In this document: in pieces, positions 1 through 58,065 of the stretch
Layout of the letters: the number at the start of each line of letters is the position of its first letter
How positions within the stretch are numbered: position 1 is the stretch's first letter
Assembly (NCBI GenBank): GCA_024451685.1
Contig: JAMXCW010000013.1
Location: 254 to 58,318, forward strand
Reading direction: 5' to 3'
DNA length: 58,065 nt
Source: Candidatus Bathyanammoxibius amoris
GTDB taxonomy: Bacteria > Planctomycetota > Brocadiia > Brocadiales > Bathyanammoxibiaceae
Notes under the pieces: model-generated
Seen by the model: only the letters and a program-made list of their open reading frames with translations
Databases searched by the model: none
What the model was told of the DNA's origin: nothing
Position numbers and translations under genes: made by a program

Positions 1-132
1 TGATTTCATCTCCTTCAGGGCTATCCTCAAAATCCTTCATGAGTTCTTGCCGGTACAACTGTCGCGTGATTTCATCTCCTTCAGGGCTATCCTCAAAATC
101 CTTCATGAGTTCTTGCCGGTACAACTGTCGCG
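1..132. repeat. 66-bp tandem direct repeat, two complete copies, in frame
   Basis: Bases 1-66 and 67-132 are identical, and the first ten bases of a third, diverging copy follow at 133. The period is 22 codons on the minus strand, so each copy adds 22 residues to the TPR protein. Identity at the base level points to recent duplication. More copies may lie left of the window. Confidence 0.9.
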
Positions 133-970
133 TGATTTCATCTGCTTCACGGATGACACCCACTGGGGCGGAGTCCTTTGTGCCCTTCTCAAAAAGCCGC
201 CTGGGCGGTCCCTTTAAGCTCAAGCCGGAGGATCTTGACGGCTTCCTGGGTTTATTAGTGGCAGATGAACCCTTAAGGGCCAGGCCGGAGGATTTCGAGG
301 CGCTTACGGGGGGTGAGACGTCGAACTTCTTTGCCAGGTCATCCAGTATATTATTCACATTCTGCTTCGCCTCCTTGAGCTTTTGCTCCAACAACCGCGC
401 CTCCTTCTCAAGGCGCGCTTCCTCGGCCTCACGCCTTTGCTTATCCGCCTGCCTTTTCTTTTGCTCTTCGGCGTCTCTCAGGTTGTTCCGGATTGTTGAG
501 TTTGTTGAGTGATTTAGACCATATGCTAGTGCCTCATTATAGTATTTTATGGCAGCGTCAAAATCTTTATTGTCATAGGCCTTTTGACCCAAGGCAATCG
601 CCAGACTGCGCTCAATAACATCATCATCAGGGTCATATTCTAGTGCCTCTTTATAGTATTTTATGGCGTTGTCATAATCGTTCTTCTCAAGGTATTCATT
701 GCCTTTCTTGTTTAGCTTATGAGCCTCATTCCACCGTCGTTTCCTCTCCAATTCCTGAGGCGAAGGCCCTGAGGGCACGTAGTAATAGCCATCGTCGCTG
801 GAAGAAGAACTGTCTGAGGGTGAGTCTCCATAATAATTGTTGCCGTCGCTATCGGACCACCAACCGGTAGGACCCCCATCAACGGCAAGGGTGTCTTTGG
901 TGCATAGCACAAAAGACCCAGTGAATGCACACAGACAGATAAGCGATATTGCGATTATCAGGTTTCGCAT
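1..970 (-). CDS. Exported TPR/coiled-coil repeat protein, C-terminus cut by window edge
   Basis: This minus-strand frame is open from an ATG at 970 down to base 1, so about 323 residues are visible and the C-terminus lies outside. Residues 1-30 form a signal peptide. A Ser/Asp/Tyr-rich linker follows, then two TPR-like units (each containing AIKYY.EAL; about residues 85-155), a highly charged coiled coil (about 165-215) and a linker in which SSGL.LKG occurs twice. The visible end enters a 22-residue tandem repeat (ITRQLYRQELMKDFEDSPEG plus two residues). A GGGGGAAG ribosome site lies just before the ATG, and a strong promoter lies 47-74 bp upstream. TPRs imply protein-protein contacts, probably outside the cytoplasmic membrane. 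The specific role is unknown. Confidence 0.75.
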   Translation of the reverse strand, partial: MRNLIIAISLICLCAFTGSFVLCTKDTLAVDGGPTGWWSDSDGNNYYGDSPSDSSSSSDDGYYYVPSGPSPQELERKRRWNEAHKLNKKGNEYLEKNDYDNAIKYYKEALEYDPDDDVIERSLAIALGQKAYDNKDFDAAIKYYNEALAYGLNHSTNSTIRNNLRDAEEQKKRQADKQRREAEEARLEKEARLLEQKLKEAKQNVNNILDDLAKKFDVSPPVSASKSSGLALKGSSATNKPRKPSRSSGLSLKGPPRRLFEKGTKDSAPVGVIREADEITRQLYRQELMKDFEDSPEGDEITRQLYRQELMKDFEDSPEGDEI

Positions 971-1016
971 GGCCCACTTCCCCCAATAAGGATTCATACT
1001 GAGTCTCTCTGCGAAA

Positions 1017-1044
1017 ATTCTACCACAAGAGAAGTAATTGTCAA
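1017..1044 (-). promoter_or_regulatory. Promoter of the TPR protein gene
   Basis: On the minus strand TTGACA (1044-1039) and TAGAAT (1022-1017) are 16 bp apart, about 47 bp upstream of the ATG at 970. One -35 base set is perfect and the -10 matches five of six. Confidence 0.6.
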
Positions 1045-1140
1045 CTTTTTATAGGAGACGTACTTACGTTCCGGGCACCACTCTCTGAGGGATGGACAGA
1101 CCCCTGGAGGAAGAAGCTGAAACTACTACAGCCAAGGCCC

Positions 1141-1169
1141 TTGATAATGCACTTCCTTGCTATTACAAT
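1141..1169 (+). promoter_or_regulatory. Likely trkH promoter
   Basis: TTGATA (1141-1146) and TACAAT (1164-1169) are 17 bp apart; each matches the sigma70 hexamer at five of six bases. It lies about 70 bp before the trkH ATG. Confidence 0.45.
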
Positions 1170-1241
1170 AGTTGCGACTCGTCTAAGAAAGTCAGCCGTT
1201 TCGCCTTTGACGTATTACCAGGTTGAAACAGTACAGATAAA

Positions 1242-2696
1242 ATGAACAAATCCTTGATCATATCTACCATAGGCGGAATGCTCATCCTCCTGGCCGTGGC
1301 CATGCTTGCGCCTCTGGCCGTTGCGGTGTACTACGGTGACGGTAAAGAGATAAACGCTTTTATGTATGCTGTGTCAATAACCGTAGTCATTGGCGGCGCG
1401 ATGAAATTCGCCTTCCGGCCTGCGACGAAAGAGGTCACAATACGAGAAGGCTTCGTGACCGTTGTGTTCGGCTGGGTTATATGCGTCGCCTTCATTGCGT
1501 TGCCATATCTTTTCTCCGGCAGCATCGTGAACATAAGTGACGCGTACTTTGAGGCGATGAGCGGCCTGACTACCACCGGGGCCACGGTCATAGCCGATAT
1601 AGAGTCATTGCCACGTGGCATAGTCTTCTGGCGGAGCATGACCCAGTGGCTGGGAGGTCTCGGTATCGTAGTCTTCTTTATCGCCTTTCTGCCCACCACC
1701 GGTCTTGGCACACATCACCTCTTTAAGATGGAGATACCGGGGGGGCCACTTGCCGACAAGCTGCGTCCAAGAGTGGCCGAGACGGCGAAGCTGCTCTTTG
1801 TGATATACATAGTACTCTCGCTGCTTGAGTTCCTGCTGTTATATCTGGGAGACATGCCCAAGTACGATGCCATATGCCATACCTTCAGCAACGTCTCCAC
1901 GGGCGGGTTCAGCCCAAAGAACACCAGCATAGGCGCCTATCACAGCGCCTATATCGAGTCGGTCGTTATAGCCTTTATGTTCCTCGGTGCCTGTAATTTC
2001 ATCATCTACTACCAGCTTGCCCGCGGGCATGTAAGGAAGGTGCTTAAAAACGTGGAGTTGCGTTTCTTCGTCGTTGTGCTTGTCAGCGCCATTACACTCT
2101 TAACCGCATATTTATATATGAGCGGCCCGCTGGCGGATAATTCCATGAAAGGGGCCCTGAGGGCGTCTGTCTTTCAGGCGGTTTCTATAACCACCGGCAC
2201 GGGCTTCACGACCGAGAACTTTGACGCATGGCCTAATTTCTGCCGTTTCCTACTGCTGGTGATGATGTTCTTCGGTGGCTGTGCCGGTTCTACCTCCGGG
2301 GCCATGAAACATATCAGGATACTGTTGTTGCTTAAATCCACCACGCGAGAGCTTGTCCGCCTCACCACGCCCAGAATAATAAAACACGTAAAGATGTACC
2401 AGACCTCCGTAGAGGAAGAGGTTATAATCAATACCTACGGTTTTTTCGTGCTTTATATGGGACTTTTCGGGGCGGCCTCCCTGATACTTGTTGGCTTAGG
2501 GACAGATATAGTAACCGCCATCAGTGCCGCTGCCGCTACAATGGGAAACGTCGGACCCGGTCTCGGTCAGGTAGGGGCCGCAATGAATTACGGTGGTCTT
2601 GATTTTATGGAGAAGTGGGTTCTCGTCTTCTGTATGCTGCTCGGCAGGCTGGAGATTTACAGCGTCATACTGATGTTTATGCTCTGGAGGCGCTAG
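1242..2696 (+). CDS. trkH: Trk-type potassium uptake protein TrkH
   Basis: A 484-aa polytopic membrane protein, the usual size for TrkH, the channel subunit of low-affinity K+ uptake. The pore-loop signatures of the four MPM repeats can be seen: GLTTTGATV (about residue 107), STGGFSP (about 219), TTGTGFTT (about 317) and TMGNVGPGLG (about 430). The protein ends with the family-type LLGRLEIYSV segment. The partner TrkA regulatory subunit is not in the window. No clear Shine-Dalgarno precedes the ATG, but no better start is seen. The gene is convergent with, and overlaps by four bases, the NnrS-like gene on the other strand. Confidence 0.92.
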   Translation: MNKSLIISTIGGMLILLAVAMLAPLAVAVYYGDGKEINAFMYAVSITVVIGGAMKFAFRPATKEVTIREGFVTVVFGWVICVAFIALPYLFSGSIVNISDAYFEAMSGLTTTGATVIADIESLPRGIVFWRSMTQWLGGLGIVVFFIAFLPTTGLGTHHLFKMEIPGGPLADKLRPRVAETAKLLFVIYIVLSLLEFLLLYLGDMPKYDAICHTFSNVSTGGFSPKNTSIGAYHSAYIESVVIAFMFLGACNFIIYYQLARGHVRKVLKNVELRFFVVVLVSAITLLTAYLYMSGPLADNSMKGALRASVFQAVSITTGTGFTTENFDAWPNFCRFLLLVMMFFGGCAGSTSGAMKHIRILLLLKSTTRELVRLTTPRIIKHVKMYQTSVEEEVIINTYGFFVLYMGLFGAASLILVGLGTDIVTAISAAAATMGNVGPGLGQVGAAMNYGGLDFMEKWVLVFCMLLGRLEIYSVILMFMLWRR

Positions 2697-4408
2697 GTAG
2701 TCCGTTTCTCTTTTATCTTATTGTTTAGTGCCTCGAGGAGTTTGTCTAAATCCACTGACTTAAACTTGCAGGCTGCCTCTACCGTAACCACCTTGGCCAT
2801 GGTCCTCCTCGCCGTAGGGCTTGAAAGCTGAGAGAACCCGAAATCAAGGAACACCTCCAGCGTCTCAGGACACGACTCAATGGCGTCGTAAACGATCGTA
2901 TCCTTAGTGATGAAGGACAACCTCTTGGCCCTCTCTTCGGCCCGCAGCTCTTCCTTCATGTTTATAGTATTCCATAGATTGTAGGCGAACATGCCCAGGG
3001 CCGTAACCTCCACCCAGCCGGATATACCGACTACAGGGTATGCAAGACCCGGATAAAACGGTATCAGCATCTGGGAAAATACCCTCAGGAAGATACCGGC
3101 GTTCAGCAGCAGGAAGGTCCATTCTGAAAGGCGCATGTTGTACAGGGCAACCCCCCTGAAGGTGGGGACCATCTTGGATGCATAACCTATCATCATCATC
3201 GAGACAAAGCCCACCGTCACGGCATGGTTGGAGGCGCCGTAGAAGAGATGGCCGGCAGGCGTGGACTCGCCGATAGAAGGCACCGCCACCCTTATCAGCA
3301 TGCCTATTATCAACCACACGTATGCGGCCTTTATGGTCTTCTCATAACTCCTGTCCATAACTATGTCCGCAAGCTCTTTTGTGGGGCTTTCGAAGACCCT
3401 TATACCGTATGTGAACAACAAAACCCCGGTGGCAAGGGGATAAACCAGCCATGATGAAAGGCTTTGTATGAGGTACAGGGCTACGACGGCGTTCAGGAGC
3501 CAGAAGCAAAAATTTATCACCGGTGTATTCGGTTCCCTCACGTCCAAAAAGGCGAACACCGTCCTCAGGTTAACCCCGAAGATAAACATGAACACAAAAC
3601 CGAAGAGAAATATGTGGACCAGGTTGTGGTGTAGGGCGGCGGGTATCTCACCCGTAGCGTGCTGGTAGAGGTAAACGTCCAGATAGAGGTTTAGGCCGCA
3701 GGCCGCTATGAACCATATAAGCCCGGCCACGAAGAACTTGTCAAATATCTCTGAGCCCTCCTGGCTGGCCTTAAACGTCTTGAGAAGCACAAGCGTAAAT
3801 ACCAGCGCGGCAAATAGCTGTAAGACGCCGGAAAGGGGCAGAAGTATTGCGAGAGACGTATCCGGCACGGCCTGCAGTACCGTCCTCAGAACTAACCCTG
3901 TCAACATCGCCCAAAAGCTCAGGTAGGTGATACCCCTGCCTTGCAGGTCGATATTCTTTACCCTGGGTACGATATAATACGCGAAACCCATAATGAACAG
4001 ACCCACCCAGCCAAAGAGCTGGGCGTGCCCGTGGGCCTGTATAAGAGATACGGGCATGACATAGTAGTCTTTGTTGAGCGCAATATAGGCCAGGACCGCC
4101 GCTCCAAAGGTGCAGCCCACCGTGAGACATACGATAAGCGCGGCCTTGGCGTAGATTGCATAGATGGTGTCCTCTGCCAGGGGCGGAGGGAGAACTTCAC
4201 CGCTTGGAGGGCCTTTTGCAATCGCCTCTTCGAGTTCCTTTACCAGCGTGTTATAGTCCACATTGTGCGCCTTGCAGAAGAAGGCGAGTGGCTCATTGGG
4301 TCCCCGCACCCCGCCGGCAAGTACCAGCCTGTTCCGCTTGAACACCTCATAGGTATAAGGGTGTTCCTCGATAATCTCCTTGATTATTGAATTGCGGTCT
4401 ATCTTCAT
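2693..4408 (-). CDS. NnrS-like polytopic membrane protein with DUF1858-like domains at both ends
   Basis: The 571-aa protein has three parts. Residues 1-65 resemble DUF1858/ScdA_N (begins MKIDRNSIIKEIIEEHP). About residues 80-490 contain roughly eleven or twelve hydrophobic helices with conserved-looking histidines in AHGHAQLFGW, HHNLVHIFLFG and SNHAVTVGFV, which resemble NnrS and, more distantly, haem-copper oxidase subunit I. Residues about 500-571 are a second DUF1858-like domain (ITKDTIVYDAIESCPETLEV). NnrS proteins are linked to protection from nitric oxide, which would suit an anammox cell where NO is an intermediate. That role is inferred. The gene stands alone, convergent with trkH, and is separated from rsmE by 35 bp. 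Confidence 0.7.
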   Translation of the reverse strand: MKIDRNSIIKEIIEEHPYTYEVFKRNRLVLAGGVRGPNEPLAFFCKAHNVDYNTLVKELEEAIAKGPPSGEVLPPPLAEDTIYAIYAKAALIVCLTVGCTFGAAVLAYIALNKDYYVMPVSLIQAHGHAQLFGWVGLFIMGFAYYIVPRVKNIDLQGRGITYLSFWAMLTGLVLRTVLQAVPDTSLAILLPLSGVLQLFAALVFTLVLLKTFKASQEGSEIFDKFFVAGLIWFIAACGLNLYLDVYLYQHATGEIPAALHHNLVHIFLFGFVFMFIFGVNLRTVFAFLDVREPNTPVINFCFWLLNAVVALYLIQSLSSWLVYPLATGVLLFTYGIRVFESPTKELADIVMDRSYEKTIKAAYVWLIIGMLIRVAVPSIGESTPAGHLFYGASNHAVTVGFVSMMMIGYASKMVPTFRGVALYNMRLSEWTFLLLNAGIFLRVFSQMLIPFYPGLAYPVVGISGWVEVTALGMFAYNLWNTINMKEELRAEERAKRLSFITKDTIVYDAIESCPETLEVFLDFGFSQLSSPTARRTMAKVVTVEAACKFKSVDLDKLLEALNNKIKEKRTT

Positions 4409-4443
4409 AATAAGTACCGGTTATAAAACGGTCGTTTTCAGTC

Positions 4444-5208
4444 TCAAACAGAATTATAGGCGTAAAGGAGCATAGACACTAAGGCCAGGGCCGCCGTCTC
4501 GGTACGCAGTGTGCCGGGGCCGAGGCTGACTGGAATACAACCTGCCTGTATCGCGGTCTCCATCTCTTTCTTCGAGAAGCCGCCCTCCGGTCCGATGACG
4601 CAGAGCATGTCTTTCCGGTCCTTGTTATCACGTACCGCGTCACTGAGAGGGCTTGCATCCGGGCCTGTAGAGGCCAGGAATTTTGGGCTGTAGACGTCTG
4701 CGGTGCGCATCAGCTCTGGAAAATTTACGGCCTCGGAGATACTGGTTATATAGGTGCGGCCACACTGCTTGGATGCCTCTACCGCCACACTTTTCCACTT
4801 CTCTACCTTCGGTGAAGCCTTCTGGACAAGCTTTACCACGCTCCGCTCGCATTCAAGCGGTATCAGCCTTGTTACGCCAAGCTCACAACATTTCTGTACG
4901 AGAAATTCAGCCCTCTTTCCCTTTGGTACAGAGAAGGCCAGGGTTATTGCAATCCCGGCCTCTCTACTAACTTGTCCAACACTCTCTATTGCTATGAGAG
5001 CCTTGCCCGGCTGAATCTCAACGACCCTGCCCACCGCTTCTCTACCCCTTCCGTCAAATAAAAGAAGCCCCTCGTCAAGCCGCAGCCGCTTGACACGGAG
5101 CATGTGGTGTGCCTCTTGCCCGTTAATCCAGAGTTTTCCGTCTTCCGGCAACTCGGGGGTATAAAAGCGCTCCCGTTTCTTTTCCTTCAAATGGCGGTGG
5201 GTCTCCAA
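4444..5208 (-). CDS. rsmE: 16S rRNA m3U1498 methyltransferase RsmE
   Basis: The 254-aa length and motifs fit RsmE, a SPOUT-class enzyme that methylates N3 of U1498 in 16S rRNA. The N-terminal PUA-like part has HHMLRVKRL. The trefoil-knot SAM site reads IGPEGGFSKKEME, then LGPGTLRTETAA near the C-terminus. It is the last gene of the larC-rnfEAB-rsmE run, starting only 23 bp after the rnfB stop, so it is probably co-transcribed. Nothing suggests a functional link to Rnf. Confidence 0.92.
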   Translation of the reverse strand: METHRHLKEKKRERFYTPELPEDGKLWINGQEAHHMLRVKRLRLDEGLLLFDGRGREAVGRVVEIQPGKALIAIESVGQVSREAGIAITLAFSVPKGKRAEFLVQKCCELGVTRLIPLECERSVVKLVQKASPKVEKWKSVAVEASKQCGRTYITSISEAVNFPELMRTADVYSPKFLASTGPDASPLSDAVRDNKDRKDMLCVIGPEGGFSKKEMETAIQAGCIPVSLGPGTLRTETAALALVSMLLYAYNSV

Positions 5209-5231
5209 TCGTTGAGTAAAACGCTAAAAGG

Positions 5232-6197
5232 TCAATCTCGCGCGGCACCCTGAGGGGGGAAGACCTTGGGCGCGGTCTCAACCTTTGTCGCAGCCTCGGT
5301 TTTCGTTGCGGCCTTTTCCTTCTTCTCAGCCTTCTTCGGCTTGAGAGGCTCGATGGCCATGTCTATGAACTGGTCCACCCACTCCTGGACCACCGGCCGT
5401 CCATATCCTTCGCGATAATTCCGTATTATGTCCGTGGGACAGACCTTAACACACTCGCCGCAGGAGGTGCACTTGTCATAATCAATTACGGCAAGGTTGT
5501 TCTTGACGTGGATGGCGTCAAAGGGACACACCTTTTCACACTTCAGACAGGCAATACACGGGTTATCACACTTTTTCTTGGCAGGGCCACCCTTATCAAG
5601 GTTCATACACCTTACGTGTACATATTTGGATATGGGTAATATCTGATACAGGTTTTTCGGGCATATATCGGCACATTTGCCGCAGGCAATACAGCGTTTC
5701 TCTATGACGTGCGGCAGCTTGTTCTCGTCCAGATATATAGCCTCGGTAGGACAGACCACCGCGCAGTCATCAAGCCCCAGACATCCGTACTCACAGCTCT
5801 TATTCCCGTTCTGCGTCAGAAACGCCGCGCGGCATGTCTTAACGCCGCTGTACTCAAATCTATTCTGTACGTTCTTCGCGCTGCACATAAGGACGGCAAC
5901 GCGCGTTTCTTTCTTTTCGGCCTTTACGCCCATTATTCCGCCGAGGGCCTCTGTGGTCTCCTCTCCACCGGGCACGCACAGGTTGACCTCCGTCTCACCC
6001 TTTGCAACGGCCTCGGCATATTTGCCGCAGCCGGGAAACCCGCACGCTCCACAGTTGATCCCCGGGAGGGAATCCTCCACCTCAGTCTGTTTAGGGTCCA
6101 CCTCTACGTGGAATTTTTCAGTGGCAATGGCCAGTCCAAAACCAAAAAGCATCCCCAGGAAACCCATAGATATCAGAGACACCATTACCATATCCAT
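5232..6197 (-). CDS. rnfB: Rnf electron-transport complex subunit B (ferredoxin-like)
   Basis: RnfB is the Fe-S subunit that hands electrons from ferredoxin to the ion-pumping Rnf complex. The 321-aa protein starts with one membrane helix (about residues 5-27), then the characteristic cluster GINCGACGFPGCGKYAEAV. It continues with ferredoxin-type clusters: CGLDDCAVVCP-type (about 140-152), CIACGKCADICP, CIACLKCEKVCP and CTSCGECVKVCP. The last 40 residues are an Ala/Lys/Thr/Glu-rich tail. It follows rnfA by 44 bp. rnfC, rnfD and rnfG are not in this window. Confidence 0.93.
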   Translation of the reverse strand: MDMVMVSLISMGFLGMLFGFGLAIATEKFHVEVDPKQTEVEDSLPGINCGACGFPGCGKYAEAVAKGETEVNLCVPGGEETTEALGGIMGVKAEKKETRVAVLMCSAKNVQNRFEYSGVKTCRAAFLTQNGNKSCEYGCLGLDDCAVVCPTEAIYLDENKLPHVIEKRCIACGKCADICPKNLYQILPISKYVHVRCMNLDKGGPAKKKCDNPCIACLKCEKVCPFDAIHVKNNLAVIDYDKCTSCGECVKVCPTDIIRNYREGYGRPVVQEWVDQFIDMAIEPLKPKKAEKKEKAATKTEAATKVETAPKVFPPQGAARD

Positions 6198-6241
6198 CTA
6201 CCAACCCTCCTCAATGAAACAACTAATCCCTGGTCTTTTCC

Positions 6242-6892
6242 CTACCAGCTTACCATACCGGAGAAACCCATAAAGGCCAGGGCCATCAGCGATGCGCTTA
6301 CAAATGCGATAGGAACACCCTGGAAGGACTTCGGCAGGTCAAGGAGCATGAGCCTCTCACGGATCCCCGACATCAGCAGAAGCGCCAGCGTAAACCCGAT
6401 GCCAGCGGCAAATCCCTGGACTGAAACCTCCAGTATAGACAGGCGCATAGGGGCATTGGTTGTACCCAGAAGCGCCACACCAAGTATCGCACAGTTGGTG
6501 GTGATGAGCGGAAGGTATATCCCCAGGCTGTCGTAGAGGGCCGGGGTCATCTTCCTCATTACCGTCTCAACCAGCTGTACCAACGTTGCTATAACTAAAA
6601 TATAACTTATTGTCTTCAGTACGTCAACCATACCCGCCTCGGCTACGCCGGGGAATATCGAGCCGAAGATATTTGACGGGCCGGGAAGCAGTATGTAATT
6701 ATAAATAACCCAGGTCGCCGCGGAGGCCAGGGTCATTACGAAGGTAACGGCCATGCCCATGCCCATGGCGGCGCTCGTTGTCTTGGAGACGCCGAAGAAC
6801 GGGCAGAGCCCGAGGAATCTCGCGAGCACGTAATTGTTGACGAATATCGCGCTTATAATGATAGTGAAGAGATTACTGAATTCGCCTTCCAT
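6242..6892 (-). CDS. rnfA: Rnf electron-transport complex subunit A
   Basis: A 216-aa integral membrane protein of the RnfA/NqrE family with about six helices. Family marks include NNYVLARFLGLCPFFGVS near the N-terminus and TTNCAILGVALL in the middle. RnfA pairs with RnfE in the membrane to form part of the electron and ion path. Its ATG directly follows the rnfE stop codon, so the two are translationally coupled. Confidence 0.93.
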   Translation of the reverse strand: MEGEFSNLFTIIISAIFVNNYVLARFLGLCPFFGVSKTTSAAMGMGMAVTFVMTLASAATWVIYNYILLPGPSNIFGSIFPGVAEAGMVDVLKTISYILVIATLVQLVETVMRKMTPALYDSLGIYLPLITTNCAILGVALLGTTNAPMRLSILEVSVQGFAAGIGFTLALLLMSGIRERLMLLDLPKSFQGVPIAFVSASLMALAFMGFSGMVSW

Positions 6893-7507
6893 TTATATCT
6901 TCTCCCCCCTCTGGAGTTTTCGCCAGTTAAAGTAGGCCAGAAGGAGCCCGAGCACGAGAAAGGCCCCCGGGGCCATAATCATTACCGAGGCGGGCTGGTA
7001 GCTCTCCGATATCCTTATACCGAGGATAGTGCCCATGCCTACCGCCTCTCGAATGACCGAGAGCGTGACAAGCGCTACGGTGAAACCTATACCCATCCCC
7101 GCGCCGTCTATGGCGGAACGGAACACGCCATGCTTGCTGGCAAAGTCCTCCGCCCGGTACATAATCGCACAGTTAACCACTATCAGGGGTATAAATATCC
7201 CCAGAGACTCGTTTATCTCAGGCGGCAGATAGGCCTTCATGAGCAGCTCCACCATGGTTACAAAGGCCGCTATAACCACGATAAAGCAGGGGATACGCAC
7301 CTCCTTGGGGATATGGTTCCGTATTGAAGATATCAATATGTTCGACAACATCATCACCAGTATCACAGCCGTTCCCATGGCCAGACCGTTGGACACGGTC
7401 GTGGTCACGGCCAGGGCCGGACACATACCGAGGAGTGCCACAAAAAGCGGATTATGCGCCCATAAGCCCTTTGTAAATTCGTATTTTATCGTGTGCTCTT
7501 TATTCAT
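6893..7507 (-). CDS. rnfE: Rnf electron-transport complex subunit E
   Basis: A 204-aa membrane protein of the RnfE/NqrD family. It shows ALLGMCPALAVTTTVSNGLAMG and VVNCAIMYRAEDFAS, and about six hydrophobic helices. A longer frame reaches back to 7585, but I chose ATG at 7507: it begins MNKEHTIKYEFTKGLW, typical of the family, and it overlaps the larC stop as ATGA. The upstream extension is only larC read in another frame. Confidence 0.92.
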   Translation of the reverse strand: MNKEHTIKYEFTKGLWAHNPLFVALLGMCPALAVTTTVSNGLAMGTAVILVMMLSNILISSIRNHIPKEVRIPCFIVVIAAFVTMVELLMKAYLPPEINESLGIFIPLIVVNCAIMYRAEDFASKHGVFRSAIDGAGMGIGFTVALVTLSVIREAVGMGTILGIRISESYQPASVMIMAPGAFLVLGLLLAYFNWRKLQRGEKI

Positions 7508-8691
7508 AAGTCTCTGGTCGCCTCCATCGCAGCCTCGTAGACCGACTTCAAGGGTACTGCCTTTAACTCCGCAATACGCCTGCAATCCTCATACTCAGGT
7601 GAGACGTTTCTTCTCTCGCCGTTCAGCCTCCCGACCTTTACCTTAACGGGACCGTAGCACGTCTCGACCTCGATAAGGTTGCGGTCCAACACCTTCCTGG
7701 ATGCCTTATAACTCCTTATGCCAAACGTCGTAGTCTCCCGGAAAAAGACCTTCTCCACGCCATCCCTCGCCCCTTCAGGGACGATTGCCGTAAACAGTAC
7801 ACCCGGCCTGCTTTTCTTCATCTGGATGGGTGTGGTGTATACGTCCACCGCGCCCGCCTGGAGCAGTTTGTCCGTCACGTAACCGCATATCTCACCCGTC
7901 ATGTCGTCAACGTTTGTCTCAATGACCCATACCTCGTCTCCACGGGCAACGTGAGACCTCTCGCCAAGGAGCACCCGTAAGAGATTAGGTGACCCGGAGA
8001 CCTCTCTTGAGCCGGCCCCGTAGCCGATCGCCTCCAGCGTCATATCGGGACAATAGTCCACACACCTCCCCAGAGTAGTCAATATCGCAGCGCCTGTGGG
8101 CGTGGTCAGTTCATGGTCCCTCTCCGCGGGACCTGAAAACACCTTTTGCCCCCTCAGGAGTTCAACGGTAACAGGCGCCGGCAGCGGCAGCCTGCCGTGT
8201 TCACACTCCACAAACCCTGAACCGGTGGGCAGCGGCGAGTAGAGGACCTCCTCCACACCAAGCCTGTCAAGGGCCGTTACTGCGCCCACCACGTCTAAAA
8301 CGGTGTCAAGCGCCCCTATCTCGTGGAAGTGTATGTCTTCAAGCGTAGTGTTGTGCACCTTCGCCTCGGCTTCTCCCAGCCGTGTTAAAATTTTAATACT
8401 GCTCTCCAGCAGATGCTCCGGAAGCTCCATCTGCCTGACAGGTTTGCAAAGCTCATCGAAACGCAGATGCCTCCTCTCCTTTTCGCCACCCTGTTCAGGC
8501 AGGACGTCAAACTTGGTGCCGGCTATACCGGCCCTAGATATCTTTTCAAATGATATCTTGTGCGGAAGTTTTAGGGAGAGTTTCCTAAATTCCTGGGCAA
8601 GTACGGCGCCCTCGAGACCGGCATCCACCAGCGAACCCAATATCATGTCGCCGCTTGCCCCAGAAAAGCAGTCAAAATACGCTACCCTCAC
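7504..8691 (-). CDS. larC: Nickel-pincer cofactor biosynthesis protein LarC
   Basis: LarC inserts nickel into pyridinium-3,5-bisthiocarboxylate mononucleotide to make the nickel-pincer nucleotide of lactate racemase and related enzymes. The 395-aa protein has the family start MRVAYFDCFSGASGDMILG, HFHEIGALDTVLDVVGA, and PTPTGAAIL-like TTPTGAAILTTLG. LarB, LarE and LarA are not here. It is the first gene of the run ending in rnfEAB-rsmE, overlapping rnfE by four bases. Whether an NPN-dependent enzyme exists elsewhere cannot be seen. Confidence 0.9.
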   Translation of the reverse strand: MRVAYFDCFSGASGDMILGSLVDAGLEGAVLAQEFRKLSLKLPHKISFEKISRAGIAGTKFDVLPEQGGEKERRHLRFDELCKPVRQMELPEHLLESSIKILTRLGEAEAKVHNTTLEDIHFHEIGALDTVLDVVGAVTALDRLGVEEVLYSPLPTGSGFVECEHGRLPLPAPVTVELLRGQKVFSGPAERDHELTTPTGAAILTTLGRCVDYCPDMTLEAIGYGAGSREVSGSPNLLRVLLGERSHVARGDEVWVIETNVDDMTGEICGYVTDKLLQAGAVDVYTTPIQMKKSRPGVLFTAIVPEGARDGVEKVFFRETTTFGIRSYKASRKVLDRNLIEVETCYGPVKVKVGRLNGERRNVSPEYEDCRRIAELKAVPLKSVYEAAMEATRDL

Positions 8692-8742
8692 TCTTCATCC
8701 ATCCTTCTGGGGAAGGTTTCGTTCGAAGCACAAAGTCCAGAA

Positions 8743-8771
8743 AAATTAGCATAAAAACCCCTTAAAGTCAA
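8743..8771 (-). promoter_or_regulatory. Possible larC-rnfEAB-rsmE promoter
   Basis: On the minus strand TTGACT (8771-8766) is 17 bp from TAATTT (8748-8743), about 50 bp upstream of the larC ATG. The -10 match is weak. Confidence 0.3.
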
Positions 8772-8804
8772 GGAAGCCTTTCCCGCAGAGTATACATACG
8801 TTTA

Positions 8805-8833
8805 TTGACTGCTACCCGGCCGTATTGTATCCT
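8805..8833 (+). promoter_or_regulatory. Possible hutU promoter
   Basis: TTGACT (8805-8810) and TATCCT (8828-8833) are 17 bp apart, roughly 50 bp before the hutU ATG and divergent from the larC promoter candidate. Confidence 0.35.
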
Positions 8834-8883
8834 GAGTGCTGTGAAACCCCCCGCGACAGGAGGCAAATCAACTGACCCGACCG

Positions 8884-10557
8884 ATGCATTATGAATTGGC
8901 CCCGAAAAGACCCGTAAGGGCCTACACGGGCGCTAAACTCCATGCAAAGAACTGGGACTCCGAGGCCGCGCTCAGGATGATGATGAACTGCCTCGACCCG
9001 GACGTCGCAATACTCCCAAAAGAGCTCATCGCCTACGGGGGCGCGGGCAGGGTCGCGAGAAACTGGAAGGAATTTCACAGGATAACAAGGGCCCTGGAAA
9101 CGCTCGATAACGACCAGACACTCTGCGTACAATCAGGCAGGCCCGTCTACGTGGCAAAGACCTATCCCCACGCCCCCAGGGTAGTTATCGCCACCGCCAA
9201 CCTTGTGCCCGCATGGGCTACGGAAGAAAATTTTGACAGATACGACCGGATGGGCTTGACAATGTACGGACAGATGACCGCCGGGAGCTGGATATACATC
9301 GGCACACAGGGCATCCTCCAGGGCACCTACAACACCTTCGCCGCCCTGGCACAAAAGGAATTCAATACCGCCTCTCTTAAGGGCAGGTTCGTCCTCACCG
9401 CCGGTATGGGCGGGATGAGCGGTGCCCAGCCGCCCTCCGTCACCATGAACGAGGGCGTAATACTGGACGTAGAGGTAAGGGAGGCACGCGTGCAGAGGCG
9501 CGTCGACCAGGGATACTGCGACAGGATTACCCGCAGCCTCGATGAGGCGCTAGGCTGGGTCATGGAGGCAAAATCCGGCGGGAAACCACTATCGGTTGGA
9601 CTGGTCGGCAATGCCGCAGAGATACACCCCGAACTGGTAAGGCGGGGCGTTATCCCCGACGTAGTCACGGACCAGACCCCGGCCCACGATATCTACAGCT
9701 ACGTCCCAATCGGTGACGTGGCAGAGATGGACGGGCTCAGGGAAACGGATAAGGTTGAGTACAAGAAACGTGCGCTTGAGGCCATTGCCCTCCACGCCGG
9801 GGCAATATTGGATATGCAAAAGGCCGGGGCCATATGCTTCGACTACGGGAACAACCTGAGGGCGCGGGCTGAATCGGCAGGGGTCGGCATAAGAAATGCG
9901 GACGGCAGATTTAAATACCCCGGTTTCGTACCCGCCTACATACGGCCGCTGTTTTGTGAGGGCAAGGGACCGTTCAGGTGGGTCGCGTTATCGGGCGACC
10001 CGGAAGACATCAGCCGGCTCGATGACGCCGTACTCAAACAATTCCCCGGCGACACCGCGCTGACCCGGTGGATTACCCTCGCGCGGGAAAAAGTCCCGCA
10101 TGAAGGCCTCCCCGCGCGTATATGCTGGCTCGGCTACGGCGAGAGGGCGGCCTTCGGGCGCGTAATCAACGATATGGTAGGGAAGGGGGAGCTGAAGGCC
10201 CCTGTGGTGATTGGCCGCGACCATCTGGACTGCGGCTCGGTGGCATCGCCCTACAGGGAGACGGAAGACATGCGGGACGGCAGCGACGCCATCGCCGACT
10301 GGCCCCTCCTGAATTTCGCCCTGAACGCTATCTGCGGCGCAAGCTGGGTCAGTTTCCACCACGGCGGCGGTGTGGGCATAGGCAACTCACTCCACGCCGG
10401 TATGGTCATCGTGGCGGACGGCACTAAAGAGCGCGACGAGAGGCTTGAGAGGGTGCTCACCGCCGACCCCGGCATCGGCATAGCCCGCCACGCCGACGCC
10501 GGCTACGAAATCGCCGTCAATACGGCCAGAGAAAAGGATGTCAAGACACCGGAGTAA
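8884..10557 (+). CDS. hutU: Urocanate hydratase (urocanase)
   Basis: Urocanase converts urocanate to 4-imidazolone-5-propionate, the second step of histidine degradation, with a tightly bound NAD+. At 557 aa it is full length. Visible motifs are [25 protein letters not shown] (Gly-rich), [11 protein letters not shown], and [24 protein letters not shown] near the C-terminus (quoted in part: [18 protein letters not shown]). The other hut genes (hutH, hutI, hutG) are not nearby, so the gene is an orphan here. Codon use is like that of the neighbours. Confidence 0.94.
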
Positions 10558-10757
10558 TGATTATCAGATAAAATGATACTATCAGCAGGATGCGTCTGGT
10601 CGCGCCTTTCCAGCCGTAGCGGGCCGCAAGAAATTTTTCTCTGGAATATGGTGTTTATATGCGTAACGTGCTATGCTTTTGCGACTGCTAAGCGGCTTGG
10701 TTAGCGCAAAGACTTGGTTGTTAACACTTTTCGACCAAGTAAGGGGGGGGGTAAAAA

Positions 10758-11174
10758 ATGACCGGAGACAAATCAGAAGGAATAAGAGTGCTCAAACACA
10801 AGATCTCAGGGCTGAAGCACAGCATGAATGGGGAAAAGCGCGCCCTGGGCAACTTAACGAGGAGCGTAGAGGGCCTGATCAAAGACGGCCTCAAGACGAA
10901 GGAGGCCCGAAGAGAACATTTTGAGCTTGTTCAGTCAAGGGACGACGTGCTGGATCAAATAAAGAACGACATGAAGAAGCTGGCCGACCTCAACGACGAA
11001 CTTGCCAGGGAGGAGAGAACTCCTCTGGAATGGTTGTGGTATATCCTGACCTCTCCGTTCCGGAGGCTGTGGAATCTACTCAAACGGCTTACCGGTCCCC
11101 TGACTTCGGCCGCCGGGGGAGAAGGGGTAGAATATCTTGCCCTGGAACTGGCTGAAGAGGCGGTGATACTGTAA
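10758..11174 (+). CDS. Small coiled-coil protein of unknown function
   Basis: I do not recognise this 138-aa protein. A run of nine or ten G residues ending 7 bases before the ATG could serve as ribosome site. Residues 1-90 are strongly charged and predicted helical (coiled coil: ISGLKHSMNGEKRALGNLTR, then repeated basic/acidic heptads). Residues 92-110 are Trp-rich and amphipathic (PLEWLWYILTSPFRRLWNLL), suggesting membrane-surface attachment. It ends in an acidic tail. It stands alone between hutU and a convergent glycosyltransferase. Confidence 0.6.
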   Translation: MTGDKSEGIRVLKHKISGLKHSMNGEKRALGNLTRSVEGLIKDGLKTKEARREHFELVQSRDDVLDQIKNDMKKLADLNDELAREERTPLEWLWYILTSPFRRLWNLLKRLTGPLTSAAGGEGVEYLALELAEEAVIL

Positions 11175-11178
11175 TTTA

Positions 11179-11193
11179 AGACGCGTCGCGTCT
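11179..11193. terminator. Short palindrome between convergent genes, possible terminator
   Basis: AGACGCG-T-CGCGTCT is a perfect 7-bp palindrome sited between the stop codons of two convergent genes. No T-run follows on either side, so an intrinsic terminator role is only suggested by position. Confidence 0.3.
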
Positions 11194-11201
11194 CACGGAG
11201 G

Positions 11202-12803
11202 CTACTGTTTGGAGACCAGGACGTATCTCTTTTTCACACCCTTGAACTCACTTCCCTGCAGGGAGGGATGGCGGCTCTTCAAGGCCTGGTAGTAGTCCGC
11301 GGCAACGATGCAATAGCCCGCCTCGGTGGAATCAAGAAATCTTATGAGTTCGTCTTCTGAAGAAATTTTCTTCGGGTACATGCTGCCGTAGAAGTAGAGG
11401 GTGTAACGTACGGGTAGACCATCGTACATAGCCAGTTGAGCGCCTTCCTTCATCATACCGCGTATTTCCTCATGCAGATGCCGGGTAGAGATTTTTCCCC
11501 CCGCCCTGGGCGCGAAGTACAGTGCCCGTGTGAAGCCGCAGACACTGAGCAATATAAGGCTCGCGGTGAAAAATGGGTAAAGAGATTTGCTGCGCCTGCT
11601 TAAGAGTAAAACCGCCGCACCGAACGAGACAAAGGCAACGGCGGCGATTATGATTAAATTGGTGCCAATGTCATGATTCCCGGCTATGCTGCCGGCAACA
11701 ACCCCGGCGGCGACGGCCAGCAGGTACAAAACGCCGTAAGAGACGTAATGCTGTCTCGCGGTAACGTCGTCAAGGTATTTATCTATGTAGGCCGCTACTA
11801 AAATAGAAAGCGCCGGGTAAAGGGGCAGAAGGTACGGGCTTCTTCTCTGGAAGGTCAGACTGAAACTCACATACATAACAGCCATCCATATCAGGAGAAA
11901 CGTCGTCTCTTTCTGTCCTCTCCCGTGTGAATAGTAATTGTAGAGGATCAATGGCAGGAAGAGGGACCATGGCGCAGCCCCCATAAAGACGTCACCCAGA
12001 TACTCTAAAGGGACGTCCCATTCGGTCTCCTTTTCCACCGTGTACAGGGCGATGTTTTCGCTATGGAACCAGCCAAAATATCCGGCACCCCCTTCCATAT
12101 AGGTAGGTATGGCCCAGGCAAGCACGATTAGCAGGAACGTGCCGACACACAGGAAGAAGTCTTTGCTCAATAAGAACAGAAAGTCGCGACAGTACACAAG
12201 GTAGAGAAAGGCAACCGCACTGGGGAAATAGAGTGAGAGCGGCCCCTTTGTTAACACCATCAGGGCAATCGCGACACCGGCCAGCAGCAAGTACTGCCGC
12301 AGTTTGTACGTATACCCGTAGTAAAACGACGCCAGGAACGAAGTGAAGAAAAAGGTATACATGGCGTCCATTCGCACGGCTCTGGCATAGGAGAAAATCT
12401 TTGGAGAGCACGCCAGCATAAGTGCGGCCAGCAGACCGGCCCTCGAGCCAAATAGCTTGCTGCCCAGGAAATAGGTGACCAGCACTATTCCCATCGAACT
12501 AAGCGCGGCAGGCAGGCGCGCGGACGTCTCCGTTATTGTCCCCGTAGCCGCGCTCAATAAAGCCACGGACCAGAAATAGAGGGGCGGTTTGCCGTGATAC
12601 TCCTCTTGAGCAAAATACGGTACTATCCAGTGGCCGTCCCTTAGCATCTCTTTCGCTATCTCTGCATAACGCAGCTCCGAACTGCTGCCGCTTAGATCAG
12701 GCGTGCCCAGACGGGGAAAGTACAGGAGGGAGCAGAAGACGATTAGTACTATAATATGTCCGCGGGTGCCCTGGAGATAGTTCATTAGAGGATAGATTAA
12801 CAA
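11202..12803 (-). CDS. ArnT/PMT-type membrane glycosyltransferase
   Basis: A 533-aa polytopic protein of the dolichyl-phosphate-mannose-type (PMT_2/GT83) family. These enzymes move a sugar from a polyprenyl-phosphate carrier to lipid A, a protein or another glycan at the outer face of the cytoplasmic membrane. The first periplasmic loop holds the family's acidic catalytic region (SSSELRYAEIAKEMLRDGHW) and YHGKPPLYFW, and SARLPAALSS follows. About eleven to twelve helices are visible, then a soluble C-terminal domain of about 130 residues. The start is uncertain: TTG at 12803 or ATG at 12785. The acceptor cannot be told from the sequence. Confidence 0.8.
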   Translation of the reverse strand: MLIYPLMNYLQGTRGHIIVLIVFCSLLYFPRLGTPDLSGSSSELRYAEIAKEMLRDGHWIVPYFAQEEYHGKPPLYFWSVALLSAATGTITETSARLPAALSSMGIVLVTYFLGSKLFGSRAGLLAALMLACSPKIFSYARAVRMDAMYTFFFTSFLASFYYGYTYKLRQYLLLAGVAIALMVLTKGPLSLYFPSAVAFLYLVYCRDFLFLLSKDFFLCVGTFLLIVLAWAIPTYMEGGAGYFGWFHSENIALYTVEKETEWDVPLEYLGDVFMGAAPWSLFLPLILYNYYSHGRGQKETTFLLIWMAVMYVSFSLTFQRRSPYLLPLYPALSILVAAYIDKYLDDVTARQHYVSYGVLYLLAVAAGVVAGSIAGNHDIGTNLIIIAAVAFVSFGAAVLLLSRRSKSLYPFFTASLILLSVCGFTRALYFAPRAGGKISTRHLHEEIRGMMKEGAQLAMYDGLPVRYTLYFYGSMYPKKISSEDELIRFLDSTEAGYCIVAADYYQALKSRHPSLQGSEFKGVKKRYVLVSKQ

Positions 12804-12862
12804 CTAAGTGTCATGTGCAATTGAATACAATATTACCGGAGGCAGAATGATAAAGATACTAT

Positions 12863-13267
12863 GTGCCTATGTCAAATGATTTGTTTTTGCTTGATTACCG
12901 GGAAAGACTTCTGATAGAATTTTCATGTATGGACGCCGGTTTAATAACCATAGAGGAATTTGGGCGGATAGACCTGCGGGTGGCCGAGATAACCTCCGCT
13001 GAAGACCACCCTGACGCCGACAAACTCCTTGTACTGAAAATAGACGCCGGTGACGGTATAGAGGGCAGACAACTGGTCGCGGGCCTGAAGGACCATTACG
13101 GCACTTCAGAACTGATAGGAAAGAAGATAATTATCGTGAATAACCTGGCACCGGCGATACTCAGGGGCGTGGAGAGCCAGGGCATGTTGCTTGCGGCCCA
13201 GGACGGCCGGAGTGTGGTTATCCTGGAACCGGAAAAGGATGTAAGCCCGGGCTCCAGGATCAGGTAA
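12863..13267 (+). CDS. tRNA-binding-domain protein (CsaA/MetRS C-terminal type)
   Basis: The body of this 134-aa protein is one OB-fold tRNA-binding domain as in CsaA or the MetRS C-terminal extension. It has FGRIDLRVAEITSAEDHPDA, then DKLLVLKIDAG, KKIIIVNNLAPAILRG and ESQGMLLAA. It probably binds the tRNA elbow. The start is uncertain. The first 22 residues are unlike the family, and an internal ATG at 12929 (MDAGLITIEEF) would give a normal 112-aa protein. Neither start has a good ribosome site. A strong GGAGG at 12839-12843 instead serves an ATG at 12847 that opens a 10-codon frame. Confidence 0.8.
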   Translation: MPMSNDLFLLDYRERLLIEFSCMDAGLITIEEFGRIDLRVAEITSAEDHPDADKLLVLKIDAGDGIEGRQLVAGLKDHYGTSELIGKKIIIVNNLAPAILRGVESQGMLLAAQDGRSVVILEPEKDVSPGSRIR

Positions 13268-13304
13268 TCCACTTACACAAAAGAAACTGGCAGGCGGTTG
13301 ACTT

Positions 13305-14432
13305 ATGAATGATAGCAAATGGAACGCAGAAAAGCTTAAATTCCTGGACGGACTCATCGGCAGGGGAAAGGGTGTAAGAGGTATGTTCGGGTCTGCCGAG
13401 GGTTTCCATGAAGAAGCCTTTGAGGAGTGGAAGACCAGTTCACTGGACTTTATGTTGGAGGAACTGGGGGAAGACAACCGGTTTTACAAGGATTTTGATA
13501 CTCGTGTGAACAAGGCGTCATTATCGAGTTGCAGCGTAGGGATAGGGGTGCTGACCGCGCTTAGAAAGTCGTTGGTGGAACCGCCTCCCGGGGAAGAAGC
13601 GAGGCCGTCCCCGGCAGAAAAACCGCCACAGAAAGAACCCGCAGCTAAGAAGACAAAACCAGGTATAGCGGAGGCGAAGGAGACACCACAGCCACCCAAA
13701 CGACCGCGCCTGAAGCTGGAAGAGGAACCTGCGGAAGAAACGCCTGCTACCGGGACAAAACCAGCGCAGGAGAAGCCCGCAGCTAAGAAGCCAAAGCCGG
13801 ATATAGCGGAGGCGAAGGAGACACCGCAGCCACCCGAACGACCGCGCCTGAAGCTGGAAGAGGTGCCTGAGGAAGAAACGCCCGCCGCCGGGACAAAACC
13901 GGCACAGGAAAAGCCGCTCGCAGAGAAATCTCCCACGGTGAATGCCGAGGAAAAGAAAAAGAAAAAGAAGAAGAAAGAGGAGAGACCTCGACCGACGGAA
14001 CAGTCTCGTCCGGAGGCGGAAGAGACGGCTAAAAAGGAGCCTGTCAAGGAAGAAGCGTGTGAGACGAAGTTGCCAACCGGTCTGGATATACAGGAGAATA
14101 TACTGTGGCAGGCCCAGGTCCAGCTTTCGCAGGGGCGTAAGGACGCCGCCGCAGTCCTCTGCGGTGCCGTACTTGAGGTGGCGTTGAGGTCTTTGTGCAC
14201 AAAAGACAATATCCCCGTCAAGGAGTGGGACACCATTGGAGACCTTAATGATAAACTCCTTGATAAGGGCGTTTATGACGAGGCCAAGCACAGTGAGTTT
14301 GTATCATGGTGGCACCTGCGCGAAGATGCTGCAGCAGTGAATTTTGACGTTTACAGCAAGGGTGACGTCGCGGCTATGATAAAGGGCGTGCATGACTTCC
14401 TGAAGGTTTTTTTCCCCGCGCCCAGGAATTAA
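13305..14432 (+). CDS. Hypothetical protein: repeat linker plus HEPN/DUF4145-like C-terminal domain
   Basis: 375 aa in three parts. Residues 1-100 are globular and not recognised. Residues about 100-250 are low-complexity, rich in Lys, Pro, Glu and Ala, with a 46-residue unit repeated (each has EAKETPQPP.RPRLKLEE). Residues about 265-375 form a helical domain (AAVLCGAVLEVALRSLCTKD, then LREDAAAVNFDVY) resembling DUF4145/HEPN proteins, but the usual RNxxxH signature is not intact. Function unknown. It lies 38 bp after the tRNA-binding gene and its stop is one base from the manA start, so the three may be co-transcribed. Confidence 0.7.
   Translation: MNDSKWNAEKLKFLDGLIGRGKGVRGMFGSAEGFHEEAFEEWKTSSLDFMLEELGEDNRFYKDFDTRVNKASLSSCSVGIGVLTALRKSLVEPPPGEEARPSPAEKPPQKEPAAKKTKPGIAEAKETPQPPKRPRLKLEEEPAEETPATGTKPAQEKPAAKKPKPDIAEAKETPQPPERPRLKLEEVPEEETPAAGTKPAQEKPLAEKSPTVNAEEKKKKKKKKEERPRPTEQSRPEAEETAKKEPVKEEACETKLPTGLDIQENILWQAQVQLSQGRKDAAAVLCGAVLEVALRSLCTKDNIPVKEWDTIGDLNDKLLDKGVYDEAKHSEFVSWWHLREDAAAVNFDVYSKGDVAAMIKGVHDFLKVFFPAPRN
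13641..13917 (+). repeat. 138-bp in-frame repeat inside the HEPN-like gene
   Basis: A unit starting at 13641 (gcagctaagaag) recurs at 13779 with a 138-bp period (46 codons). A decayed third start is seen near 13917. The copies differ at scattered bases, so this is older than the 66-bp repeat at the left edge. Confidence 0.8.
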
Positions 14433-14433
14433 A

Positions 14434-15486
14434 GTGGGTGTGATGAGGTTAGAGAAGCAGGGGGGCATGGTCAGAAATGACCTTTATCCCTTAAAATTCG
14501 CGAGTATTTATAAGAAGACCCTGTGGGGCGGTAACAGGCTGGGCACACTCTTCGGGAAGGACGTGCCGCCCGGCGGCTGTGTGGGTGAAGCCTGGGAGGT
14601 TGCCGACCACGGTGACGACAACAGTATTGTTATAAACGGCATCTATAAGGACATGCGTCTACGCCAGCTTATGGATGACGCAAAGGTGAATGACCTGCTG
14701 GGTCGCGGATGCAATACCACGGGCGGGAACAGATTCCCGTTACTGGTGAAGCTGATCGATACTTCGGAGAGATTGTCGCTTCAGGTACATCCCGGCGATT
14801 CATATGTTATGGCCAACGAGCCACCGGGAGAGTCCGGAAAAATGGAGGCATGGTACATCATACACGCCGACCCCGGGGCATGGATAATACGAGGGCTGCG
14901 ACCGGGAATCACCCGCGAGAACCTTGAACGCTCCCTGAAGGACGATAGTTTAGAGGATTGCTTAAATTTTCTATCTGTTAGTCCGGGCGACGTTATATTT
15001 ATACCACCCGGCACCCTGCATGCAATTGGCCCCGGGATAGTTCTCCTCGAGGTGCAGCAGAACTCGGACATTACCTATAGACTATGTGACTGGGGTCGAG
15101 ACAGGGAGTTAAACGTGCAAAAGGCCCTGGAGGTAATTAACTTTGCGCCACCGGCGGAGCACAGGCAAGACAAGACGCAGCCGGTTCTCCTTAGTCCGCC
15201 TCCAAAGAAGAGGGAACTGCTGCTGGAGTGCGAGAAGTTCATGCTGGAATCCCTTGAATTAGCAGACGAAGAGTGCGGCATGGATGACATGCCTGTGTTC
15301 CATATCCTTACCGTTATTGAGGGCTCGGGTACGATTGTTTACGGAGAGTCCGGGCGTCTTGACGTCTCGGCGGGTGAGTCAGTACTGGTACCTGCCGCGC
15401 TTAAACGTTATAAGCTGTGTCCGCACGGGCGGTGCAGGATTATCAAGACCGCTCCTGCTGTAGTTGTTCAGGAGGTTATATCTTGA
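14434..15486 (+). CDS. manA: Mannose-6-phosphate isomerase, type I
   Basis: The enzyme interconverts mannose-6-phosphate and fructose-6-phosphate for cell-wall and exopolysaccharide sugars. The cupin zinc site is visible: LSLQVHPGDSY (Gln, His), KMEAWYI (Glu) and FIPPGTLHAIG (His). The later VLLEVQQNSDITYRLCDW is typical of the bacterial short type I enzymes, as is the 350-aa length. GTG at 14434, ATG at 14443 and ATG at 14467 are possible starts; the third gives MVRNDLYPLKF, which is closest to the family. Confidence 0.9.
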   Translation: MGVMRLEKQGGMVRNDLYPLKFASIYKKTLWGGNRLGTLFGKDVPPGGCVGEAWEVADHGDDNSIVINGIYKDMRLRQLMDDAKVNDLLGRGCNTTGGNRFPLLVKLIDTSERLSLQVHPGDSYVMANEPPGESGKMEAWYIIHADPGAWIIRGLRPGITRENLERSLKDDSLEDCLNFLSVSPGDVIFIPPGTLHAIGPGIVLLEVQQNSDITYRLCDWGRDRELNVQKALEVINFAPPAEHRQDKTQPVLLSPPPKKRELLLECEKFMLESLELADEECGMDDMPVFHILTVIEGSGTIVYGESGRLDVSAGESVLVPAALKRYKLCPHGRCRIIKTAPAVVVQEVIS

Positions 15487-15596
15487 ATTCTCTGGTGATG
15501 TGTTTAATAATGGCGTCTCTCCGGAAAACGCCTCTTGCGGGTCAGTTGTTATGAGCGCAGGTTACATACGTAATTACAGCGGGCATCATTAATTAA

Positions 15597-16352
15597 ATGG
15601 AACGGCTGCAGAAAATACTGGCAAACGCGGGCATAGGCTCAAGACGGCAGTGTGAGAGACTGATTGCCACGGGCCACGTCACGGTCAACGGGAAGATTGT
15701 GAAGAAAATGGGAGTCACCGTGGACCCGCAGGGGAGTGAGATACGTTGCGATGGTATTTCAGTCAGCAGCGAAAAGAAGGTCTACTACCTGCTCAACAAA
15801 CCAAGGGGCTTCGTGTGCAGTAACTGGGACGAGCTTGACAGGCCCAGGGCCGTAGACCTTCTCCAGGACGTTCCTCAGAGGCTGTACACCGTAGGACGAC
15901 TTGACGCGGACAGCGAGGGCTTGATAATAATTACCAATGACGGAGAATTTACGAACCTCCTGTGCCATCCCCGCTACGGCGTCCCGAAGACCTACCGTGT
16001 GGAGGTAGGCGAACGTGTAGATGTGGACGAGGTTAAAGACTCGATGGGCAAGGGAGTCTGGCTCTCCGGTGGCAAGACCCTGCCCGCCAGGGTGAAAATT
16101 ATACGAGGAGGAAGGAGTAACTCGATTCTTGAGATAACGCTGCGGGAGGGCCGCAACAGGGAAGTCAGGCGGGTACTTGCCAGACTCGGCTACGCGGTAA
16201 GGTCGCTGAAGAGGGTCAAGATAGGCTGGCTCTCGGACCCAAGACTTAAGCCGGGAAGATACCGCCGCTTAAACAGGGAAGAAGTGGAAAGGTTTTATTC
16301 TTTGACAAATGACAAGACGGGCCCAAGAGGCCGGTTACAGGGTAAGAGATGA
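15597..16352 (+). CDS. rluB: Ribosomal large-subunit pseudouridine synthase, RluB type
   Basis: 251 aa with an N-terminal S4 RNA-binding domain (MERLQKILANAGIGSRRQCE) and the RsuA/RluB catalytic motif GRLDADSEGLIIITNDGE, where the Asp is the catalytic residue. The late KRVKIGWLSDPRLKPGRYR matches RluB/RluE-like enzymes. RluB makes pseudouridine at 23S position 2605 (E. coli numbering). The RsuA family is close, so RluB is the likeliest but not the only name. Its stop overlaps the thiC ATG as ATGA, so the pair is coupled. Confidence 0.85.
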   Translation: MERLQKILANAGIGSRRQCERLIATGHVTVNGKIVKKMGVTVDPQGSEIRCDGISVSSEKKVYYLLNKPRGFVCSNWDELDRPRAVDLLQDVPQRLYTVGRLDADSEGLIIITNDGEFTNLLCHPRYGVPKTYRVEVGERVDVDEVKDSMGKGVWLSGGKTLPARVKIIRGGRSNSILEITLREGRNREVRRVLARLGYAVRSLKRVKIGWLSDPRLKPGRYRRLNREEVERFYSLTNDKTGPRGRLQGKR

Positions 16353-17638
16353 CACAATTACTTAAGGCCAGAGATGACGTTATAACTGAGGAGATGCGCC
16401 GTGTAGCCCAAGACGAGGGCTGCGACGTTGAGGCGCTCAAGAAGAAGATAGTCGAGGGAAAGGTGGTTATACCCTCCAATCGACGCAGAAACGCAGGGCG
16501 GACGAAGAGCATTATAGGTATAGGTGAGGGTCTGAGGACAAAAGTCAATGCGAATATCGGCACCTCGCACGACTATCATCAGGTGGATGAAGAGCTGGAG
16601 AAGCTCAGGACCGCCGAGAAGGCAGGCGCAGACGCGGTGATGGACCTCAGCACGAGCGCCAACCTGAGGGAGGTCAGGCAGAGGGTGATGGAAGAGTCGG
16701 CCATTACCGTGGGTAGCGTGCCGATATACGAGGCCGTGGTGAAGGCCGCGACGAGAGGTAATGCCGTAAAGGACATGAAGGCCGGGGACATGATGGACGC
16801 CGTTAGAAGACACTGTGAGGACGGCGTGGATTTTGTAACGGTTCACTGCGGCGCTACAAGAGGGGTACTGAAGCTCCTCAACGAGGGCAAGAGGGTCTGC
16901 GGCGTGGTAAGCCGCGGCGGCGTCTTCTTGGTGGAGTGGATGGCGTTACACGGGAAGGAAAACCCCCTGTACGAGAACTTCGATGAACTATTAGACATAG
17001 TCATAGAGTACGACGTTACCCTCAGCCTCGGAGACGCCATGAGGCCCGGGGCGCTGGCTGATTCGTTTGACAGTGTGCAGGTGTACGAGCTCAACGTGCT
17101 GGCTGAACTGTGCCGGCGGGCAAGAGAACGCGGAGTACAGGTGATAGTTGAAGGACCGGGCCATGTGCCCATGAACCAGATAACCTCTCAGGTCCAGCTC
17201 CAGAAGGAACTCTGCGGGGGCGCGCCCTTTTATGTCCTGGGGCCGATAGTTACTGACGTAGCGCCCGGGTATGACCATATCACCTCGGCCATCGGTGGCG
17301 CCATGGCCGCCGCTGCCGGCGCGGACTTCTTATGCTACGTGACGCCATCCGAGCATCTCAGCCTGCCCGCCGTGCAGGACGTCTGGGACGGTGTCATGGC
17401 TGCCAGGATAGCCGCCCACGCCGCAGACATAGCGAAGGGCGTAAAGTCGGCATGGGAGTGGGACAAGACCATGTCACAAATGAGACGGGAGCGCAACTGG
17501 GAGGGGCAGTTCGACACCTGTATAGACAGAGAGAGGGCCAAGAGTTTCAGGGATACACGACCCACCTCGGACAATGACGACGTATGCTCCATGTGCGGAC
17601 TTTATTGTGTGTTCAAAGTAGCCGATGACGCTAAGTAG
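16349..17638 (+). CDS. thiC: Phosphomethylpyrimidine synthase ThiC, short form
   Basis: ThiC is the radical-SAM enzyme turning 5-aminoimidazole ribotide into HMP phosphate for thiamine. The 429-aa length is that of the short form lacking the N-terminal extension of the E. coli type. Visible: NIGTSHDYH, DAVMDLSTSAN, VTVHCGATRG, SRGGVFLVEWM, and EGPGHVPMNQI. The C-terminal Fe-S motif reads CSMCGLYC, a C-x2-C-x3-C spacing rather than the C-x2-C-x4-C of long ThiC. There is no room for a TPP riboswitch directly upstream, because the gene overlaps rluB by four bases. Confidence 0.94.
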   Translation: MTQLLKARDDVITEEMRRVAQDEGCDVEALKKKIVEGKVVIPSNRRRNAGRTKSIIGIGEGLRTKVNANIGTSHDYHQVDEELEKLRTAEKAGADAVMDLSTSANLREVRQRVMEESAITVGSVPIYEAVVKAATRGNAVKDMKAGDMMDAVRRHCEDGVDFVTVHCGATRGVLKLLNEGKRVCGVVSRGGVFLVEWMALHGKENPLYENFDELLDIVIEYDVTLSLGDAMRPGALADSFDSVQVYELNVLAELCRRARERGVQVIVEGPGHVPMNQITSQVQLQKELCGGAPFYVLGPIVTDVAPGYDHITSAIGGAMAAAAGADFLCYVTPSEHLSLPAVQDVWDGVMAARIAAHAADIAKGVKSAWEWDKTMSQMRRERNWEGQFDTCIDRERAKSFRDTRPTSDNDDVCSMCGLYCVFKVADDAK

Positions 17639-17672
17639 TTTTATCTAGCCCCATTATGTACTGAGTCTGCTT

Positions 17673-18458
17673 GTGGAGCAAAATCCAAATAAAATGAATA
17701 AAATAAAAGAAACGCATCCACTTTTGCATTTCATAATTGCAGATTATCATTCTAGTCTAACGAATTCACAAAACAAAAATAGAAGTTTACATGCTTTCGC
17801 TAGAGGCCTGACTACTATATATGACTATGATGTAAATATTTATAAACATTTTGAAAAAAGAATAATAACAGAGAAAGACTTTAAGAATTTTTGGAACGGT
17901 ACATTTGCAGAAATTATCGTAATGGCTTTTTACATTAGAGAAGAATTTAAAGTCGAGTTTGAAACAGAAGAAGCTGACCTAATATTAAAAATTGATGATG
18001 ACCCAATATACTTGGAGGTTTTCTCTATAAATCCAGATTTGAAAGTAGCACAGAATATAGAAGATATAAAATGTCATGATATAAAAACCCACTTGCCTAT
18101 TATAAATACAAGTTCTGTTAGAGGGAAACTTCATGGCAAATTAGGTGAAAATCAAGATCAGTTTAAAGACGGACGCAAAAATATTGCAGTTATTGAACTG
18201 AACAATACCGCTATAGCGGGGAATTTTCATATTTTAAGTAGTCTGTCAGGAGGTTACGAGATCCTATTGGATAAAAATACCGGAAAAGTTGTGAACGGAG
18301 GCTTTAATTGGAATAATAACAACTTTTTTACAACGGAGGGAGGTAAAAGGATTTCTGCCATAATTTGGTTCGATATGGGCGATTATGAAGACAGGAGGAA
18401 AATTAAGAATCCAAACGCTAGTTGTCTGATAGATGATATGATCTTGGAAGGATTATAA
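17673..18458 (+). CDS. AT-rich hypothetical protein, possible PD-(D/E)XK-fold
   Basis: I do not recognise this 261-aa protein. The region is visibly AT-rich against GC-richer neighbours on both sides, and its codons favour A/T, suggesting acquisition by transfer. Residues about 72-125 look like the core of a restriction-endonuclease fold: a helix with AEIIVMAFY, then EADLILKIDDD and a strand IYLEVFS. In an active enzyme the last strand would read E-x-K; here the Lys position is Phe, so the active site may be degenerate. The start is GTG at 17673 or ATG at 17694. Confidence 0.6.
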   Translation: MEQNPNKMNKIKETHPLLHFIIADYHSSLTNSQNKNRSLHAFARGLTTIYDYDVNIYKHFEKRIITEKDFKNFWNGTFAEIIVMAFYIREEFKVEFETEEADLILKIDDDPIYLEVFSINPDLKVAQNIEDIKCHDIKTHLPIINTSSVRGKLHGKLGENQDQFKDGRKNIAVIELNNTAIAGNFHILSSLSGGYEILLDKNTGKVVNGGFNWNNNNFFTTEGGKRISAIIWFDMGDYEDRRKIKNPNASCLIDDMILEGL

Positions 18459-18470
18459 CTAATTCAGATT

Positions 18471-19202
18471 ATGCAAGAGTTGACAAGGCCCATACTCATT
18501 ATAAAACACATAGACATAGAAGGCCCCGGCACACTGGGCGAGTTCATAGAAGAGAACGGCATCCCGTATCAGGTCATAAACGCATACCTTGAAGATTCTT
18601 ACATAGAGGAACCCGGCGACTATTCTGCCGTCATAACCCTGGGCGGGCCCATGGGCGTATACGATGACAGTGAGGTCTATCCCTTTCTCGGGTGGGAAGA
18701 CGCGTTCCTGAAAAGAACCATCCGGGAAGACGTCCCGGCCCTGGGGATATGTCTCGGCGCACAGCTTCTTGCCAGGGCGGCCGGCGCCCGGATAACAAAG
18801 GCACCATCGAAGGAGATAGGCTGGTCCAGCATATCGCTGACGGAGGAGGGAAGGGCGGACCCTTTGTTTAGAGAACTTCCGCCGGAGATAACCGTATTCC
18901 AGTGGCACGGTGACACCTTTGAGATACCGGAAGGAGGCAAGAGGCTGGCGGCGTCCGGCGTCTGCCCCAATCAGGCGTTCAGGGTGGGCTCGCGTGCTTA
19001 CGGCCTTCAGTTCCACCTGGAGGTAACGGCCCCGATGGTAAACCAGTGGATAGACAGCTATAAAGAGGAACTGGTTTCATTAAAAGGAACTGTTGATCCC
19101 AGGGAGATAGCAAGGCAGAGCGAAGAGAATTCAACCGCATGCAACCTGCATGCGGAGCGGTTTTACAAAAACTTCTTCGATATCTCCGGGGTTCATGCCT
19201 AA
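18471..19202 (+). CDS. Class I glutamine amidotransferase-like protein
   Basis: 243 aa of the GMP-synthase-type GATase superfamily (stand-alone). The nucleophile elbow is GICLGAQLLARAAG (Cys), and the His-Glu pair is in YGLQFHLEVTA. VITLGGPMGVYDD and VFQWHGDTFEIP are also family marks. Such proteins take ammonia from glutamine for an unknown acceptor, or act as gamma-glutamyl hydrolases. The composition returns to that of the main genome right after the AT-rich ORF. Confidence 0.82.
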   Translation: MQELTRPILIIKHIDIEGPGTLGEFIEENGIPYQVINAYLEDSYIEEPGDYSAVITLGGPMGVYDDSEVYPFLGWEDAFLKRTIREDVPALGICLGAQLLARAAGARITKAPSKEIGWSSISLTEEGRADPLFRELPPEITVFQWHGDTFEIPEGGKRLAASGVCPNQAFRVGSRAYGLQFHLEVTAPMVNQWIDSYKEELVSLKGTVDPREIARQSEENSTACNLHAERFYKNFFDISGVHA

Positions 19203-19237
19203 CGTGTTCGTGGTACGATAAGTGGGAGGGAGGGTTT

Positions 19238-19684
19238 ATGAAGGTGCTAAAAATCGTGGGTTTGGTACTCATTATAACTATGATACCCTGCCTGTGTAAC
19301 GCCGCTATATGGATGACCTCTTATGACTGGTTCTATGCCAAGCAGTTTAAGGCGCCGGCAGACCCTTATGAAGCCGAGGAGCTTCGAGATCAGGTCAGCC
19401 GCGAGGAGAAGGCCCTGAGAGAGGCCTATGTGCGAGGTGTGGTCGACACCCTTATGCTCTTGAGCACTACTAAGACGGACAACGAGGAGATGATGAACGG
19501 GCTGAAGGATCTGAGCTTCGAGGATATGAGTGTCCTCATCACTCGAATCTACACGGAACAACCCCAGTACAGGGAGAAACCGGTCATATACGTTCTGGGA
19601 TATCTCATGCCGAAACTGCGTGCCCGTATGGGCAAGCCTAAGGAGGAGCAGTTGAAGGGCGAGGATACCGTTGAAATCGATTAA
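19238..19684 (+). CDS. Small exported protein of unknown function
   Basis: 148 aa beginning [20 protein letters not shown], a signal peptide with probable cleavage near CNA-AIW. I chose ATG at 19238 because GGGAGGGAGG lies just before it; a longer frame to 19139 reads through the end of the amidotransferase gene. The mature part is charged and helical, with no motif I recognise. It ends two bases before the longest top6B frame, so the pair may be one transcript. Confidence 0.65.
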
Positions 19685-19746
19685 GGTTGTTTATTGACCG
19701 GCCGCTGCAGGACCTGATTGTTAACAGGGGCTGTAAGGAGGAGCAT

Positions 19747-21396
19747 TTGCCGCGAAAAGCCGCAGCGAAAAAGACAGCGAAGAAAAACCCGAAACAGACG
19801 GCAAAACAGGTAAGAATCGAACACGCCACAATGAAACACGCCACCCGGGATATAGCCTACATCCTGGCGGAAAGACAGCGTGAGATATCGGTCAGCGAGT
19901 TCTTTACGAAGAACCGCCACCTGCTCGGTTTTGACAACCCGCGGAAGGCGCTGCTCACCTGCGTGAAGGAGGGGGTTGACAATTCCCTCGATGCCTGCGA
20001 AGAGGCGGGTATCCTGCCGGAAATCACCATAAAGATAGAACCCACCAGCCACGAGGACCGCTTCAAGGTTACTATCGAGGACAACGGCCCCGGTATCATC
20101 AGGGCGCAGGTGCCGAAGATCTTCGCGAAGCTGCTTTACGGCTCTAAATTCCACCGGCTGAAGATGTCGCGCGGCCAGCAGGGCATCGGCATCTCCGCCG
20201 CGGCCATGTACGGCCAGCTTACCACCGGCCGCCCGGTATGCATCACCTCCCGCATATCACCACGTAAACCCGCACATTATTATGAACTCTCAATCCACAC
20301 GCAGAAGAACGAACCCGTTATCGGGAAGGAAAAAGAGGTCGAGTGGGACAGGCCGCACGGCACGCAGGTTGTCATAGAACTTGAGTCAAGGTACCAGAAG
20401 GGCCGGCAGTCGGTAGACGAGTATATGGAACAGACCGCCGTCGCGAACCCGCACGTGACGATAAGATATATCAACCCCGAGAAAAAGGAACTGCTCCTGC
20501 CGCGGGCCACAAAGGAACTGCCGCGGGAGGCGAAGGAGATAAAACCGCATCCATACGGCATAGAGCTTGGCACCCTTATCCACATGCTCCACGACACCGG
20601 GGCGCGGACGCTGTCGAGTTTTCTCAGTACCGAGTTCTCCAGGGTGAGCGTGCGTCTTGCCCGTGAGATATGCGATAAGGCCGGGCTGAACTTAAACGCG
20701 AGACCGCGCAGGATAGCCCGCGCCGAGGCCGATAAACTCCTGAAGGCCGTGCGCGAGACAAAGATAATGGCCCCTCCCGGCGACTGCGTGGTGCCCATCG
20801 GCGAAGAGCTTATCCTGAAAGGATTGAGGCGGCAGTTTAAGGCGGACTTCTACGCCACCACCTCCCGCTCGCCCTCCGTGTACCGGGGGAACCCTTTCAT
20901 AGTAGAAGCGGGGCTTGCCTACGGCGGCGAATTATCGGCAGACGGGTTTGCCCGGATGCTCAGGTTTGCCAACCGCGTCCCACTTTTACATCAGAAATCC
21001 GCCTGCGCCGTCACCGAGTCGGTCATGGACACCTCGTGGCGGAGCTACGGGCTTCAGCAGGCCACGGGCGCACTGCCCACCGGGCCGCTGGTGCTCATGG
21101 TACACGTGGCGTCGGTCTGGGTGCCGTTCACCTCTGAGAGCAAGGAGGCCGTTGCCCACTACCCGGAGATAGAGAAAGAGATAAAGCTGGCCGTCCAGGA
21201 ATGCGGTCGGAAGCTTTCGAGTTTTTTATCAAAGAGGCGCCGTCTTGAAGACGCCGAGAAGAAGAAATCGTATATTAAAGAATACATCCCCCACATCGGA
21301 ATCGCCCTCAAGGACATCCTCGAACTGAACGACAGGCAGGAGAAAAAGATAGTCACCACCCTCACCGAGGTTTTGGAAAAGAGCAGAAAACAGTAA
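19747..21396 (+). CDS. top6B: DNA topoisomerase VI subunit B (GHKL ATPase), orphan
   Basis: Topo VI B is the ATPase subunit of a type IIB topoisomerase, common in archaea and plants and rare in bacteria. The GHKL fold is complete: N box [14 protein letters not shown] (catalytic Glu, Mg-binding Asn), G1 box DNGPGI, and lid [14 protein letters not shown], followed by the H2TH-type and transducer regions (late [15 protein letters not shown]). I chose TTG at 19747 because TAAGGAGG ends five bases before it; this gives 549 aa beginning with a Lys/Ala-rich tail. The catalytic A subunit (Spo11-like) is not in the window. The protein may partner with an unlinked A subunit or act without it. Confidence 0.9.
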
Positions 21397-21426
21397 GACC
21401 TGTTTAAGTTTTTCAAATATAGTCAT

Positions 21427-22068
21427 ATGATAGATTATCTTAAAGATAATATTCTAGTTGAATCGCTTATCGCAGTAGTAGTCGCAATTGTTGTGTATTG
21501 TTTTACTCAACGGAGCAAAGAAAGACACAAGCAAAAACTTCCTGTCTTAGAAGAATTAAGTAATCTTTTAAAAGAAACAGAAAGGGTAATAAGTTGCTTT
21601 GCTGGTAAAAGGACAACTAAAGTGGTTCGTAGCAATAGAACAAAGTACCATGGCAACTATACTTCGGGGGGCGTGACAATACACAATGGCGAGGAAGTAT
21701 TTAATAATGTAGATGGTTGTAGTGGCCCACTTTCTTGGAAAGAGACAACACAGATGCTTTACGAACTACAGATGTTCTCTGAAAATAGATTTCTCCCCTA
21801 TGTTGCTCTTGATTGTGAAAAGGAGAAACTGATTCAAATTCAGAATTCATTAAAAGATTTTGTTTACTGTTTAAAGGAATTTAATAAACGTTGGCCAGGT
21901 TTCCCACCAGGACCCTCTATCACACAGCTTGAAAAGAAAAATGGAGTGAGCCTCTTTGGCGAAGCACGGAAGATTGAGTCAAAGGCGAATTTAATAAAAC
22001 AACAGATAATTGAACTAAAGAAACAAGTCGATGGAATGATGAAACCGCGATGGTACAAAATGTTTTAG
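21427..22068 (+). CDS. AT-rich hypothetical membrane-anchored protein
   Basis: 213 aa, not recognised. One N-terminal membrane helix (SLIAVVVAIVVYCF, about residues 13-26) is followed by a basic stretch, which places the rest in the cytoplasm. The rest is soluble and helical. The gene and what follows to about 22.7 kb are AT-rich compared with top6B and aroA, suggesting a transferred patch. Confidence 0.55.
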   Translation: MIDYLKDNILVESLIAVVVAIVVYCFTQRSKERHKQKLPVLEELSNLLKETERVISCFAGKRTTKVVRSNRTKYHGNYTSGGVTIHNGEEVFNNVDGCSGPLSWKETTQMLYELQMFSENRFLPYVALDCEKEKLIQIQNSLKDFVYCLKEFNKRWPGFPPGPSITQLEKKNGVSLFGEARKIESKANLIKQQIIELKKQVDGMMKPRWYKMF

Positions 22069-22200
22069 CAAATTTAAACTGGCAAACCCTACATTATATT
22101 GACAGAGCTGTAGCATGCGACGTTGTCGTAGGACGTGTTTTATTCAGGATTAAGATAGACCCACACGCTACATCAGTTAAGGATACAACTACCTCAATAT

Positions 22201-22252
22201 TGTAGCGGCAGAGTTTACTCTGCTTCAAAGTCGAGCAAGCTCGACCGCTACA
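22201..22252. repeat. REP-like compound hairpin upstream of the transposase
   Basis: An outer stem TGTAGCGG (22201-22208) / CCGCTACA (22245-22252) encloses two perfect hairpins, CAGAGT-TT-ACTCTG (22209-22222) and TCGAGC-AA-GCTCGA (22231-22244). A GTAG tetranucleotide at the stem foot is typical of REP elements served by REP-associated transposases, and such a transposase follows 19 bp downstream. Confidence 0.75.
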
Positions 22253-22270
22253 AGGCTTTATTAAATTGAA

Positions 22271-22705
22271 ATGGTTAGATTTAGAAAAAGCATCAGGCTG
22301 AGTAACTACGATTACCAGAATAACGGTGCCTATTTTGTGACCATTTGCACAGTGTTAAACAAGAAGTTAATAGTGGGAAAAGAAAAAAGAATCCTGGAAG
22401 AGGAATTGAAGGCAATAGAAAGTCGTTTTGACGGAGTAAAGGTAGATTATTACACGATAATGCCAGACCATTTACATGCTATTTTCGTTTTTTACAAGGC
22501 TGAAACCAGCTTGGCAAAAGTTGTCCAGGCGTTTAAATCCTTGAGTACAAGAAGGCTTAAGAAGGAAGGTTTCAGGGGGAAAACCTTCTGGCAAAGAAAT
22601 TATTATGAACACATTATTAGAGACGAAAATACCCTTCAAAAGATAAGGACATATATTCAGAATAATCCACTGGTAGACAGATTAGACTTTGCCAAAATTT
22701 ATTGA
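22271..22705 (+). mobile_element. REP-associated tyrosine transposase (IS200/Y1 family)
   Basis: 144 aa of the Y1_Tnp/RAYT family. The HUH metal site is in IMPDHLHAIFVF, and the candidate tyrosine motif is YIQNNPLVDRL near the C-terminus. YDYQNNGAYFVTICT at the N-terminus is also typical. These are single-copy domesticated transposases that process REP hairpins. The cognate hairpin lies just upstream. The gene looks intact and is AT-rich. Confidence 0.88.
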
Positions 22706-22759
22706 AAACGGCAGTCTGTTACGGCAGTTCTTGTATACTGGTCTCTCTGTTTATTACGG

Positions 22760-24061
22760 CTAGTCAGTCTGGCACAGTTTCTTGAGTTCTTCGAAATATT
22801 CGGGGAAGGTTTTGCTGACGCAGTGCGGGTCTTTGATTTTGATTCCCTTCGCCCTTAAGCCAATCAGGGCAAAGCTCATGGCCATGCGGTGGTCGTCGTA
22901 GGTCTCTATGACGGCGGGTTTGGGTTTTCCGGGTGTTATCTCGAAGCCGTCTTTGTGTTCCTTTGCGGTGATGCCTATACGTTTGAGTTCCGTTACCACG
23001 GCGTTGATGCGGTCGGTCTCTTTTATCCTCAGGTTGGCCACGCCCCTGACGCGTGTCTTTCCCCTGGCGAATACGGCCAGGGCGGCTACGGTCTGGGCCA
23101 TGTCGGGACAGTTGCCCAGGTCTATATCTATGCCGCGGAGCGGCGGCCCGCCCTCGACCTCTATCCAGTCGTCCCCCCTCTGCACAAACGCACCCATCTT
23201 ACTTAGAACCTGCACAAACCCCGTGTCGCCCTGCAGGGAATTTAGGGGGATTCCATGCACCTTCACCCTGCCCCCGGTGATGGCCGCCGCCGCGAGGAAG
23301 TACGAGGCGCTTGAGGCGTCGCCCTCCACTTCGTAGACGAGGGGCTGGTATCTCTGCCCGGCCCTTATGGTGAAACGCTTATGGCGGTCATGGGTGACTT
23401 TTACGCCGAACATCTTCATAAACTTGATGGTCATGTCCACGTACAGCCTGGACACCAGTTCGCCCTTTACAACGATTTCAACGTCCCTGTGTGCGTAAGG
23501 CGCGGTCAGCAGGATGGCCGTGAAGTACTGGCTGCTCAGGTCGCCCCTCATGGTGGCCTTTCCCCCTTTAAGGCCGTTGGCCTTGATAATCACGGGCGGA
23601 CATCCGTCGCCGTGCTTGCTTACGGCGTCTGCGCCCAGCTGTGTGAGGCAGTCAAGCAGCGGTTGTATGGGCCTCTGCCGCATCCTCTCCACACCGTCCA
23701 GCTCGAACGTTCCTTTTCCCAGCGCGACAAACGCCGTCAGGAAGCGCATGGCCGTGCCGGAATTGCCCACGAAGAGTTTTGACTTCTTCGCCGGTATGTC
23801 TCCCTCGCGCCCGTCTATGGTGAACCTGGTGTCCTCCGGGAAGTTCAGTATGACGAAACCCAGTTCCGCCAGCGCGGACGACAGGTATCTGGTATCGTCA
23901 CTGAACAGGGCGCCGTGTATAATCGAACTGGGAGGGGCCAGGGCTGCCACTATCAGCGACCGGTTGGTCAGGCTCTTTGAGCCGGGGACGCGTACCTCTC
24001 CCTCCACCTTTGCGGGCGTTATCTCAAGGACGGAGTTCTTGCCGGCGGGCGTTTTCGTCAT
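22760..24061 (-). CDS. aroA: 3-phosphoshikimate 1-carboxyvinyltransferase (EPSP synthase)
   Basis: The enzyme joins phosphoenolpyruvate to shikimate-3-phosphate in aromatic amino-acid synthesis. Visible motifs: PGSKSLTNRSLIVAAL, LFVGNSGTAMRFLTA, GDLSSQYFTA, and RIKETDRINAVV. The 433-aa length is normal. I start at ATG 24061, which overlaps the upstream stop as ATGA and gives MTKTPAGKNSVLEITPAK; the frame running back to 24112 only reads through the neighbour's end. Confidence 0.94.
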   Translation of the reverse strand: MTKTPAGKNSVLEITPAKVEGEVRVPGSKSLTNRSLIVAALAPPSSIIHGALFSDDTRYLSSALAELGFVILNFPEDTRFTIDGREGDIPAKKSKLFVGNSGTAMRFLTAFVALGKGTFELDGVERMRQRPIQPLLDCLTQLGADAVSKHGDGCPPVIIKANGLKGGKATMRGDLSSQYFTAILLTAPYAHRDVEIVVKGELVSRLYVDMTIKFMKMFGVKVTHDRHKRFTIRAGQRYQPLVYEVEGDASSASYFLAAAAITGGRVKVHGIPLNSLQGDTGFVQVLSKMGAFVQRGDDWIEVEGGPPLRGIDIDLGNCPDMAQTVAALAVFARGKTRVRGVANLRIKETDRINAVVTELKRIGITAKEHKDGFEITPGKPKPAVIETYDDHRMAMSFALIGLRAKGIKIKDPHCVSKTFPEYFEELKKLCQTD

Positions 24062-25194
24062 GAAATTAGCTTCCTGTAGTGCTTGACGGTAGTCTCCGGG
24101 GTAGACTGACACAGGAATATACCGAGCTGTTCGTACCCGCCCATCTCCTGAGTCCAGGGCAGGATTTCCATGTACAAACCGCCGATGTCGCCTTCGTGGA
24201 TTATCCAGGTGTAGGCCAGCTCCCTGCCAAGTCCCGGCATGAGTTCCACCACGGCCTGGCTGACGTCACGGATGGCCGTGCAGAGGGAACCCAGCGCCTC
24301 CTTCTTCAGATGGTGCAGGTAGCCGCAGGAGCCGTCTCCCACCACTATCATCGCGTGGAGCGGCCTTTTCATAAAATACGGCACTATCAGCAGCACCCCG
24401 TGGCCGTAGTCTTTCACGGTATACTCGTCGGGGTTTTCCCTCAGTATATAGTCTGAAAAATTCTGGCCGAAGTTCTGTCTGAACGTCTCATCATCCTCAA
24501 TCCTTCGGGGTTTTATATTGGTGTGTACTATCTGATTGTGGCCGTGAGTGAGCGAGCCGCCCACCAGCCGGCCAACGTTTTTTATTACTCCGATGTATCC
24601 GTAATGGTCGCCGCCGGGGAGCCTGTGGCTGAGCGGCATACCGGAGCCGGGCGAATGCAGCAGCTTCTCTTCAAGCGTGCAAAGCCTCCCGAGGACGACC
24701 AGGACGTCTGCCTGGCCCATGTTATGATAGTCGCTGTGGTGAAGGTTGCTGGGCCACTGGAGGAAATGTGCCCCTGCGGCCTGGCGCCCCGTCCGGGTAA
24801 ACGGGTTGCCGGAAAGGTCTTTCTCCGCGGTCCCGGTCCCGAAGGGATAGAGGATGGGGAAAAGGTTTTTGTTGATGAAGGTAAATCCTTCGGAAATGGG
24901 CGCGGTGTCGATGATGCTTGTTGTCTTTCCCTCGCACACCACACAGCCGGCTGTAGCGGCAGTTTTCTGTTCCCGGTCAGCGGGCGGGGTATCGTGGGGT
25001 CTCTTCGCCCTCGCCTCTGAGTACACCACCCTGTCACCGCTTCTAGGGTCAACCTGATAGTGGGAGAGAGGCTTGTACTGTGCGATTGAGGTGTCGAGGG
25101 TTACACTATTTATTATATCCTCGAATCTGGCCTTGCCGACGTCCTCAAAATCTATCTTTACAAGCTCCTTGTTTAGCCGGGACATAGCTCCCAT
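24058..25194 (-). CDS. GalT/HIT-superfamily nucleotidyltransferase
   Basis: 378 aa with the galactose-1-phosphate uridylyltransferase layout. A Cys pair AGCVVCEGK (about residue 82) may bind zinc. FINKNLFPILYPFG and WPSNLHHSDYHNM follow, and the nucleotidyl-His motif is SLTHGHNQIVHTN (H-x-H-x-Q). Members include GalT and sugar-phosphate adenylyl/uridylyl phosphorylases; the substrate here is unknown. It is coupled to aroA by a four-base overlap. ATG at 25185 with GGGAGC before it is an alternative start. Confidence 0.8.
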   Translation of the reverse strand: MGAMSRLNKELVKIDFEDVGKARFEDIINSVTLDTSIAQYKPLSHYQVDPRSGDRVVYSEARAKRPHDTPPADREQKTAATAGCVVCEGKTTSIIDTAPISEGFTFINKNLFPILYPFGTGTAEKDLSGNPFTRTGRQAAGAHFLQWPSNLHHSDYHNMGQADVLVVLGRLCTLEEKLLHSPGSGMPLSHRLPGGDHYGYIGVIKNVGRLVGGSLTHGHNQIVHTNIKPRRIEDDETFRQNFGQNFSDYILRENPDEYTVKDYGHGVLLIVPYFMKRPLHAMIVVGDGSCGYLHHLKKEALGSLCTAIRDVSQAVVELMPGLGRELAYTWIIHEGDIGGLYMEILPWTQEMGGYEQLGIFLCQSTPETTVKHYRKLIS

Positions 25195-25417
25195 CTCGAA
25201 AATTCGTTTGCGGCAGTCGACCTTTACTGAACTTAAAAGAAAACAGGCATTCCCAGGGAGTGCGTAAGACGCATATTAGATTTGAAATTCATCGTAAATT
25301 CGTGTATTTTCGGATTGTAGCCCAAACGAAAACGTGCTTCAAGGAGAAAGTCTCACAGGACGCTCTCGGGTGAAAAAACTTTCCCGGTTTTCCGGTTTTC
25401 TTAGGCGGGAACACTCT

Positions 25418-26377
25418 TTGACAAAAAAAACTATCGTTATAGGTTCAAGGGGAAGCAAACTGGCGATGACCCAGAGCCAGTGGGTAAAGTCCAGGCTTGA
25501 GGAGCTTGACCCGAACCTTGAAATAGCAATACAGAGGATAGTTACCAAGGGCGACAAGATAACCGACGTTGCCCTGTCCCGCATAGGGGGTAAGGGGCTC
25601 TTCACGAAGGAATTAGAGGTGGCCCTGCAGGACGGGCGGATAGACATGGCCATTCACAGCCTTAAAGACCTTCCAACGGAATTGCCCGAGGGGTTAACGA
25701 TAGCTGCCGTGCCTGAGAGGGAAGACCCGCACGACCTGTTGATATGCAGGAATGACTGTGGTTCAATCCACAACCTCCCCCGGGGCGGGAAACTGGGCAC
25801 GAGCAGTCTCAGGCGGAGGGCCCAGTTACTGGCGCTCAGGCCGGACCTGGAGGTGGGAGACCTCAGGGGGAATCTGGACACACGGCTCAAGAAGCTTGAG
25901 ACAACAGGGCTGGACGCCATAATAGTGGCCAAGGCGGGTGTCAAGCGGCTTGGCGTGTTCAAGGATAGTTACTGCACTATACCGTTTGACGAACTGCTTC
26001 CCGCCGTGGGACAGGGCGCACTGGGGATAGAGGGCCGGAAGGGCGATGACGAGATGCGGGACATACTGTCCTTTATAGAACATCTTCCCACGAGACATGC
26101 GGTGGAGGCGGAGCGGACGCTGATGTTTGAACTCGAAGGCGGTTGTCAGATCCCTATAGGGGCAATTGGGCAGCATACAGCGGATGGGACGCTGGAATTG
26201 GATGCCGTGGTGTGCTCCCTGGACGGTTCAAAGACCGTGAGGGACAGGCACTCAGGCCCCGCCGAAGGGGCGGAGGACATCGGGCGAACGCTCGCCGGCC
26301 GTCTTCTGGACATGGGCGCCCGTGAGATCCTCAGAGAAATCCGTGAGACCCTCGATAGAGAGATAGAACGTAGTTAA
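25418..26377 (+). CDS. hemC: Porphobilinogen deaminase
   Basis: HemC condenses four porphobilinogens to hydroxymethylbilane on the way to haem, heavily needed in a cytochrome-rich cell. Motifs: VIGSRGSKLAMTQSQW, GGKGLFTKELEVAL, IHSLKDLPTELP, and the dipyrromethane Cys in LEGGCQIPIGA. An open frame extends back to GTG 25334, but family proteins begin a few residues before VIGSRGS. I therefore favour TTG at 25418, with TAGGCGGG upstream, giving 319 aa. Confidence 0.92.
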   Translation: MTKKTIVIGSRGSKLAMTQSQWVKSRLEELDPNLEIAIQRIVTKGDKITDVALSRIGGKGLFTKELEVALQDGRIDMAIHSLKDLPTELPEGLTIAAVPEREDPHDLLICRNDCGSIHNLPRGGKLGTSSLRRRAQLLALRPDLEVGDLRGNLDTRLKKLETTGLDAIIVAKAGVKRLGVFKDSYCTIPFDELLPAVGQGALGIEGRKGDDEMRDILSFIEHLPTRHAVEAERTLMFELEGGCQIPIGAIGQHTADGTLELDAVVCSLDGSKTVRDRHSGPAEGAEDIGRTLAGRLLDMGAREILREIRETLDREIERS

Positions 26378-26409
26378 GGCTTCACCACAGGGACATCAAA
26401 CTATACAAA

Positions 26410-26925
26410 GTGAACAGCGGCAAAAACATCCCCGTAGTATCCGTGGCCGGTGACAAAAACAGCGGCAAAACCTCCCTCATCGAGCAACTGGTGTCCACGC
26501 TCAAACGCGATGGCTACGGGGTTGTAGGGGTAATAAAGTACGCCAGACGGGATATACAGATAGACCATGAGGGAAAGGACACCTACCGTTTCTACGAGTC
26601 GGGGGCGGATGCCGTCTATATCGCCTCGCCCGCTAAGATGGCATTTATCAGGAGAATAGAGTCACCGCCGCCGTTGGACGAAGTCCTTGGGACGTACTTC
26701 CCTTTTGCCGACGTTGTGTTTCTGGAGGGTTACAGGGAAGGTGGCTGTCCGAAGATTCACCTTGTAGCGCCCGGCAAGGAGCATGGGGAGAGCGAACAGG
26801 CCCCGCATGATAAAGGCAGTCCTGTCCTAAGAATAAACGTTTCCGGCCAGAGTAACCCTATCTCCCAGGAAGTACTTCACAAGGCCCTGGAGTTCGTAAG
26901 GCATGTAATGAAAGGGACTTGCTAG
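26410..26925 (+). CDS. mobB: Molybdopterin-guanine dinucleotide biosynthesis protein MobB
   Basis: 171 aa with the MobB P-loop AGDKNSGKTSLIEQL, DHEGKDTYRFYESGADAVY and EGYREGGCPKIHLV. MobB is a GTP-binding helper of MobA in making the guanine-dinucleotide form of the molybdenum cofactor used by nitrate reductase and formate dehydrogenase. MobA is not here. The start is GTG at 26410 with no clear ribosome site, 32 bp after hemC. Confidence 0.87.
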   Translation: MNSGKNIPVVSVAGDKNSGKTSLIEQLVSTLKRDGYGVVGVIKYARRDIQIDHEGKDTYRFYESGADAVYIASPAKMAFIRRIESPPPLDEVLGTYFPFADVVFLEGYREGGCPKIHLVAPGKEHGESEQAPHDKGSPVLRINVSGQSNPISQEVLHKALEFVRHVMKGTC

Positions 26926-26928
26926 AAA

Positions 26929-26940
26929 GGCGCTTGCGCC
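26929..26940 (+). terminator. Hairpin after mobB, possible terminator
   Basis: GGCGC-TT-GCGCC begins four bases after the mobB stop. No clear T-run follows, so termination is a guess from position. Confidence 0.3.
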
Positions 26941-26952
26941 GCGTAAAACCTG

Positions 26953-26981
26953 TTGCATTGCGAGAGTTTTTGCGGTATATT
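26953..26981 (+). promoter_or_regulatory. Possible promoter of the Fe-S flavoprotein gene
   Basis: TTGCAT (26953-26958) and TATATT (26976-26981) are 17 bp apart, about 200 bp before the ATG at 27180. Confidence 0.35.
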
Positions 26982-27179
26982 TTGTTTCTAGACGGGGGAG
27001 GGCCTCTTTCCTCTGCCGAGGCAGATTTTGCCTTTTCCTTTGAGTTTTACGGGCATACGCGAGTTGAGTATCTGTCTCTGACGAGATGAAATGACCCCTG
27101 CAGACGCTATGTGCATGTAGCAGCTTGATAATGACGTTCTGCATAATTCTCAAGATTTTTTGAGAAAAGAGGTCGAAAC

Positions 27180-28903
27180 ATGGGTGAAAGACGGATACCA
27201 CCCTGTCAGAAAGCCTGCCCCAGCGGTACAAACATCCCCAAGTATATCCGTTTCATCCTGGAAGGTGATTACTACGAGGCCTGGAAGGTCAATCGTGCGG
27301 CCAATGTCTTCCCCAGCATCTGTGGACGCGTTTGCGTCCATTACTGCGAAGGTGAATGCAAGAGGCAGCGTATAGAGCCAAGGGATGGGGAGACTATCGA
27401 CCTCAGCCCCGTGTCTATCAGGGGGCTGAAGAGGTTCATAACGGATAATCTACAGCCTGACTATCAAGAGAGGTTTCTGAAGGAAGTTTTACCGGTAAAG
27501 AAGAACGGCAAGTCTGTCGCAATTATAGGTGCCGGTCCGTCCGGCCTGGTGGTGGCGAACGATCTGTTGTTATCCGGTTGTAAGGTGGTCGTATACGAGT
27601 CCCTGCCCTACCCGGGCGGGATGTTGAGGGTAGGTATCCCGGACTACCGCCTGCCGCCGAGAGTAATAACGGAAGAGGTGGACTTGCTGAAAAAGATGGG
27701 GATGAAATTAAAGCTCAACACCGCGCTGGGCAAGGGCGTTAAGTTAAAGGAGCTGCAAAAAAACATGACGCCGTATTAATAGCTCTCGGGGCGCACAGGC
27801 CCAAGTTGATGAAACTCAAGGGCGAAGACCTGGAAGGGGTCTTTCCGGGCGTCGACTTTCTCAGGAGGCTGAGCCTGGGAGAGGACGTTGATGTACAGGG
27901 TAAGACGATAGCCGTAATCGGGGGTGGTTTCACGGCGGCCGACGCGGCCAGGAGCGCCATCAGGCTGGGTGCCAGGTCTTTTATCGTTTACAGAAGGGGT
28001 CAGGAAGAGATGCCTATGGACGACGAGGAGAAAGAGGGTCTCTTCGAGGAGAACATCCCCGTATATTATTTGCAGGCCCCTATAGAGATAATGAGCGACG
28101 ACGGTAAAAAGGTTGCCAGGATGAAATGTATAAAAATGAAGTTGGTAGAGCCGGAGGGTGGTAAGGGCGGCAGAAAGGTGCCGATAGCTATAGGGAATAG
28201 CGAGTTTGAGTTGAAGGCCGATATAGTGATACCGGCCGTTGCTCAGGCACCTGACGCTTCTATGCTTCCCGATAACTTTGAGATACACGTTGATGACTTC
28301 ACCACCACTGAAAAGGGGGTGTTTGCCTCGGGCGATTTCCATCTTGGTACCACCACCAATGTCATAGAGGTCATTGGGCAGGCCCACAAGGTTTCCGTTG
28401 AGATGCTCAAGTATCTGGGTCTTAAGCCGAAGTTACCCACGCTACCGGAGAAGGAGGAGAGGCTGGAAGACTCTCCCTGGTATCATGATGACCCGGACAA
28501 GCTGACCAGAGAGAAGAGCTACGGCGGCTGGCTGAGCGTCTCCAAGACGGGTTTTTCGGAGGTGGAGGACGGGATGACACGGGAGCTTGCGGAGTACGAG
28601 GCCTCCAGGTGCCTGCAATGCGACTATTTTGTATCTATAGACAAGGAGAACTGCCATCGCTGTGGGAGATGCATTGAAAGCTGTCCGCAGAAGGCGCTGG
28701 TGATGATACATACGGATTCGTCTCCTCATCAGGAAGGAGCATGGTTCAGCGACGGCCGCTGGCAAAGCGATAAAACCTCAGAGGTAGCCACCAGGGATGA
28801 GCTATGCATTCAGTGCGGCACCTGCGCGCGCGCATGTCCTCACCAGAACATTACCTTCGTCTGCGGCGGTTCTCGTGAGCGTGAGGTAGCAAAGGCCGAA
28901 TAG
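27180..28903 (+). pseudogene. GltD-like Fe-S flavoprotein, interrupted by a -1 frameshift
   Basis: Two frames encode one protein of the glutamate-synthase small-subunit/NfnB-like family. Frame one (27180-27779, 199 aa) has the N-terminal Fe-S domain (CQKACPSGTNIPKYI; CGRVCVHYCEGECKR) and the FAD site GAGPSGLVVANDLL. Frame two carries on without loss of alignment (HDAVLIALGAHRP, read from 27764), with the NAD(P) site VIGGGFTAADAARSA and two C-terminal ferredoxin clusters (CHRCGRCIESCP; CIQCGTCARACP). The frames meet at seven A residues (27757-27763). A read error, a real mutation or programmed -1 shifting at A AAA AAC could each explain it. Such enzymes move electrons between NAD(P)H and Fe-S partners; the true partner is unknown. 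Confidence 0.8.
27746..27764 (+). other. Candidate -1 frameshift signal
   Basis: In the zero frame the junction reads CAA AAA AAC, so A AAA AAC (27758-27764) is a slippery heptamer in exactly the needed phase. An SD-like AAAGGAG (27746-27752) ends five bases upstream, similar to the layout of the dnaX signal. The zero frame stops at 27777-27779. A homopolymer read error would look the same. Confidence 0.4.
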
Positions 28904-28984
28904 TTCTTTTGACCGGGATAAAGCCGCCGCATTAATCCAACCGTATATTATCTTTGTCTCTAAAAAATCGCAGGGATTTCTCCC

Positions 28985-30034
28985 ATGCAACCCCTCAAGA
29001 TAGACGGCTCGTTCGGCGAGGGCGGCGGACAGATACTCAGGACCTCCCTGACACTCTCGGCCATAACCAACAGACCATTTGAGATATTCAACATCCGCGC
29101 GGGAAGGAAGCCCCCCGGTCTGAGACCCCAGCACCTCCAGGCCGTGAAGGCCGCCCAAAAAATCTCCGGCGCCGTAGTGGATGGCGCACAGATCAGCGCA
29201 GGGTCTATCACGTTTACGCCGGGCCAGGTAACCCCCGGTGAATATTCCTTTGAGATAGGGACCGCGGGTTCCGTATCGCTGGTACTCCAGACTATATTCC
29301 TCCCGCTCGCGGTCTCCGGTGAGGGGATTGAAGGAGGTTCGAAGATACGCATTACGGGTGGCACACACGTGCCGTGGAGCCCATGTTTTCACTACCTGAA
29401 GCTGCACTGGCTTAAATATATCAAAACCCTGGGACTCGATGCGGGCCTGGAGATGCCCAGAGCCGGGTTCTATCCACGTGGTGGAGGCGAGATGGTTGCA
29501 AAAATTTTCCCGGCAGGTGAAATAAAACCGCTGGTATTAGAAGAAAAGGGCCCACTCAAAAGGATAACCGGCATCTCCGCGGCGGGCAACCTCCCCATGC
29601 ACATAATACGAAGACAGAGAGAGCAGGCGGAAAAACGGCTTGCCGGGGAAGGTTTCACCTGTCCGCTGTTGATAAAAGAAGAAGAGATGCCAGCCGTTGG
29701 CCAGGGGACTATGCTGCTGCTCCTTGCCGAGTTTGAGCATTCATCGTGCTGCTACTACGGGCTTGGCGCGGTGGGAAAGCGCGCCGAGGCAGTGGCGGAT
29801 GAGGCGGTGGACGGACTGTTAGGTTTTATGAAGACAGACGGCGTGATGGACGAACATCTTGCAGACCAACTGGTGCTCCCCCTGGCCCTGGTCAAGGAAC
29901 TTTCCCGTTTCGTCACACCAAAAGTCACACGCCACCTCCTGACAAACATAGAGGTCATAAAAAAGTTTCTGTCCGTGGAGATAGAGGTGGAGGATATGGG
30001 CGAAAAAGGCGGGAGGGTGAGCATTATCGCTTAA
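28985..30034 (+). CDS. rtcA: RNA 3'-terminal phosphate cyclase
   Basis: RtcA converts an RNA 3'-phosphate to a 2',3'-cyclic phosphate using ATP. The 349-aa protein has DGSFGEGGGQILRTSLTLSA, AGRKPPGLRPQH, GGTHVPWSPCFHYL and the catalytic-His region DEHLADQLVLPLAL. The ligase RtcB and regulator RtcR are not adjacent. An AGGGAT before the ATG could be the ribosome site. Confidence 0.93.
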   Translation: MQPLKIDGSFGEGGGQILRTSLTLSAITNRPFEIFNIRAGRKPPGLRPQHLQAVKAAQKISGAVVDGAQISAGSITFTPGQVTPGEYSFEIGTAGSVSLVLQTIFLPLAVSGEGIEGGSKIRITGGTHVPWSPCFHYLKLHWLKYIKTLGLDAGLEMPRAGFYPRGGGEMVAKIFPAGEIKPLVLEEKGPLKRITGISAAGNLPMHIIRRQREQAEKRLAGEGFTCPLLIKEEEMPAVGQGTMLLLLAEFEHSSCCYYGLGAVGKRAEAVADEAVDGLLGFMKTDGVMDEHLADQLVLPLALVKELSRFVTPKVTRHLLTNIEVIKKFLSVEIEVEDMGEKGGRVSIIA

Positions 30035-30059
30035 AGGTTATAAATAAGTTGATAATGTA

Positions 30060-31253
30060 CTATGCAGACGTTGTATCTTCCTTGCCAATCTCTCCGGCCT
30101 TTGAGAGGGCGTATCTGGTGCAGACGGGGCCGATTATCTCGAAGACGACGGTGGTGGCGACCGCTATGGTAAAGATTATGTCGGACACCTCCGGGAACTC
30201 GTGCTTGACTACAAGGGCCATGCCCAGCGCGACGCCCGCCTGGGGGAGCAGCGCAAGGCCCAGGTATTTTTTGACACTGCTTTCTGAACCCGCGATGTAA
30301 CCGCCGGGAGGAGCGGATAATACCTTCCCCAGTATCCGGAACACTATATAAACAATTCCGATGCTGCCAACCTTCAAAAATGCCTCAACGTCGAAATGGG
30401 CCCCTGCCAGCACAAAGAACATGATGTATATGGGGGCGCCTATTTCCCTCAACGTGTTAAAGAGCTTGCCTGCGTTGCGGTCTATGTTTACAAGTGTGGT
30501 GCCCAGCGCGACGTTGGCCAGCAGGACCGACAGGTCAAGGGAAAGGCAGACACCTACCACGAAAAAGATGGCCGATAAGACGAGGACAAGCCGGTTCTCG
30601 TTGGTCTTGACATACTTAGACGCCCTGGAGAGCAGGACTGCCACACCGCCGCCAAGCAATAAGGATACCGGTATCTCAATAATCGGGTGGACGGCCTGGT
30701 ATGAAAACAGGTGTGTGAAGGCATCGGGCATATACGAGAGCTTGGCTATCGAGAGACAGATGGCGAAGGTTATAATACCCCAGGCGTCGTCTATCGCCAC
30801 TATTCCCAGGAGCGTCTTGGTGAAGGGTCCTTTTGCCCTGTATTGTTTAACCACCATCATGGTTGCGGCAGGGTCCGTTGCGCCCGCGATGGCGCCCAGC
30901 AGTATGGCCACGTGGAAGGGCTGATGCAGACCGTAATAAACGGCCGCGGTTACCAGCGCGCACACACCGATGGTCTCAAAGAGCGATATCCACAGGATAG
31001 ACCTCCCGGAGGCTCGAAGGTTCTCCAGAGAGAGTTCCTGGCCCAGCATAAAGGCGATAATCCCCAGGGCGGTGAGTGATATCGGGTTGGAGAGGACGAA
31101 GATATGCTGCGATACGAGGTTCAAGAGGTGGGGACCCAGCAGTATACCCAGGAGCAGGTAGGCGCTGACCGCTGGAAACTCTATCTTCTTTATGAGGGAG
31201 GCGAGTACAAGGGCTCCCGCAAGTATGATAGCTACGCTGAGGAATATGTTCAT
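30060..31253 (-). CDS. CPA2-family cation/proton antiporter
   Basis: 397 aa, about eleven to twelve helices, of the KefB/NapA-type monovalent cation:proton antiporter-2 family. Family marks are AYLLLGILLGPHLL, a Gly-rich helix GAIAGATDPAATMMVV with the ion-binding Asp region, and GIVAIDDAWGIITFA (paired acidic residues). No C-terminal RCK/TrkA-N domain is present, so it is the short form. It lies 53 bp downstream of the deacetylase-family gene on the same strand, so the two are probably co-transcribed. Confidence 0.85.
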   Translation of the reverse strand: MNIFLSVAIILAGALVLASLIKKIEFPAVSAYLLLGILLGPHLLNLVSQHIFVLSNPISLTALGIIAFMLGQELSLENLRASGRSILWISLFETIGVCALVTAAVYYGLHQPFHVAILLGAIAGATDPAATMMVVKQYRAKGPFTKTLLGIVAIDDAWGIITFAICLSIAKLSYMPDAFTHLFSYQAVHPIIEIPVSLLLGGGVAVLLSRASKYVKTNENRLVLVLSAIFFVVGVCLSLDLSVLLANVALGTTLVNIDRNAGKLFNTLREIGAPIYIMFFVLAGAHFDVEAFLKVGSIGIVYIVFRILGKVLSAPPGGYIAGSESSVKKYLGLALLPQAGVALGMALVVKHEFPEVSDIIFTIAVATTVVFEIIGPVCTRYALSKAGEIGKEDTTSA

Positions 31254-31306
31254 AAAGTATAAATTGTCTTAAGAATCTTAAGAATGTAAGAACAGTTGTC
31301 CGTGTT

Positions 31307-32251
31307 TCATGCCTGAGTAGCCTGAAGCAATGTCGTCAGGTGCTGCTCCACGCAGAGCGGCAGTGCCTGGAGACTGTAGCCGCCCTCGAGGCAAGATAGT
31401 ATACGGCCACCGCAACACCTGTTTGCCAGCTCCATAGTAATCCGTGTAAGCGTGGCAAAGTCGTCCGGCTCCAGGCCGAGTCCGGCGATGGGGTCATCCG
31501 CATAGGCGTCGAAACCTGCGGATATGATGACAAATTCAGGGTCGAACGACCGGACGTCCCCGGCCATCATTTTGTCAAAAGTCTCGATGTACATGTCACG
31601 CGGGGTGTCGCCCGCGAGGGGGATGTTTATGGTAAAGCCCTTTCCCTTGCCGCTTCCCTTCTCGTCTTCACCACCCGTGCCGGGATAGAACGGCCACCTG
31701 TGCAGCGACACGTAGAGCACGCGGTTATCGCCGTAGAATATCTCCTGTGTCCCGTTGCCGTGGTGACAGTCCCAGTCGACTATCAGCACCCGCTTGAGGT
31801 TGTGTCTGGATACCAGGTACCGGGCGGCGATGGCCACGTTGTTAAAGACACAGAAACCCATACCCTGTGCCGGTCTGGCGTGGTGTCCCGGTGGCCTGAC
31901 CATGCAGAAGGCGCTGGTGTCGTCTTTTTTAATAATGGAGTCGGAGGCCGTCAGTAACGCGCCTGCCGAGTAGAGTGCGGCCTGGTATGAGTCACGGGAA
32001 AGCACCGTGTCGGGGTCGAGATGGCCGCCCCCGCCCTCGGCTACACCCCGGGCATGGTCGATATATTGTTCATCATGCGCGAGGGCTATCTCTTCCACAG
32101 TCGCGGCCCTGGGCTTTACCATTGTGAATCTGTCCCAGAGACCGGTGGATTTCATGTGGTCTATGATGCACTCAAGCCTCTTATAATTTTCCGGGTGGTT
32201 GGGGCCTGTATCGTGTTTGAGGTATATGTCGTCGTACAGGAGAAGTGTCAT
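31307..32251 (-). CDS. Histone-deacetylase-superfamily amidohydrolase
   Basis: 314 aa of the class II-type HDAC/AcuC/acetylpolyamine amidohydrolase family. The start YDDIYLKHDTGPNHPENYKR, the active-site RPPGHHARPAQGMGFCVFNN, the zinc ligands VDWDCHHGNGTQEIF and SAGFDAYADDPI, and CLEGGYSLQAL are all intact. It should remove acetyl groups from a small amine, polyamine or protein; the substrate is unknown. The promoter upstream is nearly the same as that of hypC. Confidence 0.9.
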   Translation of the reverse strand: MTLLLYDDIYLKHDTGPNHPENYKRLECIIDHMKSTGLWDRFTMVKPRAATVEEIALAHDEQYIDHARGVAEGGGGHLDPDTVLSRDSYQAALYSAGALLTASDSIIKKDDTSAFCMVRPPGHHARPAQGMGFCVFNNVAIAARYLVSRHNLKRVLIVDWDCHHGNGTQEIFYGDNRVLYVSLHRWPFYPGTGGEDEKGSGKGKGFTINIPLAGDTPRDMYIETFDKMMAGDVRSFDPEFVIISAGFDAYADDPIAGLGLEPDDFATLTRITMELANRCCGGRILSCLEGGYSLQALPLCVEQHLTTLLQATQA

Positions 32252-32309
32252 GTAAGCGTGTTTTCTAAACGGTTGTCACGGTTGCGGTTTTGTAAAACTT
32301 CGCCCGACG

Positions 32310-32338
32310 ATTAGAGTTGATTTACCGCCGGGTGTCAA
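32310..32338 (-). promoter_or_regulatory. Promoter of the deacetylase-antiporter pair (twin of the hypC promoter)
   Basis: On the minus strand TTGACA (32338-32333) is 17 bp from TCTAAT (32315-32310). The surroundings (GATTC.ATTTGACAC before, AAATCAACTCTAAT through the -10) match the hypC promoter at 39506-39534. Confidence 0.6.
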
Positions 32339-32442
32339 ATGGAATCCCCGCCGTAAAATTCCTTGAATGCCGGATATTTCACCCCACTCGGGCGCATAAG
32401 GATGACGTTACGTCTTAAGGCATGTTCCGGGGGGGCACTGCA

Positions 32443-34770
32443 TCATCTGTTATTCCTCCAGATATGCCCGGCCACGGCCACCTGGCCCAGAGAAATGCCA
32501 CCGTCGTTGGGCGGGACCCTCTGGTGGGTGTAGACCCTGAAGCCTTCTCTTTCAAGGTCACGGAAGGTTTTTTCTACCAGATATTTGTTTTGGAAGCAGC
32601 CCCCGGACAGCACCACCCGGTCCATTTCAACCCTCCTTGCTACCGCCACAATCATCCTGGAGAGGGTGTTGTGAAATTTTGACGAGATAACACCGGTGTC
32701 TATACGTTTCGCAAGGTCGTCTATGATACCGGATATGACCGGCCTCCAGTCGAGTACCAGCATGTCGTCCGGTGCGTCATCGTCTATAGAGAAATCATAA
32801 TGCGGTGATGCTGCCGGTGAAAGGTCCTTGCGGGCCCTGTGCTCAAGCTCCATGGCGCCCTGCCCCTCAAAACTTGCCTTCTGCCTTACGCCCAGTATGG
32901 ACGAGACCGCGTCAAAGAGCCTGCCGGCACTGGAGGTCACGGGTGAATTTACACCCTTTTTGATGATTTCAAGCATCAGCTCCATCTCCCTCGCCTCGAA
33001 TGATTCTATTGACGGGATTTCACGGCGTTCCACAACCCCTTCACCAAAGGTCTCAAAGAGTACGGAAAGGGCGCTCCTCCTGGGTTCCTTAACCGACCGC
33101 TCAGAGCCGGGGAGCCTGAACGTCTTCAGGTGGGCCACCCTCTTGAACGACCCGTAACCGGCCAGCAGGAACTCCCCGCCCCATACGGTGCCGTCAGTGC
33201 CGTAACCCGTGCCGTCCCACGCCACACCCAGCACCTGCCCGTCAAGCTCGTTCTCCATCATGCAGGAGGCTATGTGCGCGTGGTGATGTTGAACCGGGAC
33301 GACCGGCGCGGTGTTTTTGCGTGCCCATACGGTAGAGAAATAATCCGGGTGCATGTCACAGGCAACGGCCTCGGCCTTATAATCGAACAGCCGGGTGAAA
33401 TCCGAGATGGTCTGTAAAAAGGCCTCCCCGGCCTCAACCGTCTCAAGGTCTCCTATATGCTGGCTTACGAATATACTTTTGTCCAGCGACAGGGCGATTG
33501 TGTTTTTCTGATGGGCGCCCACACCCATTACCCGCGCAAAATTTTTTCTCGAATGCCTTATCGGCAGGGGCGCGTAACCCCTGGCACGTCTGATAATCAT
33601 CTCCTTGCCGAGCGTAACCCTTACCACCGAGTCGTCCACGTGCCGTGCTATCGGCCTGGTGTGGATTAGGAAGTAGTCGGCAATGCCGCCGAGTCTGTCA
33701 AGCGCCTCTGCGTTATCCGTGCATATAGGCTCGTCCGTCAGATTGCCGCTTGTGGCGACCAGAGGCGCCTGCACCCCGGAGGAGAGTATCATGTGAAGGG
33801 GGGAACAGGGGAGCATGACGCCGAGATACGGGTTTTGAGGCGCAACGGCCCCGGCTATATCCGTATCGCCGCGTCTGTTTAACAAAACGACGGGCGACTC
33901 CGGTGAGGCGAGCAGGCGCTCTTCCATGGCGGAGACCTCGCAGTACCGCCTGGTCATATCAAGTGAGGGCAGCAGCAGCGCAAACGGTTTCTCTTCCCTC
34001 CGCTTCCTCCTTCTCAGTTCGACGACGGCCTTCTGGTTCCGCGCGTCCGCGACCAGTAAAAATCCTCCCAGCCCCTTTATGGCGAGTATTTCACCGTGCA
34101 GTATCAGTTCGACGACCCTTTCCATAGCATCGTGTTTTTCCGCCAGCGTTTTTCCGGTTTGCGCCCATAGTTCAACATGCGGGCCGCAGACGGGACATGC
34201 TATGGGCTGGGCGTGAAACCGCCTGTCCGCGGGAGACTCATACTCCCTGCGGCAGTCGGCGCACATCTCAAACGCCTCCATCGTGGTATTCGGCCGGTCG
34301 TACGGCAGGGCGTTTATGATGGAAAGCCTCGGCCCGCAGTTGGTGCAGTTGGTGAGTGGATACATGTACCGCCGCTCTCCAGGCGAGAGGATCTCGGCCA
34401 GACACTCGTCACAGGCGGCTATATCCGGCGGTATCATTGGAGAGATTTCGCCACCCTCGATGCTCTTCGCGATGCTGAACCCCTCAAGGCCCACAGGGTC
34501 GAGCACTGAGAATTCAAGGCTCGATACGCGTGCAAGCGGTGGTTTTTCACGTGGAAGCCTGAGGACGAACTCGTTAAGTTTTTCTTCCTCCCCCTCCGCC
34601 TCTATGAGGACCCCCCACGGCAGGTTCATGACGTAGCCCTTAAGGCCCAGAGAACCGGCGAGCCTGAATACATACGGCCTGAAGCCCACACCCTGCACCA
34701 CCCCGCAGACGGACACCTTCACCCTCTTCCTCTTTGAAGGGCTAGTCTGTTTCGATTTCAAGGCTCTCAA
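32443..34770 (-). CDS. hypF: Carbamoyltransferase HypF
   Basis: HypF makes the carbamoyl group that HypE turns into cyanide ligands of [NiFe]-hydrogenase. At 775 aa it is full length. In order: acylphosphatase domain (GVVQGVGFRPYVFRLAG), two zinc-finger-like motifs (CDECLAEI...CTNCG and CADCRREY...CPVCG), the YrdC-like domain (about 200-380), and a Kae1-like domain with VQHHHAHIASCMMENEL and GCFQNKYLVE. The longest frame overlaps hypA by 29 bases. A GTG near 34720, behind GAGGAAGAGG, may be the true start. Confidence 0.95.
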   Translation of the reverse strand: MRALKSKQTSPSKRKRVKVSVCGVVQGVGFRPYVFRLAGSLGLKGYVMNLPWGVLIEAEGEEEKLNEFVLRLPREKPPLARVSSLEFSVLDPVGLEGFSIAKSIEGGEISPMIPPDIAACDECLAEILSPGERRYMYPLTNCTNCGPRLSIINALPYDRPNTTMEAFEMCADCRREYESPADRRFHAQPIACPVCGPHVELWAQTGKTLAEKHDAMERVVELILHGEILAIKGLGGFLLVADARNQKAVVELRRRKRREEKPFALLLPSLDMTRRYCEVSAMEERLLASPESPVVLLNRRGDTDIAGAVAPQNPYLGVMLPCSPLHMILSSGVQAPLVATSGNLTDEPICTDNAEALDRLGGIADYFLIHTRPIARHVDDSVVRVTLGKEMIIRRARGYAPLPIRHSRKNFARVMGVGAHQKNTIALSLDKSIFVSQHIGDLETVEAGEAFLQTISDFTRLFDYKAEAVACDMHPDYFSTVWARKNTAPVVPVQHHHAHIASCMMENELDGQVLGVAWDGTGYGTDGTVWGGEFLLAGYGSFKRVAHLKTFRLPGSERSVKEPRRSALSVLFETFGEGVVERREIPSIESFEAREMELMLEIIKKGVNSPVTSSAGRLFDAVSSILGVRQKASFEGQGAMELEHRARKDLSPAASPHYDFSIDDDAPDDMLVLDWRPVISGIIDDLAKRIDTGVISSKFHNTLSRMIVAVARRVEMDRVVLSGGCFQNKYLVEKTFRDLEREGFRVYTHQRVPPNDGGISLGQVAVAGHIWRNNR

Positions 34771-35092
34771 GTGTTACTCCATCCCCGTCGATTATTCTTG
34801 TCCTGGGAGATTCGCATTTGCGGCAGCCTGGGAAACCCGGCCCGTCCGTCTCAAATTCATGCCCGCATTCCAGACAGCCTATCGTAGCGGGTTTTTTTAT
34901 GAGTTCCAGCTCCGCCCCCTCCGCAACGGTGCCGGTGGAGCATAAAATCAGCGTCTCTCTAAGGTGGTCTGGGTTGGTGCCGGAGAGGGCGCCTACGGAC
35001 AGTTTTATCCTTACCACGCGCTTTCCGTTGCGTTTTTTTGTTTCTTTGGCCGCTGCGTCGAGGATGGCCTTGCAACTCTCGATGTCGTGCAT
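34742..35092 (-). CDS. hypA: Hydrogenase nickel-incorporation protein HypA
   Basis: 116 aa, normal size. The zinc site is IGCLECGHEF...PGCRKCESP. Nickel binding in HypA uses the N-terminal Met-His-Glu; here the protein starts MHDIESCKAIL, so His2 is kept but the third residue is Asp. It lies two bases from the maturation protease stop and overlaps hypF. The usual GTPase partner HypB is not in this window. Confidence 0.9.
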   Translation of the reverse strand: MHDIESCKAILDAAAKETKKRNGKRVVRIKLSVGALSGTNPDHLRETLILCSTGTVAEGAELELIKKPATIGCLECGHEFETDGPGFPGCRKCESPRTRIIDGDGVTLESLEIETD

Positions 35093-35094
35093 GT

Positions 35095-35568
35095 CTATCG
35101 CGCCGGGCTAAGATTCTTGACTTCTACAAGAAGCCTCTCTATCAACTCGTCGATACTTGCGGATACGGGTTCAGAGAGGTCAAGCCCCACGTCCACCGAC
35201 TGGGGCTGGATACCGAACAGGCAGACCCTTTCGGGCAGTATATTTTGCAGCTTCGACAGTGCCAGTATCTCCCGGAGTCCTATCTGGTGCGCGGACAGTT
35301 TACGCGAGTTATAGACGTCGTCTATCCCATCGCCCTCAATGCGGAAGATTTCACCGGGCCTGCCGCCGCGGTCTATGGCGTCTACTATAAAAAGGGCCTC
35401 ACGGCCCTCCAGGTAAGGGATAAGCACGAGCCCCAGGGTGCCGCCGTCAATTACCTCGACGTCATCCGGCACACGGTGTTTGTCGCGTATCTTTTCCACC
35501 ACACGGACCCCGACACCCTCGTCTCTCAGTAGAATGTTCCCCACGCCCAGTATCAGCAGTTTCTTCAT
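35095..35568 (-). CDS. [NiFe]-hydrogenase maturation endopeptidase (HyaD/HybD/HycI type)
   Basis: 157 aa. The start LLILGVGNILLRDEGVGVRV holds the first nickel ligand (Glu/Asp), FIVDAIDRGG holds the second (Asp), and SAHQIGLREIL the third (His). These proteases clip the C-terminal tail of the hydrogenase large subunit once nickel is in. It forms the run protease-hypA-hypF. The target large subunit is not in the window, so the group cannot be assigned. Confidence 0.9.
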   Translation of the reverse strand: MKKLLILGVGNILLRDEGVGVRVVEKIRDKHRVPDDVEVIDGGTLGLVLIPYLEGREALFIVDAIDRGGRPGEIFRIEGDGIDDVYNSRKLSAHQIGLREILALSKLQNILPERVCLFGIQPQSVDVGLDLSEPVSASIDELIERLLVEVKNLSPAR

Positions 35569-35666
35569 GCCGTAAGACCTCCAGAAGAGTCCGTATCCCC
35601 GTGTTACGCGACCGATGCAGAGTTCTCATACCAATAAGTAGAGCAACTACAGATACATGTCTATAA

Positions 35667-36674
35667 TCAAACCAACCTCTCAGGGAAACCGTACATGATA
35701 TTCATATTTTGTACGGCAATGCCGGAGGCGCCTTTTAACAGGTTGTCTATGGCGGAGATTATTACCACCCTGTCATCCGCCACGCGGGCGGAGATGTCGC
35801 AGAAGTTTGTGCCCACGACGTCCTTTGTGCAGGGCGGGTCGTCGGGCTCTTTTATGCGGATAAACGGCTCGTCCTTGTAGACGTTTTTCATCGTTTCCGT
35901 GACGGCCTCGGTGGTGGTCATGGATTTCAGCCGCGCGTACGTGGTCGAGAGCAGCCCCCGGTCCATGGGCACAAGGTGCGGGGAGAAGGTTATCTTTACC
36001 TTCATATCCACGGCGCGTTGTATAATCTCCTCCATCTCCGGCAGGTGTCGGTGGCCGCCGACCCCGTAGGGTTCCAGGTTCTCGTTGCGCTCGCAGTACA
36101 TGGACTGCGGGGAGACGTTCCTGCCGCCTCCTGAGATGCCCGATTTTGAATCGGCGATTATGTCCGAGGGTTCTATCATGTCCCTTATGAAAAACGGCAT
36201 CAGCGCCAGTATAACGGAGACCGGATAGCATCCCGGATTGCTTACCAGCTTTGCCTTTCTTATCTCTTTCCGGAAGAGTTCGGGCAGCCCGTACACGGCC
36301 TTCTTCAGCCCGTCCGGGTCGGTGTGGGGCGACTTGTACCACTGTTCGTATTTTTCAGCGTCCTTGAAGCGGTAGTCGGCGCTAAAGTCTATCACCCTGT
36401 GGCCGGCCTTTAAATACCTGGGCACGTACTTCATGGTCACAGTGGGCGGAAGGGTGACGAACACCAGCTCAACCCCTTTGGGTATATCCTCAGGTTCCAG
36501 GCCGGCGGTGGGCAGGTCAATCTGCCGCTTGAGCGAGGGGAAAATCTGCGATATAGGCGGTTTTTCCTCCCGCCTTGTGCCGAGATAAACTATCTCCGTC
36601 TCCGGGTGTCGGAGCAGCAGTTTTATCAGTTCAAGACTGGTATATGCCGTAGCGCCGGCAATCCCCACTTTCAA
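35667..36674 (-). CDS. argC: N-acetyl-gamma-glutamyl-phosphate reductase
   Basis: ArgC reduces N-acetylglutamyl phosphate in arginine synthesis. The 335-aa protein has the NADP fold start VGIAGATAYTSLELIKLL, the catalytic Cys in SNPGCYPVSVIL, SGISGGGRNVS and HRHLPEMEEI. Start is TTG at 36674 with AAAGGAG ten bases before it. The gene sits inside the hyp cluster (hypCDE upstream, protease-hypA-hypF downstream) and has its own promoter candidate. Confidence 0.94.
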   Translation of the reverse strand: MKVGIAGATAYTSLELIKLLLRHPETEIVYLGTRREEKPPISQIFPSLKRQIDLPTAGLEPEDIPKGVELVFVTLPPTVTMKYVPRYLKAGHRVIDFSADYRFKDAEKYEQWYKSPHTDPDGLKKAVYGLPELFRKEIRKAKLVSNPGCYPVSVILALMPFFIRDMIEPSDIIADSKSGISGGGRNVSPQSMYCERNENLEPYGVGGHRHLPEMEEIIQRAVDMKVKITFSPHLVPMDRGLLSTTYARLKSMTTTEAVTETMKNVYKDEPFIRIKEPDDPPCTKDVVGTNFCDISARVADDRVVIISAIDNLLKGASGIAVQNMNIMYGFPERLV

Positions 36675-36717
36675 TTTTCTGTCTCCTTTAAAGACTTAGC
36701 GAAAAACCACTCAGCCA

Positions 36718-36745
36718 ATTCTAGCCTTCGCTTCATAAAAGTCAA
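36718..36745 (-). promoter_or_regulatory. argC promoter candidate
   Basis: On the minus strand TTGACT (36745-36740) and TAGAAT (36723-36718) are 16 bp apart, about 45 bp upstream of the argC start. Confidence 0.5.
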
Positions 36746-36752
36746 TTTAAAT

Positions 36753-36818
36753 GGGGGGGGTATTTTATACGGGTTGCAGAGGTTGGAAACCCGTAGAGTT
36801 CAAAGTTCTGAACCCCCC
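36753..36818. other. Possible folded element between hypE and argC
   Basis: Eight G (36753-36760) can pair with six C (36813-36818), enclosing two hairpins: ACGGGT (36769-36774)/ACCCGT (36789-36794) and GTTC (36798-36801)/GAAC (36810-36813). It lies 75-140 bp past the hypE stop and just upstream of the argC promoter. It could be the hyp terminator or a structured leader; no T-run follows. Confidence 0.35.
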
Positions 36819-36893
36819 TATAAACTAAGAAGGGTTGTGGGGCATATGCGCCTCTGGCGTGATCCGTATCGGACGTAGTTATCATGCAAGTAC

Positions 36894-37988
36894 CTAGCAT
36901 ATCCTCGGCAATAATTCGCCTGAGGCCATGGGCACCACCCTCTTGCCGCCGATATTTGTCCTGAGCACGACGGTGCCTTTATGGTCGGCGGTCACGTGGC
37001 CTATCTTCCGGGCCTCTCTGCCGAGGGGGTGCGAGCGCAGGGCCTCAAGGGCTTTGGCCGCGTCCGCATTATCGTCACCCTCACCGGAGGCCACAAAAGA
37101 CAGAAACCGGCCCTCATTCGCTATATAGAGCGGGTCAAGCCCTAAAATCTCGCAGGCCCCCCTGACCGGTTCGGGGACGGGTATGGAATTTTCCCATATC
37201 TCGATGCCCACACCGGCGGCGCCCGCAATCTCATTCAGCACGGACGACAACCCGCCGCGGGTGGCGTCTCGCAGACAGTGAACCTTTGCGCCGGACTTAA
37301 GCACCTTTTCTACGGGGCCCCACAGTGGCGCGGAGTCACTTTCTATCTCGGTCTCAAGGTCAAGCCCCTCGCGAGTGACCATGACGGCCATGCCGTGGAG
37401 GCCAATCGCGCCGCTGAGTATTACGGCGTCCCCCGGCCTCACAGCTTTTGGTGATATACCCTCGTATTCGACCGTGCCGACTCCCGCGGTATTTATGAAT
37501 ATCCCGTCCGCGCCGCCCCTCTCTACTACTTTTGTATCACCCGTTACCACCATCACCCCGGCATCCCTGCATGCCGCTGAAATGGACTCAACTATCCTGG
37601 ACAGGTCGCTCCGGGGGAAACCTTCTTCTATGATAAAGGAAAGACTGAGTAGCTGGGGTCTCGCCCCGCACATGGCCAGGTCGTTAACCGTGCCGTGTAC
37701 CGCGAGGCTGCCTATGTCTCCACCGGGGAAGAATATTGGCTTTACCACGAACGAGTCGGTGGTGAAGGCAATTTTCGCACTGCCAAGGTCATGGACGGAG
37801 CCGTCGTGGAGCTGCTCCAGATATTTATTGTGAAAAGCGGGCACGAAGAGCTTGCTGACCAGCTCGGCGGACGGTATGCCGCCGCTGCCGTGGGCGAGGG
37901 TAATCTTCTCTTGTGTTTCGCCGGCATTATCATGACTATGGTCATCGTTATGCGGAACGGGACACGAAGGCTTGAAGGCGTCACCCAA
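36894..37988 (-). CDS. hypE: Hydrogenase maturation protein HypE
   Basis: HypE dehydrates the thiocarbamoyl group on its C-terminal Cys to thiocyanate, then passes cyanide to iron. The required C-terminal PRIC is present, along with LAHGSGGIPSAELV, FTTDSFVVKPIFFPGGDIG and GDTKVVERG (ATP-grasp/PurM-like fold). I start at TTG 37988, four bases after the hypD stop, with AGGAGG ten bases upstream, giving 364 aa; the frame reaching 38177 only re-reads hypD. The first 20 residues include an unusual His/Asp-rich stretch, VPHNDDHSHDNAGE. Confidence 0.93.
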   Translation of the reverse strand: MGDAFKPSCPVPHNDDHSHDNAGETQEKITLAHGSGGIPSAELVSKLFVPAFHNKYLEQLHDGSVHDLGSAKIAFTTDSFVVKPIFFPGGDIGSLAVHGTVNDLAMCGARPQLLSLSFIIEEGFPRSDLSRIVESISAACRDAGVMVVTGDTKVVERGGADGIFINTAGVGTVEYEGISPKAVRPGDAVILSGAIGLHGMAVMVTREGLDLETEIESDSAPLWGPVEKVLKSGAKVHCLRDATRGGLSSVLNEIAGAAGVGIEIWENSIPVPEPVRGACEILGLDPLYIANEGRFLSFVASGEGDDNADAAKALEALRSHPLGREARKIGHVTADHKGTVVLRTNIGGKRVVPMASGELLPRIC

Positions 37989-37992
37989 GGTC

Positions 37993-39078
37993 TTAGGCCC
38001 TCCTGTAGTTAAAATAGGCCGCGCACGCCCCCTCGGCCGAGACCATGGGCGCGCCCAGGGGTGACTGTGGTGTACATCGTGTGCCGAATGCCGGACACTC
38101 GTTTGGCCTCTTAAGCCCCCGCAGTATATACCCGGCGATGCACTCCGGGGGTTCCTCCACGTCAATACCGTCCACACTGAACAGGCACTCGGCGTCGAAG
38201 CCCCGATAAGGCTCTTTTAATGCGAGGCCACTCTTTGGTATTACGCCCAACCCTCTCCATTTTCTGTCTGTCGCCTCGAAGACCTCGTCCACCGCCTGTC
38301 GCGCGAGCACGTTCCCCTCCGGCCTTGCCGACCTCCCGTAGGCGTTTTCAACCTCACACCTCCCCTCTTCAAGTTGTTTCACCACCTTGTAGACGCCGAA
38401 CAATATATCCAGCGGTTCAAAACCGGTGATTACTATGGGGACGCGGTATTTCTCCGTAATCCTCTCGTAGTCCTTCTGTCCGATGACGGTGCTTACGTGA
38501 CCCGGGGCCAGGAAGCCGTTGAGCGCCAGGTTGGGCGTGGCGAGGATGGCCTCAAGCGCGGGCGGTACGAGCACGTGCGCCACCAGGGCGGAAAAATTCT
38601 TTACGCCCAGTTTCTTTGCCTGAAGTATGGCCATGGCAACGGCCGGCGCTGTCGCCTCAAAACCTACGGAAAAGAATACTACCTTCTTATCGGGAGATTC
38701 CACGGCTATCTTTATGGCGTCGAGGGGGGAGTAAAGTATCCTGACGTCCGCCCCCTCCGCCCGGCTTGTTATAAGGTTCTTTTCAGAACCCGGCACGCGG
38801 AGCATGTCGCCGAACGAACAGAATATTACGCCGGGCTGTGACGCTATGTGCACGGCCCTGTCCAGCATTTCTATCGGGGTAACGCAAACGGGACACCCGG
38901 GGCCGTGTATCAGCGTAATCTTCTCCGGCAGCAGAGTATCTATGCCGAACTTGATTATGTTGTGGGTCTGGCCGCCGCAGACCTCCATTATCGTCCATTC
39001 ATTACGTATGACGTCCGCTATCGCCCTCACGTATTTCTGTGCCGGCTCGGAGTCCCTGTACTCGTCAACGTATTTCAT
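37993..39078 (-). CDS. hypD: Hydrogenase maturation protein HypD
   Basis: HypD, with HypC, is the scaffold on which the Fe(CN)2CO group is built. The 361-aa protein has the key Cys motifs [11 protein letters not shown] and [13 protein letters not shown], then [12 protein letters not shown], and the C-terminal cysteines of the [4Fe-4S] site ([26 protein letters not shown]). It starts six bases after hypC and is followed by hypE. Confidence 0.96.
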
Positions 39079-39084
39079 GGCACT

Positions 39085-39312
39085 TCACAGCCCAATCTCT
39101 TTCAGGGTGTTAAAGGCGTCCTTTGCCTTCTCCTCGTCAATCTTGCTTATCGCAAAGCCGATATGCACGAGCACCCAGTCGCCCTCCTTTACGTCGTCCA
39201 GATAGGCGAGACAGGCCTCTTTTTTTGCGCCTCCAAAATCCACGATGCCCATGGTCATACCCAGGGCATTCTCTTGTATTTTTACCACCTTTCCCGGTAC
39301 GCCCAGGCACAT
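39085..39312 (-). CDS. hypC: Hydrogenase assembly chaperone HypC
   Basis: 75 aa beginning MCLGVPGKVVKI; the N-terminal Cys2 coordinates the iron moving between HypD and the hydrogenase large subunit. GDWVLVHIGFAISKIDEEKA is the usual second motif. It is the first gene of hypCDE. Confidence 0.95.
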   Translation of the reverse strand: MCLGVPGKVVKIQENALGMTMGIVDFGGAKKEACLAYLDDVKEGDWVLVHIGFAISKIDEEKAKDAFNTLKEIGL

Positions 39313-39383
39313 GTTGTGTCCTCTATCAAGCTGTCTGATATAAACTTAGGTTTAGACGGCCCTGAAGTTCTGCGCGTTTTTTG

Positions 39384-39430
39384 TGTCATTCTGAGGGAGC
39401 GAAATCCGCCGCGCGCGGCTCAGAATGACA
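39384..39430. repeat. Inverted repeat with perfect 12-bp arms in the hypC leader
   Basis: TGTCATTCTGAG (39384-39395) and CTCAGAATGACA (39419-39430) are exact inverse copies around a GC-rich 23-base loop with its own GCCGCGCGCGGC palindrome. The TCATTCTGAG-type arm resembles dispersed intergenic repeats found in many bacterial genomes. Confidence 0.75.
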
Positions 39431-39505
39431 TACGGTATATGGGGACATTTGCAGGTCTCTCAGGCCACGTCTGTTACGGTTTTAGCGGGGCATTATCATC
39501 GGCCA

Positions 39506-39534
39506 ATTAGAGTTGATTTCCCGGCACGTGTCAA
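39506..39534 (-). promoter_or_regulatory. hypC promoter (twin of the deacetylase promoter)
   Basis: On the minus strand TTGACA (39534-39529) and TCTAAT (39511-39506) are 17 bp apart. Flanks match the element at 32310-32338. The predicted leader is about 185 bases and contains the 39384-39430 inverted repeat. Confidence 0.6.
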
Positions 39535-39626
39535 ATAGAATCTGTGTCATGAGCAAGCCGTCGTCGCTTTTCTAAAATCTCTTTGCTGGAGCCCCATATA
39601 TGCGTATGCGCCGGACAGGTTTTTAA

Positions 39627-40241
39627 ATGAAAAGCATCTCCGATCAGGAACTCTTGGAACTTATCCGTAAGGGTATAGACCCGGATAGCGTTAAAGCCGC
39701 AGATCCCAGGGCCACCCGCAAGAGGCTGGAAGAGTTTTTCAGCCGGATGGGTGACGCCATTAGACCGAAGTTGAAATCAGATTCAGATTCGAAAAAAAAG
39801 AAGGTGGTCACGCCCGTTCCGAAGGGACGTATCCTGATATATACAGACGGCGCGTCGCGGGGTAACCCCGGCAAGGCGGGGATAGGCGTGGTCATCCGCG
39901 ACGGGGAGCATAACGTTCTGGATGAGATAGGTGAATATATAGGGGAGACAACAAACAACGTAGCCGAATACAGGGCGCTGATAAGAGGTTTGGAGTGGGC
40001 GCTTGAATACCACCCGGTGAAGGTGGATGTTTTTTGCGACAGTGAGTTGGTGGTTAAACAGGTAAACGGGCAGTATAAGGTAAGGGCGCCGTCAATACTG
40101 CCCCTTCACAGGGAGGCCCGGAAGCTTATTGGGAAACTGCCGGAGTGGCGGCTGCAATATATCCCGAGGGAAGAAAACGTTCAGGCCGACGCCCTGGCAA
40201 ATGAAGGCATAGATGAGTACCTGGACAGCACTATTGACTGA
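39627..40241 (+). CDS. rnhA: Ribonuclease HI-type protein with N-terminal extension
   Basis: 204 aa. The catalytic core (about residues 70-200) has IYTDGASRGNPGKAGIGVVI (first Asp), NVAEYRALIRGLEWAL (Glu), VDVFCDSELVVKQVNG (Asp) and ENVQADALANEGI (last Asp), as in bacterial/archaeal short RNase HI that cut RNA in RNA-DNA hybrids. About 68 residues precede the core: a charged helical region of unknown role. ATG follows a weak AGG. Confidence 0.88.
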   Translation: MKSISDQELLELIRKGIDPDSVKAADPRATRKRLEEFFSRMGDAIRPKLKSDSDSKKKKVVTPVPKGRILIYTDGASRGNPGKAGIGVVIRDGEHNVLDEIGEYIGETTNNVAEYRALIRGLEWALEYHPVKVDVFCDSELVVKQVNGQYKVRAPSILPLHREARKLIGKLPEWRLQYIPREENVQADALANEGIDEYLDSTID

Positions 40242-40308
40242 GAAACGTTCCATGTTTTTTAAGCATGATGTGTAAGAATTCTCCCACGGGCTACTTTTGT
40301 GATTACGA

Positions 40309-40354
40309 GGGGCGTAGCCCCGAAGCAATCTCCGTATGTTCAAGAGATTGCTTC
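40309..40354. repeat. Two-hairpin intergenic repeat
   Basis: GGGGC-GTA-GCCCC (40309-40321) is followed by GAAGCAATCTC (40322-40332) and its exact inverse GAGATTGCTTC (40344-40354). The GAGATTGCTTCGCTTCGCTC stretch with CAATGACA after it resembles widely dispersed bacterial repeats. Confidence 0.7.
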
Positions 40355-40464
40355 GCTTCGCTCGCAATGACAGATGAAATACGGTGTGTTGAGACATGGC
40401 GTACAATACGCAGAAACGTTTCGTGTTTTTAGGGCTTCTGGCAGTGCTGGATACCCTTTTGTTC

Positions 40465-40493
40465 TTGACAATTAGTGCGTATAGAAATAGAAT
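40465..40493 (+). promoter_or_regulatory. Promoter of the acidic zinc-site protein
   Basis: TTGACA (40465-40470) and TAGAAT (40488-40493) are 17 bp apart, about 105 bp before the ATG at 40598. Confidence 0.6.
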
Positions 40494-40597
40494 TTGGGTT
40501 TATATTTTAGCCCGTGAAGGGAGGTGGAGTTTTAGTAAAAACACTGGCCTATCTGTTTGCTCCCGTGAGGGATGTACGGGGGCAAGGAGGATGATAA

Positions 40598-40900
40598 ATG
40601 ATACACTATTCGTGTGATATGTGCGGTAAGGTCATACAGGCTGAAGAGGAGTTAAGGTATGTCGTAAAGATAGAGATTTATCCCGCTGATTGCGTGGAGG
40701 AGGAAAACGAGGAGTTTGACGACATCAGGGACGATCTGGCAGAGTTCAACCTTGAAGATGAGAGAGAACCGGAAGACTCTGATGACGAAGATATGGAATA
40801 TAAGACCCTCCGTTTTGATTTATGTTCAGAATGTCACAAGTCATACGTGCGAGACCCACTATTTGCGAAGAGTTACAGGAGCCGATTCTTTGACAACTAA
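40598..40900 (+). CDS. Small acidic protein with a likely split zinc site
   Basis: 100 aa, not a named family to me. AAGGAGG lies seven bases before the ATG, so the start is firm. Two Cys pairs, YSCDMCGK (residues 5-10) and DLCSECHKS (about 77-81), are separated by a very acidic stretch (about 34-65), and could bind one zinc. The C-terminus is basic. Possible nucleic-acid or protein adaptor, but that is only inferred from composition. Confidence 0.7.
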   Translation: MIHYSCDMCGKVIQAEEELRYVVKIEIYPADCVEEENEEFDDIRDDLAEFNLEDEREPEDSDDEDMEYKTLRFDLCSECHKSYVRDPLFAKSYRSRFFDN

Positions 40901-40988
40901 ACAGGTGATGGGTCTTTTCCTCCCATAAATAAGGTCCCGCCGCTGAATTTCTTACCCAGTTGGCCATTGGCGATAGCGATGTAGAAAC

Positions 40989-42251
40989 ATGGTGATGACA
41001 TTAGCGGAAAATATTATTGCAGCGCATACGGAGCAGGGCGAAGTCAGGGCCGGAGAGTTCGTGTACGCCGGAGTTGATTTCTGCCTGGGTAACGACATTA
41101 CTGCCCCCATAGCCATAAAGGAGTTCGAAAACGCCGGCATTGACAGGGTGTTTGACAGGAAGAGAATAGCCCTGGTTCCGGACCATTTTACGCCTAACAA
41201 GGACATCGCCTCCGCGGAGCAGGTGAAGATACTCCGGGGGTTTGCGCAGAGGCACCGGCTTGAATATTTCTTTGAGATAGGGCGGATGGGAATAGAGCAC
41301 GCGCTGTTGCCTGAGATGGGGCTGGTGCTGCCGGGCGAGCTGGTGATAGGGGCTGATTCACACACGTGTACGTACGGCGCGCTGGGCGCCTTTGCCGTCG
41401 GCGTCGGTAGTACCGACCTTGCGGCCTGTTTCGCCACCGGGAAGGTGTGGCTGAAGGTGCCGGAGACGATACGGTTCGTTTTCGACGGAAAACTGCCGCG
41501 ATGGAGTTCGGGGAAAGACCTGATTCTGCACGTAATTGGCGATATCGGCGTAGACGGCGCGTTGTACAAGGTGATGGAATTTACGGGCCCGGCCATCTCG
41601 TCGCTGCCTATGGACGACCGTTTTGCCATATGCAACATGGCGATAGAGGCGGGCGCGAAGACGGGGATTATCGCGACGGACGGCGTAACTGAGGACTATG
41701 TGAAGGGCCGGGCGAAAAGGGATTACAGGCCATATTCCGCCAACGGCAACGGGGGCAGCGTTGAGACGCGCAGCTATGACGCCTCGAAGATCTCGCCACA
41801 GGTGGCTCTGCCAAGTCTGCCATCGAACGTCCGCCCTGTGGAAGAGCTCTCCGGCGTGAAGATTGATCAGGTGGTTATAGGCTCCTGTACCAACGGCAGG
41901 ATATCCGACCTTAGGATAGCGGCCGGGCTGCTTCAGGGCCGGCAGGTACACCCGTCTGTAAGGCTTCTGATATTTCCCGCGACACAGGAGATTTATCTCC
42001 AGGCGATGAAGGAGGGCCTGATGGACACGTTCGTCCGCGCGGGGGCCGCGGTGTCCACGCCGACCTGTGGGCCGTGCCTGGGCGGTCATTCGGGGGTACT
42101 GGCCGAGGGAGAGAGGTGTCTGGCGACCACGAACCGGAATTTCCCCGGCAGGATGGGTCACCCGAAGAGCGAGGTCTTTCTTTGCAGTCCTGCCGTAGCG
42201 GCCGCATCGGCCGTAACTGGCAGTATTACTCATCCCGCAGAACTGAATTAG
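40989..42251 (+). CDS. leuC: 3-isopropylmalate dehydratase large subunit (LeuC/HacA type)
   Basis: 420 aa, the size of the archaeal/thermophile-type large subunit of the aconitase family. The [4Fe-4S] ligands are in VIGSCTNGRISDL and TPTCGPCLGGHSG; LVIGADSHTCTYGALGAF is also typical. The product should isomerise isopropylmalate in leucine synthesis; homoaconitase or a related hydro-lyase is possible from sequence alone. The small subunit lies 4.3 kb downstream past a giant activase gene. ATG at 40989 or 40995. Confidence 0.88.
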   Translation: MVMTLAENIIAAHTEQGEVRAGEFVYAGVDFCLGNDITAPIAIKEFENAGIDRVFDRKRIALVPDHFTPNKDIASAEQVKILRGFAQRHRLEYFFEIGRMGIEHALLPEMGLVLPGELVIGADSHTCTYGALGAFAVGVGSTDLAACFATGKVWLKVPETIRFVFDGKLPRWSSGKDLILHVIGDIGVDGALYKVMEFTGPAISSLPMDDRFAICNMAIEAGAKTGIIATDGVTEDYVKGRAKRDYRPYSANGNGGSVETRSYDASKISPQVALPSLPSNVRPVEELSGVKIDQVVIGSCTNGRISDLRIAAGLLQGRQVHPSVRLLIFPATQEIYLQAMKEGLMDTFVRAGAAVSTPTCGPCLGGHSGVLAEGERCLATTNRNFPGRMGHPKSEVFLCSPAVAAASAVTGSITHPAELN

Positions 42252-42344
42252 CGCACGGTCCCGGGCGAAGGAATTCTTTTGTTCCTGTGGTGCTTTCTTG
42301 TGCCGATTTAACCTTTGTATCATTTTCATTTTTTGAGGAGCAGT

Positions 42345-45300
42345 ATGACAGAGAGGAAATACATCGGTATAGACATAGGTTCGGTCAGTCTGAAGGTTGT
42401 ACTGGTTAACGATAAGAAAGAGGTGCTTGAGGAGCATTATGTCCGGACACACGGGCAGCCGCTCGAGACTACCATCAAGGTCTTGAAAGGCGTCTACAGC
42501 CGCACCCCCAGTGAAGAGATAAAGGGTATGGCCAGCACCGGTTCAGGCGGCAGGCTCCTCTCTGAGATATTCGGGATATACTTTGTAAACGAGGTGGTGT
42601 CACAGAGCAGGGGCACGGCCGCTTTCAACCCGGAGGTCCGGAGTATTATAGAGATTGGCGGGCAGGACTCGAAACTGATGATGATAGAGTATGACGAGGC
42701 AATCGGTCAGATAAGGGTAGCCGATTTTGCCATGAACACGATGTGTGCGGCGGGCACGGGCTCGTTTCTTGACCAGCAGGCGTCAAGGGTGGGCGTTTCT
42801 ATAGAAGACGAATTTGCCGAGCTGGCGCTGAAGTGCAAGAACCCGCCAAGGATCGCGGGCCGTTGCAGTGTATTTGCGAAGTCAGACATGATACACCTCC
42901 AGCAGGAGGCCACCCCGGTCCACGACATACTGGCCGGCCTGTGCTACGCGATGGCCAGGAACTTCAAGAGCGCCATTGCCAAGGGTAAAGAGCTGGTGAA
43001 GCCTATCGCGTTCCAGGGAGGAGTGGCAGCTAATAAGGGCATGATAAAGGCGTTTGAAGACGTCCTTGAGCTCAAGCCCGGAGAACTAATCATACCAAAA
43101 CATCATGCGTCGCTGGGCGCCATTGGTGCGGTGCTGATGCTCATGGAGAAGGGGGACGAGCACAGCTTTGAGGACCTGGGCACGGCGGAGGCGTATCTGA
43201 AAAACCGCAAGAGTGACATAGCGGTACTCGAGGGCCTTAAGGGCGACAACTATGATATCATGACTCACTGTACGCCAATAAAGGAGAACGGCAGGGTAGA
43301 GGCATACGTAGGCGTTGACGTCGGCTCAATAAGCACCAACGTTGTGGTTATAGATAAAGACAAGAACGTGCTGGCAAGACGTTATCTGATGACGGCGGGC
43401 AGGCCGCTGGAGGCGGTCTCCAAGGGGTTGTTCGAGGTTGGAATGGAGATAGGCGGCATGGTCGACGTGAAGGGGGTGTGCAGCACGGGCTCCGGGCGCT
43501 ACCTGACCGGCGACTACATAGGCGCGGACCTCACGAAGAATGAGATAACGGCCCACGCCAGGGCGGCCGTAAACGCCTGTCCGGAGGTAGACACCATTTT
43601 TGAGATTGGGGGGCAGGACTCAAAATACGTCCGGCTTGAGAACGGCGCGGTGGTGGACTTTGCCATGAACAAGGTCTGTGCCGCGGGGACGGGTTCGTTT
43701 CTGGAGGAGCAGTCGGAGAGGCTGGACGTAGCCATTAAAGAAGAATTTGGACAAAAGGCCACGAGTGCCTGTGGCCCGTGCAGTATGGGCGAGAGGTGCA
43801 CGGTGTTTATGGAATCGGATATCGTACACCACCAGCAGAAGGGGGCGGCCAAGGATGACCTGGTGGCGGGTCTTAGTTACTCCATCGTCCATAATTATCT
43901 CAACCGTGTGGTGGAGCGCAGAAAGGTAGGCAACAATATATTGTTCCAGGGGGGTGTCGCGTATAACCGCGGGGTCAAGTCGGCGTTCGAGAAGGTTACG
44001 GGAAAGAAGGTCACCGTGCCGCAACACCATGACTGCATGGGCGCGATAGGTTCCGCCATCATCGCAATGGAGGAGATGGAGTGGGAGAAATCCAAGTTCA
44101 AGGGCTTCGACCTCCGCAGCCGGAAATTCGAGATAGGCTCTTTCGTGTGCAGGGATTGTTCCAATATATGCACCGTGAAGAAGGTAGAGATTACGGGTGA
44201 AGAGCCCCTGTATTACGGCGACCGGTGCGGCAAGTTTGAGGACTCCGGGAAGCGCAAGAAGGGCAAAGGCATCCCGAGGCTGTTCAACGAGCGTATGGTC
44301 GCCTTGTTTAAGTCTTACCCTAAGGACAAACCCGATGCCCCTAACGGCATGAAGGTCGGCATCCCGCGGGCAAACATGTTCTTTGAGCTGTATCCCATGT
44401 GGAAGGCCTTCTTTACGGAACTGGGCTTCGAGGTGGTCGCCTCAAACGTCACCAACCACGAGCTCGTAAAGAAAGGCGTGGAAAATATCGCGGCCGAGAC
44501 GTGCTTCCCCATAAAGGTGGCCCACGGGCACGTGATAGACATGCTAAACGACGATATAGACTATCTGTTCATACCGAGCGTTGTGAACTTCCCCAACGAC
44601 AGTCCGAAACTGGTCCATTCCTACATGTGCCCGTATGTACAGGGGCTTCCCTATATGGTCCGCGCGGCGGTGAGGCTGGAGGGGGACGACAGAAAGTTCA
44701 AGGTGCTTGAGCCTGCCTTCCATCTGGAGTGGGGCGAAGAACATCTGAAGGAAATATTTCGTGAGATAGCCAGAGACATCGGTCAGGGCGGCCGCCGCGT
44801 GGAGACGGCCATCAGTGTCGCGCTGGAGTCGCAGCAGCGGTTCTACGACACCCTTGTCGGGCGCGGCAAAGAGATACTGGAAGGGCTGGCAGAGGACGAC
44901 GTGGCGCTGGTAATAGTGGGGAGGTCATACAACTCCTGTGACCGCGGCGTAAACCTGAACATCCCCGACAAGCTCAGGGAACTCGGCGTCCTGGCCATAC
45001 CGATGGACATGCTGCCGCTTGATGTTGTGGAAATTGCCGAGGAGTACCCGCACATGTACTGGCGGTCGGGACAGAAGATTATAGCCGCGGCGAGGCTGAT
45101 TGGCAGGGACAAGAGGTTGTATCCCCTGTACATAACCAATTTCGGTTGCGGCCCGGACGCTTTTATACTGAAACATTTTGAGAAGGAATTGTCCCACAAG
45201 CCGCAGTTGACGATAGAGATAGACGAGCACAGTGCGGACGCCGGTGTCATAACGCGCTGTGAGGCCTACCTCGACAGCCTGAAGAACGTCAGGAAGGAAG

Positions 45301-46565
45301 CCAAGCATTCACACACCCCGCCGGTCACGACCAGTATAGCGTCAGGCGTGAAGATCAAGCGCAAGGTGTTTATCCCGCATATGGACGACCATGTGCACAT
45401 TATAGCCGCCGCGATGACTCATTGCGGCGTGGAGGCCGAGGCGCTGCCGATGCCGGACAAGGAAAGTCTGGATATAGGCCGGAAATTTACCTCCGGCAAG
45501 GAGTGCTATCCCGCCATACTTACCACGGGCGATATCGTGAAGAAGGCCAAAAGCAAGGACTTTGACCGGGAGCACAGCGCATTCTTCATGGCTACGGCCT
45601 ACGGTCCATGCCGTTTCGGACAATATAACAAATTCCACCGTATGGTGCTTGACGAGATTGGCTTAAAAGATGTGCCCATAATCACCCTCGACCAGGACAA
45701 GGACTACCAGGAAAACACTGAATCTCTGGGAACGAATTTCAGGAAACTGTCATGGCAGGGTATTCTGCTGGTCGACTACTTACAGAGGATGTTGAGAGAG
45801 ATACGGCCCTACGAGATAAACAAGGGACAGACTGACGCCGTGTACAACCATTACGTGCAAAAGGGCGCCGGGTCGATTAAGAAGGGCAAGGACGTCCTCA
45901 GGGTGGCGCAGCATGGAAGAGACGCATTCCTGAACATACGGGTAGACCGGAGTGTACGGAAGCCGCTGATAGGTATTATAGGAGAGGTGTACGTGCGGAG
46001 CTGCGATTATTCCAACAGCTTCGTCGCGCAGCGTATTGAGGGGCTTGGCGGTGAGGTCGTACTGCCTCCGTTTGAGGAGTGGATAAACTATATAGGATAC
46101 TGCAGGCGTGAAGACTGCGTCAGGGAGCGAAGGTGGGGCGCTTATTTTACGGAGCTGCTGACCGACTTGATACAGCGGTGGCAGGCCTTCAAGAGGGCGA
46201 GGCCGTTCCGGGGGCACATCAGACACTTCTACAGGGAGGCACCGTCCTGGGACGTCATCCAGAAGGGGAAAAAATACATTCATCCGTCCTTCAGGGGCGA
46301 AGGCATCCTCAGCATGGGCAGGGCGGTAGAGTATGCCGAGCATGGAATGGACGGCATAATAAACATGGTACCGTTCCACTGCATGCCCGGAACGGTCGTA
46401 AACGCCCTGCTTGAGAGGCTCCAGAAGGACCATGGCGGTATCCCCATCATAAAGATGGCCTTTGACGGCCAGGAAGAGACCAACGAGCAGACCCGCCTTG
46501 AGGCGTTCATGCATCAGGCCCACCAGAGGATGGAGTCAAAGCTGGGCAGTAACGGAGGTCACTAA
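42345..46565 (+). CDS. Large CoA-dehydratase-activase-type Fe-S ATPase (double ASKHA plus HgdB-like region)
   Basis: 1,406 aa from ATG 42345 (GAGGAG just before). Two BcrAD/BadFG ATPase domains stand in tandem: residues about 4-280 (YIGIDIGSVSLKVVLV; IEIGGQDSKLMM; NTMCAAGTGSFLDQQASR; AGRCSVFAKSDM) and about 313-600 (YVGVDVGSISTNVVVI; CAAGTGSFLEEQSERL; GERCTVFMESD). Each keeps the two Cys expected to hold a [4Fe-4S] cluster. A DUF2229-like domain follows (KVGIPRANMFFELYPMWKAF, ETCFPIKVAHGH), then an HgdB-like region with cysteines (SGKECYPAILTTGD; YGPCRFGQYN). In 2-hydroxyacyl-CoA dehydratases this kind of ATPase injects an electron at low potential. The true substrate of this fused family is unknown. 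It sits between leuC and leuD. Confidence 0.85.
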   Translation: MTERKYIGIDIGSVSLKVVLVNDKKEVLEEHYVRTHGQPLETTIKVLKGVYSRTPSEEIKGMASTGSGGRLLSEIFGIYFVNEVVSQSRGTAAFNPEVRSIIEIGGQDSKLMMIEYDEAIGQIRVADFAMNTMCAAGTGSFLDQQASRVGVSIEDEFAELALKCKNPPRIAGRCSVFAKSDMIHLQQEATPVHDILAGLCYAMARNFKSAIAKGKELVKPIAFQGGVAANKGMIKAFEDVLELKPGELIIPKHHASLGAIGAVLMLMEKGDEHSFEDLGTAEAYLKNRKSDIAVLEGLKGDNYDIMTHCTPIKENGRVEAYVGVDVGSISTNVVVIDKDKNVLARRYLMTAGRPLEAVSKGLFEVGMEIGGMVDVKGVCSTGSGRYLTGDYIGADLTKNEITAHARAAVNACPEVDTIFEIGGQDSKYVRLENGAVVDFAMNKVCAAGTGSFLEEQSERLDVAIKEEFGQKATSACGPCSMGERCTVFMESDIVHHQQKGAAKDDLVAGLSYSIVHNYLNRVVERRKVGNNILFQGGVAYNRGVKSAFEKVTGKKVTVPQHHDCMGAIGSAIIAMEEMEWEKSKFKGFDLRSRKFEIGSFVCRDCSNICTVKKVEITGEEPLYYGDRCGKFEDSGKRKKGKGIPRLFNERMVALFKSYPKDKPDAPNGMKVGIPRANMFFELYPMWKAFFTELGFEVVASNVTNHELVKKGVENIAAETCFPIKVAHGHVIDMLNDDIDYLFIPSVVNFPNDSPKLVHSYMCPYVQGLPYMVRAAVRLEGDDRKFKVLEPAFHLEWGEEHLKEIFREIARDIGQGGRRVETAISVALESQQRFYDTLVGRGKEILEGLAEDDVALVIVGRSYNSCDRGVNLNIPDKLRELGVLAIPMDMLPLDVVEIAEEYPHMYWRSGQKIIAAARLIGRDKRLYPLYITNFGCGPDAFILKHFEKELSHKPQLTIEIDEHSADAGVITRCEAYLDSLKNVRKEAKHSHTPPVTTSIASGVKIKRKVFIPHMDDHVHIIAAAMTHCGVEAEALPMPDKESLDIGRKFTSGKECYPAILTTGDIVKKAKSKDFDREHSAFFMATAYGPCRFGQYNKFHRMVLDEIGLKDVPIITLDQDKDYQENTESLGTNFRKLSWQGILLVDYLQRMLREIRPYEINKGQTDAVYNHYVQKGAGSIKKGKDVLRVAQHGRDAFLNIRVDRSVRKPLIGIIGEVYVRSCDYSNSFVAQRIEGLGGEVVLPPFEEWINYIGYCRREDCVRERRWGAYFTELLTDLIQRWQAFKRARPFRGHIRHFYREAPSWDVIQKGKKYIHPSFRGEGILSMGRAVEYAEHGMDGIINMVPFHCMPGTVVNALLERLQKDHGGIPIIKMAFDGQEETNEQTRLEAFMHQAHQRMESKLGSNGGH

Positions 46566-46569
46566 CGCG

Positions 46570-47061
46570 GTGCGTGGACGGTGTTGGAAATTTGGCGATA
46601 ACATAAGCACCGACCATATCATAGCAGGCAAGTTCCTTAACACCTCGGACCCGGCAGTTCTGGCCGCTCACTGCATGGAAGACGCCCGCACTGAGTTCCC
46701 CACAGAGGCGCGGCCCGGTGACATAGTTGTGGCAGGTAACAACTTTGGCTGTGGCTCCTCTCGTGAGCACGCCCCCATTGCGCTGAAGGGCTGCGGGATA
46801 GGCGCCGTTATTGCGTCAACCTTTGCCCGTATATTTTTCCGAAACGCCATTAATATCGGACTCACAATCATAGAAAGCAACCAGGCCGCCGGTGAGGCAG
46901 AGGACGGGGACGATATAGAAATAGATATGGACAACAGCAAGATTATAAACCATACCCGCAGCAAGAGCTATAAGTTCCAGCCGTTCCCGCAGGAGATAAG
47001 AGACATAATCGCCTCGGGCGGCCTCATGGAGTATGTGAAAAAAAAGATGGGGAAGGCGTAG
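46570..47061 (+). CDS. leuD: 3-isopropylmalate dehydratase small subunit (LeuD)
   Basis: 163 aa from GTG 46570, with GGAGGT eleven bases before it, starting VRGRCWKFGDNISTDHIIAG. A longer frame back to 46462 only re-reads the activase gene. NNFGCGSSREHAPIALKG is the swivelling-domain signature. It begins four bases after the activase stop, so leuC-activase-leuD read as one operon. Confidence 0.9.
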   Translation: MRGRCWKFGDNISTDHIIAGKFLNTSDPAVLAAHCMEDARTEFPTEARPGDIVVAGNNFGCGSSREHAPIALKGCGIGAVIASTFARIFFRNAINIGLTIIESNQAAGEAEDGDDIEIDMDNSKIINHTRSKSYKFQPFPQEIRDIIASGGLMEYVKKKMGKA

Positions 47062-47097
47062 GGGCGCGTTGTCCGTCACAGTCTGGAAGCCCGCCTT

Positions 47098-47928
47098 CTA
47101 CTTCCGCCCTTTTCTCCTGCTGTACAGAAACAGATATTCCTGCGCATAACCCGCGTACTGGCCGAAATACCCTTGGGCAAATTCGCGTATCACCTTGTTT
47201 GATGTGGGCCTGCCGTGGAAATAGATGTCCTGCATAACCCGTTTTATCCATGTGTCCACGGGGAATGCCTCGGTGAAACCGAGGGAAAACAGGAGGATGC
47301 AGTCGGCCACCTTGTCCCCGACGCCGGGGTTCTGCATGAGCAGTTCCTTGGCGTCGTGATACGGCAGTTCCCTGAGCGAGTCCAGGTACTGGTCGTTTAA
47401 CGCCCGGCTGGCCTCGCGGACGTAGCGTGCCCTGAACCCAAGCCCCAGCCTCTTGAGGGCCTTTGTTTCCAGTCTGACGTGAGGGTCCGGAAAGGTATGG
47501 CCCTCGATACCGTCCAGGGCGGTCTTTTCGCCGAAGCGCCTCGCGATGCCTTCAATACAGGACCTTATTTTCGGGATGTTGGACGCCGAGGAGCATATGT
47601 ACGAAACGAGACATTCCCAGGGGTCTTGCCTTATGATCCTGAGGCCGTGGTAGAGCCTGACGGCCTCCTTAATATGCCTGTCCCTGGTTATTGAGCCGAG
47701 TATCTCATCCAGAGACTCATCGAGCGAAAAGAAGCTTCTTATATACCCGGCGTCTACGCCCTTGTAGGCAAGCACCGCGCCCTTTTGCCGGGCCTTAAAG
47801 AATTTTTTTCCTGAATTTATATAGTACCAATCGCCGGCCTTCATCACCCTGAAGAACTGGCCGCACTCCAGGGTGTGCTGCAGGTTGAAATTCTTTGTCT
47901 TTATACGCTGAATTTTAGTTTTTTGCAT
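47098..47928 (-). CDS. OGG-type 8-oxoguanine DNA glycosylase/AP lyase
   Basis: 276 aa of the HhH-GPD superfamily closest to OGG1. The N-terminal fragment has LECGQFFRVMKAGDWYYI, the middle has CSSASNIPKIRSCIEG and GLGFRARYVREASRAL, and the helix-hairpin-helix reads NPGVGDKVADCILLFSLG with catalytic Lys, followed by AFPVDTWIKR (catalytic Asp). It should excise 8-oxoguanine. It is convergent with leuD and divergent from dnaA. Confidence 0.85.
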   Translation of the reverse strand: MQKTKIQRIKTKNFNLQHTLECGQFFRVMKAGDWYYINSGKKFFKARQKGAVLAYKGVDAGYIRSFFSLDESLDEILGSITRDRHIKEAVRLYHGLRIIRQDPWECLVSYICSSASNIPKIRSCIEGIARRFGEKTALDGIEGHTFPDPHVRLETKALKRLGLGFRARYVREASRALNDQYLDSLRELPYHDAKELLMQNPGVGDKVADCILLFSLGFTEAFPVDTWIKRVMQDIYFHGRPTSNKVIREFAQGYFGQYAGYAQEYLFLYSRRKGRK

Positions 47929-48451
47929 ACGGCCTTCGTCAGGTGTTAGTTAAGCCAATGGTATTAAACGGGATGCAACGTTTACCGGAGGACGTGACAG
48001 GGGCATCCGTAAGTGTATATGACAGCATAGCTTGCAACGACGAAAAACCATGACTCCTATAATGGTAAATTAAGGTGACGGTGGATAGTAAATTCAAAAA
48101 AATCTTAAGTCTGTTGATAAACGCCAATCATGTTGAGAGTATGAATCTTACATAGTTCTGCTTTTTCGTAAAGTCAATTCTTGGTGAAAGTGAAGAGATT
48201 TTCATTTTGACACCGCCGGGTTTTTTGTTATTCTCCTGACTCAATTTCTTAATACAGTTACCTACCTGATGATCAGTGCGGTATTGTTTGGGGCAGTTAG
48301 GAGTTCTTGTGTTTTTGGGGCCGGGCAGGAGTAAAGCAAGAGCACCAGGAGTGTAGCAGGAACGAATTAAACGTATCGCGAATTTCTGCCGTTAATCCTC
48401 ATGTTTTGTGTCAGTCGCCGTGGGCTTTTTTTATTTCCTCCGGGGGATTGC
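47929..48451. other. Divergent intergenic region before dnaA, possible origin
   Basis: This 523-bp stretch has no ORF I believe. It is AT-richer around 48070-48190, has one DnaA-box-like site (TGTTGATAA, 48112-48120) and the dnaA promoter (48207-48234). One near-match box is not enough to call oriC, and dnaN, recF and gyrB do not follow dnaA. Confidence 0.4.
48207..48234 (+). promoter_or_regulatory. Likely dnaA promoter
   Basis: TTGACA (48207-48212) and TATTCT (48229-48234) are 16 bp apart. The leader to the GTG at 48452 would be about 210 bases. Confidence 0.45.
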
Positions 48452-49843
48452 GTGTCCGCAAGTTGTGAAAACATCTGGGAAGACGTGCTCAGTGATATTG
48501 AAGGGCGCGTAAGCCCGGCAACCTTCAATTTATGGTTCAGAAACGCAAAACTCCTGAGGCTGGATAAAGATGCCTGTACTATAGGCGTTTCCAATTCCTA
48601 CGCTGCCGAGTGGCTTAAGAAACACTTCTCGGCCGTGGTCGGGAAGAGTCTGAGCGCCTCGCTGGATAGAGAGGTTGAGGTAAAGTTTTCGGTAGTTGAG
48701 ACGAAACGGCCGGACCCAAAGAGAGATGTGCCCAGGAAAGACGCCAGGAAGGAAAAGGAAGCATGTAAGAAAGCTTCCACTTCTTATGTCGCCACGGGGA
48801 AGGTCTTAAGGCTTGAGGAATTTGTTGTAGGCCCGTCAAACCAGCTGGCCTATATGTCTGCGCTTGAGATGTTGCGAGAGCCCGCCCCATCGTTCAACAC
48901 CCTGTTTATTTATGGTTCCGTGGGTCTGGGCAAGACGCACATACTTCAAGGTATATATAACCGTGTCAATGAGAACGGGCACGCGGATAAGGCCATCTAC
49001 AGGCCCGCCGAACACTGGACGAACGAATACATCTCGGCCATTAAAAAAAGGTGTGTGGAAAGCTTCAGGAATAAGTACAGACGTGCGGACGTGTTGCTGA
49101 TAGACGACGTGCATTTCCTTTCAAACAAGAGCGGCATCCAGGAAGAATTTCTTCACACGTTCAATACGCTCTATCACTCGGCAAAGAGGATTATCTTCGC
49201 AAGCGACGCCCATCCCAAATTGATAAAGAAACTTAAACAGAGCCTTGCCAGCCGCATGATGTCGGGTATGGTCGCTGAGATACACCCACCGGATTATGAG
49301 ACTTCGGTGGCCATACTGAGGGCAAAGGCCGGAGCGAGTGGGAAGGAGATGCCGGCGGAGGTGCTGGGCTATATGGCAGAAAGACTGCAAAACAGGAGTG
49401 TGAGAGAGTTCGAGAGCGCACTCACGGTCGTTACTGCGGTGGCAGAGGCCTACAGAAAGAAGGTAAACATTTCATTGGTGAGAGATGTCTTTTGCGGTAT
49501 GTCGTCTGCCAGGCCAAAGAAGGTAAGAATAGAAGACATAGAGAAGTGTGTGGCCGAGCATTTCCAGATCGGCAACGAGGAACTGCGTTCCTCTAAAAAG
49601 AAGAGGTCTCAGATATTGCCCATTCATCTGTGTTGTTACCTGGCCAGGCTCCACACCGCCGCCTCGTACCAGGAGATAGGATGCCATTTTGGTAACAGGC
49701 GCCACAGTACCTGTATGTCCGCCATCAAAAAGATAAAGGCAAGACTGAAGGAAGACAAAGAACTTCGTGAACTTGTGGAAAACCTTTCAGAGGCGATAAG
49801 ACCGGGTTCCTCGCGAAGCGCCCTCAACGTGGCCGGTAATTAG
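48452..49843 (+). CDS. dnaA: Chromosomal replication initiator DnaA
   Basis: 463 aa from GTG 48452 (CGGGGG upstream); a frame from ATG 48401 would add 17 residues unlike other DnaA. Domain I begins CENIWEDVLSDIEGRVSP. The AAA+ core has Walker A YGSVGLGKTHILQ and Walker B VLLIDDVHFLSN. The C-terminal DNA-binding signature is IGCHFGNRRHSTCMSAIKKI, slightly divergent from the usual GGRDHSTV form. No dnaN follows; the next gene is a peptidase. Confidence 0.93.
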   Translation: MSASCENIWEDVLSDIEGRVSPATFNLWFRNAKLLRLDKDACTIGVSNSYAAEWLKKHFSAVVGKSLSASLDREVEVKFSVVETKRPDPKRDVPRKDARKEKEACKKASTSYVATGKVLRLEEFVVGPSNQLAYMSALEMLREPAPSFNTLFIYGSVGLGKTHILQGIYNRVNENGHADKAIYRPAEHWTNEYISAIKKRCVESFRNKYRRADVLLIDDVHFLSNKSGIQEEFLHTFNTLYHSAKRIIFASDAHPKLIKKLKQSLASRMMSGMVAEIHPPDYETSVAILRAKAGASGKEMPAEVLGYMAERLQNRSVREFESALTVVTAVAEAYRKKVNISLVRDVFCGMSSARPKKVRIEDIEKCVAEHFQIGNEELRSSKKKRSQILPIHLCCYLARLHTAASYQEIGCHFGNRRHSTCMSAIKKIKARLKEDKELRELVENLSEAIRPGSSRSALNVAGN

Positions 49844-50022
49844 GTGGGAATATACAGGCCGATACTCCGCACCGATAATGTAGATACCACATTCATGGGG
49901 TTTATGTAGCCCAACGTTGTAGCCGTACCAGAGGCCGACCTGCCTGAAGAAGTGCTGCCAGATGCCTATGCGTACCTTTGGTTAGTGTTAAAGTATACCG
50001 GGATAGAGGGAGACTGCGGTCC

Positions 50023-51105
50023 TTGGCCACACCAGAACGACTCCTGCAACTAAAAAACGCAATACAGCGGCGGAAACTGGACGGCCTCATCGTAAGCAAT
50101 ATAAAGAACGTCCAATACCTCAGCGGTTTTAGCGGTTCAGAAGGAACGATGCTCATCACCGGTGAGCAGGACATATTGGTTACAGACTCCAGATATAGTG
50201 AGCAGGTTCAGGAAGAGTGTAGTGGCAAGATAAGTTTGGTAGAGAGAAAACGGGACGCGATAAAGGCCCTGACCAGCCTGATAAAACGTCTAAAACTGCG
50301 TGTGCTGGGTTTCGAGGCCAACACTGTGACGTATTCGCAGTACAGTGAACTAAAGGCCGCCCTGGACCGAAGGAAGCTGGTGGACACAAAGGGAATGGTA
50401 GAGCGTCTGAGGGAGGTAAAAGACGGTGAAGAGATAAAGAGGATTAGAAAGACCCTTAAGATAGCCGAGACGGCTTTTGAGTCTTTAAAGAGGAGTGTGA
50501 GGCCGGGTATGACTGAAAGGCAGCTGGCTGACACCCTGGAGTTGTCCATGAAGGAGGGGGGTGCGGCCGGCCCGTCCTTCAGGACTATAGTTGCCGCAGG
50601 CAAGCACTCGTCCCAGCCCCATGCGCCTTTGACCGAAATGAAGGTAGGCCATGAGGACATGGTGCTTGTTGACTGGGGCGCATCGTGGCAGGCCTATAAT
50701 TCTGACTTGACAAGGGTGATATTCATAAATAGAATCGACGCAAAGAGAAAAGAGATTTACAACATCGTGCTGGATGCTCAAAAGAGGGCAATAGACAGGA
50801 TCAAAGGTGGGGCAAGCGCCAGGGATGTAGACCTGGCTGCCAGGTCGTATATAGAGAAGAAGGGCTATGGCAATAATTTCAGACATGGCCTGGGCCACGG
50901 AATAGGGCTTGAGGTCCATGAGGGTCCGAGGCTCAGCCGTGCCAACAGAAGACTGCTGAAGGAAGGCATGGTGATTACGGTTGAACCCGGTATCTACATC
51001 CCGCATTGGGGTGGTGTGAGAATAGAAGACATGGTTCTGGTTGAAGAAGACGGATGTGAGGTTCTGAGCCGTGTCTCCAGGGATCTTGACGAGGCCGTAG
51101 TTTGA
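50023..51105 (+). CDS. pepP: M24-family Xaa-Pro aminopeptidase
   Basis: 360 aa. The dinuclear metal site is complete: VDWGASWQAYNSDLTR (two Asp), GLGHGIGLEVHEGP (His), TVEPGIYIPHWGG (Glu) and VRIEDMVLVEE (Glu). PepP and PepQ are hard to separate; the short N-terminal domain fits either. I prefer TTG at 50023 behind AGAGGGAGA; an open frame goes back to 49978. In many bacteria pepP, efp, accB and accC are neighbours; here efp is missing from the set. Confidence 0.88.
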   Translation: MATPERLLQLKNAIQRRKLDGLIVSNIKNVQYLSGFSGSEGTMLITGEQDILVTDSRYSEQVQEECSGKISLVERKRDAIKALTSLIKRLKLRVLGFEANTVTYSQYSELKAALDRRKLVDTKGMVERLREVKDGEEIKRIRKTLKIAETAFESLKRSVRPGMTERQLADTLELSMKEGGAAGPSFRTIVAAGKHSSQPHAPLTEMKVGHEDMVLVDWGASWQAYNSDLTRVIFINRIDAKRKEIYNIVLDAQKRAIDRIKGGASARDVDLAARSYIEKKGYGNNFRHGLGHGIGLEVHEGPRLSRANRRLLKEGMVITVEPGIYIPHWGGVRIEDMVLVEEDGCEVLSRVSRDLDEAVV

Positions 51106-51205
51106 GACATCCTTGTCCTCCAAACGAACCGGCTTTCGAAAAATTTTTCTAGAATGGTATTACGCATGAAAAGCGTCCAGCGGTATGAAGAGGCCACTTA
51201 AAAAA

Positions 51206-51661
51206 ATGAGTAGCACAATGGACAAGGTCAAAGAGCTCATCTCACTGATGAACGCCCATGACCTTACCGAGATAGAGATTCAAGAGGATGCGCTGAGGGT
51301 AAAGGTGAAAAAGGCCGATGGCGGCTTCCAGCACATGGTCGTACCTTCAGCGGGCAGTCTTCCGGCTCCGGCAGAGGCGGTGCAGAAGGCCCTTCCCCAA
51401 AAGGGTAATTTTGTAGAAATAAGTTCTCCGCTGGTTGGAACGTTTTACAGGGCGGCCACACCCGGAACGGAAGCCCATGTAGAGGTCGGCGATATGGTGG
51501 AAGCCGATACCGTTGTCTGTGTAATAGAGGCCATGAAGATAATAAACGAGATTAAGGCGGAAGCAATAGGAAAGGTGGTAGAGGTGTTGGTTGACGACGG
51601 TGCACCTGTTGAGTTTGGACAGCCACTTTTCCGAGTACTCCCGACTGCGTCCGTGGGGTAA
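51206..51661 (+). CDS. accB: Acetyl-CoA carboxylase biotin carboxyl carrier protein
   Basis: 151 aa from ATG 51206 (AGAGG upstream); 51185 and 51218 are other candidates. The N-terminal MDKVKELISLMNAHDLTEIE and the biotin site VIEAMKIINEIKAE are standard. It carries CO2 for fatty-acid synthesis. It is 12 bp before accC. Confidence 0.93.
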   Translation: MSSTMDKVKELISLMNAHDLTEIEIQEDALRVKVKKADGGFQHMVVPSAGSLPAPAEAVQKALPQKGNFVEISSPLVGTFYRAATPGTEAHVEVGDMVEADTVVCVIEAMKIINEIKAEAIGKVVEVLVDDGAPVEFGQPLFRVLPTASVG

Positions 51662-51673
51662 AGGAAGGTTAGA

Positions 51674-53023
51674 ATGTTTTCCCGAGTGTTAATCGCAAAC
51701 AGAGGAGAGATAGCACTCCGGGTAATCAGGGCATGCAAAGAACTGGGTATAGAGACGGTAGCCGTCTGCTCAAAGGCGGATGAGGGGGCTCAATACCTGG
51801 AACTGGCCGACAGCACCGTGTGTATCGGCCCTTCACCGGCTGAACAGAGTTATCTTAACATACCCAGCATAATTAGTGCTGCGGAGATAACGGACGTAGA
51901 GGCCATCCATCCCGGTTACGGTTTTCTCGCAGAGTCAAGTCATTTCGCGGAGGTCTGCGAGTCCTCCAACATCACCTTCATTGGCCCCTCCGCAAAGACC
52001 ATGAAAATCATGGGAGACAAAGCGCAGGCCAGGCAGGTGGCCATCAAGAACAAGATCCCTGTTTTACCCGGCAGCGAGTCTACCATAACGGGCCAGCAGG
52101 AAGCGCTGGACATAGCCCATAAGGTCGGATATCCGGTGCTGATAAAGGCCGCTGCAGGCGGCGGCGGCAGGGGGATAAGGATTGTTCACAACGACGCGAG
52201 CCTCGCGAGCTCTATGTTAACCGCCCAGCGAGAGGCCGAGACGGCCTTCAAGGACCCGTCACTTTACATAGAGAAGTTCATCGAGCATTCCTGTCACGTA
52301 GAGGTTCAGATACTTGCTGACCAGCACGGCAGCGTCATCCACCTCGGTGAGAGGGACTGCAGTCTCCAGCGCCGGCACCAAAAACTCCTGGAGGAGACAC
52401 CGTCTCCGAGTATATCTCAGCAACAAAGGGCCGAACTCTACAAGGCCGCGGTCAGAATGGCAAAGGCCGTGAGTTATTCAAACGCTGGTACGGTAGAATT
52501 CCTGGTGGATAAGGATGGCGGGAAGTTCTATTTCATAGAAATGAACACCAGACTGCAGGTCGAGCACCCTGTTACCGAGATGGTCAGCGGAATAGACCTG
52601 GTGAAAGAACAGCTGAGAATCGCCTCCGGGGAGCAACTCGGATATAAACAAAAACAGATAGTGCTTAACGGCGTAGCCATTGAGTGCCGCATCTATGCGG
52701 AAGACCCGGATAACGGGTTCCGCCCGCAGCCCGGGAGGATCAGTGTATACAGCGTTCCGGGCGGAAACGGAGTAAGAGTAGATTCCCATGTGCACCAGGG
52801 GTACATGGTCCCTCCTTATTATGACTCCATGCTGGGTAAACTTATAGTACATCAGGGTACACGTGAAGAGGCAATCGCCTGTCTGAGACGCTCACTCAGT
52901 GAATACCACGTTGAGGGCGTAAAAACCACCATACCTCTGCACCTGAGAATATTAAACCACCCCAAGTACATTAACGCCGACGTATCCACAACGTTTGTAG
53001 AGAGCTTGATGGACGAGGAATAG
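51674..53023 (+). CDS. accC: Biotin carboxylase subunit of acetyl-CoA carboxylase
   Basis: 449 aa, normal length. ATP-grasp marks: ANRGEIALRVIRACKELGI, HPGYGFLAESSHF, KAAAGGGGRGIRIV, GERDCSLQRRHQKLLEETPS and EMNTRLQVEHPVTEM. AGGAAGG precedes the ATG. It carboxylates biotin on AccB. Confidence 0.96.
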   Translation: MFSRVLIANRGEIALRVIRACKELGIETVAVCSKADEGAQYLELADSTVCIGPSPAEQSYLNIPSIISAAEITDVEAIHPGYGFLAESSHFAEVCESSNITFIGPSAKTMKIMGDKAQARQVAIKNKIPVLPGSESTITGQQEALDIAHKVGYPVLIKAAAGGGGRGIRIVHNDASLASSMLTAQREAETAFKDPSLYIEKFIEHSCHVEVQILADQHGSVIHLGERDCSLQRRHQKLLEETPSPSISQQQRAELYKAAVRMAKAVSYSNAGTVEFLVDKDGGKFYFIEMNTRLQVEHPVTEMVSGIDLVKEQLRIASGEQLGYKQKQIVLNGVAIECRIYAEDPDNGFRPQPGRISVYSVPGGNGVRVDSHVHQGYMVPPYYDSMLGKLIVHQGTREEAIACLRRSLSEYHVEGVKTTIPLHLRILNHPKYINADVSTTFVESLMDEE

Positions 53024-53030
53024 ACTCCCA

Positions 53031-53053
53031 GTCCCCGTCGCGGACCCATTTTT
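53031..53053 (+). terminator. Weak terminator after accC
   Basis: GTCC (53031-53034) pairs with GGAC (53042-53045), followed by CCATTTTT. It begins eight bases after the accC stop and just before a new promoter. Confidence 0.35.
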
Positions 53054-53056
53054 CAC

Positions 53057-53084
53057 TTGACTATTTTCCGGGCTTTGCTAATAT
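53057..53084 (+). promoter_or_regulatory. Promoter of the cytochrome cluster
   Basis: TTGACT (53057-53062) and TAATAT (53079-53084) are 16 bp apart, about 85 bp before the first cytochrome gene. Confidence 0.45.
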
Positions 53085-53170
53085 CTCTGCCCTTCCTTCT
53101 TTAAGATTTTCCAGTTAAAGAAGACTGATGTATGGGCCCTGCCCAATTGAATTTGAAAGGAGAGGTATAC

Positions 53171-53983
53171 ATGTTCGGGCGATTTACAACATTCCTTTTG
53201 GCCGCCCTGGTGGGTATGTTCCTGATACTTGCGCCCGCGTCTACGGTTGAGGCCGCCAAGCAAAAGTATAAGTACACCGGTAACAAGGGCTGTAAGTGCC
53301 ACCTCTCTCCCGGAGTCTGGGAGGGGGACGAGTGGAAGCAGATAGGACACTCCAAGGCGTTCAAGAGCCTCAAGACAAAAGAAGAGCAGGAGGACCCAAA
53401 GTGCCTCAAGTGCCATGCCACCGGCTATGGCGGAAAATTTAAGAACCCAAAACTGAAATATCTCAAGAACGTTACCTGTGAGGCCTGTCATGGTCCGGGA
53501 GAAGGTTATGCGAATGTAAAGAACAAATTGGCTAAATCAGTGAAGAATTACTCAGAATTGAAAAAGAAGTATAAGCTCAAAGAGAAGGGTAAAAAGTCCT
53601 TTAACGAACTGCTGGAAAAGGACCCCATGATGGCCCGCAAGGTCCAGTACGACAAAGGACTTATAGTGGCCGGCATAAACAACGCATCCGGCAAGGTCAG
53701 AGACCAGTGCCTCGAGTGTCATTGGGAAGACCCCAACGACCCGGATAAATGTCCCAAGTGCGACAAGGACGAAGACGGCAAGCCCATTGCCATGGACTTC
53801 AAAAAGTACTTCAAGAAGGACGACCACAGGGACCTTGATGCCGTAGATGAAGTCAGAAAGAAGATGAGCGGCGGCGACAAGGCGAAGTGGAAGGGGTATC
53901 TCGAGAGAGACCCGATGCTCGACAAGCCGTTAAAGCCGGAGGCGAAGAAGAAAAAGAAGAAGAAGAAAAAGAAGAAGAAATAG
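53171..53983 (+). CDS. Secreted c554-like cytochrome, candidate electron-transfer module for hydrazine synthase
   Basis: 270 aa from ATG 53171, behind AAAGGAGAGG. Residues 1-29 are a signal peptide (cleavage near VEAA). Three normal haem motifs are seen: CLKCH (78-82), CEACH (103-107) and CLECH (180-184). Where c554-family proteins carry the first haem (YTGNKG, then CXXCH), this one has CKCH (41-44), one residue short. A CPKC pair at 194-197 could bind metal. The mature protein is very Lys-rich and ends in twelve Lys, suiting an acidic redox partner. Position before the heptahaem and cytochrome b genes matches the Kuenenia triheme electron-transfer module; that identity is inferred. Confidence 0.75.
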   Translation: MFGRFTTFLLAALVGMFLILAPASTVEAAKQKYKYTGNKGCKCHLSPGVWEGDEWKQIGHSKAFKSLKTKEEQEDPKCLKCHATGYGGKFKNPKLKYLKNVTCEACHGPGEGYANVKNKLAKSVKNYSELKKKYKLKEKGKKSFNELLEKDPMMARKVQYDKGLIVAGINNASGKVRDQCLECHWEDPNDPDKCPKCDKDEDGKPIAMDFKKYFKKDDHRDLDAVDEVRKKMSGGDKAKWKGYLERDPMLDKPLKPEAKKKKKKKKKKKK

Positions 53984-54059
53984 TGGCAGTAATCCTGACA
54001 ATTGTAGCCGCAACACGAGACCCAAGTATTGCGGGAGGACATAGAGGAGGGTGAATGTG

Positions 54060-55040
54060 ATGTCTGAGAGAAAGCGAGCGCATGCCTTTAGACCTATCGA
54101 ACGTCTATGGATTCCGCTCGCTTTCTTCCTTATAGTAGTAATGTCCTTCAGCGGCAGCCTTCTCAGGGCACAGGAGATTGAAGACTGTATGGAGTGTCAC
54201 GGCGACCCCGAGAAGTGCGGCAAGGCTGCAAGCATAGACAGGGAGACCGGCGAGATTAAGGTTGTAGACATGCTGGTGGACGAGGACGCGTTTATGCAGT
54301 CTGCCCACGGCCTCTCAGAGGAAGGTTTCGTGTGTATCGACTGCCACCAGGACCTCGACGGCGTCTACGGTGAACATTACCCGCTTCTGGATAGGGTAGA
54401 CTGTATAACCTTCTGTCACGACGACCCTGCCGAAGAATTCCTCGAAAGCACCCACGTGGAACATATGGAGGAGGAGGAAAAGACCCCTCCAAAGTGTACT
54501 GACTGTCACATGGGCAGGAATTCAGCCAGAGAAACCCCGGTCGCAGACGACACGTTCCACAGAGCCCATGTAAACAAGACGTGCGGCGGATGCCACGAGG
54601 ATTATCTCTATACCTACTGTATGAACTTGCACGGCCAGCTTTCCTCGCTGGGCGTCTGCAATACGGACGTGCCGAACTGTTACGACTGCCACAGCGGGCA
54701 CGACATCCTCAAGTCCGATGACCCTGACTCCAAGGTTGGCGCGAACAACAAGGTTGAGACGTGCGGAGAGTGTCACAAGGGTGCGGGTAAGAATTTCGTG
54801 AAACATATAGCGCATCCGGGCTTTAAGACGCGCAATCTCTACGCCGAGCTTTACGGGATATATAAGGAAAAGGGTTTGTTCGGCGTCTTGGCCGAGCCGC
54901 AGGCTTATCTGGCGCTGGTATTCGTGGCGTACATAGGAATAATCTGCCAGTCCTTTTCCATGTTTGGCGGCCATGCGTTTCTGATGTGGGTCAGAATGCT
55001 TTTAGATGAGAGAAAAGGTGATGGCGGCCATGACCACTGA
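54060..55040 (+). CDS. Membrane-attached heptahaem c-type cytochrome
   Basis: 326 aa from ATG 54060, with AGGAGG nine bases before it. A signal/anchor helix spans about residues 15-35. Haem motifs: CMECH (43-47), CIDCH (92-96), an unusual CITFCH (115-120, C-x3-C-H), CTDCH (146-150), CGGCH (175-179), CYDCH (207-211) and CGECH (235-239). A second helix lies near the C-terminus (about 283-305). It overlaps the next cytochrome b gene by 20 bases, so the two products probably form one quinol-oxidising complex facing the anammoxosome or periplasm-like side. The partner and direction of flow are inferred. Confidence 0.85.
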   Translation: MSERKRAHAFRPIERLWIPLAFFLIVVMSFSGSLLRAQEIEDCMECHGDPEKCGKAASIDRETGEIKVVDMLVDEDAFMQSAHGLSEEGFVCIDCHQDLDGVYGEHYPLLDRVDCITFCHDDPAEEFLESTHVEHMEEEEKTPPKCTDCHMGRNSARETPVADDTFHRAHVNKTCGGCHEDYLYTYCMNLHGQLSSLGVCNTDVPNCYDCHSGHDILKSDDPDSKVGANNKVETCGECHKGAGKNFVKHIAHPGFKTRNLYAELYGIYKEKGLFGVLAEPQAYLALVFVAYIGIICQSFSMFGGHAFLMWVRMLLDERKGDGGHDH

Positions 55041-55860
55041 GGGTAAACTATATAAGAGGTTCACCCCGTTTCACAGGGTAACCCACTTTTTGCTGATTAT
55101 AAGCTTTTTTGGCCTGGTATTAACCGGGATGCCTTTGGCCTTTCAAGACCAGGCATGGGCGCGTTGGCTGTATGAAGCCATGGGCGGCTATCCCACCGCC
55201 AGTTACATACATCGCATCTGCGCCGGGATGACGTTTCTCTGCGCCTTCATGCATTTTGCATATTGCTCGTACCTTGTATTTGTGAGGGGACACGGGGCAA
55301 GTATCGTCTGGGGCGCTGACGCCATCATGTTGCAGCCCAAGGACGTGAAGGACGTTGTTACGGACATAAAATGGCTGTTGGGTTTTGGCCCTCATCCCGC
55401 GTATGACAGATGGATATGGTGGGAAAAGTTTGAGTATTTATCTCTCCTGTGGGGTACGATAGTGATGGCCCTGACGGGCTTAATGCTCTGGTTTCCAACG
55501 ACATTCTCAATAATAATGCCGGGCTGGGCCATAGATATGGGCCTGGTAGCCCATAGATATGAGGCGATCCTGGCAGCAGGATTCGTATTTACCATACATT
55601 TTATCCATACACACCTGCTTCCGGAGAAGGTGCCTGTTGACGAAGCAATGTTTACCGGTATCATAAGCGAAGAAGAGATGTTACACGAGAGGCCGCTTCA
55701 CTATAAAAGACTTAAGGAGGCCAATCTGCTTCAACGGTACGAGACAGTGCCGAACGTGCCTCTTTCCATAATATCAAAGATAATTGCCGTGCCTTTACTA
55801 TTACTGGGGCTGATTTTGATCAGTCTGATGTTCTCCTCGCTGCTCCTGAGTCTTATCTAA
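55021..55860 (+). CDS. Di-haem cytochrome b membrane subunit
   Basis: 279 aa from ATG 55021 (AAAGGTG upstream); 55030 is the alternative. Four or five helices in the Ni/Fe-hydrogenase/formate-dehydrogenase-type cytochrome b fold. Candidate haem ligands: FTPFHRVTHFLLI (helix 1), YIHRICAGMTFLCAFMHFA (helix 2) and AHRYEAILAAGFVFTIHFIH (helix 4). A C-terminal helix follows a cytoplasmic loop. It should pass electrons from quinol to the overlapping heptahaem cytochrome. Confidence 0.85.
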   Translation: MAAMTTEGKLYKRFTPFHRVTHFLLIISFFGLVLTGMPLAFQDQAWARWLYEAMGGYPTASYIHRICAGMTFLCAFMHFAYCSYLVFVRGHGASIVWGADAIMLQPKDVKDVVTDIKWLLGFGPHPAYDRWIWWEKFEYLSLLWGTIVMALTGLMLWFPTTFSIIMPGWAIDMGLVAHRYEAILAAGFVFTIHFIHTHLLPEKVPVDEAMFTGIISEEEMLHERPLHYKRLKEANLLQRYETVPNVPLSIISKIIAVPLLLLGLILISLMFSSLLLSLI

Positions 55861-55998
55861 CGGCTATGAACGGACATGGGGCGGAAAATGCGGGGAGGCA
55901 GGGACGGCCTGTTTCGTAAACACTTGTCTTGTCTCCACTTGAGTCTGAGCGCATTGTGGCGTTTCACCGGCTCAGGCCAAAAATCTGAAAAAAAAAGA

Positions 55999-56026
55999 TT
56001 GATTTGGTATTTTCAGTGCGTATAAT
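55999..56026 (+). promoter_or_regulatory. Strong promoter before the Cys-rich/beta-propeller operon
   Basis: TTGATT (55999-56004) and a perfect TATAAT (56021-56026) are 16 bp apart, with an A-run just upstream. The start would be near 56033, about 80 bases before the next gene. It separates the electron-transfer genes from the synthase candidates. Confidence 0.6.
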
Positions 56027-56040
56027 GTTTGTTCACCTGA

Positions 56041-56059
56041 GCTGGCGAGTGTTGCCAGC
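56041..56059 (+). promoter_or_regulatory. Stem-loop at the start of the leader
   Basis: GCTGGC (56041-56046) and GCCAGC (56054-56059) pair around a 7-base loop, close to the predicted 5' end of the message. Such 5' stem-loops can slow RNA decay. Confidence 0.4.
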
Positions 56060-56110
56060 CAACTGCCTGAAGTATAGTATAGTTAAGTTAATTAGAAGGG
56101 GGGTGGAAGA

Positions 56111-56665
56111 GTGAAGAGATTTGCTGTAACAGCCCTGGGAATATTCATCGTCTTCTGTTTTGTAACTACACAAACCACTCTGGCGGAAGAGGCTGCCAAG
56201 GCGGAAGAGGCTGCCAAGACGGGCAAGCCTTGCCCGATGAACAAGATAGTCAAAAAGTTCTGGTGCGAGGCGTGCGGGGAAGTTAGCGAATATACTGACT
56301 GCTCGAACCAGGAGTATATGTGGAACAGTGCAGAGCATGACGCGAAGGAGAACAATCCTCACGCAAACCTGTCTGAGACATGGGCATGTCAGACTGCAGG
56401 TTATTACTGTATACAATGCGGTAAGTGTTTTCCAAGACCCGGTATCTGTTCCGATTGTGACGACGATACCGAGAGCAGGAAAAGTCTTGCAAAGGTACTG
56501 TTCAAATGTCCTAAAGGTCATGAGCAAGACGAGCCGGGCGCCGGCTTTAAGTTGAGAGAAGGTGCTTACGAAGAGGAGATGCAAGACGCCGGTAATTGCC
56601 CGGAGTGTGGGGAGCGTCTGGCGATGGTTTGCGCGAAATCCGGAACCTGCCCGCATACTAAGTAG
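56111..56665 (+). CDS. Exported Cys-rich protein with zinc-ribbon-like motifs
   Basis: 184 aa starting with GTG at 56111 behind GGGGGGTGG. Residues 1-25 are a signal peptide (cleavage near TLA-EE), then a short EEAAKAEEAAK duplication. Sixteen or so cysteines lie mostly in pairs: CPMN, FWCEACGE, CIQCGKCFP, GICSDCDDD, FKCPKGH, GNCPECGER and GTCPH. No CXXCH occurs, so it is not a c-type cytochrome; metal binding (zinc or iron) is likely. It shares a promoter and strand with the beta-propeller gene 42 bp downstream, suggesting a role in synthase assembly or metal supply. No known name. Confidence 0.7.
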   Translation: MKRFAVTALGIFIVFCFVTTQTTLAEEAAKAEEAAKTGKPCPMNKIVKKFWCEACGEVSEYTDCSNQEYMWNSAEHDAKENNPHANLSETWACQTAGYYCIQCGKCFPRPGICSDCDDDTESRKSLAKVLFKCPKGHEQDEPGAGFKLREGAYEEEMQDAGNCPECGERLAMVCAKSGTCPHTK

Positions 56666-56706
56666 TAGTTTTTTTTAGTTTTCGTTTATTGAGGAGGGTT
56701 CGGTAG

Positions 56707-57846
56707 ATGAGAAGAAACTCGCTGTATTGTAGTATGGTAGGTGCCGCTGTACTCTCCTTGGCACTTATCTTCATTCAAACCGCTAACGCGGGTTATATTC
56801 AAGGAACTCACGTTAAGACAGAACTACCCTCACCATTCAGCATTGCTATTTCATCTGACGGAAGTAATCTCGCAGTTTCAAACCAGTCAGGTCATAGTGT
56901 TACCTTTATCGACGCAAAAGGGTATAAGGTAACTGGTGAGGTAGCCGTACATGACCAGCCGGAGGCCGCGGTCTTCTCGCTGGACGGCAAAACGCTTTAC
57001 GTCTGTAACGCCGAGTCCGACAGCGTCTCTGTGATTGACGTCGCTTCAAAGAAAGAGACAAAGGAGATCAAGGTTGGTGACTGGCCTTGCAACATCAGGC
57101 TCAGCAAGGATGGTTCCAAGGCTTATGTCTGCTGCTCCGGCAACATGTGGGATAAGATTGACATCATCGACATCACCCGCCAGGAAAAGGTAGGCTCGAT
57201 TGAATTATCTAATTATGGTCCGAGGGACATTGCCATATCACCTGACGGCTGCACGGGTGCTGTAATCTGTGACACCGCCGGTTCTATCAACAGGACGGTT
57301 GACTTCATAGACCTGTCTACGAACACGATCATTGAATCAAGGTCAATCCGCCACAGCGCAAACCTCAGGGGCATAGTTTATTCTCCTGACGGTCAGTACG
57401 TCGCTGTCACCTACATGAAGCCGAAGAACTGGCTGCCCGTCTGCGAGGCCGAGAACGGTGAGGTGTTTACCAACAACCTGGCCGTCCTTGAGACCAGGCC
57501 GGGCGGTAAGCTGGCTCAACTCCCGCTGGACGAGCTGAACAATTACGACGGGAATCCTTATGGTCTTGTTATCGGCCCGCAGGGTAAGTATCTCTACATC
57601 GCCGTACGCGGCATGCACAGGGTTACTATCCTGGACTTTGGTAAGATTAGAGAGATCATGGTCAGCAACACCCAGCAGCAGCTTGACGGCTACACCAGTG
57701 ACCTGGATTTTGTCAATCACTACCTGGTGCAGAGGGTCCCTGTAGGTCTTGGACCCACTCAGCTGGCACTTTCCCCCGATGGAAAGTACTGCTACGTTTG
57801 CAATTACTTCTCAAACAACGTGTCAGTTATAAGGACTCCGTTATAA
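56707..57846 (+). CDS. hzsB: Secreted beta-propeller, candidate hydrazine synthase beta subunit
   Basis: 379 aa; GAGGAGG nine bases before the ATG. Signal peptide 1-28 (cleavage near ANA-GYI). The rest is six to seven YVTN-type blades with recurring SPDG..-YV turns: ISSDGSNLAVSN, FSLDGKTLYVCN, LSKDGSKAYVCC, ISPDGCTGAVIC, YSPDGQYVAVTY, IGPQGKYLYIAV and LSPDGKYCYVCN. No haem motif is present, as in the haem-free beta-propeller subunit of hydrazine synthase, which condenses NO and ammonium to hydrazine. Size, export, the upstream triheme/heptahaem/cytochrome b genes and a following exported protein support that reading. Blade families are widespread, so the name rests on context. Confidence 0.65.
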   Translation: MRRNSLYCSMVGAAVLSLALIFIQTANAGYIQGTHVKTELPSPFSIAISSDGSNLAVSNQSGHSVTFIDAKGYKVTGEVAVHDQPEAAVFSLDGKTLYVCNAESDSVSVIDVASKKETKEIKVGDWPCNIRLSKDGSKAYVCCSGNMWDKIDIIDITRQEKVGSIELSNYGPRDIAISPDGCTGAVICDTAGSINRTVDFIDLSTNTIIESRSIRHSANLRGIVYSPDGQYVAVTYMKPKNWLPVCEAENGEVFTNNLAVLETRPGGKLAQLPLDELNNYDGNPYGLVIGPQGKYLYIAVRGMHRVTILDFGKIREIMVSNTQQQLDGYTSDLDFVNHYLVQRVPVGLGPTQLALSPDGKYCYVCNYFSNNVSVIRTPL

Positions 57847-57869
57847 GGATTACAAGGGATTGAATCCTT
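57845..57869 (+). promoter_or_regulatory. Intercistronic hairpin
   Basis: AAGGATT (57845-57851) and AATCCTT (57863-57869) form a 7-bp stem that includes the last stop-codon base, without a following T-run. It may protect or process the message between two subunits. Confidence 0.4.
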
Positions 57870-57916
57870 GAAGCTGAATCGATATTGGCTTTATAGGAAA
57901 AGGAGGGAGATTCAGG

Positions 57917-58065
57917 ATGCATAAAACGTTCGTATTTCTTGCGATGGCCGCCTTTGTGGTCTTTGGCATAGCAACCGCTGACGTATCCACAGCGGGTGAA
58001 GCCAAGGTTGTGGCCACCATACAGACGGGGCCGGAGTGGACACCCCCCGAGAGAGGTGAGCCGTT
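57917..58065 (+). CDS. N-terminus of an exported protein, candidate hydrazine synthase gamma subunit
   Basis: Only 49 codons are visible. AGGAGG (57901-57906) precedes the ATG by ten bases. The start MHKTFVFLAMAAFVVFGIAT is a signal peptide, with cleavage near STA-GEA, followed by KVVATIQTGPEWTPPERGEP. In Kuenenia the haem-bearing gamma subunit follows beta. No haem motif is within the visible part, so the identity is from position only. Confidence 0.5.
   Translation, partial: MHKTFVFLAMAAFVVFGIATADVSTAGEAKVVATIQTGPEWTPPERGEP

Follow-up and report, generated by a model that had tools for sequence, protein, structure and literature searches.

Does the right end of the window (the whole 58,065-nucleotide stretch analysed here, from contig C13, JAMXCW010000013.1) encode hydrazine synthase (HZS), the signature anammox enzyme, which also serves as a standard marker gene, and why does the contig stop inside the gene for the gamma subunit? 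The genome, G000, is a metagenome bin of 95% completeness, and the last base of the window coincides with the end of C13. Judged from sequence, an anammox bacterium belonging to the family Ca. Bathyanammoxibiaceae has its HZS gene cluster at this end of the window, and the locus adds one member to an already known kind. The same genome carries a second hzsC, and we hold the two statements jointly with high confidence. The six features reported for this region were all confirmed, each on the forward strand (Table 1).

Table 1. Genes at the right end of the window
Feature	Coordinates	Strand	Characteristics
kuste2854 counterpart, secreted tetrahaem-type cytochrome	53171..53983	+	Signal peptide; three CxxCH and one contracted CKCH
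kuste2855 counterpart, membrane-anchored multihaem cytochrome	54051..55040	+	Six CxxCH and one CX3CH (CITFCH)
kuste2856 counterpart, cytochrome b (formate dehydrogenase gamma/b561 type)	55030..55860	+	Start overlaps the preceding gene by 11 nt
kuste2858 counterpart, Cys-rich exported protein	56111..56665	+	184 residues; 16 Cys; no haem motif
hzsB, hydrazine synthase beta subunit	56707..57846	+	379 residues; beta-propeller; no haem motif
hzsC, gamma subunit, first ~49 codons	57917..58065	+	Exported start; gene truncated by the contig end

An earlier note on this DNA had predicted an HZS locus with its electron-supply genes, and the prediction holds. The exported, haem-free propeller that it described is HzsB, which scores at equivalog level against NCBIfam NF052340 (hydrazine_beta; 686 bits, cut-off 560) and matches PDB entry 5c2v_B with E = 2e-157 over 350 residues; the alignment proposed for this gene gave 62–87% identity to anammox relatives versus less than 30% for the best plasmid-borne propellers, and a generic YVTN propeller was rejected on these grounds. 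The further exported protein of which only the start had been seen is HzsC (76% in a tblastn comparison with HzsC of the relative G004, with a match to NF052341), and the suggested search downstream for gamma and alpha genes found the C-terminus of gamma together with hzsA at the end of contig C12. Both hzsA and hzsB are single in the genome. HzsA reaches 1537 bits against NF052339 (cut-off 800) and 1192 bits against 5c2v_A, contains two CxxCH motifs and aligns its CSGCHDGSY with CSGCHYGSY of Kuenenia, retaining the catalytic residues, a zinc-binding CxxCH His and the proximal Tyr (His587/Tyr591, numbering of PMC12607021). Contig C12 also encodes a hydrazine dehydrogenase (HDH; NF052343, 1187 bits, cut-off 900) and, near hzsA, an octahaem protein of the HOX type (815 bits against 6t5e; 4n4j was also matched). 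HZS and HDH are both encoded in this genome, as anammox metabolism demands. The equivalog scores refute the idea that the propeller and cytochromes form a generic electron-transfer cluster unconnected with hydrazine synthesis. Proteins of both kinds, YVTN propellers and multihaem cytochromes, are indeed widespread (398 plasmid-collection records gave weak matches), but one genome here combines equivalog-level alpha, beta and HDH with a clear gamma match, and PDB matches were found to all three HZS chains.

The four genes upstream of hzsB were compared with their counterparts at equivalent positions in L190, from the K. stuttgartiensis-like complete genome G017, in which the full locus order is present. 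The first product (47% identity; Pfam Cytochrome_C554, E = 6e-10) is a putative electron carrier to HZS; the odd site noted earlier beside its three haem motifs is the contracted CKCH of the Kuste2854 type, a candidate haem site that is kept in all homologues checked. The second (41%) was rightly described as a heptahaem cytochrome provided that the CX3CH motif is included in the count, and its gene overlaps by 11 nt with that of the cytochrome b (56%). Matches of the latter to TIGR01583 (E = 5e-9) and to PF01292 (E = 9e-6) fall below the curated cut-off, and the annotation of kuste2856 itself reads formate dehydrogenase cytochrome b556-like (PMC6423088). The Cys-rich exported protein, also correctly recognized, has no Pfam or NCBIfam match and is 38% identical to its counterpart; in the main HZS loci that were compared, a gene of this type lies directly 5' of hzsB. 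The order of the electron-supply module, in which a tetrahaem carrier with a contracted CXCH motif, a multihaem membrane cytochrome and a cytochrome b precede HZS, was found here, and its motifs and synteny recur across anammox families.

The arrangement follows that of Kuenenia stuttgartiensis kuste2854–2861 (PDB 5C2V/5C2W), in which the multihaem carrier, multihaem cytochrome, cytochrome b, Cys-rich protein, beta, gamma and alpha are encoded in the same order. Beta is closely similar across the full mature chain, and the catalytic residues are kept in alpha of G000 and, for gamma, in full-length copies from relatives. The earlier comparison with this region stands for gene order, with the refinement that the window lacks the sigma-54 regulator kuste2857, which Kuenenia, Brocadia and Scalindua have between the cytochrome b and Cys-rich genes (PMC12053348): the corresponding 250 nt of the window contain no such open reading frame, and the regulator is likewise absent in Anammoxibacter L109 and in G004 (RIFCSPLOWO2_12_FULL_50_35) and G007 (NC_groundwater_1467 52_288), two relatives with the same GTDB family as the window that have both been designated Bathyanammoxibiaceae (PMC9723696). 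A further difference from Kuenenia is that the HOX-type gene, trpBA-like ORFs and HDH come after hzsA on C12. Beta and gamma are separate genes in the window, as had been observed, and as in the published HZS of the family, in which alpha, beta and gamma are all present (Zhao et al. 2022, PMC9723696; GBE 2025, PMC12758564); the supposed contrast with Scalindua is not absolute, since beta and gamma are also separate in several Scalindua MAGs (L086, L090 and L095).

In G004 beta, gamma and alpha lie together on one contig behind the same upstream genes in the same order, and from this synteny we infer that hzsC of C13 continues into hzsA on C12. The gamma sequences of G000 consist of two N-terminal pieces, which include the first CxxCH, and two C-terminal pieces, as against one hzsA and one hzsB; the middle is not assembled, so that neither gamma gene is complete from end to end and the pairing of C13 with C12, and of C1 with C21, comes from synteny with relatives. 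The two CxxCH motifs, the Cys of the third haem (165) and Asp168 are all present in the full-length genes of G001 and G004, and the equivalents of Cys165 and Asp168 are invariant in an alignment of gamma from relatives (numbering of PMC12607021 and PMC12758564).

The second hzsC of G000 spans contigs C1 and C21. The last 77 nt of the window are identical to an internal stretch of C1, and exact overlaps of this length occur at both forks in G000 (120–121 nt in G006 and 141 nt in G007); such overlaps of assembler-word length are the signature of an assembly fork. C13 therefore ends within hzsC because the stand-alone copy is partly identical to it. Over the assembled portions the two genes are closely similar in the mature part and have distinct leaders. 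An intact stand-alone hzsC occurs on G001:C357, where the upstream flank resembles C1 (tRNA-Cys/tRNA-Leu) and the downstream flank C21 (M16 peptidase). A second full operon was considered and rejected: hzsB is absent from the 19 kb upstream on C1, and hzsA from the 15 kb downstream on C21. The tRNA flank is common to genera g1 and g2 only (G006 has these tRNAs on another contig), the M16 gene adjoins hzsC in g1 only and a single hzsC was seen in G004. Previous reports that the subunits lie on different contigs ascribed this to incompleteness or left it open (PMC9723696, PMC12758564), and it was remarked on in PMC10467342 as well; here the break is traced to the second hzsC. It is very improbable that C13 instead ends through incomplete coverage, with the extra pieces coming from a different strain within the bin. 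Every Bathyanammoxibiaceae genome is a metagenome bin, in G002 one flank is present in two divergent versions and the hzsC contigs of G001 differ in depth (35 versus 16), making strain mixing possible there; against this, the breaks share exact assembler-word overlaps, the flanks are separate loci altogether, one of which sits on a 287-kb contig of this bin, and the same excess of copies is found in closed Brocadiaceae genomes.

Four near-closed Brocadiaceae genomes carry hzsB twice and hzsC three times. Their stand-alone hzsC, seen in B. pituitae AP021856, Jettenia ecosi, Loosdrechtia and others, follows conserved genes for a histidine kinase and an NtrC-type regulator and bears a sigma-54-like site of sequence TGGCAC-N5-TTGC; like the copy in G000, it lacks beta and alpha and closely resembles the operon copy in its own genome. 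In the family of the window, in contrast, the stand-alone gene lies beside tRNA-Cys/tRNA-Leu in two genera, has no adjacent two-component pair and shows no sigma-54 site in any of four copies. G000 has one operon and a stand-alone hzsC, whereas Kuenenia MBR1 has two operons and a third hzsBC pair (PMC5854607). The latter is the nearest description found in the open-licence literature, which yielded none of a stand-alone hzsC; this is weak evidence, but the arrangement, recurrent in many anammox bacteria, looks little described.

At fourfold sites, the mature gamma genes of one genome differ by 0–12%, against 16–54% between syntenic stand-alone copies of different genomes, a pattern of concerted evolution.

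By homology, the cytochrome b and multihaem pair would draw electrons from menaquinol, as proposed together with delivery to HZS for the Kuenenia module (PMC12053348, PMC8388095), and the tetrahaem carrier would hand them to gamma. Haem gamma-I would then reduce NO to hydroxylamine, which would pass through a tunnel to haem alpha-I for condensation with ammonium to hydrazine, and the HDH encoded on C12 would convert hydrazine to N2. The second hzsC may be an additional source of gamma under its own promoter, held near the operon copy by gene conversion. Such an extra, separately controlled supply is the role that we favour, at about an even chance.

A free NO-handling enzyme, converting NO to hydroxylamine or scavenging it and switched on by the two-component system in Brocadiaceae, is unlikely to be the product instead of a spare part for HZS. 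Gamma does hold one haem that reduces NO and another, with bis-His ligation, through which electrons enter (PMC12607021, PMC12758564), and the gene has long persisted apart from beta and alpha, in Brocadiaceae with its own kinase, regulator and sigma-54-like site; however, the mature protein is nearly identical to HZS gamma, with no specialization visible in the sequence, the published tunnel mechanism requires alpha for hydrazine and the two-component pair does not adjoin the gene in Bathyanammoxibiaceae. Rather doubtful, too, is a neutral origin, in which the copies would be functionless remnants of partial operon duplications homogenized by recombination owing to their near-identity. Partial copies are common, such as hzsBC without hzsA in Kuenenia MBR1 and in Scalindua L087 and L094, and one two-component-linked hzsBC, in L165, has decayed. 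Yet the full-length stand-alone copies observed are all intact reading frames with haem motifs, the kinase, regulator and promoter-like site are kept with them across most Brocadiaceae genera and their copy-specific leader residues are conserved.

The detached hzsC probably explains the separated HZS subunits of published Bathyanammoxibiaceae genomes, and it warns that the number of hzsC copies does not equal the number of operons. The finding of a separately placed gamma gene raises the question of why an extra gamma, near-identical to the operon copy, is retained, in Brocadiaceae beside a two-component regulator. A tentative answer, to which we give clearly less than an even chance, is that anammox bacteria retain an independently regulated stand-alone hzsC as a free NO-reducing cytochrome or as replacement gamma; HZS subunits would then not be solely the products of one operon, and the copy may be ancient, with gene conversion continuously rewriting its mature part to match the one in the operon.

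The genome (G000) spans 2.07 Mb and is 95% complete; the contig (C13), of which the window covers bases 254-58318, terminates exactly where the window does. An earlier note placed a probable hydrazine synthase (HZS) locus at 53057-58065, and the multihaem cytochromes, overlapping cytochrome b, Cys-rich protein, propeller and exported start that it described were all confirmed. Its assignment is borne out by the propeller, which scores 686 bits against NF052340 (cut-off 560) and aligns with PDB 5c2v_B over 350 residues (2e-157), and by the truncated gamma frame. The gamma and alpha genes expected downstream were likewise found: gamma begins in the window, while its C-terminus precedes the sole hzsA of G000 (1537 bits, cut-off 800) at the end of contig C12, and in G004 the whole series (accBC, carrier, multihaem, cytochrome b, Cys-rich, hzsB, hzsC, hzsA) is complete on a single contig. 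G004 (RIFCSPLOWO2_12_FULL_50_35) and G007 (NC_groundwater_1467 52_288) have been placed in Ca. Bathyanammoxibiaceae (PMC9723696) and share one GTDB family with the window. The CSGCH...Y arrangement of PMC12607021 (His587, Tyr591) is retained in G000 HzsA. Beyond hzsA, the octahaem protein matches 6t5e (815 bits) and 4n4j, hydrazine dehydrogenase (HDH) scores 1187 bits (cut-off 900) and the trpB/trpA reading was made by eye.

Features of the HZS locus and of the C12 cluster
Feature	Location	Strand	Details
Biotin carboxyl carrier protein and biotin carboxylase genes	window 51185-53023		directly upstream of HZS locus; likewise in G004
Secreted multihaem cytochrome (carrier)	from 53171	+	3 CxxCH, 1 CKCH
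Membrane-anchored cytochrome	after carrier	+	6 CxxCH, 1 CITFCH
Cytochrome b	overlaps membrane-anchored cytochrome by 11 nt	+	
Cys-rich exported protein	after cytochrome b	+	184 aa
Haem-free beta-propeller, HzsB	after Cys-rich gene	+	379 aa; NF052340, PDB 5c2v_B
Exported protein start, truncated hzsC (gamma)	contig end	+	~49 first codons
Compact anammox catabolic cluster (L055)	G000:C12:47000-61709, 2793-14036 (~11 kb)		hzsA, pentapeptide-repeat protein, HOX-type octahaem protein, two trpB/trpA-like ORFs, HDH

The order in a Kuenenia stuttgartiensis-like complete genome (G017) is carrier, multihaem, cytochrome b, sigma-54 regulator, Cys-rich, beta, gamma, alpha, matching the published kuste2854-2861 region (PMC12053348, PMC6423088). 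Identities to G017 are 47% (carrier), 41% (multihaem), 56% (cytochrome b), 38% (Cys-rich) and 64% (beta and alpha). The regulator is present in G017 and at Brocadia and Scalindua HZS loci, whereas in the window cytochrome b and the Cys-rich gene are only 250 nt apart and the regulator is lacking, as it is at the HZS loci of G004, G007 and Anammoxibacter. The carrier's CKCH, the earlier note's odd site, is kept in 8/8 further homologues checked; we take it to be the contracted haem motif reported for such cytochromes.

G000 contains two gamma N-termini, one on C13 behind hzsB and one on C1 with no hzsB within 19 kb, and two C-termini, one on C12 ahead of hzsA and one on C21 with no hzsA beside it. 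The final 77 nt of C13 match an internal stretch of C1 exactly, as do the initial 77 nt of C21 an internal stretch of C12; like overlaps occur at breaks in G006 (120-121 nt) and G007 (141 nt). Such exact shared overlaps at contig ends mark forks in the assembly graph. The second hzsC stands alone, since in the relative G001 contig C357 joins a C1-like flank (tRNA-Cys/tRNA-Leu upstream) and a C21-like flank (M16 peptidase downstream) around one intact hzsC of 341 aa; the G000 joins C13-C12 and C1-C21 rest on synteny, the middle of gamma being absent from both copies. The tRNA flank is common to genus g2 (G003), G006 carries its second copy at a different location and G004 shows one hzsC only. 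HZS genes lie on different contigs in Bathyanammoxibiaceae (PMC12758564), a separation remarked on in PMC10467342 and, for Bin_158, where two contigs are involved, attributed to incompleteness (PMC9723696). For the genomes examined here, a set outside which Bin_158 falls, a second hzsC is sufficient to explain it.

Stand-alone copies extend beyond the family. Among Brocadiaceae genomes that are closed or nearly so, G029 (B. pituitae), G033, G035 and G021 each have two hzsB, three hzsC and two hzsA loci; one hzsA of the single-contig G035 (C1:1876477-1878892) is split over two overlapping frames, by frameshift or sequencing error. The third hzsC is preceded by an orthologous dCache/HAMP histidine kinase and NtrC-type sigma-54 activator, an arrangement also found in Jettenia ecosi, Loosdrechtia, others and one Scalinduaceae MAG (L097). 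In other Scalinduaceae (L087, L094) this pair sits ahead of an hzsBC that has no hzsA, and a related pair precedes operon hzsB in some Brocadiaceae (L172, L188). A TGGCAC-N5-TTGC site (at least 9/10 positions) lies within 400 nt upstream of 11 of the 13 pair-linked copies, which are related and thus not independent; shuffled upstream regions reach this score in at most 0.7%. The site is absent from four of four Bathyanammoxibiaceae stand-alone copies checked, and G017 and H5_AMX3 have no stand-alone hzsC. Elsewhere, a decayed hzsB-hzsC behind the same kinase-regulator pair is a pseudogene of the two-component-linked copy (L165, G051:C7:83000-98000, 4948-6927), and Scalindua sediminis has two tandem hzsB copies, the first broken near its end, then hzsC without hzsA (L094, 6841-9238). 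Scalindua RBC_AMX3 (G020) has intact hzsBC behind the pair (L087) but a broken canonical operon, with hzsB and hzsC in several frames and hzsA partly open (L189, G020:C26:38000-56000, 7104-11846; decay or sequencing errors); no other hzsA was found in that genome.

Within genomes, mature stand-alone and operon gamma proteins are 97-100% identical. Their genes show differences at 0-12% of fourfold sites, against 16-54% for syntenic stand-alone copies between six Brocadiaceae genomes. Where the two G000 copies can be compared, identity is 93.8% across 112 nt of the N-terminal part and 100% across the final 74 nt. Leaders track locus (MFTKT/MYYKT in most stand-alone, MR.G in most operon copies). 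In the gamma tree stand-alone copies form no clade, and several group with the operon copy from the same genome; stand-alone and operon copies remain separate within the closely related Jettenia-like group (Jettenia ecosi, G035, G025). These patterns point to concerted evolution of the gamma copies.

Gene content, order, copy number and the conservation of catalytic residues (in the case of gamma, among relatives) were read directly from the genomes, most of those compared being metagenome bins. By analogy with the Kuenenia enzyme, menaquinol electrons would pass through cytochrome b and the multihaem protein to the carrier and on to gamma, where NO would be reduced to hydroxylamine at gamma-I; hydroxylamine and ammonium would then yield hydrazine at alpha-I, and HDH would convert this to N2. 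That the stand-alone hzsC is a neutral leftover appears unlikely, and that it makes a free NO-handling protein slightly less probable still. Judged from sequence, there is about an even chance that it provides an extra supply of gamma.
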